A DNA stretch of 64,000 nucleotides from Agarophyton chilense (taxonomy: Eukaryota > Rhodophyta > Florideophyceae > Gracilariales > Gracilariaceae), in contig JARGXX010000092.1 in NCBI GenBank assembly GCA_030374765.1, positions 930,001-994,000 on the forward strand, read 5' to 3'. Below, piece by piece: positions 1 through 64,000 of this stretch. Below the pieces are notes generated by a model. That model saw nothing but the letters and a program-made list of their open reading frames with translations. It did no database searches and was not told the DNA's origin. Every line of letters begins with the position of its first letter. Position 1 is the first letter of the stretch. The translations under genes were made by a program, and so were the position numbers.

Positions 1-340
1 GTGGATGGGACCTCGAAGTGAGGAAGATGTTGGACCTCTGAAGAGTAATTGAGGAGAGTATCCCGAAGAACACGTATTGAGAGGGAAGGTCTACTGGCCC
101 TCGGCCTAGCGCCGTTAACCGGGGAGCACAGCACCGGTTATCGGGACAGTTTATGATGAGAAAAGAAAAAGAAGACCCCCGAAGTGGAGAAGAAGATTAA
201 GAAGAAGATTGGACCCTAGGAAGGGAAGAAGATGAAGACGAAGATGAAGAAGATCCTAAGAAGGAAGAAGAAAAGAAGTAGAAGTTAAGATCCTAGGAAG
301 GAAGAAGAAAAGAAGTTATGCAAATATCAGAAGTTTACTA
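1..340 (+). other. Purine-rich spacer of element E with tandem repeats
   Basis: No gene is visible. From about 150 the plus strand is almost all A and G, with repeated GAAGAAG words. A unit beginning GATCCTA(A/G)GAAGG starts at 252 and again at 289, giving a 37-bp period. A similar purine-rich repeat spacer (11,540-11,760) lies at the same relative place in element A, between the end of pol and the antisense ORF, so I place this at the 3' side of the pol of element E, which lies left of the window. Confidence 0.55.
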
Positions 341-382
341 TTGTCGCCAAGCTATGGACTCCACAATTGCCCGAAGGCGGAA

Positions 383-2277
383 CTACGGAGAGCCCGAGGA
401 AGGACCCGCCCCACCGTCGGGATTCTGACCCTGATGGTACGCCGAGGCGAAAGCCAACATCTGGCTCACATCCGTCATACCCGGGGGAATCGGAATGCCT
501 GCGTTCACGAGGCCTCGTCGCACACTATCCGCTTGCGGAGTGGCAACCGGCGCCTGCGCAAGGGTGTTCAAACCCCACCCGGGGGAGTAGATGGACCGCC
601 ACCGGATGTATTCGCCGCCGCAGCTGAGGTCGTTCCCACTGGTTGGAAGGGGGCAGATGGCTCCACAGGGAGTACTCCACTGGGAGCTGGAATGTCGTTA
701 TCCAACGCTGGAGCGTCCAGGTCTACTGGAGGCTCGTACTCGTAATCGTCGGTATAAATGAACCCCGTCGGGTGTCCCACCGGCATCGGTCGAGGCGAGT
801 CAATCAGCGCCCGTGCTTGCGCCGCGCTGATGCGAACCCCTTCGAAGGGATTGTAATAGACCCAGTTACCGGAGCCCGGATCGTACCGACCAGGAGACTT
901 TTCTTGCACGGATCCTTCCCCTGCGGGCTGATTTTCCACTGGAACTCGATCCCATTGGGTGTTGTCGATCACGTCCAAGATTGGATACAGGTCCTGCGCG
1001 CTGCTGGCCGAACCCAAAGCTGGGACAAGGTCGATCTGACGCATGATGGTCCGTAGCATCGGAGGAATATACCAGATACGGAAATGGTCATGAGCATCCC
1101 AGAGGAGGTGCGCCGCTACGCGGGCTGCCCACTCGGCTGCAACGAGGGCCCAGTATCCCGAGTTCGGGTCGTGCATCAAACGAGACCCGATATAGTAGAT
1201 GCATGGGGGCAGTTCAGCAAAGCACCCTCGGGGGACCTCGACCTTACTCCACCAAGCTGGAAGTGGCACGAATCGCCCAACCTTCGCCGTGTTATGGATA
1301 CGCTCCAGTTCCACGTGAGGATACAGGACAAGGAACACGAAACGGGAGCGCTAGCGGCGCTCGAAGCGCACGCCTCGATCGAACCCATACTGGGTAAACT
1401 GCCGCTGAAGGTACCTAAATTCAGCCCGAAGGATGGGACGACTCCATTGAAGCATATCTTCTCGGAGAGGAAAACCTGGTCCGCGGAACTCGGCTTTGGG
1501 AAAGGCTGCCAGGTTATCCCCGTAGGAGACCTCACCGAACGTGCGGTAATAGGCGACATCGAACCCGTACTCCGGAGGAACCAGATGGTCAAAGCGTGAC
1601 CTCTCCAATCGCCGGAAGGCCAGAGCCGCCATCGCTGCGCGCGCCTTGTCCAGGCACTCCCCGCGACTGCGGTATAGATACTGAGGCTCTATGGCTACCC
1701 GCGCCCTCCAATCGGGAGAACGTACAACCTCGACAGGTAGGCCACCCGGCAATGAGCCGTCCTCCACGTAGGAGTCGATGAGCTCATCGTCGCGAACCGC
1801 TGTCGGATGGAACCACGGAGCGCGGGAATATATCACCGGATCGGTAAGGGGACTCCACCTTCGAAAGGATTCGTTTTAGATCCAACCTCTGGAGTTTGCT
1901 ACCAAGGGCATCGCATGAGCGGAGTTCCACGCCGCCGCGTTAATGTCCAAATCCTCCTGAGGATGTCGGTTGCTCGCCGAGGCGGAAGGTTCGGTACCTG
2001 ACGGAGCCGCATCCAAACCGGAGAAATATCCACCCTGCTGGGGAGCTTCGTTGTCCGCCGGCGCGGAGGCCGATGGCCCCGAGAGTGGGTTGAGGACGTA
2101 TGGGTTCATTCCCTTGAGAGGGCTGGTTGAGACTGCTGTTGCGAAAAGTTGCTTATCGCCGAAAGTCGGAGGTGTAGAAGAAAGTTGTACCGATGTGCCG
2201 GTTTTGTTGCGATCCTCAGAAGTGGTGAAGGACCCCATTGGGAGAGAAGTATGTATAGTGACCGGAAAGCGAGACAC
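383..2277 (-). pseudogene. Antisense ORF of element E, decayed copy (unknown protein family)
   Basis: On the minus strand one frame is open from 2,277 to 568 except for a TAA at 1,878-1,876 and a TAG at 1,353-1,351. The C-terminal part continues in another frame at 571-383. The product would be about 600 residues: a Pro/Ser/Gly-rich N-terminus, a block starting APWF followed by AVRDDELI, a block with ELPP, YIGS, SGYW and LWDAHDHFRIW, then a WVYYNP / QARAL / PTGFIY block, and a tail with VNAGIPIPPG. All blocks occur in the same order in the antisense ORF of element A (11,816-13,641). I recognise no known domain. The position antisense to the element, just before the 3' LTR, resembles antisense extra ORFs reported in some plant Ty3/gypsy elements, but I see no sequence link to them. 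Confidence 0.7.
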
Positions 2278-2307
2278 CCGCGGCTCGGAATGTTCTTCCT
2301 CGTCTTA

Positions 2308-2319
2308 TGAAGGGGGAGA
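2308..2319 (+). other. Polypurine tract of element E
   Basis: GAAGGGGGAGA lies immediately before the TGTAG that starts the presumed LTR. In LTR retrotransposons this tract primes plus-strand DNA synthesis. Its position next to the LTR start, like the GAGGGGGGTA tract of element A at 13,641-13,651, supports the LTR call. Confidence 0.55.
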
Positions 2320-3259
2320 TGTAGCGCAACGCCCAGTCAGGAGATACTTGAAGATGCAACTCATAGAATGAGGATTGAACCCTCCGAGGGTTATGATTAT
2401 GATCCCCTCTAAGGTGTGCTGAGGTGGCACTGTTTTCCGGTTATATTTCGCCTATAAGGGAAAATTCGGATGGCCCATGGTTGGATTGGCCCCGTGATAC
2501 ACGTGGCTTAATTTTGGCACCGATTTTCGGATATTTGTTAGAACGTTGGACTTTTGGGCCCTGACAGTGGGATCTACACGTGTATGGCCCTGAGCAGGTG
2601 TGCACTACTGTGGAGTTTAGTTAGTGGGCCCTACTTAGGGAGACGAGATCTGACAGTCCGAAGCTCAGAGTAAAGGGTAACCAAGGTTGGTCTTCGTTAC
2701 CTTTAGAGGTTCTTCGTCGCCATCGTTTCGGCCTTACAACCCGGAACGGGCTCTGGTTAGCAACGCCTGCGTAGCGACACGACTCCACTTGGAGAGTGCC
2801 CACGTTTGGGTTCCGTGCAACCACCCCCTTGGGACCGCTCAGACGACCTGCGTGCACGATACCCCGTGGGGGTTCTGCTTACTTGTTGCGTGCTTTTTGT
2901 GTTTCCTTTCGAGGACAGGTTTTCGCCCCTGTATTGGGTTTCTTGTGTTGTTTCGCCCCTTTTCTGGTTCTCGGGTCCGGTGCCTGTTAGTGCCCGACCC
3001 TCGCCCCGTTTTTCCTCTTCGCCGGATTTTCCCCCATTCTTTGGGATACCCATACCCATTCCCGATCCAACGGTTTCTACCCCTCACCTCCGTCGGTACT
3101 GCCGGAATCCCCCGTGGGAGTTACACCCCACACTACGGGTGGAACGGAGGGCTCTGTCTCTGAGTCTGCCTCCCCCAGGGAGCAAGGCTTCGAACACCTT
3201 GAGAGCACTTCCCGTCGCCGGGTTTTGCTCCACAGGCCTCGCTTGTAGGTAATCTAACA
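2320..3259 (+). repeat. 3' LTR of element E (right boundary uncertain)
   Basis: The LTR starts TGTAGCG directly after a polypurine tract. Inside are an ACACGTGGC box near 2,500 and, near 2,665, an AGAGTAAAGG stretch that matches the CCAAGTAAAGG stretch of element A LTRs. The right end is not certain: ATCTAACA at about 3,252-3,259 is the best CA-terminated candidate, but it pairs poorly with the start. The second LTR would lie left of the window, so the boundary cannot be confirmed by comparison. The segment is rich in CCCN...NGGG mini-hairpins, for example at 2,390, 2,630, 2,805, 2,862 and 3,170. Confidence 0.45.
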
Positions 3260-3291
3260 CGCATATGCGTCCACCTTCTGCGGAAAGCGAC

Positions 3292-3310
3292 GTCTTTTCT
3301 CCCCCTTTCT
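3292..3310 (-). other. Candidate polypurine tract of element B
   Basis: On the minus strand this reads as an almost pure purine run with a GGGGGAG core. It lies just downstream of the end of element B's chromodomain frame, where the plus-strand primer should be. No LTR start follows it directly; the B 3' LTR has probably been displaced left of the window by the insertion of element E. Confidence 0.4.
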
Positions 3311-3377
3311 TAGGCTTTAGTACCATGAAGGTCTAAGTTTAGCCGTCTGCAGGCATCGGCTCCTTGCGACGGCGTCA

Positions 3378-3663
3378 TTACCTGATACGGAAGTGTGGGG
3401 CTATTGTGGCTGGGGGTTCGAGGGTGTCCCCTTCTGGGCCCCAGCCGTACCACCTGACGGTGTACTTCAGACCATCATAGGTTTGCATGTGGCCCACCAG
3501 ACAGTCAACGGGTAATTCCTCTGAGGTTTGGTCCTGATCTTTCGGGGGAACGCCACCTTGAGGGTTCATATGCACTGAGTTGGGAGCTTCGTGTGTGGGA
3601 GCCGGGTCAGGAGCTTTTGCTGTTACCGTGTGCAGTTCCATTTCCGTCCCTGTTAGAGAGATG
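3378..3663 (-). pseudogene. 3' end of element B pol: linker and chromodomain, cut by element A
   Basis: The minus-strand frame reads a Pro/Glu-rich linker and then a chromodomain-like fold with YTVRWYGWGPEGDTLEP. The aromatic residues and the WYGW...DTLEP pattern are typical of the C-terminal chromodomain of chromoviruses, which targets integration to modified chromatin. The frame is cut at 3,663 by the element A 5' LTR. It joins in frame to the integrase tail that stops at 14,328 on the other side of A. The segment carries the ACC-N5-GGT signature of element B (3,322-3,332 and 3,555-3,565), which supports its assignment. Confidence 0.8.
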
Positions 3664-4330
3664 TGTAGTATTCTACTATGTCGGGGATTCCGATAGGATG
3701 ATTTTTCGCGAAGTCGCGGTTGGAACTCATAAGTGAGTGATGTCATCAAACTTGTGATATGAAACGGCACACCGCGTAGGATGCCAGGAGGCAGGGTACA
3801 GTTTTGGGAGACGTGGTATCACGAGTGAAGTGGCTTGCAACAGCGCATGTAGTGGCGATCCACGTGGCTGGTTTTACTACCCTTTGTAACTAGATGTCCG
3901 TTAGGGACCATATCCATACAGTGGTTGGGCTAAGTGGCTGACCACTGGGTATTATTTATATATTTATCTGGGCACTAACCCTGGCACACAGTATATAGTG
4001 TACCAGAGGTGAGCGCCGACTCCAAGTAAAGGAGACAACATGGGCATCATGACTATTCTGTTCCTCGCTTAGGATTCCTTAACCGGAGATCCGGACGAGC
4101 TATAATAGATAGTCAGGCCCCAACCACTTCACGAGCCGTCTCGTACCTACGTTCCATCAACGTTTTACAATTGCACTGTTCACCCTCGCTGGCGAGTATT
4201 GGCCTTACACCCCACGTCCAGCTCGCTGGTGTTGTAGCTTTACCACCCCTTTTCCTTCGCCGCAAGCGACCCATCGGCAGTCCGAATGCTGTCGCAGGTG
4301 TCTGCCCTCACCGTTAGATCGGATACTACA
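3664..4330 (+). repeat. 5' LTR of element A
   Basis: This 667-bp repeat starts TGTAGTAT and ends ATACTACA, a perfect 8-bp inverted repeat. It matches 13,652-14,327 throughout. A TATA-like stretch (TATTATTTATATATTTAT) lies near 3,950-3,970 and a CACGTGGC box near 3,872. A related diverged solo copy lies at 60,070-60,691. Confidence 0.95.
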
Positions 4331-4332
4331 AG

Positions 4333-4350
4333 TGGTCTCTCTACTTAGAA
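4333..4350 (+). other. Primer-binding site of element A
   Basis: TGGTCTCTCTACTTAG begins 2 nt after the 5' LTR, where the tRNA primer pairs to start minus-strand DNA synthesis. TGG at the start fits the universal CCA tRNA end. Element B has TGGTCTCCCGATTTAG at the same place, so the two families probably use the same tRNA, which I cannot name. Confidence 0.6.
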
Positions 4351-4659
4351 CCACTGTGGTAAGCTGCATTGAACAATTCGTTCCTGGAACGTGGAATCGA
4401 TATCGATACTTGGAAGAAGTGGAATCACTACAGTTATTGTTTATCGACCCACCTCCGGTAATTGCAGAATTCATCGTGGTTGAACACGTGTTCGAGAAGT
4501 CCAAGACCTCATTTGGTTCGCACCTGGACTCAGGTTTGGTCTAGGATGCCATAGACTCGAAGCCAGTCGAGTACTGGTCGCCCCGGTCCTGCGGGACCAC
4601 CCCCGAATCTGAGGCTCGCCTCATCTGTTGAAGCCGGAAAGCGGCGGTATCGTCAAGCG

Positions 4660-5541
4660 ATGTCGCGCTCACGCTCGGTGAATGATGAACGAGATCTCTC
4701 GGATGTACCGGCCCCTGTGGCAGCGGCAGTCATGCCCACCACAGAAGCCGTAGTTGACCCTGATGTCGTCGGACCTCAAGAAGAGGATGATTTGCGCAGG
4801 GAAGTGCGTCGTCTCAAGTCTGAGTCAAGCGCTTCGCGTGTGCGCATGGTTGGGTTGGAATCGCAGATCGCTGCTCTTATCGCTGATGTCGAACAAATAC
4901 GCAGTGCGCATCAAGCACTCGTTCGTCAAGACGATGGGAAGCAGGTCTCTGCATCAGTGAAAACACTACGTGAGGATTTGAACCATCTACAGGAGCGGTA
5001 CGGGAATACGCCCGATGCGCTACCCGGCTTAACCGTGGCTGTAAAAGAAGTCCTCACTCGAGTTAACCCTTGTTTAGAACACCTGGAGGCGGCAGTTTAT
5101 GCGCAGACTGCTGCTAAACCAGTCTTGCTGGAAGAGGAAGGAGCTCCTTTCAAGGAAGCTCGTTCGAAGAAGTCGAAGTCACGACGTAAGAAGCGGAAGT
5201 CCGCACGTGATTCGAGTGATGAATCGTCAAGTACGGAGGGCTTCAGTTCCAGTACTGATGATTCTGATGATTCAGATACGTCTGATGACGACGACAGTGA
5301 TGATGATCATCGAAGGTTCCGATTTCGGAAGAAGAACACGTCTTCGTGGTTAATGAGAAAAAAAGGCTCACCTTACAGAGGATTGAAGGTGCTCCCGTGC
5401 ACGAATCCGCTTTATCGGAAGGTCCTGAATTACAGGTACTACCGTCTGAAGGTTAAGAGCAAGAAGCGCTCAGGACGCGAAACCGCGAAGGTGAAGGATC
5501 ACATCAAACGATTGAAGATCGGCCTTAATGATTTCATTTGA
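4660..5541 (+). pseudogene. Element A gag, N-terminal part (coiled coil and charged region)
   Basis: The 293-codon frame starts MSRSRS. Residues of about 40-110 look like a coiled coil (heptad-like Leu/Val with many charged residues). A Lys/Arg block follows at about 165-180, then a long Ser/Asp-rich acidic stretch, and a basic segment with NYRYYRL. Element B has the same layout (charged Ser/Asp/Lys region, then a DYRTYRL segment), so this is a gag N-terminus. The frame stops at TGA before the conserved capsid half, which resumes at 5,744 in another frame. Confidence 0.75.
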
Positions 5542-5743
5542 TGGGAAAACCCCCATTCTCGTTATCGAGTTTCTCACTCGATTCGTTGCCGAAGCAGACA
5601 CTCTAGATATGAGTGAACAATAGGCATTTGTGTCTTTACCACAATTTCTGAAGGGTTTTGCTTTAAAGCAATATCGTTCCGTATGCGGATCATTGACAGC
5701 CGATGAAGGCGGCGTTACCTCATGGCCAGAGGCGGTGTAGTAT

Positions 5744-6676
5744 TTGCTGCGCAGCTACGCCACTTCAAACGCGATACGTCAGGCGATCCTGGACCTAAGG
5801 GATGTGACCCAAAAGCCTCAGGAGGGCGAAGCTGAGTACAGCTCAAGGCTTTACAAAGCTTCAGTCCGCTGTGGAAACGTCCACTCGACGGAGGACAAGA
5901 TTACCTTGTACATCGACGGGCTGGACCCGAGCATCAAGTCGTTGGTAGCTTTATATCGAGAGAAGCATGGAAGAGTCTCCTTTTTGGAGTTAGTTCAGTT
6001 TGCGAAAGCTGAAGGAGACGCGGCCAAAGCGCGTGGTAGCCCCCGTCGTTCAGTGGCTTTTGGAACCTCAATGGGTAAGGAGAGGATCTCCGCCAGAGTT
6101 AATCAGCGCAGCAAACTGCTACATCTGGAATCTCCAGTTGACTCGCGAGATTCGTCGTTGGCACCCAAAGGGAGTGACTCGCATGAGGAGGCGGTCCATT
6201 TAATGGAATGTACGGACTCTTCTGTACCTACAGTGGATCTCCCACACTCGGAGTCTCAGGAAGAGGAAGCCCTAATGGCTATGGAGGGCCGTCGCCCTAT
6301 GTACCGTCCCTACACGGTGCCACCACAAGAAGGTTTTAAGAACGGGAAACCCGGATGGATGGATACTCGCACGGCATACCGTTCACAACGTATGTTGACC
6401 AACCGTCGTGACGGTTTGATATGTTATTCATGTTATGGAAAAGACCATTTGAGTGCAGAATGCACGCTTCCTGCAAAGGATCTGAGTCGTATCATGACGA
6501 ATTATGAAGCACTCTCAGAAGAGGAAAGGAGCCGCGTACCGGCGGGCATGTTTTGGAAAGCCAAAAGTTGGTTTTCTCAGACATCAACGCGCCAGACAGA
6601 CAGGCTGGTTGCTCAGAATGTTGAAGTGTTACAATCCGGAACCCCGGTAGGAAGAGGTGCCTTTGAGGGGAATTAG
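5744..6676 (+). pseudogene. Element A gag, capsid C-terminal part and zinc knuckle
   Basis: The frame holds the capsid-like region (CGNVHS, YIDGLDPSIKSLV, LELVQFAKAEGDA) and a degenerate zinc knuckle, CYSCYGKDHLSAEC (C-X2-C-X4-H-X4-C). The same IDGLDP and ELVQFA words occur in the gag of element C, so the two are related families. Gag forms the particle and its knuckle binds element RNA. No ATG opens this frame at the right place, so it is a displaced continuation of the gag at 4,660, separated by at least one frameshift and stops. Confidence 0.8.
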
Positions 6677-6794
6677 CCGGTGCAACCGGAAAACTAAGTG
6701 CGGGAGCCCCTAGTGGTCGGCATCAGTCGATCCCGTAGTGCTGACCAGGTAGAGCTCACCTCCCTGCTCCCGCGCTTGGAAGCCCAAGATTCTC

Positions 6795-7085
6795 TTGCGG
6801 CCTCCAAAGTTTCCACCGTACGGAATCAATCCGCCGGACGGAAAGCGAGTACAGTTTGACTGTGAGTTACATCGTCCTTGGAGACGTTATACTTGTCGGT
6901 CAAAACGGGAAAGTTACCTCATGGTAGTGTCTAAAAGAAACTATAAGGTCTATGCCGACATCGGCTCTGACAGGAATCTGTTATCTCGTCGATTGACTAT
7001 CCTGGACACAGGTGCTGGTCCGAACTTTATACGGGAATCGGAGCTCGCTCCTGCTGACTTAGAACGTATTCGATACGGTCCTTAA
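6795..7085 (+). pseudogene. Element A aspartic protease domain
   Basis: The retropepsin active-site motif is present as ILDTGAGPNFI, with the catalytic Asp intact. This enzyme cuts the Gag-Pol polyprotein. The frame ends at a TAA (7,083-7,085) and the same frame reopens at once into the next ORF, so a single stop separates protease from the reverse transcriptase frame. Confidence 0.8.
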
Positions 7086-7115
7086 CCGGACATCTGGGAT
7101 GCCAACAAAAATGCT

Positions 7116-9419
7116 GTGAAGATACTGGGAACAATTCGACTCGTGGTGCGTTTGGGACGCTTTGTAGTCCTAGTCGACTTCATCGTCTGTAAGACGTTAG
7201 CTGCGCCAGTGGTACTGGGATGTGATTATTGCGACAAGTTTGTCGAAGCCATTCGCCCGCGAAGAAAACTAGCGGAACTAGATGATGGATCACTGGTACT
7301 AATTGTTCGCAAGCCAATGCGTCGTTGCTTTGAAGCACCTCCACTTCCACCATCTATGGAATACTGTAAATCCCGAGGACGTGTCTCGCCGAGTATTCGA
7401 GTAGCGAAGAGTTCTATGCTGAAGGCGCAAACCCAAACTTGGGTTCAAGTAAGAACAGAACGACACGGACTCGTGGTAATTCAACCGAATACTCGGATGT
7501 ACGAATCCCGTGGATTGCTAGTCGCTAACGGCATTGTTCAAGTTGATCCTGGTAGCCCCTTTTGGATACTAGTGAGTAATTTCACCGATAACGATTATCA
7601 GATACCGAAGAATCAGGTTGTTGCAACAGCTTTGCCTCATCCCACAGTGGTGGTCCCTACTCATATTTCTACTGCAGAAGTATTGGGATTAACCCATGTC
7701 GGTGACACAGACGAAGAACTGCAAACTCCGTCTGGAGATCAATTGCAAACGGCAAAGGATCCAGAGAGCCTGGTCGATGAGCTATACTTAGCACATGTCT
7801 CGGAACACTACAGAACGAAGATCAGGTCTATGCTGAAGAAGTATACATCAATGTGGAGTGGAAAACTAGGAGAGATCTCCGCTACGGAACACCACATTGA
7901 TTTGTTTTCAGGGTCACGACCCATCTCCCAACCACCCTACAGAGCGGGACCGCGAACTGGCCAAATCGAGGAGGAGAATGTCAGCAAAATGCTGGAAGAA
8001 GGAGTAATCGAAGCAGCTCAATCTGCTTGGGCCTTACCAGTGGTGCTGCTTCTAAAACCTCATGGTTCTTTACGATTCTGTATCGATTATCGAAAACTGA
8101 ACGCAGTTACAGTTCGAGATACATACCCGTTGCCTCGAATGGACGAATGTATTGACAGCTTAGGAGAAGCGAACGTGTTCACCGCGTTGGACGCCAACTC
8201 TGGCTATTGGCAGGTGCCTGTAGCGGAAGAAGACCAAGATAAAACCGCATTTGCGTGTCACGCCGGTCTCTACCGTTTCAAAAGGATTTCCTTTGGCTTA
8301 ACGAAGGCACTGGCTACTTTCCAGCGTACTCTGGACATCTTGCTCTCAAGATACAAGTGGAAGACTGGTTTAGTCTATTTGGGCGATGTGATCATCTTTT
8401 CCCAGGATGTGGAAAGCCATTTACCGCATTTTGAGGAGATTCTCAAAGCACTACAGAGCGCAGATATCACCTTGAAGTTCAAGAAATGCGAATGGTTCGC
8501 TGGCACCGTCCGGAACTTAGGACACGTGATCAAACCGGGACAGCTTTCCATTCAAGAGACACAAACAGCGGCTCTCCGCGAAGTACAACCTCCGTCGACA
8601 CAGAAGCAATTGCGTTCTTTCCTCGGCTTGTGCAACGTCTACCGAGGATTCGTGCGGCGATACTCGCATATAGCGGCACCGCTCGACGCAAAGCTGCGTA
8701 AAGGACAACCAGTACAGCTGGAACAATTCAGACAGGCTGAAGTGGAAGCGTTTGACACGCTGAAGACAAAGATTATTACAGCCCCAGTCTTGGCGCTGCC
8801 CATCCCCAACCTTCCATACTCAGTGGATACCGACTCTAGCGAATACCAAGTAGGGTGTGCCCTTTTTCAAACACACCCTGATGGTGAACGCAAACCCATT
8901 GGTTACTGGTTAAGATCGCTGAACGCAGCTGAGAAGAAGTATCCAGTTTCAGAAAAGGAATGCATTGCAGTCGTTTGGGCTCTAACCACATTGCGACCCT
9001 ATCTCCAAGGAGAACGTTTTACCGTCAACACGGATCATTCGTATCTACGATGGTTACTGTCCATTACGGACCCGTCTGGTCGTCTCCCACGATGGCGCTT
9101 ACGCCTTTCTGAATTCGATTTCGAAGTGAATTATAAGAAGGGATTGGCCAATGTCCAAGCTGACGCGCTATCGCTACTCAAAACACTGGGCGAAACCCAA
9201 GGCGAAATCGATGAAGAGATACCTTGCTTCTACATGGAGACCCATTCACCATCTTTTGAAGAAGAGGAACAAGAGACCCTTGATGATTATTCGGATGCAG
9301 ACCCGTTCCTTGCATTAGCAGACACTGACCCTTTAGTTCAACTCGAGCGAATCTCGTGCACTGAGCTCCTCAATGAGCAACATAAAAAGTTTTTGTGCGT
9401 CAATACGCTCTCGTCTTAA
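7116..9419 (+). pseudogene. Element A reverse transcriptase and RNase H
   Basis: Residues from about 260 show a standard Ty3/gypsy reverse transcriptase (FCIDYRKLNAVTVRDTYPLP, VFTALDANSGYWQVPV, FKRISFGLTKALATFQR) followed by RNase H (YSVDTDSSEYQVGCALFQ, EKECIAVVWAL, VNTDHSYLRWLL). The catalytic YxDD box reads YLGD, so one of the paired metal-binding aspartates is lost. The usual NAP of the FGLTNAPATFQR box reads KAL. The frame ends at 9,419 next to a run of seven G residues. Integrase continues in another frame, so a frameshift lies in about 9,380-9,427. Confidence 0.9.
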
Positions 9420-11193
9420 CGGGGGGGAGGAGCTCCCCTTTTCACTCGATTTACGAGGAATAGTGTTGAGACATGTCGAAAAGCATGATCAAATCGTGAT
9501 TCCACACGTGTTGAAGAGTCGAGTACTCCATCTGGCACACTACAGCAGGCTGTCTGGTCATCCAGGAGGAACGAAGTTGTTCATGACTCTAAGAAGAGAT
9601 TTTTACTGGCCTACTTTGGCAATGGACTGCCATGCTACAGTGAGGTTGTGTACAACATGTGCGAAGAATCGCGTGAAGCTTTACAGGAAGCGGAAACCGA
9701 TGACGTTATTCCAGGCGAAAGCGCCTTTACAATACGTCAGTATCGACATCCTAGGGGAATTGATTCGCTCAAGGCGAGGTTATCGCTACCTATTGGTAAT
9801 CACCAACCGCTTCTCGAAGCTAGTGTGGACTGTGCAGCTCAAGCGGATAACCGCAACCATAATCGCACAGGCGTTTATCAAAGACTGGGTATTTATATAC
9901 GGACCACCAAAAGTTCTGTTATCAGATAATGGGAAGCAATTCGTTGCGAAGTTCTTTCAGAATGTTTGCCGCATTATGGGCATTCGAAACGTGTTTACCA
10001 CGACCTATCATCCGCAATGCAACGGTCAGGTGGAGCGTTTCAACCGCACGCTGATAGCAGCATTACGACACCACATCGCGTACCACCTGAAAGAATGGGA
10101 CATGTTCAAAGATACTGTGTGCTACGCGTACAATACGCAAGTGCATACCTCTACAAAGACGGCACCGTTCGACCTCGTGCTCTCACGTAACCCTCCGGCT
10201 TTACCGGTTGCGCTCGACGACGAGACAGAATTGGACGGGCCGACCCCGGCTAAGTACCATCTGAAATGGGAGAATGACCTGAAGGCCAGAGCGGAAGAAG
10301 CCGCTAAGGAGTTATCAAAGACGCAAGCTTGCTATAAGCGAAACTATGACGCCAGAAGGCGAAGAGTAAATCCGGCAATCCGAGTAGGAGGTCACGTCTT
10401 CGTACGAATCGAAAGACCGGACAAACAGGAAGAATCTCGTCATAAGTTGTTGCCGATAGCGGCTGGACCCTTCAAAGAGGTGGACCTTGATGAAGAAACA
10501 GTGGTCATCAAGACAGGCGAGGAAGTTGAACATGTATCGCGCGATCGTGTTGAAGTCGCGCCTGACCCGCAAGTGGAAGTCCAGGTATCTGGTAGAACTA
10601 AGGAGGCAAGTGCGACGGAACGTAAAAGCAAAAGCCCAAGTGACTCTGGGGAGAGTGAACCGCCACCAATGGCTCGAGCGGAGGAGGAAGCTACTGATCT
10701 ACCACCGCCGGCGGTTGCGTACGCCAATCACGGACAGCTTCCAAAATATCTGGATATGCCCCGTGGCACGCGCACACCCGTAAGTACAGAAGTGGAACCT
10801 GAAAGTAGGAAAGATGTTTTGGAATTTGGCCCCAAGGACTTGGAAACGAGTGCACGCGAAAACACGCCTTTGCCGCTTCAGGCTGAACCGTCAGTTGAAG
10901 CGCCACTCGCTGTTCCGCAGATATCGGCTCCCATCCCTCGTGGGCAGGAAGAAGAAGAGGTATCGCCTCCTGTCGTGGTGCAAGCACCATCATCCACCGA
11001 ACAGCGGTCAGAATCGGATAAACCGAAGGAAGTTCATCCACGAATGGAATTGAGAAGTAGCAAGAAGTACGCTTCTAGGGAACCTGGAAAACAGGATAGC
11101 TCTTTGTCTGAGAAAGGTTCTCAAGGAACGGGTACACTGCCCCTGCGGGCAGAACCACAGTTAGTCGACGAGCGAACGCTTAGCGACGCTTAG
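9373..11193 (+). pseudogene. Element A integrase
   Basis: The zinc-binding H-H-C-C domain (HYSRLSGHPGG ... CTTCAKN) is followed by the catalytic core with SIDILG, LLSDNGKQF and NGQVERFNRTL, giving the D, D and E of the DDE triad. A GPF motif (AGPFKEVDL) follows. The last roughly 200 residues are Pro/Glu/Ser rich. The enzyme inserts element DNA. The frame stops at a lone TAG (11,191-11,193), after which the same frame runs on into the chromodomain. Confidence 0.9.
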
Positions 11194-11514
11194 ACTGCTA
11201 ACACAGAAAAGCTTGGGTCAGCCCTAAGGCATTTCAAACCTGGTAACAGGAGTCTCGCGCCAATAGCGAAAGCATTGGGAAACGCTCAGGAATATGGTAT
11301 GGATCGCATATGTGAACATGGCGAGCATGAAGATACTAGAGAATTACTGTATCGAGTCCGTTGGTACGGTTTTCCTCCGGAATTGGATACGTGGGAACCT
11401 ATAGCTCATATCCCCCGTTCGCAACTCGTGCGATATCATCGACGCATGCGATTACCACTCTCCAGGGAGATCGACTCCTCGATAGTCGGGCTCATGGGCA
11501 CATCCCATTTCTAA
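11194..11514 (+). pseudogene. Element A chromodomain, in frame after one TAG
   Basis: The frame of the integrase continues past the TAG at 11,191-11,193 without another stop to 11,514. It holds a chromodomain-like segment (LLYRVRWYGFPPELDTWEP followed by HIPRSQLVRYHRR). Chromodomains at the end of integrase guide chromoviruses to particular chromatin. The single stop could be a mutation or a readthrough codon. In element B the corresponding region is open from integrase tail into chromodomain, which favours mutation here. Confidence 0.8.
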
Positions 11515-11539
11515 GTATGGGCTACAAAGGTAGTAAAAA

Positions 11540-11760
11540 CTCGAAAGGCGAGAAGAAAACAAGAAGTCATGTGGAAGAAACGTGAAGACACGCAAGAAAA
11601 GGACATTTACTGATTATCAGCTAGGACAAACTCGAGAAGCGAGAAGAAGGATTGAAGAACTCGAGAAGCGAGAAGAAGAAGTTAAGAACTCGAGAAGCGA
11701 GAAGAGATGAAGACTAGAAGATAAGAAGGGAACGCGAAGACAAGAAGTCACCGGAGTTTT
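11540..11760 (+). repeat. Purine-rich spacer of element A with 29-bp hairpin repeats
   Basis: CTCGAGAAGCGAG occurs at 11,631, 11,660 and 11,689, exactly 29 bp apart, with a variant CTCGAAAGGCGAG at 11,540. Each copy is a CTCG/CGAG hairpin with a 5-nt loop. The surrounding sequence is nearly all purine on the plus strand. The spacer lies between the pol and the end of the antisense ORF, as in element E. Confidence 0.8.
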
Positions 11761-11815
11761 ATTGGTATCAAGATACTACCGCAAGGGTGTTGAATAGGAG
11801 TCTTTTCTAGGATCA

Positions 11816-13641
11816 TCAAAGAGACGTGGAAGCACGCAGGTTCGCAAGAAGCTGTGCGCCATCACCCTCAACTTGGTCCACGGGAAAGCCCGCATCTAAG
11901 AGGAACTGCCTCAGCGGATCCAAGCCTGGATCTTCGACCGGCACTGCACTCAGTTGTTGGGTAAACCCATGAAGGTACTCTTGAGCAACTCCCGCCGCTG
12001 CGGATTGATCGACGGAAGTCGCTACGCCTGCCAGCTCTGGCTCGTCCTCGTGACCGAGTTCAGCCTCAGCTCCCGGCGCTTCCTCATACGGTTCCTCTCC
12101 GTTCTCGGATGGAGTAGCATCGTACACGTATCCAGTGAGCTGGTTCGGTGGCATGTCACGCGGGTTCTCCCGAAGAAAGCGAGCCTGCTCGGAGGTGATC
12201 AACTGGCGCGTCCAGGGGTCGTACCAAACGAAATCTCCAGCACTTGCTGTTCGTCCAGGAGAATGGTCGTGGTGTCTTGCACGGGTTCCGCGAGCGGATT
12301 GATCAGGTGGCACTCCAGACCAATCGACAATGTCGATCAAATCCACAAGATGGAGGAAGTCGGCATGGTTCGCACGGGATCCCAGGACAAGGGAAAGATC
12401 GAGTTCTCTCGCTCGCGCTGTGGGCGACATTTACCAAACTCTAAAGGTATCATAAGCATCCCACAGGAAGAAGACGGCCATCTTGGCGATAAACTCGGTA
12501 TAAACCACTGTCCAATATCCCGAGAACGGGTCGTTAACCAACGCGGACCCGATGTAGGAGATCGCCGGTGGGAGCTCCACAGGGCAACCACAAGGACTCT
12601 CGATCGCCGCCCAATGCTCCGGAATACCGAAGTAGCGCCCGAAGAGCGCGTTCCGCCGGATGCGGTCAATCTCGATCATTTGATACGGCACCAAATAGCC
12701 CAAACGTGATCGAGTACGACGTTCCCAACGGGGACAGTCCCAATAGGGAATGTCACTCTTTCGAAGGAAGCGGGACTCCGCACGGAGAAGAGGTTGCTGA
12801 AAGCAGAGAGCTGCATCACGCACACCGCGCCAACCGCTAACATCGACTTCAACGAGTGTCTCGATATACGAGTAACCTTCACCGTCGGTACGGGCTTTCC
12901 AGGTATCTAGTTCCCAGTCCTGCCGGAGGAGAACCGTACTGATGAATCGGTGAAGAAGCTGGTAAATCAGCTTGTTGAACCGCGTACGGGCTTCGGACAA
13001 GGTTTCCGTTGAATATCGCGCAATCGCGTTGCCTGGAAAAGCAATATGGCTCGCCCAGTCGTCGCTATAAATCGTGAGTCCAGAATACCGTCAGGGAAGT
13101 ACCCACCGTGTACATACTGTTGAATCAACGCGTCATCGCGGATAGCAACTGGATCAAACCAGGGTGCTTGCGCGAAAAGTTCAACGTTGTCGAGAGGATC
13201 TCGTCCATAGAAATCCGCAGGGTGCGGGTAGCTCCGCTGAACACGACGAGAGGGAGCTCGAATCACACCCGCAGAGGCGACGTAAGCCGCGTTCGGCTTC
13301 GGAGCCACGGTTGGCTGAGGTAACGGTACAGACCGGAATCCGGTGTACGGTGTGGGGAACGGACGGTATGGACCGAGTTGAGCAGTAGGCTGCGACGCAG
13401 AACCAGCAGTGTTGGGCGGAGCCCAAGAAGGTACATCCTCAGAGGAGGGCTGAAACGGGTTGGACCCGGAGTTCGGATTCATCGCGAGAGATCGAGCTGT
13501 AGAGCGGTGAGGAACAGAATGCTGTTGGGAACTGTAAGAGTTGGTCGTGCGGCGAGGAATTCGTGATGACGATGAGTACCCGGAACACCGGTCCGACTGC
13601 GTACAAACGCTTCTTGCATCTTCCCATGGTTTGCGCTTAAC
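11816..13641 (-). pseudogene. Antisense ORF of element A (same unknown family as in element E)
   Basis: The minus strand encodes about 600 residues in three pieces. The N-terminal piece (to 12,967) has the block QAPWFDPVAIRDDALI. The middle piece (13,000-12,431) has VELPPAISYIGSAL, SGYWTVV and FFLWDAYDTFRVW. The C-terminal piece (12,430-11,816) has FVWYDPWT, SEQARFL, LTGYVYDA and LLDAGFPVDQ. A frameshift near 12,970-13,000 and one TAA at 12,433-12,431 break it; element E reads TAT (Tyr) at that codon. The first methionine downstream of the LTR is at 13,482, but the frame stays open into the LTR, so the true start could lie there. No known family was recognised; the function is unknown. Confidence 0.75.
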
Positions 13642-13651
13642 GAGGGGGGTA
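13641..13651 (+). other. Polypurine tract of element A
   Basis: CGAGGGGGGTA abuts the 3' LTR start and is the expected plus-strand primer site. Confidence 0.75.
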
Positions 13652-14327
13652 TGTAGTATTTTACTATGTCGGGGAATCCGATAGGATGATTTTTCGCGAA
13701 GTCGCGGTTGGAACTCATAAGTGAGTGATGTCATCATACTTGTCATATTAAACGGCACACCGCGTAGGATGCCAGGAGGCAGGGTACAGTTTTGGGACAC
13801 GTGGTATCACGAGTGAAGTGGCTTGCAACGGCGCATGTAGTGGCGATCCACGTGGCTGGTTTTACTACCCTTTGTAGCTAGACGTCCATTAGAGACCATA
13901 CTCATACAGTTGTTTGGCTAAGTGGCTGACCACTGGGTATTATTTATATATTTATTTCGGCACTCACCCTGGCACACAGTATATAGTGTACCAGAGGTGA
14001 GCGCCGACTCCAAGTAAAGGAGACAACATGGGCATCATGACTATTCTGTTCCTCGCTTAGGATTCCTTAACCGGAGATCCGGACGAGCTATAATAGATAG
14101 TCAGCCCCCAACCACTTCACGAGCCGTCTCGTACCTACGTCCCATCAACTTTTTACAGTTGCACTGTTCACCCTCGCTGGCTAGTAGTGGCCTTACACCC
14201 CACTTCCAGCTCGCTGGTGTTGTAGCTCTACCACCCCTTTTCCTTCGCCGCAAGCGACCCATCGGCAGTCCGAATGCTGTCTCAGGTGTCTCAGGTGTCT
14301 GCTCTCTCCGTTAGAGCAGATACTACA
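13652..14327 (+). repeat. 3' LTR of element A
   Basis: This 676-bp copy matches the 5' LTR throughout. It is 9 bp longer because TCAGGTGTC is tandemly duplicated near 14,282-14,300. It ends ATACTACA at 14,327. Confidence 0.95.
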
Positions 14328-14964
14328 GGATGTAATCCCGATCATCCCGTTGGAAGTTATCATTCAACTCAATTGGGGTGGGGTCCTCCGAGGGTCGAGT
14401 GCGCAGAGCTACAGCTCTGGGCTCACGGGCTGAGGTGCCTGCCTTAATGAGATGTTGAACCGATACAGGTGCTACCGTGATACGGTCAATTGATATCGTA
14501 TTCAGTATTCTATCTTTTTCAACCGTAACAGTGTGGTCTGATGCGTTCAATACCTTATAAGGTCCCACTGATTTGGGTAGAAGCATCGAATTGATATCTC
14601 TACCAATAGCTTCATCGTCCACTTCATAACCCAGTCGTGGTCTTTTACCTGAAGGTGGGTTGTCTATGTAAACATCTAGTCCCGAAGATATCGAGACCAC
14701 TTTGGTTACCCTACGGTCGTAGTCGGCCTTGTACCGCTTCTGGGCTGCAGTGAGGCGGCTCTATGCATGTTTGAGAGCCCTCCTCAACCTCACAAGGATA
14801 TTTCGCTTGACCTGGGCAGGGGTCAGTGCGGTAGCTGCAGTGCTGGTGGTATGATCTCCCTGCACTACAATACCTGGGGGGTGTCGCGAAAGAACCAAAT
14901 CAAAGGGAGTGGTCGGCGTTGAGCGGTGTACCTGAAGGTTATAGGAGTAGGTGAGAGGTTGCAC
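14328..14964 (-). pseudogene. Element B integrase C-terminal region
   Basis: Minus-strand frame 14,964-14,761 continues the integrase (NLQVHRSTPTTPFDLVLSR). After one TAG the same frame resumes at 14,700 with a GPY-like SVGPYKVLN segment and an Arg/Val-rich stretch, and is cut by element A at 14,327. It continues in frame at 3,663. Confidence 0.75.
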
Positions 14965-14974
14965 CAGCTCATCC

Positions 14975-15881
14975 CACCCAGTTGGTGCTCTTCCGTAAAG
15001 TGTCGTAGCCTTGATACCAATGTGTGGTTAAAGCGCTCGACCTGTCCGTTCGTCTGCGGGTGGTAGGCAGTAGTGAAATAGTGCTTGATACCCAAGAGGT
15101 TACAGACTGCTTCGAAGAAGATCGATGCCAGGTTTGAACCATTATCGGTAAGTAGGTACATTGGGGCACCATACGGGTAGACCCAATTGTTGAGGAACGC
15201 GATCGCCAGCGTTGTTGACTTCGTATCCTGTAAAGGTATCGCTCTCGTGAGCTTCGAGAACCTGTCGGTGATCACTAGAACGTGTTGATACCCATTTCTG
15301 GTCTTGGGAAGTGGTCCTAGAAGGTCTATCGCAATAAACTCCAGCCGACCGACTGCTGGAAAGATCTTGAGATACTTTCGATGCTTTCGAATACGACCGC
15401 TGGTACGAACACAGGATTCGCATTGACCTACAAAGGTATATATATCATGGGCCATATGAGGCCAATAGAACTGTTGCCTCAAGGTGTAATACATCTTGAT
15501 GGCACCCGGGTGTCCCGATAGTCGCGGGTAGTGCGCGAGATACAAGACTCTCGGGTGCAGCGCCTTCGGAACCACCTTTTGAGGGCTACCATCTAAGGTT
15601 GACCTTCTCACGATGTACCCATTGTGGTCTACATCGAATGGTGATCCTTTGAAACCAATTTGGTCAGCCAGGGTTCTGCAGTACGCATCTTGGGCCTGTT
15701 CTCGTAGAAACTCCTCTCGGGTTACGGGCATGACGTTCGTTTCCTCCCGGGTCAGTATCTGCATTGCCATGTCGGTGTTCTGAAAGGCACCTTCTTCAGG
15801 TATGTCCCAACATCCTTCTAGGTGTTCGCCGGTACCATTTTGGTTTGATGACACCAAAAAGAAAGGGATATCATTGTCCAC
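14975..15881 (-). pseudogene. Element B integrase, zinc-binding domain and catalytic core
   Basis: The H-H-C-C domain (HYPRLSGHPGA ... CESCVRTSG) and the core with AIDLLGPL, ITDRFSKL, LLTDNGSNL and NGQVERFNHTL are all present, so the DDE residues are kept, unlike the decayed reverse transcriptase of element A. The frame shifts near 14,975-14,990, as the neighbouring frame carries the matching continuation. Upstream it is separated by one stop from the RNase H frame. Confidence 0.88.
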
Positions 15882-15905
15882 AGGTTCTGTCTCTAACCCT
15901 GGTGT

Positions 15906-16622
15906 CTATAAGAGTGACATAGCATCAGCTATGTTGTGCCTGGTACCTGGACGGTGCTGTACGTCGTATTCAAACTCCGACAGTCTCAACCTCCAACGGG
16001 CAAGTCTACCAGACGCATCTGCGAGTCCGAGGATCCACCTTAAGGCGTCGTGGTCCGTGCGCAACGTAAAGCCCTCACCATAAAGGTATGGACGGAGCAT
16101 CAACATGCTCCACACTACTGCTAGACATTCCTTCTCCGTTACCGTGTAGTGCTGCTCCGCCTCATTCATAGCGCGCTTCCAGTACCCTATGGGTTATTTG
16201 TCTCCGCTGTGCTGCTCCTGCATGAGACAACAACAAATTTGGGCATGGGATGCATCTGTATCCAGCGTGTACGGTAGAACTGTTTTCGGTAACGCAAAGA
16301 TTGGCGGCGACAACAGGGCTCGTTTCAATTCGTCAAAGGTATCCATTTAGTCGTTCGAAAGATTCTCAAACCATTCAGGTTCACCTTTCTGGAGCTTCTT
16401 GTTGAGGGGAGCCGCTATTTTCGCGAATACCTTCACGAAGCGAAGATAGAAGTTGCATAAACCTGTAAAGGATCGTACGTCTGTCTGGGATCGTGGCACC
16501 TTGACCTCCCGTACGGCTCTAATGTTTCTCGGCGCAACCTCTAGGGTACCAGGGCCTATGATGTGGCTCAGGTATTCAACTGTTCTGGTAAAGAAGACGC
16601 ATTTGCGTAGCTTCAGCGTCAC
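15906..16622 (-). pseudogene. Element B RNase H and connection region
   Basis: The segment 16,622-16,347 has the connection words (CVFFTRTVEYLSHIIG, FTGLCNFYLRFVKVFAKIAAPLN). The segment 16,169-15,906 has the RNase H end (YTVTEKECLAVVWSML, LRTDHDALRWIL, GTRHNIADAMS). Both lie in the same frame with stops between them. Confidence 0.85.
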
Positions 16623-16642
16623 TCCCGCCTCAGCTAGGAGGG

Positions 16643-17386
16643 TTAGTACGGTGCGACGTGAGAAAAATGCTCTTCTACCGATCTGGAGTAGATGATTTCA
16701 TCATCGATGTATACCAATGCGGTTGTCCATTTAACCTTCGAAAGGATGATGTCCAGCGCCCTTTGAAAGGTGGGTGGAGCATTGCGCAACCCGAATGGCA
16801 TCCGCGTGAAGCGAAACAAACCTGCATGGAACGTGAAGGTCGTTTTTTCTCGATCTTCCTCACCTACAGGTACCTGCCAGTACCCACAATTGGCATCCAA
16901 CGTGGTAAATATCTGCGCATCTCCCAAGGAGTCCATGCACTCATCCATTATAGGTATTGGGTACCAGTCCCTGACGGTCACGCTATTGAGCCTCCTGTAG
17001 TCCACGCAGAACCTCATACGGTTATCCCCTTTCTTCTGAACCAGAACCACGGGACTAGCCCAATCTGAGTTGGCTGGTTCAATTACACCTTCTTGGAGCA
17101 TTCGCTCCACTTCTTTGGGTTCTATCTCTCTCGACTTCAGACCGGCTCGGTATGGTTGCTGGTAAATCGGCTTCGAGTCAGGGAGGAGCTCGATGCGATG
17201 CTGTGTGGCCTCAATTTTGCCCAGATGGTCTGACCACATGGTTTCGAACTCCTTCAGAAGGTCGATAATACGGCCCCGCAGTTGGCCGTTTTCTTCACCG
17301 ATCTGGACTGTATGTTGCCATGGCCTCTCAGGGTCCGGTTTCTTTTCTTTGTCTACCGATGCCTTATCTGTTTTTTTCGCTTCCAA
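16643..17386 (-). pseudogene. Element B reverse transcriptase
   Basis: This shows MRFCVDYRRLNSVTVRDWYPIP, IFTTLDANCGYWQVPV, MPFGLRNAPPTFQR and ALVYIDDEIIYS, so the catalytic YIDD is intact. The frame then shifts near 16,640-16,660 into the one that carries the connection region. Confidence 0.9.
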
Positions 17387-17394
17387 GTTGGTAT

Positions 17395-18201
17395 TTATCG
17401 ATATCTTTGTGGTTGTGGACGCATTTGCGCACCCCCTTCCTTGTCGAGGGCGACCTCGCCGAGATCAGTGTGAGCTACGGTGAAGACCCCTTGTGGTGCC
17501 GGTAGTGCGATGCCAACATTGGTATTTTTCGGCAACTTCACGTCGTGACTGCTGAAGATACTGAGACACACCTTAAAGGGTTGATTTGGGATGTTGTCGA
17601 CAGTCCCGTTGGCCATCAAGGTTAGGTGTCAATGTGCTAACCTCGGATGGTTTTGTAGTATGACCAGCCCGGGGGTCGCACACGACACCGGTACCAATAT
17701 TTGGTGCATTGGCGGGATAACAACCTGTTTGGTAATGCGCACTTTGTTGGAGACCGTTTCGGTGGATATCGTCTTCTTCGGTTGGACGAACCATCCCCGT
17801 TTGGTTTCCGTATTATCTAAAATGGCAATTCGTCCCCCCTGACGTAGGGCGACGGTACGGGAACCAGGAAGGATTACTTTGACATGTCTGTCAATGAAGT
17901 TCGTACCTAGAATGAAGTCTGTTGGTAAACGGTCGACAACAAAGAATTGCAGTCTTACCTTGAGGTGTCCGAGCTGCACCACAGTGGTGAGCATACCTCA
18001 AAGGTTTAATGGGCGCTCATTTGCATCCACCAGCGGGTTGTTGTCGGGAGGTCGGCTCAAGTTCCGAAGTACCGCCTCAGGTATGACGCGGCAGTTCAGG
18101 ACGTTTGGGCCGGCCCCCGTATCCAACATGCAGGTGACCGGAACCACAAGGCGATCGGAGAAACACATTGAAGCACATAATTTATAGTTGTTGTACTTCA
18201 T
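17395..18201 (-). pseudogene. Element B protease and PR-RT linker
   Basis: The retropepsin motif CMLDTGAGPNVLN is seen at the start of the frame beginning at 18,201, with the catalytic Asp kept. The following frames hold the usual linker words (DFILGTNFIDRHVK, VVIPPMHQILVPV, NTNVGIALPAP). At least three frame changes occur within it. Confidence 0.8.
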
Positions 18202-20575
18202 ATGACAAACCGGACCTGGTTGTTACGTGTTCTTTTCCACCTTCAAGGTTCTGGGTATCGATTGGCCTTCCGATTGCTGGTTGGGTTCGGCCATTACGCC
18301 AACCGTTCGGTGTTTTCCTCCTGTACGGGAGAGGTTGAGTCCAAGTTTGGTGTTTCTTCGATGGAATTGACCTGTACCGGTGTATGGGGTTGCAGCCTAT
18401 TTGGTGCACGCGTTGAAGACCCATAGAGGCGTTGGTGATTCTGCATGCGAGCCTGAATCATCTGGTCTCTCAACCCTGGAGGTATACTAGCGCAATTGTT
18501 TGCCAAATGGTCTGTCGCGAGGCAGAACCAGCAAACGAGGCCTCCGGTTTGGGGGTCCCGCGTTACCATTGAGGGGGCTTCGAAACCTGGTTGGTGGGAG
18601 CAGTGGCGTAGGATGTGGGTGGCGAGTTATGGGAGCTTGCTCCCTGCATCCTATGAGAGCTCACCGCACTTGGCGGCGATTGTACCGAGTTTGGTGTACG
18701 CGTTGACGACCAATTTCCTATCGTCGAAGGTTTCGAGAACCTCCGCTCGGTCACTACCAAGTGGATAGCGGTCCCTGTAGGTACTTCGAGGTGCGAGCTA
18801 CCCTCTCAGGTTCCGGTATCTTCAATTTACAAGACCGACCTTTTCGGTTTATCCTTCGAGGTTGGAGGCACGGCTGGTCTCTTTCCCAGCCGAAGGGTAT
18901 CTCCAAGGCCCTGGGAGTATCGAGCCAGCCCATTTTAGTCTACCTTTCGGTTAGTGGCCAGGTAGTTGCGTACCTGGGAACGGATCGCTTCGTCGACATT
19001 GTCAGCAAATAGTGACTTTAACCTAGAGGTAGCGAACACATTACCACAGCGGGTTGCCTGATTCCACAGCGCGAGCGAAAACTCCGATTCGGTTTGCCCA
19101 GACCTTTGATGGTAGGCGAGGACTTCCAAATAAGCCTCTCGGATAACCTCATCGGTGGCGTGTATTTCCAAAAGGAAACTGACCACCTCTGGGTATGACT
19201 CCAACATCTCTGTGCCATCCTCATCCATCGCTAAGGTATTGCCGCGGAGCCTACCCTGCAGCAAGGAGTATGCTTGTCCTTTAAGGTAGAACTGAAATAG
19301 CCACGTAGCAGCGCCCTCGGAAAAACCATTTTGGTCACATGCAAGCTTGAACTTCTTTAGAAACTCAAGCACCGCAATAGGATCCGTACCTGTGAAGGTT
19401 GTATCACCCATTTGTAAGCTGAGCTTTTTGTGGTGCTTAGTACTCTTCTGAGCAACCTCTTGGGTGTATTCAGACGACTTGTTGATCAACCGATAGGTCC
19501 TGTAATCAACCGTTTTGGTGAACATATCGTTGAACGGTTGGTGCACCTCCAGGTCCATTTCGGTGTCCGACTCAGATTCGGGCGACTCATTGTATCGCTT
19601 TTCACCTTTTCGGTTCTTTTTCGACTACTACTTCGTCGACCTGTTCGGTTTCTTGTTCTGCTTACCTTTACGGTCATAATCCGACGATGAACTCGTATCG
19701 GAACTGGAGTCCGACGAGTCGGGGTCTGAATCATCCTCTCGATTCTTTCCCCTCTTCGTCCTCCGCTTCTTCCCTTTTCGGTTTCTTCGTCGCTCATCCA
19801 ACGAGTCAGACGAATCGTCCTTCGGACCACCTGCATGGGTATCTTTTTGAACAAAACCAGTAATTGGTGGCAGATAAATGTCTTGAGGATCTACCTTCCC
19901 CGGGACCTCTTGACTCTGCCTTGGACCTTGTAGGCACTCACTATCAGTAGGTAAGTGTTTGGAATGGGTGGAATGACCCATTTGGAACCCTTGTGGTATG
20001 CGCTTTGCGATGTTCACCTGTGTAGGTCGGGATTCTGCGAATCCCTCGGAAACCCAAAGGTCCTGCACAGCGCGGTAAGCATGCTCCCTAGCATCTGTAA
20101 AGAGATACTTTTTCACCATTTCAGGTATCCTTTCCGACAGCTCTTGAGCTTCTCGGTCAACCACAATACGGGTAAATGCATCGACGTCCATTGAGGGCGG
20201 AACCATCCGGGTGTCCGACTTCTCCTTTACGGTTTATGCATCATCGACCGCGAGGGTGACGAGCGCTTTCGCTCGCTCTTCGAGCTGAGGCCATAGCTCC
20301 TCCGCTGCAACCTCAATTAGTAATTCCCTTTGAGGTTCCGTTGCCATAGGCGGCGGACCATGTACCTTTACGGTTTTGTCCCGAGGGTGCCGGAGTAGCT
20401 CCTTGGGGTTTTCCAGAATCGGTTGAGCCGATGCGGCTCCTTTAAGACCTTTATGGCTTGGCGGGGCGCTCGCACCACGCGTATTCCTTTTAGGTCGTTC
20501 CATTTGTGACCAATAGTGGTATCCTGAATTGCTTTGCGGGATTTCCTGAAACCAAATAGGTGTACGAGCGTCCAA
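18182..20575 (-). pseudogene. Element B gag (capsid and zinc knuckle)
   Basis: Reading right to left: an N-terminal charged region (20,575-19,628) with long Arg/Lys and Ser/Asp stretches; a capsid-like region (19,558-18,935) with DYRTYRL, LKKFKLACDQNGFSEGAA, YLKGQA, EAYLEVLAYHQRSGQTESEFS and RCGNVF; and a zinc knuckle CWFCLATDHLANNC (C-X2-C-X4-H-X4-C) near 18,540. The parts lie in different frames. They correspond to the gag pieces of element A. Confidence 0.78.
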
Positions 20576-20631
20576 TCCTTCTCGGAATCTCGTGTGAACC
20601 GTGAAGGTACGACGAAACCTGAAAATACTTT

Positions 20632-20647
20632 CTAAATCGGGAGACCA
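20632..20647 (-). other. Primer-binding site of element B
   Basis: On the minus strand TGGTCTCCCGATTTAG starts 3 nt after the LTR end. It shares TGGTCTC with element A, pointing to the same primer tRNA. Confidence 0.6.
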
Positions 20648-20650
20648 AAA

Positions 20651-21259
20651 TGTCGTACAATCACCTCTGGGGTATGCTACTGTCTTGTCTCGGGAGCGTG
20701 GTGACGCTCAACCTTAGAAGGTAGACGAAATAAACCTCGATGGTAACAGGGCACTGTGAAAACCTGCAGGGGCAAACGGCGGGGCAACTAGCCTATACCG
20801 TGTAGATGAACGGTGTTAGGCGTCGACGCTTGGGAAAGCCTGTGTGGTAGTTGAGAAACAATGAACCAAAAGGTGTAGTCGTGACCCAAGTGGCGCCTGT
20901 TTTTATCAGATTAGGATGGGGGAGGTGCAGTTCCCTATATGAAGTGGACTGCACTCTCCAGATCACCTAGGAGGTGCCAGCAAGGCACGGTCTCTGACCT
21001 AGGGTCAGAGACCTGGCCAGCACTGGCTACAGTGCCAGGTGGCCACTCCACTACTGTACTAGAATAAATATAAATACAATTACAACTACTAACAATTACT
21101 CAACCAGAAGGTACATGTCAACACTACACGTGGCTGACAACACCTAGATGGTAGCTTGCCCGAAGCTGCATGGCCGATGATCCCTCGCATCCATCACCTG
21201 CAAGGTCAGTGTAGTGTATCGACAACCTCAAAGGTTAGCCTTTCTGCCACTATACGACA
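20651..21259 (-). repeat. 5' LTR of element B
   Basis: On the plus strand this 609-bp segment starts TGTCGTACAATC and ends TATACGACA. TGTCGTA/TACGACA is a perfect 7-bp inverted repeat, and the primer-binding site abuts it on the expected side. A TATA-like AT-rich stretch lies at 21,061-21,090 and an ACACGTGGC box near 21,126. Six exact ACC-N5-GGT motifs fall within it. No second copy is in the window, so the call rests on termini and context. Confidence 0.8.
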
Positions 21260-21383
21260 ATTCGGCATTGTTCAAGAGTAATTGACTTTCACAGCTCTTT
21301 TGGTATTGTGTGCAAGTACTGACTTTTGACTGTCTTGCATAGAGTGCTAACGTATTCAATTTCTTCGAGCAAATATTCAACTA

Positions 21384-21592
21384 TGCAAGATTCTGATTCG
21401 GAAGTGGAAAATGTCAGCGTCCCCAAGGAAGCCACACCCCTCACCGACTCTTTGCTCTCTACCGAGCTCCTTAGCAACCCGCGCGCCCGTCACATCTTTC
21501 GGGTCGTTACTCAGCGTGAGAAGAGTCGCCGCCGTCCTCCATCTCGTAAACTCTCCCTGAAGCGCTGTGCCGTTTACAGCATCAAAGTGTAG
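21384..21592 (+). CDS. Small ORF of unknown status
   Basis: A 69-codon ORF starts MQDSDSEVENV and ends in a basic tail rich in Arg, Lys and Ser. It is acidic at the start and basic at the end, with no recognisable domain. It could be a first exon or chance. It lies right beside the element B LTR, in a stretch (21,260-22,600) where I see no other convincing coding sequence. Confidence 0.2.
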
Positions 21593-22634
21593 AGACAGCA
21601 CCAATTGGAGGTACATTAAGGCAATAGTAAGCACCACAAAGCACTACGAGGCGCTCATTACAAAAAAACCGACGTTTGGTGCCGTGTATGAAATATCAAG
21701 TTCCCCGAAGCCCACGATCTCTGAGTTTATTATAAAAGTCGTCTTCATCGTGCCTGCGTCAGGAAAAAACAATACTTTTTTCTAGAACGTTTGCGATATA
21801 TAAATCTAGTCTTTAAATCATGGTTTATACCTTCACACATATCATTTATTATATCACAGCTTTATACCTTAGCCTCTGCCTGCCACATATATATTGGTCA
21901 TTTTATTATTCGTACTACCTACCCATTACACTCATTCTTTCTGTCGTCTTTCTTTGACTTCTTTTCTTTGCCTTGTCCTGGGCTGGTACTCTCGAGAGAT
22001 TATCTACTACTTGTGTCCCCTTGGGTTGTAGCCATCCGCGTTGTGTACCCAAATTAAACTTGAACGGATATGAAGTTTACAAGTTCATTGTCCGAAATGT
22101 TGCTGTGGTCCTCAAATATCTTGACTGAATATATAGCTGAAGTAGTGATGCCTGTTTTCATACTGTGTAGTAGAGGGCAAAAATGTAGGATCATCATCGC
22201 TTCCATCTTTTTTCGTGTTCTTTAAAGTATCCATATATTGGTCTAAACTCTGGTTACGATCTGTTTGAAGTTTGGGAGTTAGTACTGCAACTGATATTGT
22301 AAGACCTCTTTTGTTTTCTTCTAGCTGTAATAGTGAAATCCCTTCCAAATTTGATGAAGGCAGAGCTGGATTCTTGTTGACGTGAGAACCACTAATAGGC
22401 GTCTGAAATTTATTTTTAGTTTATAGAATCGTAGAAAATCGTTGTTGGTTTGGAACAAACGCTTGAACTTTGCGCACAGCTGCAGTAGTCGGCATATTTT
22501 GAGAGCTCGGTCTAACGAAAAATAGATCGTTGTTCCGGGAGAAAGTAATAGATGATTGTCATCCAATATACTGATTTAAGATAACTCCGTAAGAATCTGG
22601 GCTAGACGGGGTAGTTTGCGAAGATCTACGTTCC

Positions 22635-22763
22635 AGATCGGTGAGGTTTACTTTTGTACGGTGAGGCTCACCTTTGAACGGTGAGCTACACCGAAACTCA
22701 GTGAAATGGGACCATTTTACCGAATTTTGCTCAGAAAAATTGGTGCGGAAAATACCTCACCGT
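22635..22763. repeat. Small inverted-repeat element (MITE-like)
   Basis: The segment begins CGGTGAGGTTTA and ends with the reverse complement of CGGTGAGGTATT, about 130 bp apart. CGGTGAG occurs twice more inside. No coding sequence is present. The structure fits a tiny non-autonomous DNA transposon, but I see no clear target duplication. Confidence 0.3.
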
Positions 22764-23217
22764 GATGTCATGGGGGTGTAACTTTATTCGACCAAACGCA
22801 GAGGCGTCAATTTTTCGTAGTCTCCGGAAATCAGAATCCCTACTCAGGCTCTGGATTGAAACAACACCTTTTGGTCCTATATTTTTGGGTGACTTTGAAA
22901 GGCTTTTTATACGCTTTCAAAAATGCTTGACAGTTTCTTTCTTAAATTGGAACTGTATACTGAGATTTTAAGCTATACTGCGGTACTAGTTTTGTGCCGT
23001 CACATATTGCCTTCTCAGCTGCCGGTCTTTTTATATGACACCCACTGTATGTGATATGTTTGTTGGAATCTATGGTGGGAGCGGAGCTGATACTAAAGCG
23101 GAGCTTTTGTGGGATGTTGTCTTAAGGGTGGTTTTCGTCGTGGGAGATGATGGCGTTCTTGTTTAGTTCCTGGATGAGCGGATCATGTCCGAGTTCTTGC
23201 TCCAGGCGGCGGGCGAA

Positions 23218-23270
23218 GCGGTGTGTAGTGGAACCTGTGATGACTTATCACAAGTTCCATTACACACCGC
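23218..23270. other. 24-bp hairpin upstream of the RNA polymerase gene
   Basis: The two arms, beginning GCGGTGTGTA and ending TACACACCGC, pair over 24 positions with one mismatch and one G-U pair when read on the plus strand, around a loop of about 5 nt. It lies about 450 bp before the RDR start codon. The loop is too small for a typical microRNA precursor. It could be a transposon end, a structured leader or a terminator. Confidence 0.6.
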
Positions 23271-23723
23271 TCATCACTGATGAGTAGGTGGGAAAGAAGT
23301 GTCGTTCGGAGTACATGTTAGGTGTTACCCCTAGTAACCTGAGTGAAACGGAATGACTCTTTGACTCCAGTCTTCATCGTCGCTTCGCTTCGCTTCGCTC
23401 TGGTACTTTTCAGTCACTGTAATGCTGTTTGAAACCACATGCAACCAACAGGCGCGTTCCGCTTGTTGATATCGATACTCGAGATACGTGCTTCCCAATC
23501 TTCATTCGAAAAGCCGCTCAATCAGAAACGCATTACTTGCGTAAAAAGGCAAGTAGTCGATTGTCAGGCGTGGCTGTTGTTTCTCTCTTCATCCCATGCT
23601 TTCCCGTGCAAACCAGGTATTGCCTTGCGCTGGTGAATGTGCTTCCCAACTTCTACAGTATCCCTTGAGCCTCTCTTCTGCCATCCACTCATCATTTTGT
23701 TTTGTCTCTGCTTCTGACCAAGA

Positions 23724-26700
23724 ATGGCGCGGAAAAGGAGGAAGCGAAGATTTGCACGGATTCCCTTGCTTGAACATGAAGGTGCCAGTGCCCAACAACT
23801 CATGAAAGAGGCTCGTGAAGATTCTCAAGTCCAGCAAGAAAGGAGAAACATGCACGAAAAAGCTCAAGCTGCAAACATCAAGTTTCAGGAAGACGCAGAG
23901 CGCGTTACAGAACTGTATATTTCAAGAGTTCCAAGAGCCATGTCTGCAGCAAGTCTGGTCCGACACCTTCTCGTTGCTCTTTGTCGCAAAGGATACATGA
24001 CCGTCACCCAAGCGAATACCTGCCTCCATGATTTTGGCAGCGCAAAAAAAAAGCCCGTTCTACGATGCGAGATTTGCCCAGAAAATCCACGATATAACAA
24101 CTCAATAGCGTTTGTTTTGGTAGCCAGCAAGAACATTGCCGAACTGCTTGTTCGGTGTTCTCCCTATGCGGTGAATAGGATCGAGAGGATAATAATTTCA
24201 ATGAGCAGGCGTTCAGCCACGCCAACCGCGTCAGCGTGGCATCCCGCCAGAGACCCAGGCAGCTCCAGATGGAATATATTCGGCGTGCGAACCGGTGAAA
24301 GAATCGATGCCTCGTCGTTTTGTGCCTTCTGGTCTTCACCCCAAAATGTGAACTTGATCGATAGTAACGTACAGATCGATAGTCACGTACAATTGAGTCC
24401 AGTCGCAGGCAGTCTCATCATCACAATTCCTCGAAAAATGCCAGTGCTCAAGGGCAACAACCAACTGGTCAACATGGGCCAAACACAGACAAATGATTTT
24501 GATCACGCTTTAGGAATGCTGCGATTCGAGATTCCGTTTCGTTCCATCTGTGATGCACCTCGTGCAGTAATCAGCAGACAAGATGATGATCGTCACGCAA
24601 TTGTTTTCTCAATATCGCGCCCCCCCCTTCTATTTCGGTCGTGTGAAGAGTCCACTCAAGTTTTACCTCGTTTTTGGGATTTTCTTGGAGGATCCGAAAG
24701 GGGTGCGAAATGGGTGCGAACGGTGGACCCCACCAAAAGCTTTGCCTTCTCGCGAACGAGGGCAATTCGAATCGAGTTCAGTCGCGATGATATGCGGTGC
24801 TTCTACGAGAAGCTCCAGCACTTGTACCTTACGAAAATGGCTCTGCCCGTGCTTGTGATTAATAAGATTGTACGAGAGAAACATCCCCCTGATCAACATT
24901 CCATTTTTCGGATAGCAGCGAACACATTTCACATTTCTTTCTCAGTGCGGTATGCAGTTGCTTGCATCCTTTCGTTAGGTACTGTGCGGATTGCTGAAGT
25001 TGATTCCGAATTCTGGCACGCTGTCAATAAAATGACCGAAGATGAAGCGCTATCTGTTTTGGAATGTATGCTGTATCGTCTGTCAAGCGATGAGGCCTAT
25101 ACCAGTGTGAACGAACTACTACCCGTCCTAACGAACACCATGGAGTTGTTAAATATTGTGGGCACGCGACAGTCCAGGAGTGAACACTCATCAGACTGTG
25201 GTGAATATGACAGCGATGGGACTGAGGATACAGAAGAGATCATCATGGAACGATACGTAGATGAATTACGACTGGATGAGCTGAGCATTGATGACACCCA
25301 TCAGCAGGGTAAACCATCTTCTATCCACACATCCACAACAGTACAGCCTTCGAAAAAGAAAAGGCCTTCAAAACAGCAAACGCACATCAGAAAGGTCATT
25401 GTCACACCAACACGAAAAATCGCTCTCAAAGCTGAACCCGACTTGCTTAATCGGGTACTGCGAAAATTTTCAGAACACAAGCATCGATTCATTCGCGTTG
25501 CGTTCACAGATGAAGACGGTAGATCAGTAGGCTATTCTGGATCAGAGGACTTACTCTGCAGAATTCGGGCCGCGCTTCGGAATGGAATTCGTGTCGCAGG
25601 GGAGCGGTTCGTATTTTTAGCTTTCTCTAATTCACAACTCCGGGACCACTCTGCTTGGATGTACAATGAAACGCCGAACGCCACATCAATTCCTCCCTCA
25701 GCTGATGATATTCGCGCTTGGATGGGCAACTTTTCTGAGATCCGGATTCCAGGCAAGTATGTGAGCTCTTTCTCTGTCTCATTGGTAGTCATTTATGTCG
25801 CAAACTCTAACTCTCCACTCCTCTTTGCATCTTTCGTAGGTACGCTGCTCGTCAAGGTCAAGTATTCAGTTCTTCGCTTGGGACTCTTGAGCTCGGACCG
25901 GATCAAGAAGAAGTTGTGAGTGATATAGTGGATTCAAGGGGAGAGCATTTGTTTTCAGATGGTATTGGGATAGTGTCTCCAAACCTCGCAAAGGCCATGA
26001 CAAAAAAACTTCGGATCGAGCGGCTTATAGCAATGCCTTCCGCTTTTCAGATTCGCTACGGGGGAGCAAAAGGGATGTTAGCTGTATGGGATAGCACTAT
26101 TCTGCCCCGACGCCATGGCGTAGAGGTGTCTCTTCGCCCAAGTATGAAGAAGTTTAAATCAAGTCACAGAGTTTTAGAAGTAGTCAGCATCGCAAAGTGC
26201 CTGCCACTTTTTCTCAACCGTCAGATAATCATGGTTCTGTCCGGTCTTGGCGTGCCTGACATGCCATTCGAGAAGTTGCAGGAAACTTTCCTTAAGCGGC
26301 TCGATATGGTCATGGAAAAAGATGGGAAAATTACCGCTCTTCAAGTCTTGAATGCTAGTGGATGCGGTGCAAATCCAGACAGGAAGCTGAAATCGAATTC
26401 TCCGATGATGAGTGCTGTTGACCTGTTTCTTGCTGGACTTAATTGTCACAATTGTGAGTATCTATTCAACATTATGAATGCTTTCAGACAACGAATGATC
26501 AGCGGCGTTCGCCATCGGGCTCGGATTCCCCTTGATAGAAGACAGGGAATCTGTGCAATTGGTGTACTTGATGAACTTGGAGTGTTGAAGCCTGGAGAGA
26601 TCTTTTGTCAGTTTAGGGACCCTTCGTATGGCAAAGTGGTTGCGACAGGACAGGTTACTGTTGGCAGAAGCCCTTGCCTTCATCCAGGGGATATCCAACC

Positions 26701-27778
26701 AGCAAATGCCGTTCAATGCGAATCATTGCGTCACATGGTTGATGTGATTGTGTTTCCGAGAACGGGCCGCAGGCCCTTGCCATCTATGCTGGGTGGGGGG
26801 GATCTTGATGGTGACATATTCTTCTGTATTTTTGAGAAGACCATTGCATATCCGAGAAGTCAGCCCTATCCTGCGATGGTTCACAAATCGCCCGATCCTC
26901 AAGAGCTTGATCATGATGTGCAAGTTTCTGATGTTGCCGACTTTTTCGTGCAGTACATACGCAATGACAAGTTAGGGCTGATAGCGAACGCCCATTTGGT
27001 TCATGCGGACAAAGAACAAGCCGGGATCTTTTCGGAAAAGTGCTTGGATCTTGCAATTTTACATTCAACAGCTGTTGACTTCCCCAAAACCGGAATACCT
27101 GCACTAGTCCCCCCAGATCTAGCTCTTAGGAATCAGAAAAACCAGTACCCCGACTTCATGATGAAACACAAAAAAATATCCTACAAGTCCACGAAGATTC
27201 TCGGAAAACTATTCCGTGCTTGCAACGCAAGCAGAAGTGAAAGTAAGAAAGAATTGGTGACTTTTCCCAATGAGAGTTCCTACGCTGTCGTTAAAATTTT
27301 TAGTTGTTTATCGGATGACGCTGAGCTTGAAAGGGAGTCAGATTCGCATTGTAACAGTTACAACTATGAAATCAAACGACTAATGGATCACTACGGGGTG
27401 CAGAGCGAGGGTGAGCTTGTGTCTGGCCAAGTTTTATCATTTACTTCCCGTATCACAAACGTGCAATGGCAGAGAGAATATATGGATCAGTTGATGCGAA
27501 TGAATAGAGAAACTAACGAGTTGCGGTCTCAATTTCGAGAGCTGTTCTTTGAAGGACTAGGACAACGACCGGGCAGCAAATACAACATTGATACGATCAC
27601 CAAGGCCAGCGCGTGGTATAATGCATGTGAGAAGCAAGCTGCCATGGATCGAAAACAAGGAAGAAAGGCATTTCTAAGTTTTCCATGGGTTGTATCTGAT
27701 GTATTGCTTCACTGGTTTAGAGCCTATTTTTGCTTCGTACAAGGCAAAAAAAGCGGCAATGATGAGAAATTAGACTAA
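23724..27778 (+). CDS. RNA-dependent RNA polymerase of the RNA-silencing type (RDR/QDE-1/RRF family)
   Basis: Two exons (23,724-25,756 and 25,840-27,778) give about 1,323 residues, in the usual range for this family. The enzyme copies single-stranded RNA into double-stranded RNA, feeding small-RNA silencing. The catalytic DLDGD is at 26,801-26,815 (about residues 999-1003) inside GGGDLDGDIFF. Splicing creates the family motif GKYAARQGQVFSSS at the junction, and GIGIVSP follows. Before splicing the two halves look like two overlapping ORFs. The ATG at 23,724 opens a very basic N-terminus (MARKRRKRRF). It lies about 2.5 kb from a block of nested retrotransposons, which are common targets of such pathways. 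The domain N-terminal to the catalytic part is not recognised in detail. The family assignment is strong; the pathway role is inferred. Confidence 0.93.
25757..25839 (+). other. Intron of the RNA polymerase gene (83 nt)
   Basis: It begins GTATGTGAG, ends TTTCGTAG and is pyrimidine rich near the 3' side. Removing it splits one Lys codon, restores the frame and joins the conserved GK and YAARQGQ words of the family. Confidence 0.9.
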
Positions 27779-28166
27779 GTTGGTACTGCTGTAGACCTGG
27801 GACCCAAATTTCTGTCCAAAAGCATATGAAGGTGGTTATCGATCAAGTTCTGGCCGCTCGTGGATTGGTGATCGTAAACTGTACCAATGGTGATCAGAAA
27901 ACTGCAATTCGTGGTGACTGACAGTGATACAGGAGGGCACCGACGTTTGATGAAATCATTGGAAAGTCATCTTGAATGGAAACAATTTGCAAGGTGAAGA
28001 CGTTTGTTCTGCTCAACTGCGTATGTTGTAAACGTGGGCCTTGCTTGTATAATGCAAGACAGGCGGGGTGCGCAGCGGCAAAACGAAACAGAGACGTTGC
28101 TGGGGCGCCTGTGAGTGATGGAGAAGTATATGATGAAGTAGTTTGTAGATGTGTGGGGGTGTGCAA
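27779..28166. other. Intergenic, convergent genes
   Basis: About 390 bp lie between the stop codons of the RNA polymerase gene and the minus-strand unknown gene. No coding sequence, tRNA or repeat was seen. Confidence 0.6.
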
Positions 28167-29540
28167 TTACCGGAAAGCGGAGCGAAGACGATGGTTATTC
28201 TTTCTCTCTTTCGATAGAATCTCCGATATGTTCCTTGCCTGCAGGACAGTGTCTAAGCGCTTCTTGTCTTCTGCGAATATGGCTTGCTTTTGCGCTTCAA
28301 TGGTCTTAGTGCAACCCGGGGAAACGCGCAAGACAACGTAGCTGACGTAGGTGAGTGGGAAATACTCAAGTTCGTTTCTTCTTCGCTTCCTGGTGGACAA
28401 ATCTGTCCTGCGTAGTAAAAGGGGGACGTATTGCGATGAAGAACGAGTTTGTGAGTATAGTCTGGCATCCACGCTCTTCTCGAGGAAAAAGTAGTGGCCA
28501 TATCTCAAATAATTTGCCGTGTTGTTTATTGAGTCAGTTTGCTGAGTTGCACTGGGCAGGTCCGCCAAGCGGAAGCGAGTGTCTACGGAAAACACATGAT
28601 CGGGCGCCGAGTATGTTCGCAGACTTTGCTTTCCAACGACGGCAACAGCTTGAAAGGCGTGGGCAACCAATTCGGCGAACGGAACAGCTACAGCGCCCTT
28701 CTCCACCAGTTGACCTAGCTGTGTAATGCCCGAAATGGCTTGCAGTTGATCTTGGTTGATTCTGTCTATATCCAGCAAGTTGAAACGAATTGAGGTGCCG
28801 TGTTGATCATCTGGTGCGAGGGGGGTTTGGTGTGGGCTATTAAACTGCTTGTACAAGGCCATGGAAGCAGGGACGGGGACGTACGAATTGGGTTTGGTGC
28901 CTTTGTTTCGGCCGTCTGTCCATGGGTCGTAGTGAATTAAGGGCATGTCCGTGGGGCTGGACGACAAAGTGGGTGGGATTGTAGAGTCGAGTGAGGAGAG
29001 TTTTTGCAGGGAGGATTGTTTTTGCAGCGGGACTGGTTGTGTTTGGAGCGTGGGCGAGAATGGGGGGTTTGCGAGTGTGGGCGGCAGCAAGTAGCCGTTT
29101 TGCATGTTTACGAAGCGTGTCGAGGATTGATCTGAGGGGGGGCAGGTAGGTTGGGAAGCGCTGGCGGAATTGGTGAGACTGTACAAAAGCAATTCGTTGT
29201 TGTTGCACGCAAGAGTGTCTTGCGGACTGGCGCAGATGGCGACAAAGGATATTTCGAATTGATCAGTGTTGCGGACAACATTTGGTGCGTTGGGACTGAT
29301 GTTGATGAATTGAGTGGGGGTTATTGAGGGGTGTGGATCGAGATGCGTTTGATATGGGGCGTAGAAGATGGTGTCACGCACTAGTCCTGGGGAGGCCTCG
29401 ACGGTGACGCGGCGCCATAATTGAAAGCATTTTCGTCGTGCGAAACGGTTTTGTTTGCGCAAGCCGTTATGCGTTGCGCCGCGGAGGTCGTTGGGGTGGA
29501 CGAGGATGGAGATGGAGTCGCACTTGGGGGTGGAAGACAT
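28167..29540 (-). CDS. Conserved-looking protein of unknown function
   Basis: This is a single open frame of 457 codons from the ATG at 29,540 (MSSTPKCDSISILVHPNDL). The frame is open further upstream, but the extra part is Pro/Ser-rich. An N-terminal folded-looking part has LWRRVTVEASPGLVRDTIFYAP. A Ser/Pro/Thr-rich middle follows (about residues 120-220). The C-terminal half has FNLLDIDRINQDQLQAISGI, GAVAVPFAELVAHAFQAVAVVG and RLADLP, ending in a very basic tail. No signal peptide or membrane segment is evident. I do not recognise the family. The folded blocks and single long frame make it a real gene, not a chance ORF. Confidence 0.7.
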   Translation of the reverse strand: MSSTPKCDSISILVHPNDLRGATHNGLRKQNRFARRKCFQLWRRVTVEASPGLVRDTIFYAPYQTHLDPHPSITPTQFINISPNAPNVVRNTDQFEISFVAICASPQDTLACNNNELLLYSLTNSASASQPTCPPSDQSSTRFVNMQNGYLLPPTLANPPFSPTLQTQPVPLQKQSSLQKLSSLDSTIPPTLSSSPTDMPLIHYDPWTDGRNKGTKPNSYVPVPASMALYKQFNSPHQTPLAPDDQHGTSIRFNLLDIDRINQDQLQAISGITQLGQLVEKGAVAVPFAELVAHAFQAVAVVGKQSLRTYSAPDHVFSVDTRFRLADLPSATQQTDSINNTANYLRYGHYFFLEKSVDARLYSQTRSSSQYVPLLLRRTDLSTRKRRRNELEYFPLTYVSYVVLRVSPGCTKTIEAQKQAIFAEDKKRLDTVLQARNISEILSKERKNNHRLRSAFR

Positions 29541-29894
29541 GGCTGGGGCGGAGAGCGGAGCGGGAAACGGTGAAAGTGGCGTCTGAATGCAGCGGTGATG
29601 CGAAGATTCGAACGCCCACATAGGTACCACGGTACATCGCTGGTTGAAACTTGACTTGAGCGGTGGTGTGCCAATTGCATGCAAGTGCGAATCGAAACCG
29701 CGCGCTCATTGGGTGGCTTAAAGGAAACGTGACCAAGGTTGAGATGCAGGCAGCGCCGTTGTCCTGGTGGCCGACGTGGCAGATGTGGCCGACGCGGATG
29801 AGGCGCGGAAAGCACTCGTGGCGGGCGCTTCCAAACGGTTTTGTTGGAAGACGAAGAGGCAGAGGAGAACCGACGGGCGAGCGACGACTACGCA

Positions 29895-30797
29895 ATGAGC
29901 GGCGACGACGACGACGGCGAGCGCAAAACAGAGCCGCGCAATGCGGCGCGGCGACGCAGCGCGCGCACGCACAAGTCGGTGGCCGAGCTGGAGCGCCGCG
30001 CGCGCGAGCTGCTGGCGCACGACGGACAGCAGCTGTACGACGGCGCGTCGGACGCGTCGGTGGACCCGGAGCAGCTGTCGGATTGGCAGGAGGAGGACCA
30101 CCAGGTGGACAGCGACTTTGACTGCGACGAGAAACGTCCCATTGACGACGATGACGCTGACGCTGACGCTCAGCCGCTCGCCGAGCGCGAGCTGCGTCGC
30201 GCAGAGCGTGCCGAGCAGCGCGCGCTGGCGTTTCGCGCCCGACGTGGCGGTGCCTATGTCGACGCCGCGCTGCGCGCACGTTCGAAAGGTGCTTCCGTGA
30301 GAACGCATGTGCGTCGCGTCCACACCGATACTGCCGCCGTCGCCGTTGCCGCCACTGATGCGGTTGCTGCGGCGCCCACTCGCGCGCCCGCCACCGCCAC
30401 GCTACAGCGCAGCTCGCTGAGAAAGAGTACTCGCATGGCGTCGGCGCGCGCCGCCGAGCGTCGCGCCGTCAAACATAACAAGCGAAAGCGAGCCATGTGG
30501 CGGCACGTGGAGCAGCACCAGATGCCCACGCAGCAACAGCGCCTGGAGGCCGCAAAGCTCACCGAGGTGCTCAACCGCGCCAGCCTGAGCGAACTGCTGC
30601 GCTTGGAGGAGGAGAAGAAGCGCGTGGTGGTGAGGCGTGCCGCCGCCGCCGCCGATGCCAAGCTCATGAGCATGCGCTGGCGTGACGGCGCGTGCCTCAT
30701 CAGTTTCAGCGAGGGCGTCTCGTCGGAGCGCATCCGACACATCATGTTTGCACCAGAAGAACACGACGAACAAGCTCTCACAGAGGTGACGCAGTAA
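29895..30797 (+). CDS. VPS72: VPS72/YL1 homologue, H2A.Z-binding subunit of SWR1-type remodeller
   Basis: The ATG at 29,895 gives 300 residues. It has the acidic N-terminal block with VDSDFDCDE, which in YL1 proteins lies in the H2A.Z-H2B binding region, preceded by a basic RRRSARTHKS segment. The central part (SSLRKSTRMASARAAERRA ... QRLEAAKLTEVLNRASLSELLRLEEEKK) matches the conserved YL1 core by pattern. The family loads variant histone H2A.Z through the SWR1/SRCAP complex and works in the nucleus. The C-terminal YL1_C domain (a short cysteine-containing module) is not visible before the stop. The frame is open for 18 codons above the ATG without another ATG. The gene overlaps the next gene tail to tail by 20 bp. 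Confidence 0.85.
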   Translation: MSGDDDDGERKTEPRNAARRRSARTHKSVAELERRARELLAHDGQQLYDGASDASVDPEQLSDWQEEDHQVDSDFDCDEKRPIDDDDADADAQPLAERELRRAERAEQRALAFRARRGGAYVDAALRARSKGASVRTHVRRVHTDTAAVAVAATDAVAAAPTRAPATATLQRSSLRKSTRMASARAAERRAVKHNKRKRAMWRHVEQHQMPTQQQRLEAAKLTEVLNRASLSELLRLEEEKKRVVVRRAAAAADAKLMSMRWRDGACLISFSEGVSSERIRHIMFAPEEHDEQALTEVTQ

Positions 30798-31488
30798 AGT
30801 TACCAAAGTACAGATCGATGGCGTCAGGGATCACTTGATGGCGGAACAACTCGCCCAGATGCGAACTATCGCGCGTGTCATGCAACAGCCACGCGCAAAA
30901 GGGACGCGACGCGTCGGCGTCGACAGCGACAAGTTGCACCGGCGTGTGGTTGCTCACCACTCGCCCACAACGCTCCGAATACGCGTAGCGCTTAGTGACG
31001 CACGCCAATGGGCTGTCGGTGGTGCGCGTAGCGCAAAAGGTGTGCGCATCACACTCGGGAGCGAAGAAGAAACTCAACTCAAACGAAGTGGGCGTGGCTG
31101 CACGCTCGGCCACGTGCACGTGCTCCAGACGGCGCAACACGCGGGTGTCGGCGGCGCTGACCAGGAGCGTGAGCGCCGGGTGGCTTAGCATCACTGTGAG
31201 CCAGAAGTGCTGCACGCGCGCGGCTAGCGCGCGGCGGCGCTCGTACAGCACCGGGAGCGACGGCGAGGGCGGCGGAGACGAGAAGCGCCGCTGGTGCTCG
31301 ATGGCGGCCGAGATGCTCTCGCCGAGAAGCAACAGCTGCAGTTGGGTGTGGGCGGTGTTGGAGGCATCGGCGTCGACGTCGGCATCGGCATCGGCATCGG
31401 CGGCGGAGTTGGACGGCGGCGAGGGGGAGCGCGAGCGCGGGGGGGACGTTTGGTCGGAGCTCTGGGACTCGGATCGGCTGGTGGCCAT
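30778..31488 (-). CDS. NAP/SET family histone chaperone
   Basis: The ATG at 31,488 gives 236 residues. An N-terminal Ser/Pro/Arg-rich segment and an Asp-Ala acidic repeat precede a helix (RRALAARVQ) and the family core HFWLTVMLSHPALTLLVSAAD, RRLEHVHVAE, SFELSFFFAPE and the late segment HQVIPDAIDLYFG. NAP/SET proteins bind histones H2A-H2B or H3-H4 and help assemble chromatin. The usual long acidic C-terminal tail is missing; instead the acidic run is N-terminal. Its 3' end overlaps that of VPS72 by 20 bp, so two H2A-handling genes converge. NAP versus SET subfamily is not decided; the short N-terminus and FW.TV..HP pattern fit SET better. Confidence 0.8.
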   Translation of the reverse strand: MATSRSESQSSDQTSPPRSRSPSPPSNSAADADADADVDADASNTAHTQLQLLLLGESISAAIEHQRRFSSPPPSPSLPVLYERRRALAARVQHFWLTVMLSHPALTLLVSAADTRVLRRLEHVHVAERAATPTSFELSFFFAPECDAHTFCATRTTDSPLACVTKRYAYSERCGRVVSNHTPVQLVAVDADASRPFCAWLLHDTRDSSHLGELFRHQVIPDAIDLYFGNFTASPL

Positions 31489-31669
31489 GGCTGGGCGGGG
31501 GAGGGACGCAAGATAGAAGATAGAGCCGTAGTAGATAGACATTGAGAAATGGCAAATTGCAGTTGTGGTGTGGGCAATTTTCACTAGCTATAAAGTTACT
31601 CTCATGTAAGTGCGGTGAGGCAAAGCTAACGGCGCGCACGAAGCGCGGCAGCGCAAGCGGGCGGTGCTG

Positions 31670-32642
31670 TCAGCACAGCGCCCCCCGCGCAAACAGGGTC
31701 CACGGCGGGCGCATTGGCACGTCGGCGCTAAGCTCTGCGGTGGCGCCATCAACGAAGGAGCCGCGCGCAAACTGCAGCGGCTTGTCATAGCAAGGCGACG
31801 GCGGCGGCGCGCTGCACAGCTGCGCAAAACAGCAACACGCGTTGCAGCGAAGCAAGTCGCACAGTGCGCACGAAGCCGCGGCTTCGTGATGGCCTTGCGA
31901 TCGCGTGGCGTAGCCCAATGCACGCATGACGTCGCCCAGCAGCGCGCTGGCTTTGAGCGACTGTCCCACCGCGCCGCTCGGTGCCAGGAACAAGCCCTGC
32001 GCCAGCGTACGGGACAGTCCCAACGACGCGTCGCCGCCACCAGTGACTGTCGTCCCGCCACATATTGATGATAGAGCTGGCCGCCACGTCAGCGCCCACT
32101 GTCGTCGCCGTCGCCTCCTCCGCCTCACACAACTCAACTTTGCAACGCCCCCTCTTCACGTGCTTCGTCGCCGCTGCGCCGCAGCCCCATCACTTCCGCC
32201 AGCGTGTCGCACATGTCGCCCATCATGCCCAGCATCTCATCAACCGGCCCCAGCACCCCGAACATCGCCGTGGCAATCGCGTGTACACCACTAGCAAACA
32301 GCAAGCGTACCAGCGCGCTCTCAGCGCCAAACACGCTGGCGTACACATCGTCCAGCATCTGCACGCCGTAGTCGGCATGTCCGTATCCGACGCTGCTGCA
32401 AAAGTGTGGCTGGCTCAGTCCGTGCGTCTACTTTGAGTTCAACACGCGCTGCAGCATGAGCTGCGTGTGCTGGTCGATTCGCCGAAAGCGCGCCTGAATC
32501 GCTCGCACGCTTCGCCCACCAGCCGCTCCGCCTTGCGCTCGCTTATGCTGCCTCCTTCCTTTCCCGTTTCCGTGCGCGCCCAGCACATGCTCCAACTTGG
32601 CGCGATCCAACACAAGTGCCGCTCTATCGCGCGCGGCTCCAT
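31670..32642 (-). pseudogene. Uncertain GC-rich locus, possibly a spliced or broken gene
   Basis: The minus strand has a chain of open frames. 32,613-32,428 and 32,364-32,134 share one frame with a lone TAG between them, and the second reads DDVYASVFGAESALVRLLFASGVHAIATAMFGVL, typical of a helical, partly hydrophobic protein. 32,137-31,670 in another frame has LGLSRTLAQGLFLAPSGAVGQ and a Cys-rich stretch. An ATG lies at 32,642. I recognise no family. It may be a multi-exon gene whose introns I could not place, or a decayed one. GC content is high enough to keep false frames open. Confidence 0.3.
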
Positions 32643-32649
32643 TGTGCGC

Positions 32650-33203
32650 CGTTTCTTCTCTCTCTCCTCTTCGATCCTCTAATAGCTAAAGCTCTCCTTG
32701 GTAATTGAAACAATACAAAATCAACCAGGCCACCAACCACCCAGCATATCGAGATCGAACGGTGGCACGTGGCGATTGAAAACGTGTCATCGTGTTCATC
32801 ACGTGCACACGTGTTCATCACGTGCACACGCGCGTGTTCGAGCTACGTACGGAGCACGGTGCCGGCGGTTCTGCGCTTTGTGATAGATAGATCGGCAGAT
32901 GTAGAGATTGGTATCCATCTCGCACCAGCGTGGGCCTGCTGACGGTATCGGTGCTATCGCTTCTGCGCCCCCAGCCGTCACGCCACAACGTTTGCGCACG
33001 CCACCCAAAGAAGTGTCATCGTCATACATCAGCAGTACCATTCTCTGTTACTCACGCCACGCTTGCACCCGCATACGAAGCTTACAATCACCTATACACT
33101 CAAAACTCATGAAGCCAGTCCTCAGTTGCTTATGTCGCCCGTCCCCACCCGCCACCCTCCCTCACACCCACCCACCCTCTCCTCTTCCCGTTCCCTTCGA
33201 AGT
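32650..33203. other. Intergenic, probable promoter region of the sulfotransferase gene
   Basis: No coding sequence is supported. A tandem CGTGTTCATCACGTGCACA motif occurs twice at about 32,790-32,830, each copy with a CACGTG core. The stretch just before the start codon (33,120-33,200) is C and T rich. Confidence 0.5.
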
Positions 33204-34460
33204 ATGAGATCTTGCATGCGTCTGCTGGGCTTTATCCTCTCCGTCTCCATTGTGCTCGCTTTGTTCGCCGTCAGTTACGAGAGTGAGTACTGGTCACTAT
33301 GGGGTGGCGATCACAAGCCCTCTCGCCATAGGTCCAACGTCGCCGACGCTGCGCCACTGCCGGAAACCGCTCCGTCTCAAGACGCCGATTCACCGATGGA
33401 ACAAGTTTCCCAAGATGTTGTGCGAGATACCCAAGAGCAACAGCCACCTGAACAACAGCCACCTGAACAACAGCCCGAGCAACAAGAACAAGAACAAGAA
33501 CAAGAGCAAGAGCATCCGTCCGCTAATGACTTTCCAAAAGAGGAAAGCAACGATGAAAACGCAAAATCAGAGACACACGTTTTCGACCCTGCTGACGATA
33601 AGCCCGAGTACCACACCCAAAGCGTGCGCCGTTCCAGAGCCAAAGCATTCCTCGTCGTCTTTATGGGCCATTCCGGAAGCACCGCCTTTATTACCGAACT
33701 CAGAACTCACTCCGATTTCTTGGTGGAGAAACTTGAACCTCTGGACCACCACGAATACCAAAGAGACACAGACCTCGCGTTTGAATACGCCAAACAACTC
33801 ATGGATCGCGGCATTGAACAAGGAAAGATCCCTGGATTCAAGATAAGGCCGTACCATATTCTCAACAAGCCCGAACTTTGGAAGCAGTTTGTTGCCGATT
33901 ATGATTGCCGCATAATCTGGCAATACAGAGAGAACGTCATCAAGCAGGCCATCGGCGAGTACCGCCACCGCTATTTGAACGATTCCTCTGTCATTGAGGG
34001 CCTTTCCCCCAACCAAGAACCGTGTGACCCTACGTCCGACCAGAAATGCACATTCCGTATTGACGACATGCGATTCCTACACTCTTTGATGAACACTATG
34101 TCAAACAGTGACGAGCTGCTCTCCAGTGCCGTTCGCACTCTGGAAAGAAATGAAGACATGAGCATTGTCAAGTACGAGGACTACTTGTACAACAGACAGC
34201 GCACCATGAAAGAAACCTTTGATTTCTTGGGCGTTGACTGGCAAGAAACTGCCGCTCAGAGAAAAAAGGCCAGTCCAGACAACTTGTGCAAGATGGTCAA
34301 GAACTTCCAGGATGTATGTGACCACTTTTTGCCTTGCCAGTTGTGGAGACCATTCTTGTACGACGATGTGAATGATTGCCGATGCAAGCCAGGGAACTGG
34401 AAGAACTTTGATCCCTCGTTCTGCAAGAGAGACGCTTGGTTCCAAAAGAGCCAATCGTGA
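33204..34460 (+). CDS. Golgi-type carbohydrate sulfotransferase
   Basis: The ATG at 33,204 gives 418 residues with a type II membrane anchor at once (CMRLLGFILSVSIVLALFAVSY). A Gln/Glu/Pro-rich stem with a QEQEQEQEQ run follows. The catalytic domain opens with LVVFMGHSGSTAFITEL, the 5'-phosphosulfate loop that binds PAPS. Later conserved-looking blocks are IIWQYRENVIKQAIGEYRHRY and SIVKYEDYLY, the latter a feature of several sulfotransferase families. The C-terminal part has paired cysteines (CDHFLPCQLW, CRCKPGNW, FCKRD). The enzyme would transfer sulfate from PAPS to a polysaccharide in the Golgi lumen. Red algae make sulfated galactans, so that substrate is plausible but inferred. Confidence 0.85.
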   Translation: MRSCMRLLGFILSVSIVLALFAVSYESEYWSLWGGDHKPSRHRSNVADAAPLPETAPSQDADSPMEQVSQDVVRDTQEQQPPEQQPPEQQPEQQEQEQEQEQEHPSANDFPKEESNDENAKSETHVFDPADDKPEYHTQSVRRSRAKAFLVVFMGHSGSTAFITELRTHSDFLVEKLEPLDHHEYQRDTDLAFEYAKQLMDRGIEQGKIPGFKIRPYHILNKPELWKQFVADYDCRIIWQYRENVIKQAIGEYRHRYLNDSSVIEGLSPNQEPCDPTSDQKCTFRIDDMRFLHSLMNTMSNSDELLSSAVRTLERNEDMSIVKYEDYLYNRQRTMKETFDFLGVDWQETAAQRKKASPDNLCKMVKNFQDVCDHFLPCQLWRPFLYDDVNDCRCKPGNWKNFDPSFCKRDAWFQKSQS

Positions 34461-34905
34461 TTTTCCCTCACCATAGAGCAACAGCTTTATCCACGCGGCT
34501 AAATTTTAATCACCTGTAAAGAATCCTGTTTGAGCACAGAGCAGTAACGCCCCTCCAATTGTTGTACCAGCAAATCGATTTCAGACACGTATTTCGCTTC
34601 ACCGCAGTCGCCAAGCCCTACAAAGTGTAACTCACCACATCAGGTCATCCTCTGAGTCGAAAAGTCATCCCAAGGTTGCTCTTCTCCTACTTTTTCTGGG
34701 GCTTGTCGAACCCCGATCCCGCCCCTCATCGCACCCTTTCACCGCTGTGCAGTCTAATATGACCTCCATTATCCGCCGAAATAATCCATGAAACGTGACT
34801 CAGCCATATCAACCAACACACTACATCACACGTCGCTTTCTAGCCTCCGACGCATCGCGCCTTTTTGTCTTGAACTCTGTCAAACGCCAGTCAGTGCCTC
34901 GAGCG

Positions 34906-36309
34906 ATGACAGACCCCTACGTTTCGATGGCAAAGGATGCATCCGAGATGGATGCAGCCGATTGGACATCGCAAGAAAGACCAGGTCAATCCGCGCCAAA
35001 CCCATCAAACGTCACTATGACTCCGTCCGACACTCTACAACCACCGACCACCCCTTTGTCTGCCCTAAATCCTCCCAGCCAACCCATGACACCTGAATCA
35101 CAGGAACGGCAGCGTCGTCTGCACGAAACCTTCGTCAGCCTCGCACAATCTTCCAAGGCGGGTGCTTTCGATCCGTTTATTCAAAGCGCCATCGAACATA
35201 ATGATTTTCAGCGAGTAGCCGCACTTGCAACCTTTCTGTACAGCCCGACGCTCCCGCTTCCGACGGCACGTTCGGTGTATGCTTCGCTGGCGAACGTTGT
35301 ACTTAATCTGCCTGCCTCCAATTTTGAACAATGCATGGCTGCTCTTCTCTCTGTTCACAGTTCCGTAGCTCGTTCGTTTGCATATGAATCTACACTTCTT
35401 CCCCTTCGAGAGCGACTTGCGAAACAATTTGAAGCGCGTGGTGATTTTGGAAATGCTCTTCGCGTACTCAATTGCGTCGATACCGAATCGCTTACTAGTC
35501 TTTCCGAATCTTCCTTGTTACGATTCAATCTTCGCATTGCAAAGCTTTTCTCCGCAGCTGGAGATATCGGTGGAGCAGAGCGTTGTCTAAGTAGAGCCGC
35601 CACACAGCTTGCAAGTTGTACGGACGATTCGCTTCGACTTCAATATCGTTCTATTCATGCGCGCCTACTAGATGCAAAGGGACGTTTTGTTGATGCTTCT
35701 ATCAAATACTATTCTCTTTCACAGGTGGCAGAAGCTGAGCAGTACATGGATGCTATGTCAGATTCTTCCCCCGCTCTGGTAAGCGCCGTGACGTGTGCTA
35801 TTTTGGCTCCAGCTGGACCTCGGCGATCAAGGATGCTTGCGGTTTTGTACAACGACGAACGTTCACGCTCGTTAGAGCTTTTTCCTTTGTTAGAGAGCAT
35901 TCACATGGGCAGATTGCTACGCCAGAATCAGATTGAACGATTTAGACCTACGTTGCAACCTCATCAGGTTATGGTGTTGCCGGATGGTGATACTGTACTA
36001 GATCGGGCGGTAATGGAGCATAATATGTTGGCGACGAGCCGGCTTTACCAAAGCATTGGTTTCAATGAGCTGGGTGAGTTGCTTGGAGTAAGTGCAGCGA
36101 AAGCTGAAACTACGGCGGCGCAAATGATATACGAGGAGCGAATGAAAGCCACTATAGACCAAGTTGAAGGTAGACTGCAGTTTGTGTCCACTTCAAGTTC
36201 GATTGAGCGATGGGATTCATACATTGCGTCACTGAGCACTGCGGTAGACGACTGTGTTGAGGCGATCATTGATAACTTTCCACAATTTGCAAAGCACTTG
36301 GAGACATGA
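34906..36309 (+). CDS. CSN4: COP9 signalosome subunit 4 (CSN4)
   Basis: The ATG at 34,906 gives 467 residues. After an unstructured N-terminal extension of about 80 residues, a helical repeat region is followed by the PCI domain with LYNDERSRSLELFPLLESIH, LDRAVMEHNMLATSRLYQSIGFNELGELL, AETTAAQMIYEERMKATIDQ and a C-terminal helix. The LYNDERS and LDRAVMEHN words are diagnostic of CSN4. The complex removes NEDD8 from cullin ubiquitin ligases. Family members are usually about 400 residues, so the extension makes this one longer. The frame is open above the ATG, but only non-ATG codons are available there. Confidence 0.93.
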   Translation: MTDPYVSMAKDASEMDAADWTSQERPGQSAPNPSNVTMTPSDTLQPPTTPLSALNPPSQPMTPESQERQRRLHETFVSLAQSSKAGAFDPFIQSAIEHNDFQRVAALATFLYSPTLPLPTARSVYASLANVVLNLPASNFEQCMAALLSVHSSVARSFAYESTLLPLRERLAKQFEARGDFGNALRVLNCVDTESLTSLSESSLLRFNLRIAKLFSAAGDIGGAERCLSRAATQLASCTDDSLRLQYRSIHARLLDAKGRFVDASIKYYSLSQVAEAEQYMDAMSDSSPALVSAVTCAILAPAGPRRSRMLAVLYNDERSRSLELFPLLESIHMGRLLRQNQIERFRPTLQPHQVMVLPDGDTVLDRAVMEHNMLATSRLYQSIGFNELGELLGVSAAKAETTAAQMIYEERMKATIDQVEGRLQFVSTSSSIERWDSYIASLSTAVDDCVEAIIDNFPQFAKHLET

Positions 36310-37522
36310 GAAGTGTGCATGTGGTTCATAGTTTTTATTAAGAGCTTGTTATAGGACGGGACTTGTTCAAGGCACGCAATCCAAAGCGAGGCACACTGGG
36401 GTTCTAGCTAAAATATTGTTCTCTAGGACCATTGTATTACATGTAAAAGTTAGCAACGCAACGAAAAGCATTCTTTGACTGTTAGTTGGCTGCTATTAAC
36501 TACAGATTGGCGGATTGGTGGCTTCGCGGTTTGTCTACTGCGCGATCGCTAGTGTTAAGAACGAAGTAAGAGTCACGTATCTGAAGAATGAAATTACCTG
36601 CGTGAGATATTGAACTGATACAAGAAAGAGTCAAGTTAGATAACCAGGACGAACGATGCTGATCCGGGCGAAATCTCAGATAAATGTATTTGTCGTCCTA
36701 GCACCGTAAGGTGAGTCCGTGAGAGAAACGCTTAACAATCTTCTTCATAGGCGAATGTGAGGAAGGCAGATCGGTTATCGTCACTCACGTTCGGAGTGTT
36801 CCAAATGGAAGTGGTGCTTCGAAACTCTGCAGCTTTTGACCAAATCCGGGGTGCGTCAAGGCTGATCACTTGCTGCGAACGGGGTGGGAAAGTAGAAGCT
36901 CAGCGCTGTTCCACAAGGAAATCTTCTTAGTCGGTTGCCGGGTTCCATTGGGATTTCCCTTGTATCTATCGTACGACATCTGCATTGCACGATGTTCGCG
37001 GCATGTGAGCAGCGGCAGCAGCGTTTCCGGAAGGCAATCGCCAACCTCTTCTACGACGCACCGCTTGTGAAGCGTTGGCGTGGCCGCCGAGGAAGTCTCC
37101 CCGTGGCAGCCTCGACACGCGAAAAAGGTGCAGAGCGAATAATTATGCCCCAGTACGAGTTGGCACCAGTGGCACTTCGTTGTCAGGGTTCAGTCGAATG
37201 GCTCAATGTGAGGCTTCGGAGTTGCCCCGGCTTGCACTACTCCCCGCAACGTCACCCCCCCATCGAGTATCACTTCGCCGTTCCACTCGGCCACACACGA
37301 CGACCTCGGCTGTTCTCTTCGAGCATTTATCGGCGAGTTCAATCTTGGCCGTCTTTCCATTCCGTTGCGCGTCTGTTGCGCATCTGCTGCGCATCTGCTG
37401 CACGTCTGCTGCCTCTGTTCCCGCTCCCCAACTTCAGGTGCTTTCCGATTCTCAAAGGCCTGGACAAACATCAAACCTCTCTTTCTTTCGCTCCCCGTTT
37501 GCAGTCCCCTTCTTTGTTCTCA
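36310..37522. other. Intergenic and probable 5' region of the zinc transporter gene
   Basis: No separate gene is supported. From 36,935 the zinc transporter frame is open without interruption, with ATGs at 36,992 and 37,142, but the sequence has no conserved look. It includes a 12-bp tandem repeat (TGCGCATCTGC type) at about 37,366-37,415. An N-terminal extension cannot be excluded. Confidence 0.5.
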
Positions 37523-38770
37523 ATGGCAGTGCATGGCATTCAGTCGGAGAGCAGTCCACAAGTGGAGCCTATAAAAAAACCTCCCTACCATCATCATTGC
37601 GACCAAGCGCAATCTCATTCTTACTCCAACGACCACGACCACGACCACGATCACGACCACGACCACGACCACGACCATGACCACGACCATGGCCGCTGTA
37701 ACAGCGATGGCCACCGCCATCACCATGATGGTGAACATGATGAGCATAATTGCTGCACGCACAGCCATACTGGATGGCGTCAGTACTTACCACATTCTCA
37801 CTCCCTAGACACGCGTCTTCGTTCAGACACCCATTCATTACGAATTGCATTCGTCATTTTGAGCGCCACCTTCGTACTCCAACTCGTTGTCGGCTTCATC
37901 GCCCGTTCTTCAGCACTCATGGTTGAGGCCCTACACACAGCGTTGGATGGTCTCACAGTTGTAATATCGCTTATCTCCGTGGTCATATCGCGTCGCGATG
38001 CTGACAAGCGCTTTTCCTATGGGTATGCTCGCGCAGAGGTTTTGTCCGCGCTCCTGAGTGTGCTGGCTCTTGGGCTGTTGTGCGTCAAGCTTTTCTCAAC
38101 TGGTGTGCGACGTCTGTGGCTTATTTCACACGGCAACGTGATTAAGGTGGATGGAAAGTACGTGGTGATTGCCGAGGCGCTAACGCTTTTTTCTAACATG
38201 TCCATGGCGTCGGTACTTGCTCGTGGGTCGAACAAAAAGAGTCTTAACTTGCGTGCTTTGCGTGCCCATGTTATTGCCGACTGCATCGAGAATGTCGTTG
38301 TCTTGATGGGCGGCATGCTCATCTGGAACTTTCCAAATGCTGCAATTGTCGATCCGATTTTAACTGTGGTTATTGTGGCGTTAATCGTAACCATGAACGT
38401 CAGCATATGCAAAGAAACGGTTGCGGCATTGATGCAAGCGGCCCCATCAGGTATTATCGAAGGCATTGCTGCACTTGTCGTCAAAAGCAACCACGTCGTT
38501 GAAGTACGGCAATTGCATGTGTGGACCTTGACGAGCGGTTGTCTTGTGGGGAGCGTTGTGGTTTCCGTTGATACCGAGGCAAATTCGAAGGACGTGAAGA
38601 AGAACGTGAAGCAAGTGTTCAAGGATTTTGGCGTGGAAAACGTCACTGTGCAAATAGATGAAGTTCAGGAGAGAGATGAAGACCGTGAGGTGGATGCCGG
38701 GGAACACCCAGGAATGGTTCATGGGGCGAACGGATATGGACTGGTTCCCGGTGATGATGAGATTGTATGA
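37523..38770 (+). CDS. Cation diffusion facilitator, Zn2+ transporter (ZnT/SLC30-like)
   Basis: The ATG at 37,523 gives 415 residues. An N-terminal His-rich cytosolic segment holds a run of Asp-His pairs coded by CACGAC repeats (37,631-37,690). Six membrane segments follow, starting SLRIAFVILSATFVLQLVVG. The metal site shows as EALHTALDG in the second segment and LRAHVIADCIENVVVL in the fifth, both HxxxD, the pattern typical of zinc-selective members. A cytosolic C-terminal domain follows (LHVWTLTSGCLVGSVVV). Such transporters move zinc out of the cytosol into a compartment in exchange for protons. The His-rich segment is probably a zinc sensor or buffer (inference). Confidence 0.9.
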   Translation: MAVHGIQSESSPQVEPIKKPPYHHHCDQAQSHSYSNDHDHDHDHDHDHDHDHDHDHGRCNSDGHRHHHDGEHDEHNCCTHSHTGWRQYLPHSHSLDTRLRSDTHSLRIAFVILSATFVLQLVVGFIARSSALMVEALHTALDGLTVVISLISVVISRRDADKRFSYGYARAEVLSALLSVLALGLLCVKLFSTGVRRLWLISHGNVIKVDGKYVVIAEALTLFSNMSMASVLARGSNKKSLNLRALRAHVIADCIENVVVLMGGMLIWNFPNAAIVDPILTVVIVALIVTMNVSICKETVAALMQAAPSGIIEGIAALVVKSNHVVEVRQLHVWTLTSGCLVGSVVVSVDTEANSKDVKKNVKQVFKDFGVENVTVQIDEVQERDEDREVDAGEHPGMVHGANGYGLVPGDDEIV

Positions 38771-39826
38771 CGTTTCCTTGTTGTTCCATGATGTGCCGCA
38801 CATGTTCTGTCAGACGAATTATGGTTTCCCAGGAACAGGGGTATTTGGTTCCGGTACATTGAAGGGCGACAATTTCGTTATAATACAACGGTAGAAGATG
38901 CGATCAAGTGGAATTCCTGAAGCATTTGTTCCTCCGCCGCGGAAATTAGTTTCAGGTGCGGTCAGAAAACAGAGTTGAATGAGTTTTGAAGAACATGGTT
39001 TTGAAAGCCGAACTGCGATTTCGGTGCATCTCAAGGTTTGATGATAAGATTGCTGAAGGTATCGACGGATTACAAAGAGTAGGCCGTCTTTTGTCAACCT
39101 GAGTTTGACAGCGTTGTTGCTATAGTACGCACGTGAGTGTAATTCGTCGGGTGTGTCGAGATGAAACTAAGAACTACATACCTGCCTATTATCTTCTACA
39201 TTTAGCTCTACTTCCATACCTCCTGGGGAAACGGAGGCTATGGGTAATATTTTTTTTCTGTTGACAAGGCGAAACCAGCAGATAGTACTCGTGCGACCAA
39301 GCGTGTCGAACGATCGCAGGAATTCGCTTTAGAACTGACTACGCATTGTTATTTGTTCGTGTATGGATAGACGGACAGGATAAAGAATTGGAACGATACG
39401 CTGGACCTCCTCAAACACCGTCCTCTGTCGTTTCCGTCAACCGGGCGGTGCAGACACTGTTACAACTTTTCAAAAGCGAAGTAAAGGGTGTGTGCTTCGA
39501 CTGTGAAAAGCATATATGAGAGAAATAGACGACACGCAATTCGGCTGCAGAGGAGGATGGGGAAGCCACAAATAATAAAATGTGACGGTATCTGAAACCG
39601 ACGACCTGTGGCCACGCGCGCCCGCCACCGAGCATAGCGCACATCACTGACGGCTTTTCGATCTCAGACAAATACAAAACGCCGTTCCTGCCGAGATCAC
39701 CGCCCGTCTCCGCCAGTGCGTTGCTCGTCTTTCGCTCCGAGTTACAGTTGTCGGAGTATATCCCACTAACTTTTCATCTTCCTCGTCTTCGTCCCCCCCG
39801 TGATCGCTAACAGTTAACTTACAATC
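38771..39826. other. Intergenic, no gene seen
   Basis: About 1,050 bp between the zinc transporter and Alb3 genes. Short frames occur on both strands but none has a recognisable pattern. Nothing repeated was noticed. Confidence 0.5.
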
Positions 39827-40984
39827 ATGTTCGCTTTTACCGCTTCCGCGCCGCTGCCGCTGCGCTCCTCACGACAGCTTTCGCTCGCGGCTCGCCGCGT
39901 CTGTAGTCGTCCGCAGTCTACAACACGCATGGCCCTTGACCCGCACACCGTGCATCATCTCGCCAGCTCATTTGCCGTCCCACCGCATGTGGATCTTCAC
40001 TCCCTTCAGCTGCTTTTGTCCGACGCTGCCACCGCAGTTTCCGATACCGCCGCCGCCGCAGTTGAAACCACCACTGAAGCAAAGAAGTCCGGTTGGTGGG
40101 ACTCGCTCGTCAACTTTGTTGAAAACGCTATTGTCTCGCTCCACGGACGTCTTTCGGCGGCGGGTGTGCCGGGTGCATACGGCGTGTCTATCATCGTTTT
40201 TACTGTCATCATCAAAGCGATAACCTTCCCGCTCAATTTCCGTCAAATGGAGTCTACAATGAAAATGCAGGCCGTTGCCCCTCGTCTCAAGAAGATTCAG
40301 GCCGACTACAAAGACAACCCGCAAGTCATGAATCAGATGACTGCTCAGATGTACAAAGACGAGGGCATCAACCCGCTGGCTGGGTGTCTACCTGTTATCG
40401 TTCAAATCCCGGTGTGGATTGCTCTGTATCGTTCCGTGCTCAACCTGGCGGCTGATAACCTGCTGAATGAGTCCTTCTTATGGCTTCCCAGCCTTCAAGG
40501 ACCCGTAAGCAAAACTGGACAAGGGCTTAACACATGGTTGTTCCCCTTGCAAGATGGCGCGCCCCCTATCGGGTGGCACGACGCCTCTTGTTATCTTGTG
40601 CTTCCCGTCATCTTGGTAGCTACTCAATTTTTCTCTCAGCGTGTGATGTCGCCTCCATCCCAAGATTCCGGTCAACAGCAGGCAAATGCCATTCTCAAGT
40701 TCATGCCATTCCTCATCGGATGGTTTGCTCTCAACGTACCATCTGGCCTCGGTGTGTATTGGGTGACAAACAATCTATTGAGCACAGCACAAACACTCTT
40801 CATTCGATCTCGAATCCCCAGTCTTGCGAACCCTACCATAGCATCGTCTGACTCTTCTTCAGCATCTGAATCCACAGCGCTTCCTTCCTCACAGCTAGAC
40901 GCTGTCGATGGGTTTAGATCAAATGGAACAGATGACGCATCGAAGAAGGCGACCAAATCCAAGAAGCGCCGCAAGAGAAGATAA
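39827..40984 (+). CDS. ALB3: Alb3/YidC/Oxa1 family membrane insertase (plastid-type)
   Basis: The product is 385 residues. The N-terminus (MFAFTASAPLPLRSSRQLSL ...) is rich in Ser, Ala and Arg and lacks acidic residues, as expected of a plastid transit peptide. The insertase core has YGVSIIVFTVIIKAITFPL, MKMQAVAPRLKKIQADYKDN, GCLPVIVQIPVWIALYRSV, ILKFMPFLIGWFALNVPSGLGVYWVTNNLLS. These match the five-helix YidC/Alb3 fold. The tail is Lys/Arg-rich, a feature that in Alb3 helps bind cpSRP or ribosomes. It inserts light-harvesting and photosystem proteins in thylakoids. Oxa1 of mitochondria is the alternative, but the overall pattern fits Alb3 better. Confidence 0.92.
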   Translation: MFAFTASAPLPLRSSRQLSLAARRVCSRPQSTTRMALDPHTVHHLASSFAVPPHVDLHSLQLLLSDAATAVSDTAAAAVETTTEAKKSGWWDSLVNFVENAIVSLHGRLSAAGVPGAYGVSIIVFTVIIKAITFPLNFRQMESTMKMQAVAPRLKKIQADYKDNPQVMNQMTAQMYKDEGINPLAGCLPVIVQIPVWIALYRSVLNLAADNLLNESFLWLPSLQGPVSKTGQGLNTWLFPLQDGAPPIGWHDASCYLVLPVILVATQFFSQRVMSPPSQDSGQQQANAILKFMPFLIGWFALNVPSGLGVYWVTNNLLSTAQTLFIRSRIPSLANPTIASSDSSSASESTALPSSQLDAVDGFRSNGTDDASKKATKSKKRRKRR

Positions 40985-41343
40985 AGACGAATCGGTGTGG
41001 AAATACTGGAGTCTTTATATCGCCTCTCATTATTTCGTATACGTGCTCGACAGGCTCTAAGCTATCCCGACTTGCGAGTTGCAAGTAAACTTACATTTGA
41101 GGTGGGTGACTAATGTTTGAACAGTATCTTGAACGTGGCTGAGGGGTCTGTGTTGCGAAGTGCATGCTTGTTTACAATAGATTTGTGTACGGTACAAATG
41201 GAGGTGGACTCTTAAGGATGGTTTTGTAAAACAACACGGGCAACTAGCGCCCCTTTGGCAGCGGCGCGTTCCACGTTACTTCAATCGCATTCGGCCTGAA
41301 TACGAAATGAAATGACTATGTGGGGCGTGAATGCGGTGAAAGA
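40985..41343. other. Intergenic, convergent genes
   Basis: About 360 bp between Alb3 and the minus-strand AMSH-like gene. No feature was recognised. Confidence 0.5.
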
Positions 41344-42153
41344 TCAACTTGTTTCCGTGTCCTGTTGCTCATCCCTCGCTGCAGCCAAAGGTCGCAAATC
41401 GTAGAGCTTGAAGGCAGGTTGAGCGTCGTTTCTAATATCTAGATGTTGGGCAGGAATTGGGTTGCCCTCTTCCCCGCACGAGTAGACTGCAAGCCGTTTC
41501 TCCGATGCCGGAGCGATGACGATGGCAAGCGCCTCGGGCACACTAGTACAATGGCGCAACAGTTGAGGTTTCAATTCCGGCAGCAACACAGGCTCTTTTT
41601 GAGTAGGGCAGAGGTGTACAAAACCAAAACATAATAATTTCTTCACCTCGAACAGCTGAGACACATCGGTCTCGTAGCGTATAGAAGAGTAGGAAGTTGC
41701 AAACGTCTGGGAGGGAATGATCAAAGCGGCAACATGCGGGTGTGGACTCAACCTGCCACCCAACAAGGCTAGGGTGCAATGGGCACGGGCAGTATGTTCA
41801 GCGGCAATACGTTCGAAAAGTTCAAACAACGATACAGAAAGCTGGACTCGCAAGGGGGTACGACGTGGAAGCGGGCGATCGTAGGGTTCCAAGGCTTCGA
41901 GGCTGCTGTGAGCAAAAGCTCGAAGCTGCTTGAGGAGGGAGAGGTTTTCGGGGAGAGAGTATTCGGGATGAGACGGAAGGGTCTTGCAGATTAATTGCAA
42001 AAGTCGAATGTGGAGCAGGGCGGCGCGGTGTTCATCTGGCTGGGCGACAGCTGCTTGATGGTTTTGGCGAATGGTGTGGAGATAGCGGGCTAGAGAAATG
42101 TTGGGATCTGGGGGCAGAACGGGGGATCGGTCGAAGAGCTTTTCTAGGGACAT
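41344..42153 (-). CDS. AMSH/STAMBP-like protein with a degenerate JAMM site
   Basis: The ATG at 42,153 gives 269 residues. The N-terminal half (ISLARYLHTIRQN, LLHIRLLQLICKTLPSHPEY) fits the USP8-dimer/MIT-like helical domain of AMSH enzymes. The C-terminal half follows the MPN fold (HCTLALLGGRLS, VAALIIPSQTFATSYSS, EVKKLLCFGFVHLCPTQ, LPELKPQLLRH, SVPEALAIVIAP). Active AMSH uses a His-X-His-X10-Asp zinc site that here reads HLCPTQ ... ELK, so the second His is Cys and the Asp is gone. The protein is probably not an active deubiquitinase. Active members cut Lys63 chains at endosomes; this one may have a structural role (inference). It is read in the same direction as MED22, 125 bp downstream of it. 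Confidence 0.82.
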   Translation of the reverse strand: MSLEKLFDRSPVLPPDPNISLARYLHTIRQNHQAAVAQPDEHRAALLHIRLLQLICKTLPSHPEYSLPENLSLLKQLRAFAHSSLEALEPYDRPLPRRTPLRVQLSVSLFELFERIAAEHTARAHCTLALLGGRLSPHPHVAALIIPSQTFATSYSSIRYETDVSQLFEVKKLLCFGFVHLCPTQKEPVLLPELKPQLLRHCTSVPEALAIVIAPASEKRLAVYSCGEEGNPIPAQHLDIRNDAQPAFKLYDLRPLAAARDEQQDTETS

Positions 42154-42278
42154 GTTGGCGTGGGGCGAACGATAGTGGCAGTGGGGGGGGGGGTGGGGAG
42201 GCGGTGGGAGGGTAGTGAAGCACAGAAGCGTGGGACTGTGTGGCACATGTGCAAAAAGAGAGAAAGAGACAAAATGAA

Positions 42279-42818
42279 TTAATTTGGATTGGGAGAAGGA
42301 TTGTGATTCCATGTGGTGCAACTGGCGTAGTAGTTGTTCTCCAACAAGCGCAAGGTCTTGGCAATGGCGTCGCCCAGATTGACGATGTGGGTGAGCATTT
42401 CGTGGCTGTTCTTGTCCATGAAGGTCTGCATGTAGCGGTTCTCGGTCTTGACCTCGGCGAGGTTCTGGGTGACGACAGCGACCTTGAGGTCGGCAATGAG
42501 CTTGAGCAGATGGTCGGCGGAGTTGGCCAGGTTGGAGGCCTCGACTTGGGTCTGGTACTCGGCGCGCGCGTTGCTGGGGCGGTCACTGATTTGGCACGAG
42601 GCGACGAGGTCCTGAAAGGCGGTGAGCACGTGGTCGATCTCGGTGTCCAGGCGATCGTGGTAGCTCTCGCGCAGCTCGCGCGCGGTCGGCGCCGTGCGCT
42701 GCGGCGTGGGGTCGTGCGTGAGGGGGAGCGCGGCGGCGCGACTCTGGCTGCGAGACGTCATCACGCGGCGCGCGACGCTATGGCGCGCCTTCGAGAGCGC
42801 CATGGCGCAGGTCGTCAT
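42279..42818 (-). CDS. MED22: Mediator complex subunit 22 (MED22)
   Basis: The ATG at 42,818 gives 179 residues; 42,803 is an alternative start. The helical core has ELRESYHDRLDTEIDHVLTA, FQDLVASCQ, YQTQVEASNLANSADHLLKLIADLK and LRLLENNYYAS, matching the small head-module subunit MED22 by pattern and length. Mediator links transcription factors to RNA polymerase II. It is divergent from BUD31, with 182 bp between the start codons, so the two probably share a promoter region. Confidence 0.85.
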   Translation of the reverse strand: MTTCAMALSKARHSVARRVMTSRSQSRAAALPLTHDPTPQRTAPTARELRESYHDRLDTEIDHVLTAFQDLVASCQISDRPSNARAEYQTQVEASNLANSADHLLKLIADLKVAVVTQNLAEVKTENRYMQTFMDKNSHEMLTHIVNLGDAIAKTLRLLENNYYASCTTWNHNPSPNPN

Positions 42819-43000
42819 CGACACTATCTATTAGTAGACCTTCACTTCACGTGTTCCACCTACACACGTGTGTCGTTGTACTAGCTGGGTTCGTGTTACA
42901 CGTTTACTGGTTTTGCAAGGGTTCAAGCTTTTGGTTGGTCATGACGCGCGTGGCTTCTTCGTTAGCGGAGGTCAAACGGCGCCACCCGCGCGCCGCAGCC

Positions 43001-43612
43001 ATGTCGTGGCGCCTCATCAAGAAGACAAGAAAGGCGCCGCCCGGGATAGAGCTCGTGCTTCCCACTCTGCAGCAGTTCGAAGCGCAGACGCGCGAGGCTC
43101 TCAACGCCCCTCCCGACGACAAGCGCCGCAACGAGATCTCATGGCCCATGCACAAGCTTCACTACCAAAAGAACCGCTACCTGTATGATATGCACTACAA
43201 ACAGCACGCCATCACCCTCAAGTTACTTAACTATCTCATCAAACAGAACATTGCTGATGGAAAGCTCATTGCCAAGTGGAGGCGACCGGGTTATGAGCGT
43301 CTGTGCAGTTTGCAGGTTGTCACCAAGAGCAATATGAACTTTGGCGGCGTTGGTGTCTGTCGCATCCCTCTCAAGAATAGACGCGGACAGATTCTCCCCA
43401 ACGTGCTCACGGGTTGCGTTAGTTGTGCATCGGGCGATGGCGGTCCCATCTGGTGGGACGATCCTGTGCCGCAGATTGTCAAGGATCAAATTGCTCAAGT
43501 CGATCCGGGCAAGGCCCATCTGGTCGCCGACCAACCCGATTCTGCTTCCTCGTCACAGCAGCCACAGCAACAAGGCGAGCCACCTCAACAACTTGAACCG
43601 TCGCAATCGTGA
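43001..43612 (+). CDS. BUD31: BUD31/G10 splicing factor
   Basis: The ATG at 43,001 gives 203 residues. The conserved core has KKTRKAPPGIELVLPTL, WPMHKLHYQKNRYLYDMHYKQHAIT, LLNYLIKQNIADGKLIAKWRRPGYERLC and a NFGG...CRIP segment. This is the BUD31/G10 spliceosome protein, which sits in the active-site network of the activated spliceosome. The usual cysteine-rich zinc-binding C-terminus is reduced: only Cys in YERLC, VCRIP and GCVSC remain, and about 60 extra residues rich in Gln, Pro and Ser follow. Homologues are usually about 144 residues, so this protein is longer. An upstream ATG at 42,941 is in frame, but the shorter start fits the family. Confidence 0.9.
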   Translation: MSWRLIKKTRKAPPGIELVLPTLQQFEAQTREALNAPPDDKRRNEISWPMHKLHYQKNRYLYDMHYKQHAITLKLLNYLIKQNIADGKLIAKWRRPGYERLCSLQVVTKSNMNFGGVGVCRIPLKNRRGQILPNVLTGCVSCASGDGGPIWWDDPVPQIVKDQIAQVDPGKAHLVADQPDSASSSQQPQQQGEPPQQLEPSQS

Positions 43613-43783
43613 GAGGCGCTGAGGCACATACTAAGCTACTTTTTCAAATTTTCACCTTTTTGCAAAGCGCCACCGTTTTCACCTTTGTATGTTAGATACA
43701 AGAGGTACGTAAAAGTACATACACATACACCAGTCGACAGCAATTATCTTCTCGATGCGACACTCATCCCTGAGCCGAAACAC

Positions 43784-44989
43784 ATGTCAAACGACTCGGT
43801 CGGTGTGGACGACCACATCCTACATGGAACAGGCATTTGCGCTATAGACCCCACCCAAATTTTTATTCCCGCCGCCGTTCTCAGTGACGAGCATGACTTC
43901 GGCACCTTGCTTTCGGCCACTGTTCACCGCTCATATGTGTCACAGATTGGATTTGCAAACGTCTCCATACGCATCTTGTCCATCACCGCCAAGGAGGCCG
44001 ACGCTTTGCGAGCTGTTGTGCAGCGCGTCAAGCACAACATCCGCACGCCGCTTATTCTCAGCTATGTGGGCGTGTGGAAGAACGGCTCGGAGACTTGGCT
44101 TGTGTCTGAGAGACGACGCCAAGTATCTGTAAGAGTTCTGTTTGAAAACATTCACTTTGCCGATCCTGAATCTATTGTGTCTCACATTGTGAACCAAGCG
44201 CTATCATGTTTGCGCATTCTCCATCAAGATCATCTCACGTCACACTTATCAGTTACACACTCAAATATATACATTTGCCACGATGCCTCTGTGTGCCTCG
44301 GTGATGTTGGAGTGTATTCTGTGCTGTGTGCCAGCATCAAATCACGCCGTTCGTGCTCGGGAGCCAAGCTTTGGCCGATGCCACGCAATCTTTCGATCAG
44401 CTACAGGCGTGCCATTCACAGCGAGGATGTTTGGGACTTGGGCATTTCCATTCTCACTTTGATGGATGGCAGTGCCACCGTGGCGAGGGGTTGGCGATCT
44501 GGCAAGCGAGTACCACATTTGGCAAACGCAAACAAGTGGTCAGCTCAGTTGAACAGTTTTTTGACGGTTTTGTTTAGTCAAGCTTCGATTCCGCCATGCG
44601 CGGAGCTTTTATCGCACCGCTTTGTTGCAAATGCCTCTTCCTCAGCGTGCCATGCGGCAGTGGCCGAGTACTTTGAGCGTTGTGCTGACCTGATAGCAGA
44701 GCCTTACCGACAAGATATCATTAGTACTCTTTGTCTGAAGAATGAGGTTGCTATTCAGGCACCTTTGATTAGCATTGATGACTACTCTACGGATTTGTTC
44801 TCGTGTGATCAGTGGAATAGTGTGGACGCCGATCGGGCTACGGTAGAGCTTTCTCTAGCACGCATGTTGGCCAACTTCAACCAAAAGCCGTTGTGTGTGG
44901 ATATTGAAAAAAACAAATGCGCGCAAAGAACGGTTGGAGCGATGCAGACGTTCCTTGAAACTGCTGATGCTGAATGGAATAGAATGTAA
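43784..44989 (+). CDS. Protein-kinase-like protein, probable pseudokinase
   Basis: The ATG at 43,784 gives 401 residues. The lobe order fits a kinase fold: LLSATVHRSYVSQIGFANVSIRIL (N-lobe strands), LRILHQDHLTSHLSVTHSNIYI (catalytic loop position), CLGDVGVYSV (DFG position) and EDVWDLGISILTLMDG (helix F). The expected HRD reads HLS, DFG reads DVG, and the lysine of the VAIK position is Arg. These changes argue against phosphotransfer. The EDVWDLGI pattern is closest in style to STE20-like kinases and the STRAD type of pseudokinase. It may be a scaffold or allosteric partner (inference). Confidence 0.72.
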   Translation: MSNDSVGVDDHILHGTGICAIDPTQIFIPAAVLSDEHDFGTLLSATVHRSYVSQIGFANVSIRILSITAKEADALRAVVQRVKHNIRTPLILSYVGVWKNGSETWLVSERRRQVSVRVLFENIHFADPESIVSHIVNQALSCLRILHQDHLTSHLSVTHSNIYICHDASVCLGDVGVYSVLCASIKSRRSCSGAKLWPMPRNLSISYRRAIHSEDVWDLGISILTLMDGSATVARGWRSGKRVPHLANANKWSAQLNSFLTVLFSQASIPPCAELLSHRFVANASSSACHAAVAEYFERCADLIAEPYRQDIISTLCLKNEVAIQAPLISIDDYSTDLFSCDQWNSVDADRATVELSLARMLANFNQKPLCVDIEKNKCAQRTVGAMQTFLETADAEWNRM

Positions 44990-45410
44990 GAAAAAGGAAA
45001 CAGTGTATGTGTATACGTACAAGTAAAGCGGGGTTGAGGTTGGGCGGACGTGAGTGATGATTTGCGTACAGTATGAGATGCAACGTAGCCGTTGGTAAGG
45101 TGGCGGGTGGCTCTACGCGGTGAGTCGCGTCTGTGACAAGATGGACGCACGTGGCCGTGGGCCAGTGGGGAGCGACGAGGTGCGGAAACGCTGAAAACGG
45201 GCGAGAAACGCACTCATGGAAACAGTACAGTAGCGTTGAGCACACGGAGGATGTACGCACGACAAGGAGTCAACGAGCGTTGAAAAAGAGATTTTAACAG
45301 GAGCTTCCCAGCAGTTTGGCTTTGGTTTATACAAGGCACAGGCACACACAAGTGTGCAACGAGCGCACAAAGGCGGCGACAAATGTTACATGTAAATATT
45401 ATATCTATGT
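44990..45410. other. Intergenic, convergent genes
   Basis: About 420 bp, with no recognisable feature. Confidence 0.5.
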
Positions 45411-46049
45411 TCAGAAAGGTGAATAGTAATCGTTGTACTCGGTGTCACTACTGCTAAACGAGGAGGAATAACGATAGCGCGTGGAGGTGGAGTTGACGTT
45501 GTGGTTGGCGTGAAACGCGGACGCCGAGTACATGGATGTGTTGGGCGCAACAACACGACTTTGGGGTGTGAGACGGGCACGCGTGGTGAGGTGGGAAAGA
45601 GGAAGGTGTTGAGTGGTAGGCGCAGGTAGACTGGCGGCGGCGGCGGTGAAATCGGCTTGAGCTTGCGACCTGAGCGTAGCCTTGCATCTGCCGAACAGCT
45701 CGCCATCACTACATTGCGCATCGGAGGCGTAGGCGTTGTCGGCATCAGACATATCTTCGTCTAACTTGTACATCATCCACTCATCTGCGTGCTCCTCCGG
45801 CCAGGGCTGTTGCTTGTGTGGATGCGGCGAGTGCGTCGGTTTGACAGTGGGGCGGGACACGACGGCGGTGGGTGTGACGCGGCATGGCTTGGGGTGATGA
45901 GTGTGGGGGGGGATATGAAAGGCGGTGAGAGCGTCGCGCATGGACTGCGGACTGCGGGGGGGGCTGGGGGGGTGAGGGAACCACTCGGGCAGCTTGACAG
46001 CGGGGGGGAGGCCGGCGGTGCTGGTGGACATTTGTGGTGGGGGGGTCAT
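45411..46049 (-). CDS. Low-complexity protein of unknown function
   Basis: The ATG at 46,049 gives 212 residues. It is very rich in Pro, Ser, Thr and His (PPPHTHHP-like), with one acidic block EWMMYKLDEDMSDADNAYASD in the middle and a Tyr/Ser-rich tail. No domain, signal or membrane segment was seen. It could be a disordered regulatory protein. It is divergent from the SWIM-RING gene by about 240 bp. Confidence 0.5.
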   Translation of the reverse strand: MTPPPQMSTSTAGLPPAVKLPEWFPHPPSPPRSPQSMRDALTAFHIPPHTHHPKPCRVTPTAVVSRPTVKPTHSPHPHKQQPWPEEHADEWMMYKLDEDMSDADNAYASDAQCSDGELFGRCKATLRSQAQADFTAAAASLPAPTTQHLPLSHLTTRARLTPQSRVVAPNTSMYSASAFHANHNVNSTSTRYRYSSSFSSSDTEYNDYYSPF

Positions 46050-46290
46050 TGGTGGTTGTAAACTTGAAGTTTGCAAGGCGAGGTAGAGGTAGGGGAGGAG
46101 GAAGGAAGGTGGAGGAAGGGGCAGTTGATTACGAGATCGTGGTCATTGGTGAAACAATTGGCACCGAGGCGGCGGCTTTTATGCACCCGCGAGAGCGTCG
46201 CTGTGCGTGGGAGGTGTGGGAGGTGAGCTTCACGCGAGGCCGAATTTTGCGTTGCAAGTGTGCGCGAGCGCGCCGACAAACACGCACGCC

Positions 46291-47298
46291 ATGACAAGAC
46301 GTTGCGCAACACGACAGCCAGCGACGACGGCCATCGTCATGAGCGCGCCCATCCACCGTGACGAAGACGAGTTGCACGTCGCCGCCACGCGCGCCATCGA
46401 GCACGCGCTGCTCCTTCGCGGTGCGCGTAGTGCCCGCACGTCGCCCGTCCCTCCCCCCACGCGTCATCGCTCACGTCGCGCCTTTCTGCGCCGTGTGTTG
46501 CTGCGCGACGTTGCTCCGCGACTGCCGTTTACCTGCGGCGCTGCGCGCGTTGCTGAGCCGCGCCGTCGTCGCGCTGTGCAGCTGAGGGGGGCGCGTCTTC
46601 GCACTCGACCGTCCACCCGTGCGCTTGATCGTTTCAGACGCGCAAATCATCGTCTTTTCCTCGTCGAGGAAAAGCGCATTGCTCCGCTTGAGACGCAGTT
46701 TGTGGTCATGGGCGTCAATGCATCTGTGTATCACGTTCACATTGGCGTGCAGCCCAACTGCGACTGCCCGGACTTTGTGAATCGCGCACAAGCGAACAAG
46801 CACGGCCCGTGCAAGCACATCATCTTCGTCTTTTTGAACGTTCGCGCGCTTCACCCCACAGATCACCGCTGGTTTCAACACCGTCTTCTTCCTTCTGAAC
46901 TGCACGGCTTGTTGGAGTCGCCCTCTCCCCAATATCGAAATGCGTCCGCCCCGCCCCGAACGAAGCCTATTCAGCGCCCCTGTCCGGTGTGCTTTGAAAG
47001 CCTCGCTCACACAGACTTATCCCATCCTCAAAACGTCGTTTCGTTTTGCACTCTTTGTGCTAATAACTACCACACCGTTTGCTTTAACCATTTCAATCGA
47101 ACCAGGCAAAACACAACCTGCCCGGCCTGCCACAACCTCGTCCACCGTCCTGCCAGCGCACCCATCGCACAACGCCCGAACTACTTAAACCTCATGGCGT
47201 ACTCACCCTCACATCAAACGCAGCTCACTCTGGCTGACATGTACGCCCACACCCATCAACATATCACACGCAATCGCACAACTACCCCACCAAAATGA
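46291..47298 (+). CDS. SWIM-RING zinc-finger protein, probable E3 ubiquitin ligase
   Basis: The ATG at 46,291 gives 335 residues; 46,339 is an alternative start. The N-terminal third is Arg/Ala-rich. A SWIM finger follows (NCDCPDFVNR ... GPCKHIIFVFL, CXCXnCXH) at about residues 165-200. A RING-type finger follows at about 240-290 with CPVCFESL, CTLCANNYHTVCFNHF and CPACHNLV. The SWIM-plus-RING pair is the layout of the ZSWIM2/MEX-type E3 ligases. The RING spacing is complete: all eight expected Cys/His ligands are present. Substrate is unknown. The 3' end faces PAM68 across 60 bp. Confidence 0.82.
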   Translation: MTRRCATRQPATTAIVMSAPIHRDEDELHVAATRAIEHALLLRGARSARTSPVPPPTRHRSRRAFLRRVLLRDVAPRLPFTCGAARVAEPRRRRAVQLRGARLRTRPSTRALDRFRRANHRLFLVEEKRIAPLETQFVVMGVNASVYHVHIGVQPNCDCPDFVNRAQANKHGPCKHIIFVFLNVRALHPTDHRWFQHRLLPSELHGLLESPSPQYRNASAPPRTKPIQRPCPVCFESLAHTDLSHPQNVVSFCTLCANNYHTVCFNHFNRTRQNTTCPACHNLVHRPASAPIAQRPNYLNLMAYSPSHQTQLTLADMYAHTHQHITRNRTTTPPK

Positions 47299-47358
47299 CA
47301 TGTCCACCACACTCACCAATATCGAATATGCTTTACTGCTCAAATCATCCTCATCATT

Positions 47359-48018
47359 TCAATCTTCAGATTCCTTCTCCACCAATTCGTCTATCCTCGC
47401 AAGCTCTTCTTCTTTCATTTCTCGCTGCCGAGCCCCGAGCAGACCGTCTTTCGCGCGAACAAAGTTCTTTTTAGCTTGTTCCCACCCAAAAAAACTTCCT
47501 TCCACATCCTCGTCCCAACTGCTTGAGAATATACCATAAGTAATTCCTATCGTAGCAAATCCAATCGTCCCAAGCGTTGTAAAAGCTACAACCACGGGCA
47601 GAACCGTCACGTCGTACTTGTACTTGAGCACAAAATACAATATAAAGAAACTAAAGAACAACCCGAACGGCACTCCTCCGAATCCAATTATACGTCGCAA
47701 CATCCTGTTTGCTACAATTTCGGGCAATGTTCCTGCATCTGGGTTGTACGTCGGTTCGATCACCCCCTTTCTTTCGTATTCTTGTCGAAGAGTCGTTCCA
47801 CGCGGAACAAAAGCTTCAGCGGTTTTTGGCGCAGAAGGAGATTGAAAAGGCGACCCCTCGCTGCCCTGTTTGTCCGCTTTCCTATCGTTTTCCTTTTTCG
47901 GCCGGCTTCCAAACCCTTTTCCAGCTTTGGCGAGAGGTTGCGTCCGACATACTCTCGCTTTGCCTTTGCTCGTACATCTTTGCACAGGCGTCGAGAATAC
48001 AAATGCCAGTTTTCCCAT
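47359..48018 (-). CDS. PAM68: PAM68-like photosystem II assembly protein (DUF3464)
   Basis: The ATG at 48,018 gives 219 residues. The N-terminus (MGKLAFVFSTPVQRCTSKGK) fits a plastid transit peptide and is followed by a basic, Ser/Pro-rich segment. Two membrane segments (GGVPFGLFFSFFILYFVL and LPVVVAFTTLGTIGFATIGITYG) are followed by the family end SSSWDEDVEGSFFGWEQAKKN. The pair of helices with YGIFSSSWD is diagnostic of DUF3464/PAM68. It helps assemble photosystem II and handle chlorophyll proteins in thylakoids. It supports the photosynthetic nature of the host, together with Alb3. Confidence 0.9.
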   Translation of the reverse strand: MGKLAFVFSTPVQRCTSKGKARVCRTQPLAKAGKGFGSRPKKENDRKADKQGSEGSPFQSPSAPKTAEAFVPRGTTLRQEYERKGVIEPTYNPDAGTLPEIVANRMLRRIIGFGGVPFGLFFSFFILYFVLKYKYDVTVLPVVVAFTTLGTIGFATIGITYGIFSSSWDEDVEGSFFGWEQAKKNFVRAKDGLLGARQREMKEEELARIDELVEKESED

Positions 48019-50472
48019 GTCCCAATACTTTGAGGGCAAGCGGAGAGAAAACGGTCGGAAAGCGATGATCGATTGATCTCGAGTTTCGTCCTTCACGCGA
48101 ACGTCAAGCCCGTTCTGCTTCCCTTGCGCTGTCAAGGCGTGTCGAAGATGTTTGATTCCTCGCTTCGCGTGTTTCTTTGTACGAATGAGGGTGCAATTGG
48201 CTTGGACTTTGTCAACACATACACAGATGTGCACGAGACCGATAAAAAAATTGAGGCCTAATCAATGTAATGAAACGCAAATACAAGCACTTCGAAATCT
48301 GAGATCGTGATCACGATGAGGTTTCCTGTGGGCATTGCGTTTTGGTTCTGCTTTTTGATTCTCTCCCCAACATGTTCTTCAAGTGTCTTTGTACCCTTCG
48401 TGTAGATATGCCTCTCTCGCTTTCACGGACGCCGCGCGTTTATGAGTTCACCCCAACAACGGCTGGCTAGTACTCGAGATTCCCAGGATGCCTAAAAACC
48501 TTCAGAATTCATCCTGGAAGATATCCAGCAACGATAAGTTTATTGTCGTGCATCACAAGCTCCCCTGCACATATGTAGTGCAACTAAATCACCTCGTCCG
48601 TCGCGTGCCGCCAACCGCAGAAGCTTTTGTTCACCGGCTGCTTTCGTCTTCATCTTCTCGTGCAGCCTTCTATTCAATCTCTGATTGGAAATCACTGACT
48701 GAGGAGCACACTACGGCTTTGAAAGTTATGCTTTTTTGTCGCGATGGCGCACCCACCCAACCCTAGTATCATTGCCCAGCTTAGAAGAGCCGGCGAGTAA
48801 CCTTCATCACCACCAGATCCAAGCATAGCTTCTCCGAGAAAAACGCCTAGAAACCCCTGTCCATTGGAAGTTTTCCTTGGAGGCAAAATCCACAAGACAT
48901 AGAGGTAGGGTCATCTTCGGATGACAAGCTAATATCACGAGCTATTCCTAGTTTGCAATGGGGCACGGGATCCACCTCTGCCGCAAAGTGAGCATTTTGC
49001 ATTTGCTGCTGCTCGGCAGCCAGAATATCCACATTTGTGAGTGGATACTCCAAATTTCTTCAGAGTAGCTAGAGACATCTGGTACAAATTAAAGGCCACT
49101 TTTTGCTGCGTGGGACCATCTCTCAAGATGTGAAGCATCGGGAGGTGAGAGCGAATAGAAGAACGGCATAGAGAAAACAAGAGACTAACGATGATGGAAT
49201 ACAAAGATGCTACTGGGCAACGCTGCAGCGGGGTACTAACGTTTGGAAAGCGACAAGGGCTTATCTTGCTTTGATGAGATAACCAATAACTCATCACTAT
49301 GTATAAAAAAGACAGTATATGACAACATCGTCTGTCTTGTTCCTCCAGTTTCCATACAACGAGTCCACGCTCACAGCAGTCAAAATGTTTCAAATGAGAA
49401 AGCAACCCATCCAGGCCACGAGGTTCTTCATCAAGCAAGCACCGACATGATAGCTGCATTCATAGGTGTTGACGCTTCAGCAAACATCGCGAACTTACCA
49501 TCTCCATCTACCAAAATCGTACTGCCGTGACCGAACCACAGGCGTCGCTTTTCATTTGCGAAAGTATCAACCACGAGACCATGGGTAAGCAAGCTCGAGA
49601 GCGTAAGCAAGCTCAAGAGCGTGGAAAACTCTCGACACGAGCACGACCATACTTTTAGGGCTTCTCGCCACCCCGGCAGTGGTTAGAGTGGGCGTGAAAC
49701 AGTGCTAAGCGTGAAAAGGTAGAACTACGGTCAAAGTTGACCCCGACGGTGAGAGCCTCAAGAGAATGACGAGATTATCTAGAGTATCAGAGGGAAGTGG
49801 TGAAAACATACACGGCAGTTCAATGCGTGCTGGAAATGGCGGACGATAATGACGGAGGCATGGCACGCTCAACCCAAGCAGACCACCAACATCTCTTCGA
49901 AACTAATGTTTTCGTGAGCCGTCTTGGGGCGAATGTGACTCGCGCTCCACAGAATTGAAGACAAGAAAGAGACATGCGATGCGTTGGCAGTTAAATACAC
50001 TCCGTTAAATTACGCAGTGGGTTGCATGAACTTGTTGGCTCAAGTTGTTAGATTCTTCAGCTGCAAAATGGACATGCGAAAGTGCCGTTGGTAGTGTAGT
50101 AAGAAAAATGTTGTGCTGAAATCTCAACATGTAATGAATGCTCTTCCTCGTCCCTTACTCCCCATTCACCATTCTTTCGGTTGCCAATCAGTTCCTTGCG
50201 GTTCCACTTCTCTTTTGCAACGTCCAGCTACAGACTAAAGATAACCGAAGAAGTTCACAGACTTGAATTTGGTTCTCAAAACAGTCACTACAATTCAACC
50301 ACGAAATGATGTTGCAAAGGAGCTCGAGACGCGTGAGAGTATAAAAGCACGTTCCCTGTCTTCACCCTCAGCCTGTTTGTACTCGTACCGAGCTCCTCTT
50401 TTGTCGTAGTCCACTTAGCAGCTACCATCTTATCAGAGCTCTCGTTAACATCTCTAAAGATCGCAGATAATA
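48019..50472. other. Gene-poor intergenic stretch, PAM68 to CAX
   Basis: About 2.4 kb with no supported gene. A 92-codon frame at 48,488-48,766 (plus) starts MPKNLQNSSWK and could be an exon, but it has no recognisable domain. On the minus strand, overlapping frames at 49,459-48,847 look like a broken protein but match no family I know. An 18-bp unit occurs twice at 49,584-49,620. Confidence 0.5.
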
Positions 50473-51795
50473 ATGGACTTCTCACGCCCTCTCTCTAAAG
50501 CGCGCACCGTCGGCTATAGAACAGTTCCTCCTAGTCCCGCCAGCCAATTGAACGCCTTGACAGAACAAATGCCACGACTCTCTGAGCGTCGCTCCGACCC
50601 CATTCTGGAACGGCGCCGCTCGCATTATTCAGAGATTAATCAGTCAACATATGGCCAATTAAGCCAGCTTCGAGATGGTATAACTCTTGGCCTCGATGGT
50701 TACTCTTCAAACGTGAATGTGATGCTGTTATTTGTGCCCCTCGGTATTCTTGGTGGTTTGCTACAGATTCCCGACGCCTATGTATTTCTGTTTAACTTCC
50801 TCGGTATGGTACCGCTGGCAATGCTTCTGGGAAAGGCCACGGAAGACATTGCAGAGCACACTAACGAGACTTTGGGTGCTCTTGTCAACGTCACCTTTGG
50901 AAACGCTGTGGAACTCATTCTGTCAGTCTCAGCACTTCGGGCTGGGCGAATGACTCTGATTCAGGACACAATAGCCGGCTCTGTGCTGAGCAATTTACTG
51001 TTTGTCTTGGGCTCAGCTTTCTTCTTTGGCGGAATGCGGTACCGGGAACAGATGGTTCTTCCGGCCGTAAGCGATACCAACGCCGACCTCCTTTCTTTCG
51101 CCGTGTTCGGTTTTTCGATTCCTGCGTTGTTTGGATTATCTATTGCAGATGACGGCGACAAGGCCATGACGGAAGAGAAAATGAGCCTGGTGACGAGCAT
51201 TTGTCTGTTGTGCATGTATGCAATGTACCTTACATTCCAGCTGTACACACACGCAGAACTGTACGAGGGCATCAGCGAGGACGTGGAGGAGGAAGCAGGA
51301 GTGACAGCGGTACACTCGCGAGATGAACAAGTGGCGAGCTTGCCTGTGGCGGCTGCTATTTTGGTGGGGATGGTAGTGCTAGTGGCGGCGTGCTCCGAGT
51401 TGCTTGTGGGCTCCATCGATGGCTTTTCAAAGCACGTAGGGTTGGGGCATAAGTTCATTGCGGTAATCCTGCTGCCAGTTGTCGGCAATGCGGTTGAGCA
51501 CATGTCTGCAATATTGGTGGCGCGCCATAACAAGATCGATTTGGCCATCGGCATTGCGTGTGGTAGCAGTGTTCAGATCGCGTTGTTCGCGGCTCCGTTG
51601 CTGGTTGTAGTCTCATGGTTATTCGGGGATGAACACCTGACGTTGAGATTCCAGAAGTTCGAGACGATGTGCATTGGGTTCTCAGTGTTTGTGGTGAACG
51701 CCACTTTGAGAGACTCGCGGTCAAACTGGCTGGAAGGGGCTGTGCTAGTGATGTGCTACGTGATCGTGGCAGCGGCATTCTATTTCATGGGTTAG
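50473..51795 (+). CDS. CAX-type Ca2+/H+ (cation/proton) antiporter
   Basis: The product is 440 residues. A cytosolic N-terminus of about 70 residues, rich in Arg, Ser and Pro, precedes the membrane core. The two GNAVE-type repeats, VTFGNAVELILS (about residue 142) and PVVGNAVEHMSA (about residue 337), form the conserved cation-binding alpha regions of the family. An acidic motif (EDVEEEAG) in the long central loop is also typical of CAX. CAX proteins load calcium or other divalent metals into the vacuole using the proton gradient. Topology is consistent with 11 segments. Confidence 0.94.
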   Translation: MDFSRPLSKARTVGYRTVPPSPASQLNALTEQMPRLSERRSDPILERRRSHYSEINQSTYGQLSQLRDGITLGLDGYSSNVNVMLLFVPLGILGGLLQIPDAYVFLFNFLGMVPLAMLLGKATEDIAEHTNETLGALVNVTFGNAVELILSVSALRAGRMTLIQDTIAGSVLSNLLFVLGSAFFFGGMRYREQMVLPAVSDTNADLLSFAVFGFSIPALFGLSIADDGDKAMTEEKMSLVTSICLLCMYAMYLTFQLYTHAELYEGISEDVEEEAGVTAVHSRDEQVASLPVAAAILVGMVVLVAACSELLVGSIDGFSKHVGLGHKFIAVILLPVVGNAVEHMSAILVARHNKIDLAIGIACGSSVQIALFAAPLLVVVSWLFGDEHLTLRFQKFETMCIGFSVFVVNATLRDSRSNWLEGAVLVMCYVIVAAAFYFMG

Positions 51796-52689
51796 CCAGC
51801 GTGGACTTGCTTAACAGTGAGCGTATGGGCAGCATGTCTCGGTGGGGTTGATGGGAAGCGAATTGCAGAGAGAAGCATTGCGTGTGCTACAGGAAGGATT
51901 GTTTTGGCGATATACCATCGCAAGCTATGGCGAAGCAAACGGAGATACGGGCGAAGCGTAATGTAGGGATTGTGCGAGATTTGCAAAGCAGCCGAGAATG
52001 ACGCTCAAGATTGGGCGGAAGGCGTTACGGCTGGACGAGACGCGCCGACTGCGCGATTTGTGCAGCCAACCTAACTGCAACGCCAGTCTCCAGATTCTAC
52101 TTCAACTTTAAAGGATAGCTTACAGTTCTGTCATGTACACGTAGCCAATGAGTAGAGAGAGTACTCCACTCCAAAGGCCAAAGGCGAAAATACACGACGT
52201 ATCGTATGTAGCGAATAGATTGAATTGAAACCAATAAACGAGCAGGGACCCAACTCGGCATGCATGCGCCGTGGTACCCAACTCAATCACACCGTACGGG
52301 CGCATATGAACACAACAAGTCAGGACTCTCCATTTCCATCCCTCATCCAATCACAATAGAGGGACCCAACTCAACACCTGGAGACTAGTCATCGGCCGCC
52401 AAGTCTCCACGCATATGCGTCTGATGTATACAAAGTAAATACGCAGACAAATTTCAAATGCTTTTCAAATAGTTTTGGCGCAAAAAGCAGCACAAAATCA
52501 TGCCAAAGCATTTTCGTATTCTTTCTCGATACTACCTCTTTGTCCACCGCTTTCTCTTCTTCTTGTCCGATTGTGCTGGTTCTACACCATCGATTATCGG
52601 AAATTGGTAATCCCCCCGACGGTATGCTTCAAAACCATTTGGTCATGTACTTTTCGCGAACGGAACTGACTTTTTTCTTTGTCTTTACC
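51796..52689. other. Intergenic, no gene seen
   Basis: About 900 bp. No coding sequence was recognised. A 12-bp palindrome, ACGCATATGCGT, lies at 52,409-52,420; it also occurs at 3,259-3,270 and, with one change, at 56,726-56,737. Confidence 0.5.
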
Positions 52690-53422
52690 TTCAATAGATC
52701 TATTACGCATTTCGTCTTGTGGTGATCAGAAAGACGATTTGGCCAGCATTTGTGACGCGTATTTCGAAGATCTCTACTTTTATGCGAATCTGAAACTCGA
52801 AACGTCTGTAAAATGATTCTCAGTCGTTCATAATCATGTCTACAGTGTATTGAAAGCAGAACAGCATGAAAGAGTTCCCATTTCGTTTTTGAACAGCTCT
52901 AGGGAATGCTCTTTTCTGTGTAGTGATCTGATTACAGCTGCGTTGATGGACATGAAACCCCAGCCAGGCTTTTTTATATGTCCTTGTGATGCAGGCGTTT
53001 CTTTCACAGTGAATTCCAATCGAATGAAGACTGTGAAACTTGATAATGGAGAAGTAGAAAGAACGATTTTGCAACCACTTTTGAAGTCTTTCACAGCAAA
53101 GATAATTGAAACCAACTGCGAGACACACACTGTCATTGTCCCTTTAAATCTTTACAACCAGCACTAGAGTGTTTTAGTCTGCAAGCGGTTCATGGGCTCA
53201 ACGCGGAATGAAAAACCAATTGTGTACTTTGGAGATAGCCTTCGATGGAACTGTTTGAATCACGTGATGGGTCTATTTAAAACAGTGTTTGAATACAGAA
53301 GCTTGAACGGTAGACTTGATGCCGTCCAGTCTTCCAAGAACTTTAAGTTGGACGTGAAGAAATACTACGCTCAGCGTGATGGGTACAGCTGCGGAGCCTA
53401 TGTGATATCACGTGTGGCCTAA
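52690..53422 (+). pseudogene. Ulp1-type (C48) cysteine protease fragment, broken
   Basis: One frame is readable with a TGA near 52,814 and a TAG at 53,165-53,167. It has the C48 signature elements: a His (NLYNQH) followed at once by the TAG, then SVLVCKRF, then IVYFGDSL (Asp), and RDGYSCGAYV with the catalytic Cys. The conserved residue after the catalytic His is Trp, so TAG most likely came from TGG. Such Ulp1 domains are carried by some MULE-type DNA transposons, and no ubiquitin-like context is seen here, so I infer a transposon remnant. Confidence 0.6.
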
Positions 53423-53985
53423 TACGCTTCTAATCGCGGGTTTGCTCCCCGTAATTCATATTCTAAAGGGTGCAGGTCAGCGTTATCTGTGTTTTATAGA
53501 TAAATGGCCATTCGTAGTCGCGTTGTTCAAATTATACTAGCCGCCGATTTTTGCAAGACTACTGAAGTTTCGGAGACAATGGTCCGGAGCTATCGTTTGC
53601 ACCACCGTTACGATATATTTCGTAATCGTGAGGAAGGAAAGAGCCGCCTGAAGAAAAACTGAAGTGAAGAGCAAAGTCCTCCAGGGAGGTTTTTGGGGGC
53701 TTAAGTTTTTTCCGGAGCCTCCGGCGTGCAACCTCGTTATGAGTAGGAGTAATCCGTATTTACGGCGATGGCCGGAACGCCGGTGATGCACCGGCGAAAC
53801 CGGGTGCCATACACGTGGCCGCAGCGCCCGTGCGACACGTGGCCGCCAGATTGGCCCCTTTTGTTAGACGGACATTTAGCTATTTAGGATAGACTTTATT
53901 TATTCTATTCTACGGTGACTACAGTACTTAGGCCGCCGGCCTCGCGGCCGCCGGTCCAGTAAAGTCTCCCCAACAAGGGTGATCT

Positions 53986-54002
53986 TGGTCTTCCAGATCT
54001 TG
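53986..54002 (+). other. Candidate primer-binding site of element C
   Basis: TGGTCTTCCAGATC resembles the TGGTCTC sites of elements A and B. The LTR end would be at the CAACA near 53,975, leaving a gap of about 10 nt that is longer than in the other elements. Confidence 0.35.
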
Positions 54003-54652
54003 GCTCTGGGTCGAACCGCCTGCGCGGATATACAACTCCTTACGGAGGGATTTCCCGCGGTGCACGGCTTCCCAACCCCCTTGGACGTTCAAGCAGCCTT
54101 CGTGTGTTGGGTATCTATTCCCACTTTCGTGGTTCCGCCCGTGTATACAGTTTGCTACACCCGGTAGTGCCGGCTATTCCCGAGTCCCCTCTTGCGACTC
54201 GTGGTCAACCTCGCCCTCTTGCCTTTGTTCCCATTTTCCTTCCCTTTTCCTCCCCTTCATTGGGCAATTCCCGCTCTTGCGGCTCGCACTGACACCTCTC
54301 GTGCTCGCCACTCTCGTGGGTTTTACCTCCTCAGAGGATACGCAAGCACCGCTTCGGCGGATATTCTCGGCTTCTTTCAGCCTCCCTGCGCCCGTCGCGA
54401 CGGTTTGGCTCCGGCTTACACCCGGCATTGCGCGCCGATCCCTGGGAGGGCTCTACCGCGCCAGTTACCTCGTGAGAGGAAGATCCGGACGTCTTCGTAG
54501 GTTTTCCCCCTTGGGGGCATTGTCCTACAAATTGGTCTCCCGACTTATAAGTCAAGACCGCTTGTGTCCTCTCTGAGGTTTTTTTCCGTTTAAAGGGTTT
54601 TCTCCGGTCTCACCGGTTTGCTTTCTATTCTTCTGTCGAGACGGTGTGGCCA

Positions 54653-55945
54653 ATGCCGAGGAAACCGCCTAGCATGGAGCCTCCTGCAACACGCAGCCGT
54701 TCCCGCCAAAGCAGTGATGCCAGGGGCACTGATGTTCCACAGGCCCTGGCTCCAACACCCCATTTTCGGGAGATACCGGTCACCGGCACTGAAGACCCGC
54801 AGCCCGATTCCGGGTTAACGACCGTCGCAACGGTGGTTTCTCCGCCTCCGCGGTTGGTCGACCAAGCGCGGATTGTACGCTTGGAAGAGCAGCTCCGCTC
54901 CCTGCGGGCTGCTCGCAATACCCTCTCGAGGGAGTTCACCTCTTTACGAGGAAGCCTCGCTAACTCCGCGATACAAGCGGCGATACTCGCTCTGCGAGAC
55001 ACTCGACAACGCTCCGGCGAGCTCGAGACCGATTACTCGGTACACCTGAATAAGGCTTTCCTCCGTTGTGGTAATTTATACCCCGCTGGGGAACGCTGTA
55101 GGATGTTCATTGATGGCTTGGATCCAGCCATCAAGACTCTTGTCGCCCGTTACAGGGAACAAGAGCCGAAGGTGACCTACCTTGAACTCGTACAGTTTGC
55201 CCGCGCAGAGGGAGATGCACTACGTGCACGCAATCCGGGAACCCGGTCGAAGGCCGCTAAGGCATTGCTGCTTGAGTCGGACTCTTCTTCACCGTCATTT
55301 GCGACGGATGGCATCCCCAAACAGGGTTATGACAATATTAATGTCATCCATCACGATGGTTTATCTATTCCGACAACGGAATTACCGTCTACGAGGGATG
55401 GCTCGGTTGACTCAACCGCAAGGGACACGGAGAACGGGCAGGTCTTTTATCTTAATGACCGCCGCACTCCGGCCCCCCGTATGCCGTACTCGAACGGAAT
55501 GACACGAAGTCAGCGCCCTGGATGGGTTGGAAACCGGGAACCCGGAAGATCCACCGATGCTCGGAATTCCGTACAGCGAAACGCGGGAGTGACGTTGGTG
55601 TGCCACTTGTACTACGAGCGCGGGCACACCTCCCCGCAATGCCTTTTATCGCTACGCGATATGGCGCGAGTGGTGGATAATTACAAAGCTCTCTCCCCGC
55701 AGGAGAAGGGCTCCGTGCCACTCACGTCATATCTCCAAGCGAAGACGGACTTCCCCAACGCATTGGCTCACACTCCGAATTCTTGGTACAAACCGGCTCA
55801 GCCGGCACGCGCCGCACCAGCGCCAAACCACGCTGGTGGATCTCCACCCGCTCCTGCGGTAGCTACCGTGCAACGGAATCATGCACTCGTTGCCGAGGAA
55901 GTCGGGCCTTCGCCCGACCAGGACCCTGTACAGGGAAAAGAATAG
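54653..55945 (+). CDS. Element C Gag protein
   Basis: An uninterrupted frame from ATG 54,653 gives 430 residues. A Pro/Arg-rich N-terminus is followed by a coiled-coil-like EEQLRSLRAARNTLSREF segment. The capsid part has IQAAILALRD, RCGNLYPAGE, FIDGLDPAIKTLVARYRE and LELVQFARAEGDA. A degenerate zinc knuckle follows, CHLYYERGHTSPQC, in which the second Cys is replaced by Tyr (C-X2-Y-X4-H-X4-C). It resembles the gag of element A. The frame is intact, unlike A and B, so this copy may be younger or under constraint, but no pol follows. It is host-genome retrotransposon sequence. Confidence 0.82.
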   Translation: MPRKPPSMEPPATRSRSRQSSDARGTDVPQALAPTPHFREIPVTGTEDPQPDSGLTTVATVVSPPPRLVDQARIVRLEEQLRSLRAARNTLSREFTSLRGSLANSAIQAAILALRDTRQRSGELETDYSVHLNKAFLRCGNLYPAGERCRMFIDGLDPAIKTLVARYREQEPKVTYLELVQFARAEGDALRARNPGTRSKAAKALLLESDSSSPSFATDGIPKQGYDNINVIHHDGLSIPTTELPSTRDGSVDSTARDTENGQVFYLNDRRTPAPRMPYSNGMTRSQRPGWVGNREPGRSTDARNSVQRNAGVTLVCHLYYERGHTSPQCLLSLRDMARVVDNYKALSPQEKGSVPLTSYLQAKTDFPNALAHTPNSWYKPAQPARAAPAPNHAGGSPPAPAVATVQRNHALVAEEVGPSPDQDPVQGKE

Positions 55946-56170
55946 AGGGAGTCTCCCCTTCGGGAGAGGCGTCCTCAGAGTTGAGGCTGAGGACGCCCGA
56001 AGCGCCGATGCCTCGCTCCCCGGTGAAAATCCTGACAAGGAAGGACACCGCAGACGCGGACTCTAAACACCTCGGTGTTTTGCGTCGACCGTGGATACGG
56101 ATTAGAAATAACCGGATCCCGGATAGAGTCTTGGTTGGAAAGGGAAAGGCTGAAGGAAAGGTTGAGGGAT

Positions 56171-56850
56171 GAAAGGAAAGTTCGCCAGCTCTGGCTCGGA
56201 TTTACTTGGAGGCGCTCAATCTCTCACTTATATACAACTCAAAAACGTCAGCCAACTAGACGCCAACCCAGAGTAAACCCTAGACTACAAAGCAGGGACA
56301 CCCAATACTACCAATCATATTCAAGCACGACATTAACCCTAGCCAAAGTTCATTGCAGCACACAACAAGGCAATACAACAGTGCACAGCACATCATTACA
56401 CTGACGTGTGCACAAATTCAATATGCCAGCACACGCTTCTTGCAATCCGCCTCCATACACGTTCACCTTCCCGCACAGTACACCAAGTCTTCTGTAATAC
56501 ACATGACACGCTCTTCTCCAAGTACATTCGTTACACCTTGTGAGACGTGTACATAGTACATTAGCTAGACATCCTGAACAGCGTGCACAATAGTACAAGT
56601 AGACAACGTTCACATGTGTACTCCAAAAAATCCCAATAGTGCCATACCACTTGTACACACCACATTGCAGGTGCATATTTGCAGTAGCCAATCACAGCAC
56701 GAGTTCACGTTGAGGTCCGGCTGATACGCATATGCGCTTTTTCAGAGGTACCCTCCAAAACAGCCCATGCTCTCCTGCACATTTTGTTTTCAGTGACAGC
56801 ATAGGCACTTGCACCAACAATAAAACCTTTTCAAGTCAGATACTTTGAGT
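56171..56850. other. Intergenic, no gene seen
   Basis: About 680 bp beyond element C. Short frames only. The sequence is rich in CA and AC dinucleotides, with no telomere-like repeat despite a CCCTAGAC stretch near 56,276. Confidence 0.4.
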
Positions 56851-58900
56851 CTTAAACATGTCCTTCATACGATAAATAGCTCCAATAAAACTTTTGTACC
56901 ACCTTTATCTCGCCGAAAACATATTAAAATTATTAGATTGGACCACAGAGACACGACCCCAACTAATTTTGCGCCAAAACTAATAAGAACCTCAAAAACA
57001 AAGCAATTGACATATTAAACTCTGTTTGAAATAAATTCAAGCAATGTTTGAGCCATATTTCATTCGTTTCTAACACATAAAAGCGTAGAAGTAAACGTTA
57101 TCTGGGCTTTGAAACGTCATCGTGCAAAAATGATTGCCGCCAAATTGTATTTGAATGTAACATGTTCTAAAATATGACCCAAAGAAAAAATTAAAATTGA
57201 TTACGCAATACAACGATGAATTTGTTTTTTGAAAAGCACCAATGCGTTGTGTTCCTCAGAATAGGCTCATTTAAAAAGAGTATGAAAAAATATTTTTCTG
57301 GACAAAAAATGGTAGCGTAGACGAACAAGATTTCTAAACCTTTTATTAACACGATAACTGCAAAAAAATATGGGTTTTGTAATAACTTTCTTTCGTTAAA
57401 CACCTGAGAGTGTTTTAGTTGGCAAACCTAAAAAACACCGAATAAAATTGCGTTTTTTAAACTCTAATGACTTATTAACGTTATGATAAAGTGTTAGAAA
57501 GTAATGTGCTACTTTATTTCTACCTTTCATATGAATTACCGAAGTATCGCGCTTATACAAAAATCAAGTGTTTTCAAACAGTACATGAATGGTTTCATAT
57601 GACTGATATAAATCAATAATGACGAATTTTCATGAAAAACGAATTGGTTACACGTATGGAGTGCAATATATGATGGTTTATGAGAAAATTAGAAAATTCA
57701 GTACAGTTTTATTCAACATTTGTATCTAAAACTGCTGTGACAAAATTTTCTCTAGTTTTATTCATTTTTTATTGAATAAATGCGAAGACATTCTATAAGT
57801 GTCAGTTGGGGTAATACAGCAAAAATAAACTACTGCAAGCGCGCTAAACAGTATATGAATAATGAAAGAATCTGTTTTTGAAACAGTATTTTGCCTTGAT
57901 GTTTTCATGTCTTTTTTTTATTGAGTCTACTGTTGTCGAAAAGGCAATTAACGAATTTTTTGTGCAAAGGATATGTTTTTAAAACAGATTTTACTAGTTT
58001 CTATACGCCCGAGTTTTAGACCTCAAAAGAGGCCAGATTGGCCTTATGTAGGGCTAAAGTTTTCTTAAAAAGCAACTGAATCACATTCAAGATATAAGTT
58101 TTCATATTTAGAGCGAAAAGAAAGAAAACAAAAAAACCCATTTATCTCCATCGTTCACAAAAAGCCTCGTAAATCTAGTCAAAGAGATGTTAAATACTCT
58201 TCTATAACTTCTTTAAAACCATTTACTTTTAGTGTAGCTCTTAAGTAGTCGCAAAACAAACAAACAAAATTTTTGGCCTCATTCTATCAAAAAAAAGTCG
58301 AAAGAATACATCTTTTTCAATCATCTAGTAATGCATACTTCAAATTTTGAAGCTATAAAAGAAAGAGTAGTCAGCAATATTTTTCAGTTATGCAGAGCTT
58401 GTAACTTTCATTTATTGCTTACTTACGAATAAATAGAAAATCACTTACAAAACCATTTTTTCTCACATGCAGCCATCGGTCGTGTAGTCATTATAATAAT
58501 GTATTCTCTTCATGCATTCTTAGGCATCTTGCGTACCATTTTCTGTAAGATTCTTAATCCTACAAAATTGCAAAAAACTGTCAGAAACGCACCACTCTAG
58601 TGAAATTTTTGAGAGACGGTAATAATTCCCCGGGCAAGTTCACTAGTTTAAGTTCTGCGCAGCTTGGAGCGTGGCGATTTTGAACAGCAGCCGCAAAGTT
58701 CAACGAAAAACTGTTCACAAGCAGGTGCACCCACAAGCAATATGATTGTTACTAACCCTTTATCCTTTACGCCTCCAGAAATCACAAATTTCAGCTCTTT
58801 TGACCCGACGTGCTTATCGCTACAAAATAAGCTCTATTCCGTGTATAATATTGAATAAAAAGCTCTAACAATGTCCAAAAATTCTGATCCGCCCGCCAAG
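56851..58900. other. AT-rich block without genes
   Basis: About 2 kb of markedly AT-rich sequence with long A and T runs and no ORF over about 70 codons with a recognisable pattern. Composition differs sharply from both flanks. It could be an insertion from a low-GC source (organelle or virus) or a degenerate repeat, but I recognise no such gene. Confidence 0.6.
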
Positions 58901-59390
58901 TGTGTATAGGCGTTATGTATATGTAGAATAGTGAGCTACATCGATGAGTTTATTACGCCACGTGGTAGACCTGGATGGTTGCCGGCATGCACCGTGTACT
59001 ACAGTGGTTTAGTTAGCAACTAGCTTAGGTTTTCAGTAATTTAGTATTATTTATAAAAACGTAAGTAGATAGGGAGGCGCACCTCAAGGGCACCTTCCCG
59101 TGGCCACGTAACGAAGAGCTCTATCGTAAATTGGTTGACTATTGATATATATATCTTCACCAAGAATTACCACCCCTGTCACTTTTGTAGAGTCAAGCAC
59201 ATACTAGACTCCTTTTACCTGTTTTGGTTTTTACAGTCGACAATAAATGTAAATCTATTGTCCTTACAGAGTTCCGGACCCGTGTTTGCTCTGCATGATC
59301 TTCTACGGACGTAGTCTCAGTACGCCCGCGGTTCGTGTTGCACTCTTCCGTGACTGGTGCTTCCACACCTTACAGGTATTCTCAATCTCC
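58901..59390 (+). repeat. LTR-like fragment
   Basis: A GCCACGTGG box (58,967), a GTACTACAGTGGTTTAGTTAG stretch that resembles the element E LTR (near 2,615-2,630), a TATA-like TATTATTTATAAAAA (59,047) and a GACTCC segment appear in LTR order. Ends and target duplications were not identified. Probably another old gypsy solo LTR or fragment. Confidence 0.35.
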
Positions 59391-60069
59391 TCCTACTAGA
59401 TCGAGCCCATCGCGTGCTACCTAGAACCATCAGAGCTTTAACCCCTTCGTTCCTGTTTTGGCTTATACCACAGTATAAAATAGTAGCCATAAAAAAAATT
59501 GTGAAATTACTGGTTGTTATTGAAAATCCGACTGTTTGAGATATTTTAAAAAAATATTATGGAAATTTTTTCGTTTGCTAGCGCGCATCGATTCAATCTA
59601 TTCGTCAAAAATGCGTGTAGTATGAAGATTTATACACCGCATCAAAAAAAAGTCAGACATTCTCATGACACAAACTTCGGCAAAACAACAGAAACCACAA
59701 AGTGGCCTGGAAAATCTCTCACATCATTGGAGACACGTTGTACCCGTCAGCAATTATATAACAATAGCTTCTGAATCTGACACACTACGAAGACTTTTCA
59801 TCGCTAAATAATACAATACTGACTCACGTAATGCTGCTGAGTGTAACTTTTATCACGCCGTAGAGTCAAGCGTTATCGAAAAAGAAGACGAGTAATTTGT
59901 TGTGTATGCCCTTGGCTCTGCTGAGTAAAAGATATTGTACGAAACAGCGCGTTACTGCGGGGGATGAACAAATTCTAATGATCTATTCCTGGCGGAAGAG
60001 AAGCTGACCAAACTTTCTCATGGTCATTGCAAGGAGCTTGGTCTACTTTATTTCTATCTGAGTTGTTCG
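59391..60069. other. Intergenic, no gene seen
   Basis: About 680 bp, AT-rich in part, with no recognisable coding sequence. If the copia element once continued left of 60,736, no reverse transcriptase is visible here. Confidence 0.4.
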
Positions 60070-60691
60070 TTTAGTATTCTGCAATATCGGAATGCCGATG
60101 GAAGATTTTTTTGGGTAAGTATATTGATACTCATAAGTGAGTGCAACGCCTAGGATGAAGTTATGAGGCGGCACCCTGCAGATGGTCCGTAAGGGGGTAT
60201 GTTACACGTGGGATCTCGGTCTTCCACGGAGCATCCGATTCGACCGTTTCCAGGGAAATACTAGATTTACAACGGGGCATATAGACGGTGGCCACGTGGC
60301 ATTCAGGCCTACTTTTCGTAGGCGGACGCCCATTTAGAGCTAGTTATCCAGTACTGTAGGGAGTTTATTCGGCTATCCAAGTTTATATGTAGACATTATT
60401 ATGTGCGGCGCTCACCCCTGTGCACCGTACTTAAGGAGCAGAGGGAAGCGCAGACTCCAAAGTAAATGAGACAACAAACGGGTTCACAACGCATTTGTTT
60501 CTTGTTCAGGATTCCTTAACCGCAGATCCGGACAAGCTACAACAAGTAGCTGTCCGTTCCAAAGTACCAACCACCCTCATTGGCGAGTGGGGCCTCACAA
60601 CACCCATTCTAGCTCGCTGGTTTTGTGCTCTACCACATCTTCTCCTTAGCGGTAGGCACTCATTCGGCCTCTCCGTAGAGCGGATACTACA
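60070..60691 (+). repeat. Solo LTR related to element A, with perfect target duplication
   Basis: It aligns with the element A LTR through TAGTATTCT at the left end, CTCATAAGTGAGTG, CACGTGGC, GACTCCAA(A)GTAAA, AGGATTCCTTAACCG and GGATACTACA at the right end. The first bases read TTTAG rather than TGTAG. It is flanked by GTTCG at 60,065-60,069 and GTTCG at 60,692-60,696, a perfect 5-bp target duplication. No internal coding region is present, so it arose by LTR-LTR recombination. Confidence 0.88.
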
Positions 60692-60735
60692 GTTCGTTTC
60701 TCGACTGCATGCGAACGGAAACTAGCACTGAGTTT

Positions 60736-62978
60736 TTACGATGTGGCAAAAGAACAAAACCACTTCGAACGGACGACATGTTGCCCAATTTTGGTCTGGA
60801 GCTCGCAAAATCTGCCAAACACACGCACGTTCTTCAGTGACGACCTGTTCCCAGTAACCAAAAAGTAAGAAGTATCATCAACTGTGGAATGTTGCACACG
60901 GTTGCGTACGTATATGGCATGCTTCAACGCAAATGGCCACAAACAATCAGGTAAGTTGGCCTGGATTAGAAGTGACTGAGCAGCTTTTACCATGGTTCTG
61001 TGGATACGCTCCACAATAGAGTTGTGTTCTGGAGTATATGGAGCTCAGAACCAAGTGTGTGCCCATGCTCTCCGCCCAGTTTTTGCAGTAGTTCAACATA
61101 TTCTGCTGCACCATCGGAGTGAACCCCAAAAATTTCTGCTCCTCCATGGCTTTTCAATATGGCTGCCACACCGGTAAACACATCGATCAGCGCACTGCGG
61201 TGCATCATCAAACCGAGAAACACATAGCGTTAATTGTCATCCAAGAATGTACCTGCGTACCAGAATCTGTCCGGGAAGGAGGTCACCAAAGTTCAAAGAA
61301 TATCCGAATGCGCTATGTCTCCGACAGCGGCGGCATGTTGGAAGTGACCTAGATATGGTAGCTTGCGAGCATTGCCAAGACGACAGGCCCTACATAACTT
61401 TTCCATTACAGACAGCTGTGGGACACCATCGGCATACTTGTTTACCAACTCTAGGTCTCGCATGTTCATATGCACAATCCGTCGGTGCCAAAGCTCAGTG
61501 CCCGTGTGTCGAGCTATTAATGTCACCGCCGGAGAGGTATGTTACAAAGATTGCGGAAGAATGTACATGCCAGACTCCGCATCACGAGAGCCACAACCTA
61601 ACTCGAAACCATTGGACAAACGCATCAAACTCACAAAGAGACGAGAGAAGTACGAGTCAATACCTTTGTCGGCCAGGCATTCAGTGAACACCAAGTTTTA
61701 TCCCAATCGTGGTAGAAGCAATGCAGCTGTGAGGCGGAGATTAGCATTATGGAAGGGAAGGAGCACATCTCCGCATCGGTTGCCCAGTACCGTAATGTTA
61801 TAAGCGAGCATAACCGTCCTTCGGTCACAAGGGTGGAGAGAACCAGGTATGAACGCCATCTCCGAATGGAAGCAATGCACAGTCGCACCGCTTTTAGCAT
61901 AAGTGTTCAAATGTTTTGGGGGAACTATGGTAGTTTTTTTCACTGCTGCACCAGCAATTTCCAACCTTCCACACTTAGCAGATGACTTGACAGATCCACC
62001 ACCTGCACCCACTTTCTTCGAATGAGACGAAATTTTGTCCATTATGCTTGGCTGTAGGTGGTTTTCAGTGTTATTTGGATTCATGAAGCAGCGATTCTGA
62101 GTGTGTGCATCACAGTCACAAAAGGTGCAATGCTGACCATTGCTATTGCGGGAACGATCCGACGAAATGGACTTGAGAGTCAGAGTAAGTGCACGAGCGG
62201 TAGAATCAAGGTCAGATTGGTCATCCCACTCATCGCCACGATTTCCTGAGACTGACTTGTTGCGTTTGGTGGTGTCAAAATGTCGACCGCCTTTGTTCTT
62301 GCCCCTCTTCTTTCGACGAGAGCTTCGCTCTTGTGGTTCCGTTGTCACCTGCTTTGCATTATACTCATCGATGAGCGCAGTAGTAACATAGTCCTATGTG
62401 AGCTCAGCGATGTCCTTGGTGCGAAGAGCCGCAGCCGGGGTCTCCAAAGCGCAGTTGGGATCTACAGAAGCGAGCAACATCGGCGCCTTATGATATTTCG
62501 GTATAGCCGCATCTTTTCCCATACGCTCCAATTGAGAAAACAGAGCTGTGTACTGGTCCACATGACTAGCCATATTCTGACCATTTTAAGCCATGCGAAA
62601 CTGGTGTGTTTCAACGGCGATCCTAGAAACGGTACGATAAGACGCATACTGTGCATTTAACAAAGCCAGCATGCGCTGCGGATTGTCATCGACTTCCATA
62701 ACCACGCGTAGTGGAGCATCGACAAGAGCACAAATGATGATTCCACAAGCCTTTTGGCGCTTGGCTATGAGGCGATCGGTGTCATTACTAGTGTCCGATG
62801 TCGCTTTAGTAGTTGCTGAATATCCAAAATCGGATTCCACGACATTCCAAACACCTTTAACATGGCATGCAGCACGAAGGCAGTGGCGCCACAGGGCATT
62901 ATCATCTCCCTGCCTTCCATGAAAACGACGGATTTTCATCCCGGTATTACTTTCAGATTCCATGTCCGTGTCCGACAT
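60736..62978 (-). mobile_element. Ty1/copia retrotransposon remnant (gag to integrase)
   Basis: On the minus strand, right to left: gag from 62,978 (RFHGRQGDDNALWRHCLR and a UBN2-like helical region), a zinc knuckle CTFCDCDAHTQNRC near 62,130-62,170, a protease-like segment in which the active-site Asp is replaced (AKSGATVHCF), the gag-pre-integrase segment LWHRRIVHMNM (about 61,490), an integrase core (FGVHSDGAAEYVELLQ) and its C-terminal core ERIHRTMVKAAQSLL (about 60,995). Frames change at least five times. Integrase is present but no reverse transcriptase or RNase H, so the 3' half is deleted or was lost beyond the solo LTR. Confidence 0.85.
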
Positions 62979-64000
62979 ATTTCAATCTGTTATCCACGAA
63001 GCAGATATAACGGAACCAAACAAAATTGATAAGTAGAGGGAAGCAGAGTGAGGGACTCAATGCTTTGGGAAGTTTAGGAAAGGTCCACGACCAGTGATGA
63101 ATTCGTGGTCGAGCTTGCCCGAACGGAGTATCCCAATTCCAACGTTCGACAGCGAGGACGACAGCGGAGACTTTTGACGTAGCCTGCAACGCTCACCGAG
63201 ACGCGTCTCGTAGGCGATCACAAGCGGAGCTCGGGTGTTACCACGTTTGGAGTATACTCACGGACAGTGGGAAAAGGCGTACCGGGAACAGACAACCTAT
63301 TCGACTTCTGGTTGAAACTTCTTAATTGAACCTACAAAGACTTGCTCGAGGTACGCGGGCGCACTGGCGGGAGAAACTACCTTCGGTACCCTGAAGAATA
63401 ATCCCCTGGACCCTGGTTACTCTCTCCAGATGAGGTACGATTTGATTACCTACCGAACTCTGCGCACTTCAGAGTCCGACGCTGTTAGTCCTACGAGGCG
63501 TCCCAAGAAGGGGTGTCGTCAAGATACAAGTCCTCCAGTTGATCAAAGCTATCTTCGTGCGGGAAAGTAACGCGGTCGTGCGGTGTAGTACGGTTGCTCC
63601 TACACTTCCAAGCCAACGTCATCGACCTCCGTACTCCTTGGACGTATTCGCACCTTCTCTCCAACTGCATAGCCCGTGCTCATTCAACGCTTTCGTCCAA
63701 TCAGATCGCTCCACTTGGGCCGAAGCCCCAAGACACCACATAAATGTTGGATTTCGGATGAGTGATAAGAGCTGTCACTGTAATGGGGGGAAAGGTAGTA
63801 AGAGTCTGCCGTATACACATGTCCATTTTCATTAGTTGTAGCCCTGGGCAAAGTGTCCACGCTGTTCAGATCTTATGTTGTACGCAAATTACAAGCTGTA
63901 TGGAATGTTCTGGAAGAAGAGATACGCTGTCTTGTGTATTACTGAAGGCATGCAGTGCTTTTTTGGAACAGGATCGTGCATGGAGGCGGATTACACTTAT
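62979..64000. other. Possible LTR and leader region of the copia element
   Basis: This lies 5' of the copia gag on the minus strand, so it should contain its leader and LTR. I could not fix LTR termini, and no other copy is in the window for comparison. No gene is supported. Confidence 0.35.

Follow-up and report, generated by a model that had tools for sequence, protein, structure and literature searches.

Two Ty3/gypsy chromoviruses in the stretch of Agarophyton chilense DNA analysed here (64,000 nucleotides, hereafter the window) carry, on the strand opposite to gag-pol, copies of what is probably one old accessory gene of red-algal chromoviruses, read antisense from the region of the 3' LTR, whose product would act in trans as a regulatory or counter-silencing factor. 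At least three chromovirus families of a single genome encode one protein at this antisense site, with signs of selection and with homologues elsewhere. An earlier, sequence-only reading of the window had proposed that two of its chromoviruses encode a conserved antisense protein, not assignable to a family and under past selection. The data agree with that proposal and extend it by a third element family (F), open copies in all three families, and two outside homologues, at least one of which is red-algal.

The two elements of the window and their antisense genes

Element E is a Ty3/gypsy chromovirus that spans positions 3664-14327. Its LTRs (5', 3664..4330; 3', 13652..14327; both on the plus strand) are 94.1% identical in a blastn comparison of the window with itself, and it is flanked by AGATG (3659-3663) and GGATG (14328-14332), alike at four of five bases as in a target duplication. 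The plus strand between the LTRs holds a first open frame (4555..5541) that is gag-like by position and matches no Pfam family over cut-off; a gag frame (5741..6676) with a Retrotrans_gag match below the cut-off (E 0.00044) and a weak zinc knuckle (E 0.19); pol, comprising reverse transcriptase (RT) and RNase H (7086..9419; PF00078, PF17917, PF17919) and then integrase (9337..11193; PF17921, PF00665); a chromodomain (11194..11511; PF00385, 33.6 bits against a cut-off of 25.1); and a polypurine-rich stretch (13642..13651), read from the sequence, 5' of the 3' LTR.

Only the 3' part of element A, also a Ty3/gypsy chromovirus, falls inside the window, most of the element lying to the left of it. 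Its 3' LTR (2320..3234, plus strand), delimited by blastn and with TG...CA ends, is directly preceded by a polypurine tract (2309..2319, plus strand, likewise read from the sequence), and its 5' LTR, located by blastn outside the window at G000:C92:921436-922349, is 97.8% identical to the 3' copy. RT, RNase H and integrase of the Ty3/gypsy type follow one another in order, all over the Pfam cut-off, in element A itself (L061) and in a further A-type copy (L062). In two other A-type copies (L066 and L067) a frame of its own, following pol, encodes a chromodomain (PF00385, 36.4 and 34.0 bits, cut-off 25.1), that of element A itself being recognised in translation only. Elements A and E share with chromoviruses the TG...CA ends of their LTRs and the polypurine tract.

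In both elements a minus-strand gene lies between the chromodomain at the end of pol and the 3' LTR, much as the sequence-only reading had it. In element A it occupies 383..2109 (ATG 2107-2109, stop 383-385), about 210 bases from the LTR, and in element E 11816..13482 (ATG 13480-13482, stop 11816-11818), about 170 bases from the LTR, both being placed from the ORF list and by tblastn. Both window copies are indeed broken, as had also been noted: the A copy has stops in frame at 1876-1878 and again at 1351-1353, besides a frameshift near 583-610; the E copy has a stop in frame at 12431-12433 and, near 13072-13084, a frameshift. Each matches an intact copy in two tblastn pieces, at 94% and 89% identity for A and at 90% and 91% for E. 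Elsewhere the window holds genes that, from their Pfam families, we take to encode a PAM68-like photosynthesis factor and an Alb3/Oxa1-like protein.

Copies across the genome and relatives beyond it

The genome that we searched comprises 79.8 Mb in 135 contigs. One contig (C39) carries phycobilisome genes (14 of the 15 matches listed), and the beta-phycocyanin of this genome comes closest to PDB chain 2bv8_B, from Gracilaria, as fits a red-algal host. A search with a piece of the A gene gave matches at no fewer than 147 places, out of 1526 first-look candidates, and one with a piece of the E gene at no fewer than 150, out of 1430. The earlier concern that no intact copy might exist anywhere in the genome is answered by open copies in A (575 codons), E (560 codons) and F. 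Among 29 A and 29 E copies that were fetched, which are the best-matching ones, an uninterrupted frame leads from M(N/D)P to the last codon in 15 and 6, respectively; four of the six open E copies (L045-L048) score identically and may represent one duplicated segment. The ATG itself is kept in 26 of the 29 A copies and 28 of the 29 E copies. Family F was found in the same genome downstream of a listed RT (via place L065), and has 58 F-like matches among the matches listed. Its one open copy that was read (L075, 558 codons from the first ATG) encodes a protein 49% identical to that of E and 38% identical to that of A over the aligned parts. When an outside homologue from Gracilariopsis chorda (P0002, described below) served as the query, yielding 1823 candidates, 54 of 77 places among the matches listed had no stop in the aligned part, as counted by eye.

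Position and orientation of the gene are conserved across these three divergent families of one genome, and many copies are open. Among the matches listed, 80 of 150 A-type RT places have an antisense-gene match within 10 kb, and in 79 of these pairs the gene lies downstream of RT on the opposite strand, most of them 4.0-4.2 kb and nine of them 2.5-2.8 kb apart. The exception is one same-strand pair; one antisense pair, 9.9 kb apart, is probably not one element. For E, 38 of 58 pol places among the matches listed have a gene match within 12 kb, downstream and antisense in all 38, most near 3.05 kb. For F, a gene match is found near 23 of the 52 protease places used, downstream and antisense in 22 pairs and on the same strand in one; these counts draw on the first 58 of 150 gene matches and the first 52 of 150 protease matches, divided by eye where identity drops towards the E-type copies, with the remainder left out.

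Eight of the 70 RT places with no listed A gene were read, and seven of them carry the gene or its remnants: it is full length at three (L067, L069 and L070, the last two interrupted), partly deleted at L065 and L066, and reduced to remnants at L063 and L064, with none at L068. An unpaired place in the lists is therefore no proof that the gene is absent. A comparison of 59 of the 70 places, from a hand-made list, with the E gene gave one E match within 10 kb, on the same strand, which was left out of the counts. With at least 250 codons, an orientation antisense to gag-pol, a site between pol and the 3' LTR, and many copies per family rather than one transduction, the gene has the structural properties of an aORF-3R / eORF-3'R.

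Outside this genome, a word-based search of 5.8 billion proteins, with single-sequence or profile queries and scoring of the 7997 candidates that shared most words, returned two homologues only: P0001 (ENA, 581 residues, matching at 49%) and P0002 (BWQ96_10156 of the red alga Gracilariopsis chorda, 565 residues, 41%). The corresponding search with pol, by contrast, gave 4042 matches at E<=1e-10, the best at 67% among 120 of the 4042. Either few lineages possess the antisense gene, or distant relatives lacking an exact shared 5-residue word escape such a search. The sequence-only reading had recognised no family in the protein, and profile searches concur, no Pfam, NCBIfam or PHROGs family being matched over cut-off or at E<=0.1. 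Sequences in the PDB gave two chance-level matches only (E 1.2 and E 2.1), none of 23 pattern matches in an IMG/VR scan was confirmed, and none of five proteins matched PF04195 (Transposase_28) at E<=10. A weak match of one of the five to APH_6_hur in Pfam (E 0.12, below cut-off) was taken as chance. Nor was a host-gene relative found in the word-based protein search, Pfam, NCBIfam or PDB. By these comparisons the protein looks new, and would belong to no known family.

The product is about 560-580 residues long, and the five proteins have in common some 370 core residues, among which W, Y and R are frequent, between variable tails that are rich in proline, alanine and serine. Blocks that the sequence-only reading had picked out in the two broken copies recur in the same order in the intact copies and in both outside homologues; blocks of the core include APWF, LRAEF, PRGC, SGYW and SPGR, not all of them invariant. 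There is no clear transmembrane segment, the best 19-residue hydropathy being 0.93-1.33 in four proteins and borderline (1.63) in F, and of four proteins checked for a strong basic nuclear signal, A and E have none and P0001 and P0002 one isolated RRR each. Lysine is scarce (0.7-0.9% in four proteins, 1.4% in F); the two remaining frames of the antisense-gene strand are poor in AAR codons as well, so that base composition explains part of this scarcity. AlphaFold2 models of P0001 and P0002 with the window pieces reached a mean pLDDT of 40, and those of a 260-residue A piece with P0001, P0002 and E pieces a mean of 50. These low-confidence models suggest mostly helices, and since Foldseek found no match in the PDB at E<=0.001, we claim no fold.

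Selection on the antisense frame

The protein of intact A copies aligns with that of intact E copies over 469 residues at 36% identity (BLASTP, E=4e-83), and blastn of the window against itself (E<=1e-5, more than 60 bases) aligns no part of the two genes at the nucleotide level. Differences at codon positions 1, 2 and 3 amount to 0.52, 0.46 and 0.73 between A and E, 0.49, 0.42 and 0.72 between A and F, and 0.38, 0.31 and 0.63 between E and F, so that the equal rates at all three positions that would be expected of an unconstrained frame are not seen between families. These counts follow the protein alignment and hence somewhat favour positions 1 and 2, a bias from which the E-value is free. 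Four-fold sites under identical residues differ at 90 of 119 (A-E), 74 of 99 (A-F) and 85 of 137 (E-F). By these sequence comparisons third positions are saturated between families, and positions 1 and 2 are not. Judged by such conservation, the antisense frame is protein-coding. Pol of the A-type copy L062 is 52-59% identical to that of E, and the antisense protein therefore changes faster than pol.

The past selection that the sequence-only reading had suspected is also visible among the copies of family A, as purifying selection on their shared variants. Shared variants in the 29 A copies (minor bases in at least three copies) fall on codon positions 1, 2 and 3 in the ratio 11/8/26 (p=0.00065), with 15 nonsynonymous (N) to 16 synonymous (S) changes, an N/S of 0.42 of expectation (p=0.012), the p-values assuming independent sites; singletons are spread 120/118/139, with an N/S of 0.87 of expectation. 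This pattern is what one would expect of a gene selected during element replication and nearly neutral after insertion. The 29 E copies show no third-position excess in their shared variants (71/54/70, p=0.25), and their N/S is 0.76 for shared variants and 1.09 for singletons; perhaps these copies are older and noisier. Shared variation is lower within the frame than in the two flanks in both families (2.3% versus 3.3% and 7.4% in A; 10.6% versus 40.9% and 19.8% in E). Because E variants lack a third-position excess, the case for selection in E is made by the comparison between families together with this lower in-frame variation.

Two A-type copies (L063 and L064) have lost most of the antisense gene by deletion and have kept an LTR and RT. 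Their deletion junctions occur at only 1 and 2 places in the genome (at most one mismatch), and hence these forms did not multiply. This fits a gene that is helpful to the element, and the deletions may also postdate insertion.

Proposed role, alternatives and known systems

We propose that all these frames go back to one old accessory gene, which lies between chromodomain and 3' LTR on the strand opposite to gag-pol. Leftward transcription would start from a promoter in or beside the 3' LTR, and a short leader of some 170-210 bases from the LTR edge would bring the mRNA to M(N/D)P, the start conserved in A and E. The product would be a soluble, trans-acting protein that favours persistence of its element. 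It would most likely be a factor for regulation or counter-silencing, and not an envelope or an enzyme. A trans-acting role of this kind is the likeliest by likeness to Grande, Retand and HBZ; with no confident fold and no structural match, the reading as a regulator rests on analogy. Put in its strictest form, namely a dedicated ancient accessory protein whose antisense expression starts from the 3' LTR, which counters silencing or regulates the element in trans, and whose family is unrelated to any known, the proposal is a tentative one that falls somewhat short of probable.

It is rather unlikely that the antisense RNA is what matters, with double-stranded RNA against pol feeding or tuning host silencing and the frame as a by-product. 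The window does hold a host gene for an RNA-dependent RNA polymerase (25811-27778; PF05183), which makes a silencing pathway plausible, and one review suggests that in plant elements antisense ORFs act through such double-stranded RNA (PMC7264820). However, the protein is conserved across families in which third positions are saturated, and start codons are kept; a role of the RNA only is disfavoured because it would not preserve amino acids. Host-gene capture is a possible origin of the antisense gene, since the searches turned up nothing alike among other retroelement proteins and capture by retroelements is known (PMC7264820). That a host gene was captured once by an ancestral element and has since been carried without use to it is, however, unlikely, given the selection on shared A variants, the adjacency of copies to pol among the matches listed, and the failure of the searches above to find a relative among host genes.

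A structural or envelope-like particle protein is very improbable: the site between pol and the 3' LTR is indeed that of env in retroviruses, but the sense orientation and transmembrane segment of envelope-like genes are both lacking, subject to the borderline value in F, and no match was obtained in PDB sequences, PHROGs or IMG/VR. A chance open frame without past function, to which the broken state of both window copies and the overlap with complementary-strand frames might point, has a negligible probability and is ruled out by the A-E match (E=4e-83) and unequal codon-position differences between families, with outside homologues and long open frames in three families telling the same way.

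The preferred reading, an accessory gene acting in trans, has several precedents in arrangement. Chromoviruses such as CRM, Tekay, Reina, Galadriel and Tcn1, like elements A and E, have RT, RNase H and integrase followed by a chromodomain. A plant survey ties extra ORFs to the OTA (non-chromovirus) and SIRE groups and describes their proteins as highly heterogeneous (PMC6317226); the antisense gene described here, unlike those, belongs to chromoviruses. Antisense ORFs between pol and the 3' LTR are known from Grande, RIRE2 and Retand, and their proteins are described as of unknown function, with similar sequences in several species in some cases and with a nuclear location reported for the Grande product (PMC11963269, PMC7264820). 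Retand and Grande resemble A and E in the place and orientation of the gene. Retand, however, is a non-chromovirus lineage found in flowering plants whose main antisense domain is PF04195 (PMC11963269); here the host is a red alga, the elements are chromoviruses, one protein family spans three element families, and PF04195 is not matched.

The sequence-only reading was right to recall antisense ORFs from plants, but these are not confined to plants: the antisense gene brtn is found in Boty-like Gypsy elements of the fungus Botrytis cinerea (PMC8365987, PMC7264820). Like the gene described here, it is an additional antisense gene of a Gypsy element whose host is not a plant, in another host kingdom, the likeness being drawn from its description. 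HBZ of HTLV-1, an antisense-encoded accessory protein of an LTR element (PMC11963269), and the antisense promoter inside the 3' LTR of HTLV (PMC7264820) offer a likeness of mechanism only. Since antisense extra ORFs are known in this position in plants and fungi, the arrangement is not new, and the earlier suggestion that a chromovirus version would be new stands for the protein family and the host lineage rather than for the arrangement. Among the titles listed in literature searches, none deals with a red-algal chromovirus bearing such a gene. As far as seen, then, the protein family, the host lineage and the conservation across element families are new, and the antisense gene is a variant of a known arrangement.

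If the proposal is true, this would be an accessory gene of retrotransposons whose host is neither plant, fungus nor animal. In an alga that also encodes an RNA-dependent RNA polymerase, it offers an unusually clean case for asking what antisense retrotransposon genes do.

Insertion site of element E and neighbouring features

The chromovirus E is flanked on its left by a minus-strand chromodomain-like stretch (window 3378-3575; PF00385, E-value 0.0023, a match below the cut-off) and on its right by a minus-strand integrase frame (14865-15905), which look like parts of a single element split by the insertion of E. Because these two features flank it, E is probably nested in the interior of another chromovirus. 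Towards the right of the window, stretches with 75-79% identity to portions of the E LTR are present at 60406-60650, preceded by a gag-like frame (54551-55945); no relative of the antisense gene was found near them by tblastn (E-value at most 1e-3). Several retroelements share the window with a host RNA-dependent RNA polymerase gene (25811-27778; PF05183, E-value 2e-133).

Putative primer-binding-like stretch

Common to the A and E families is AGTGGTCTC followed by ACTTAGAA, directly after the 5' LTR (in A, from 1350 of its locus L061; in E, from window position 4331), and this constitutes a putative primer-binding-like stretch.

Variation among A-type elements

In one A-type element (L062), identical 47-base stretches spaced 100 bases apart are found at 5023-5169, between pol and the chromodomain frame, and are reminiscent of the tandem arrays described for Retand. 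Among the matches listed for the A. chilense assembly, the distance from RT to the antisense gene is just 2.5-2.8 kb in nine A-type pairs, as against 4.0-4.2 kb, and this closer spacing suggests a shorter variant.
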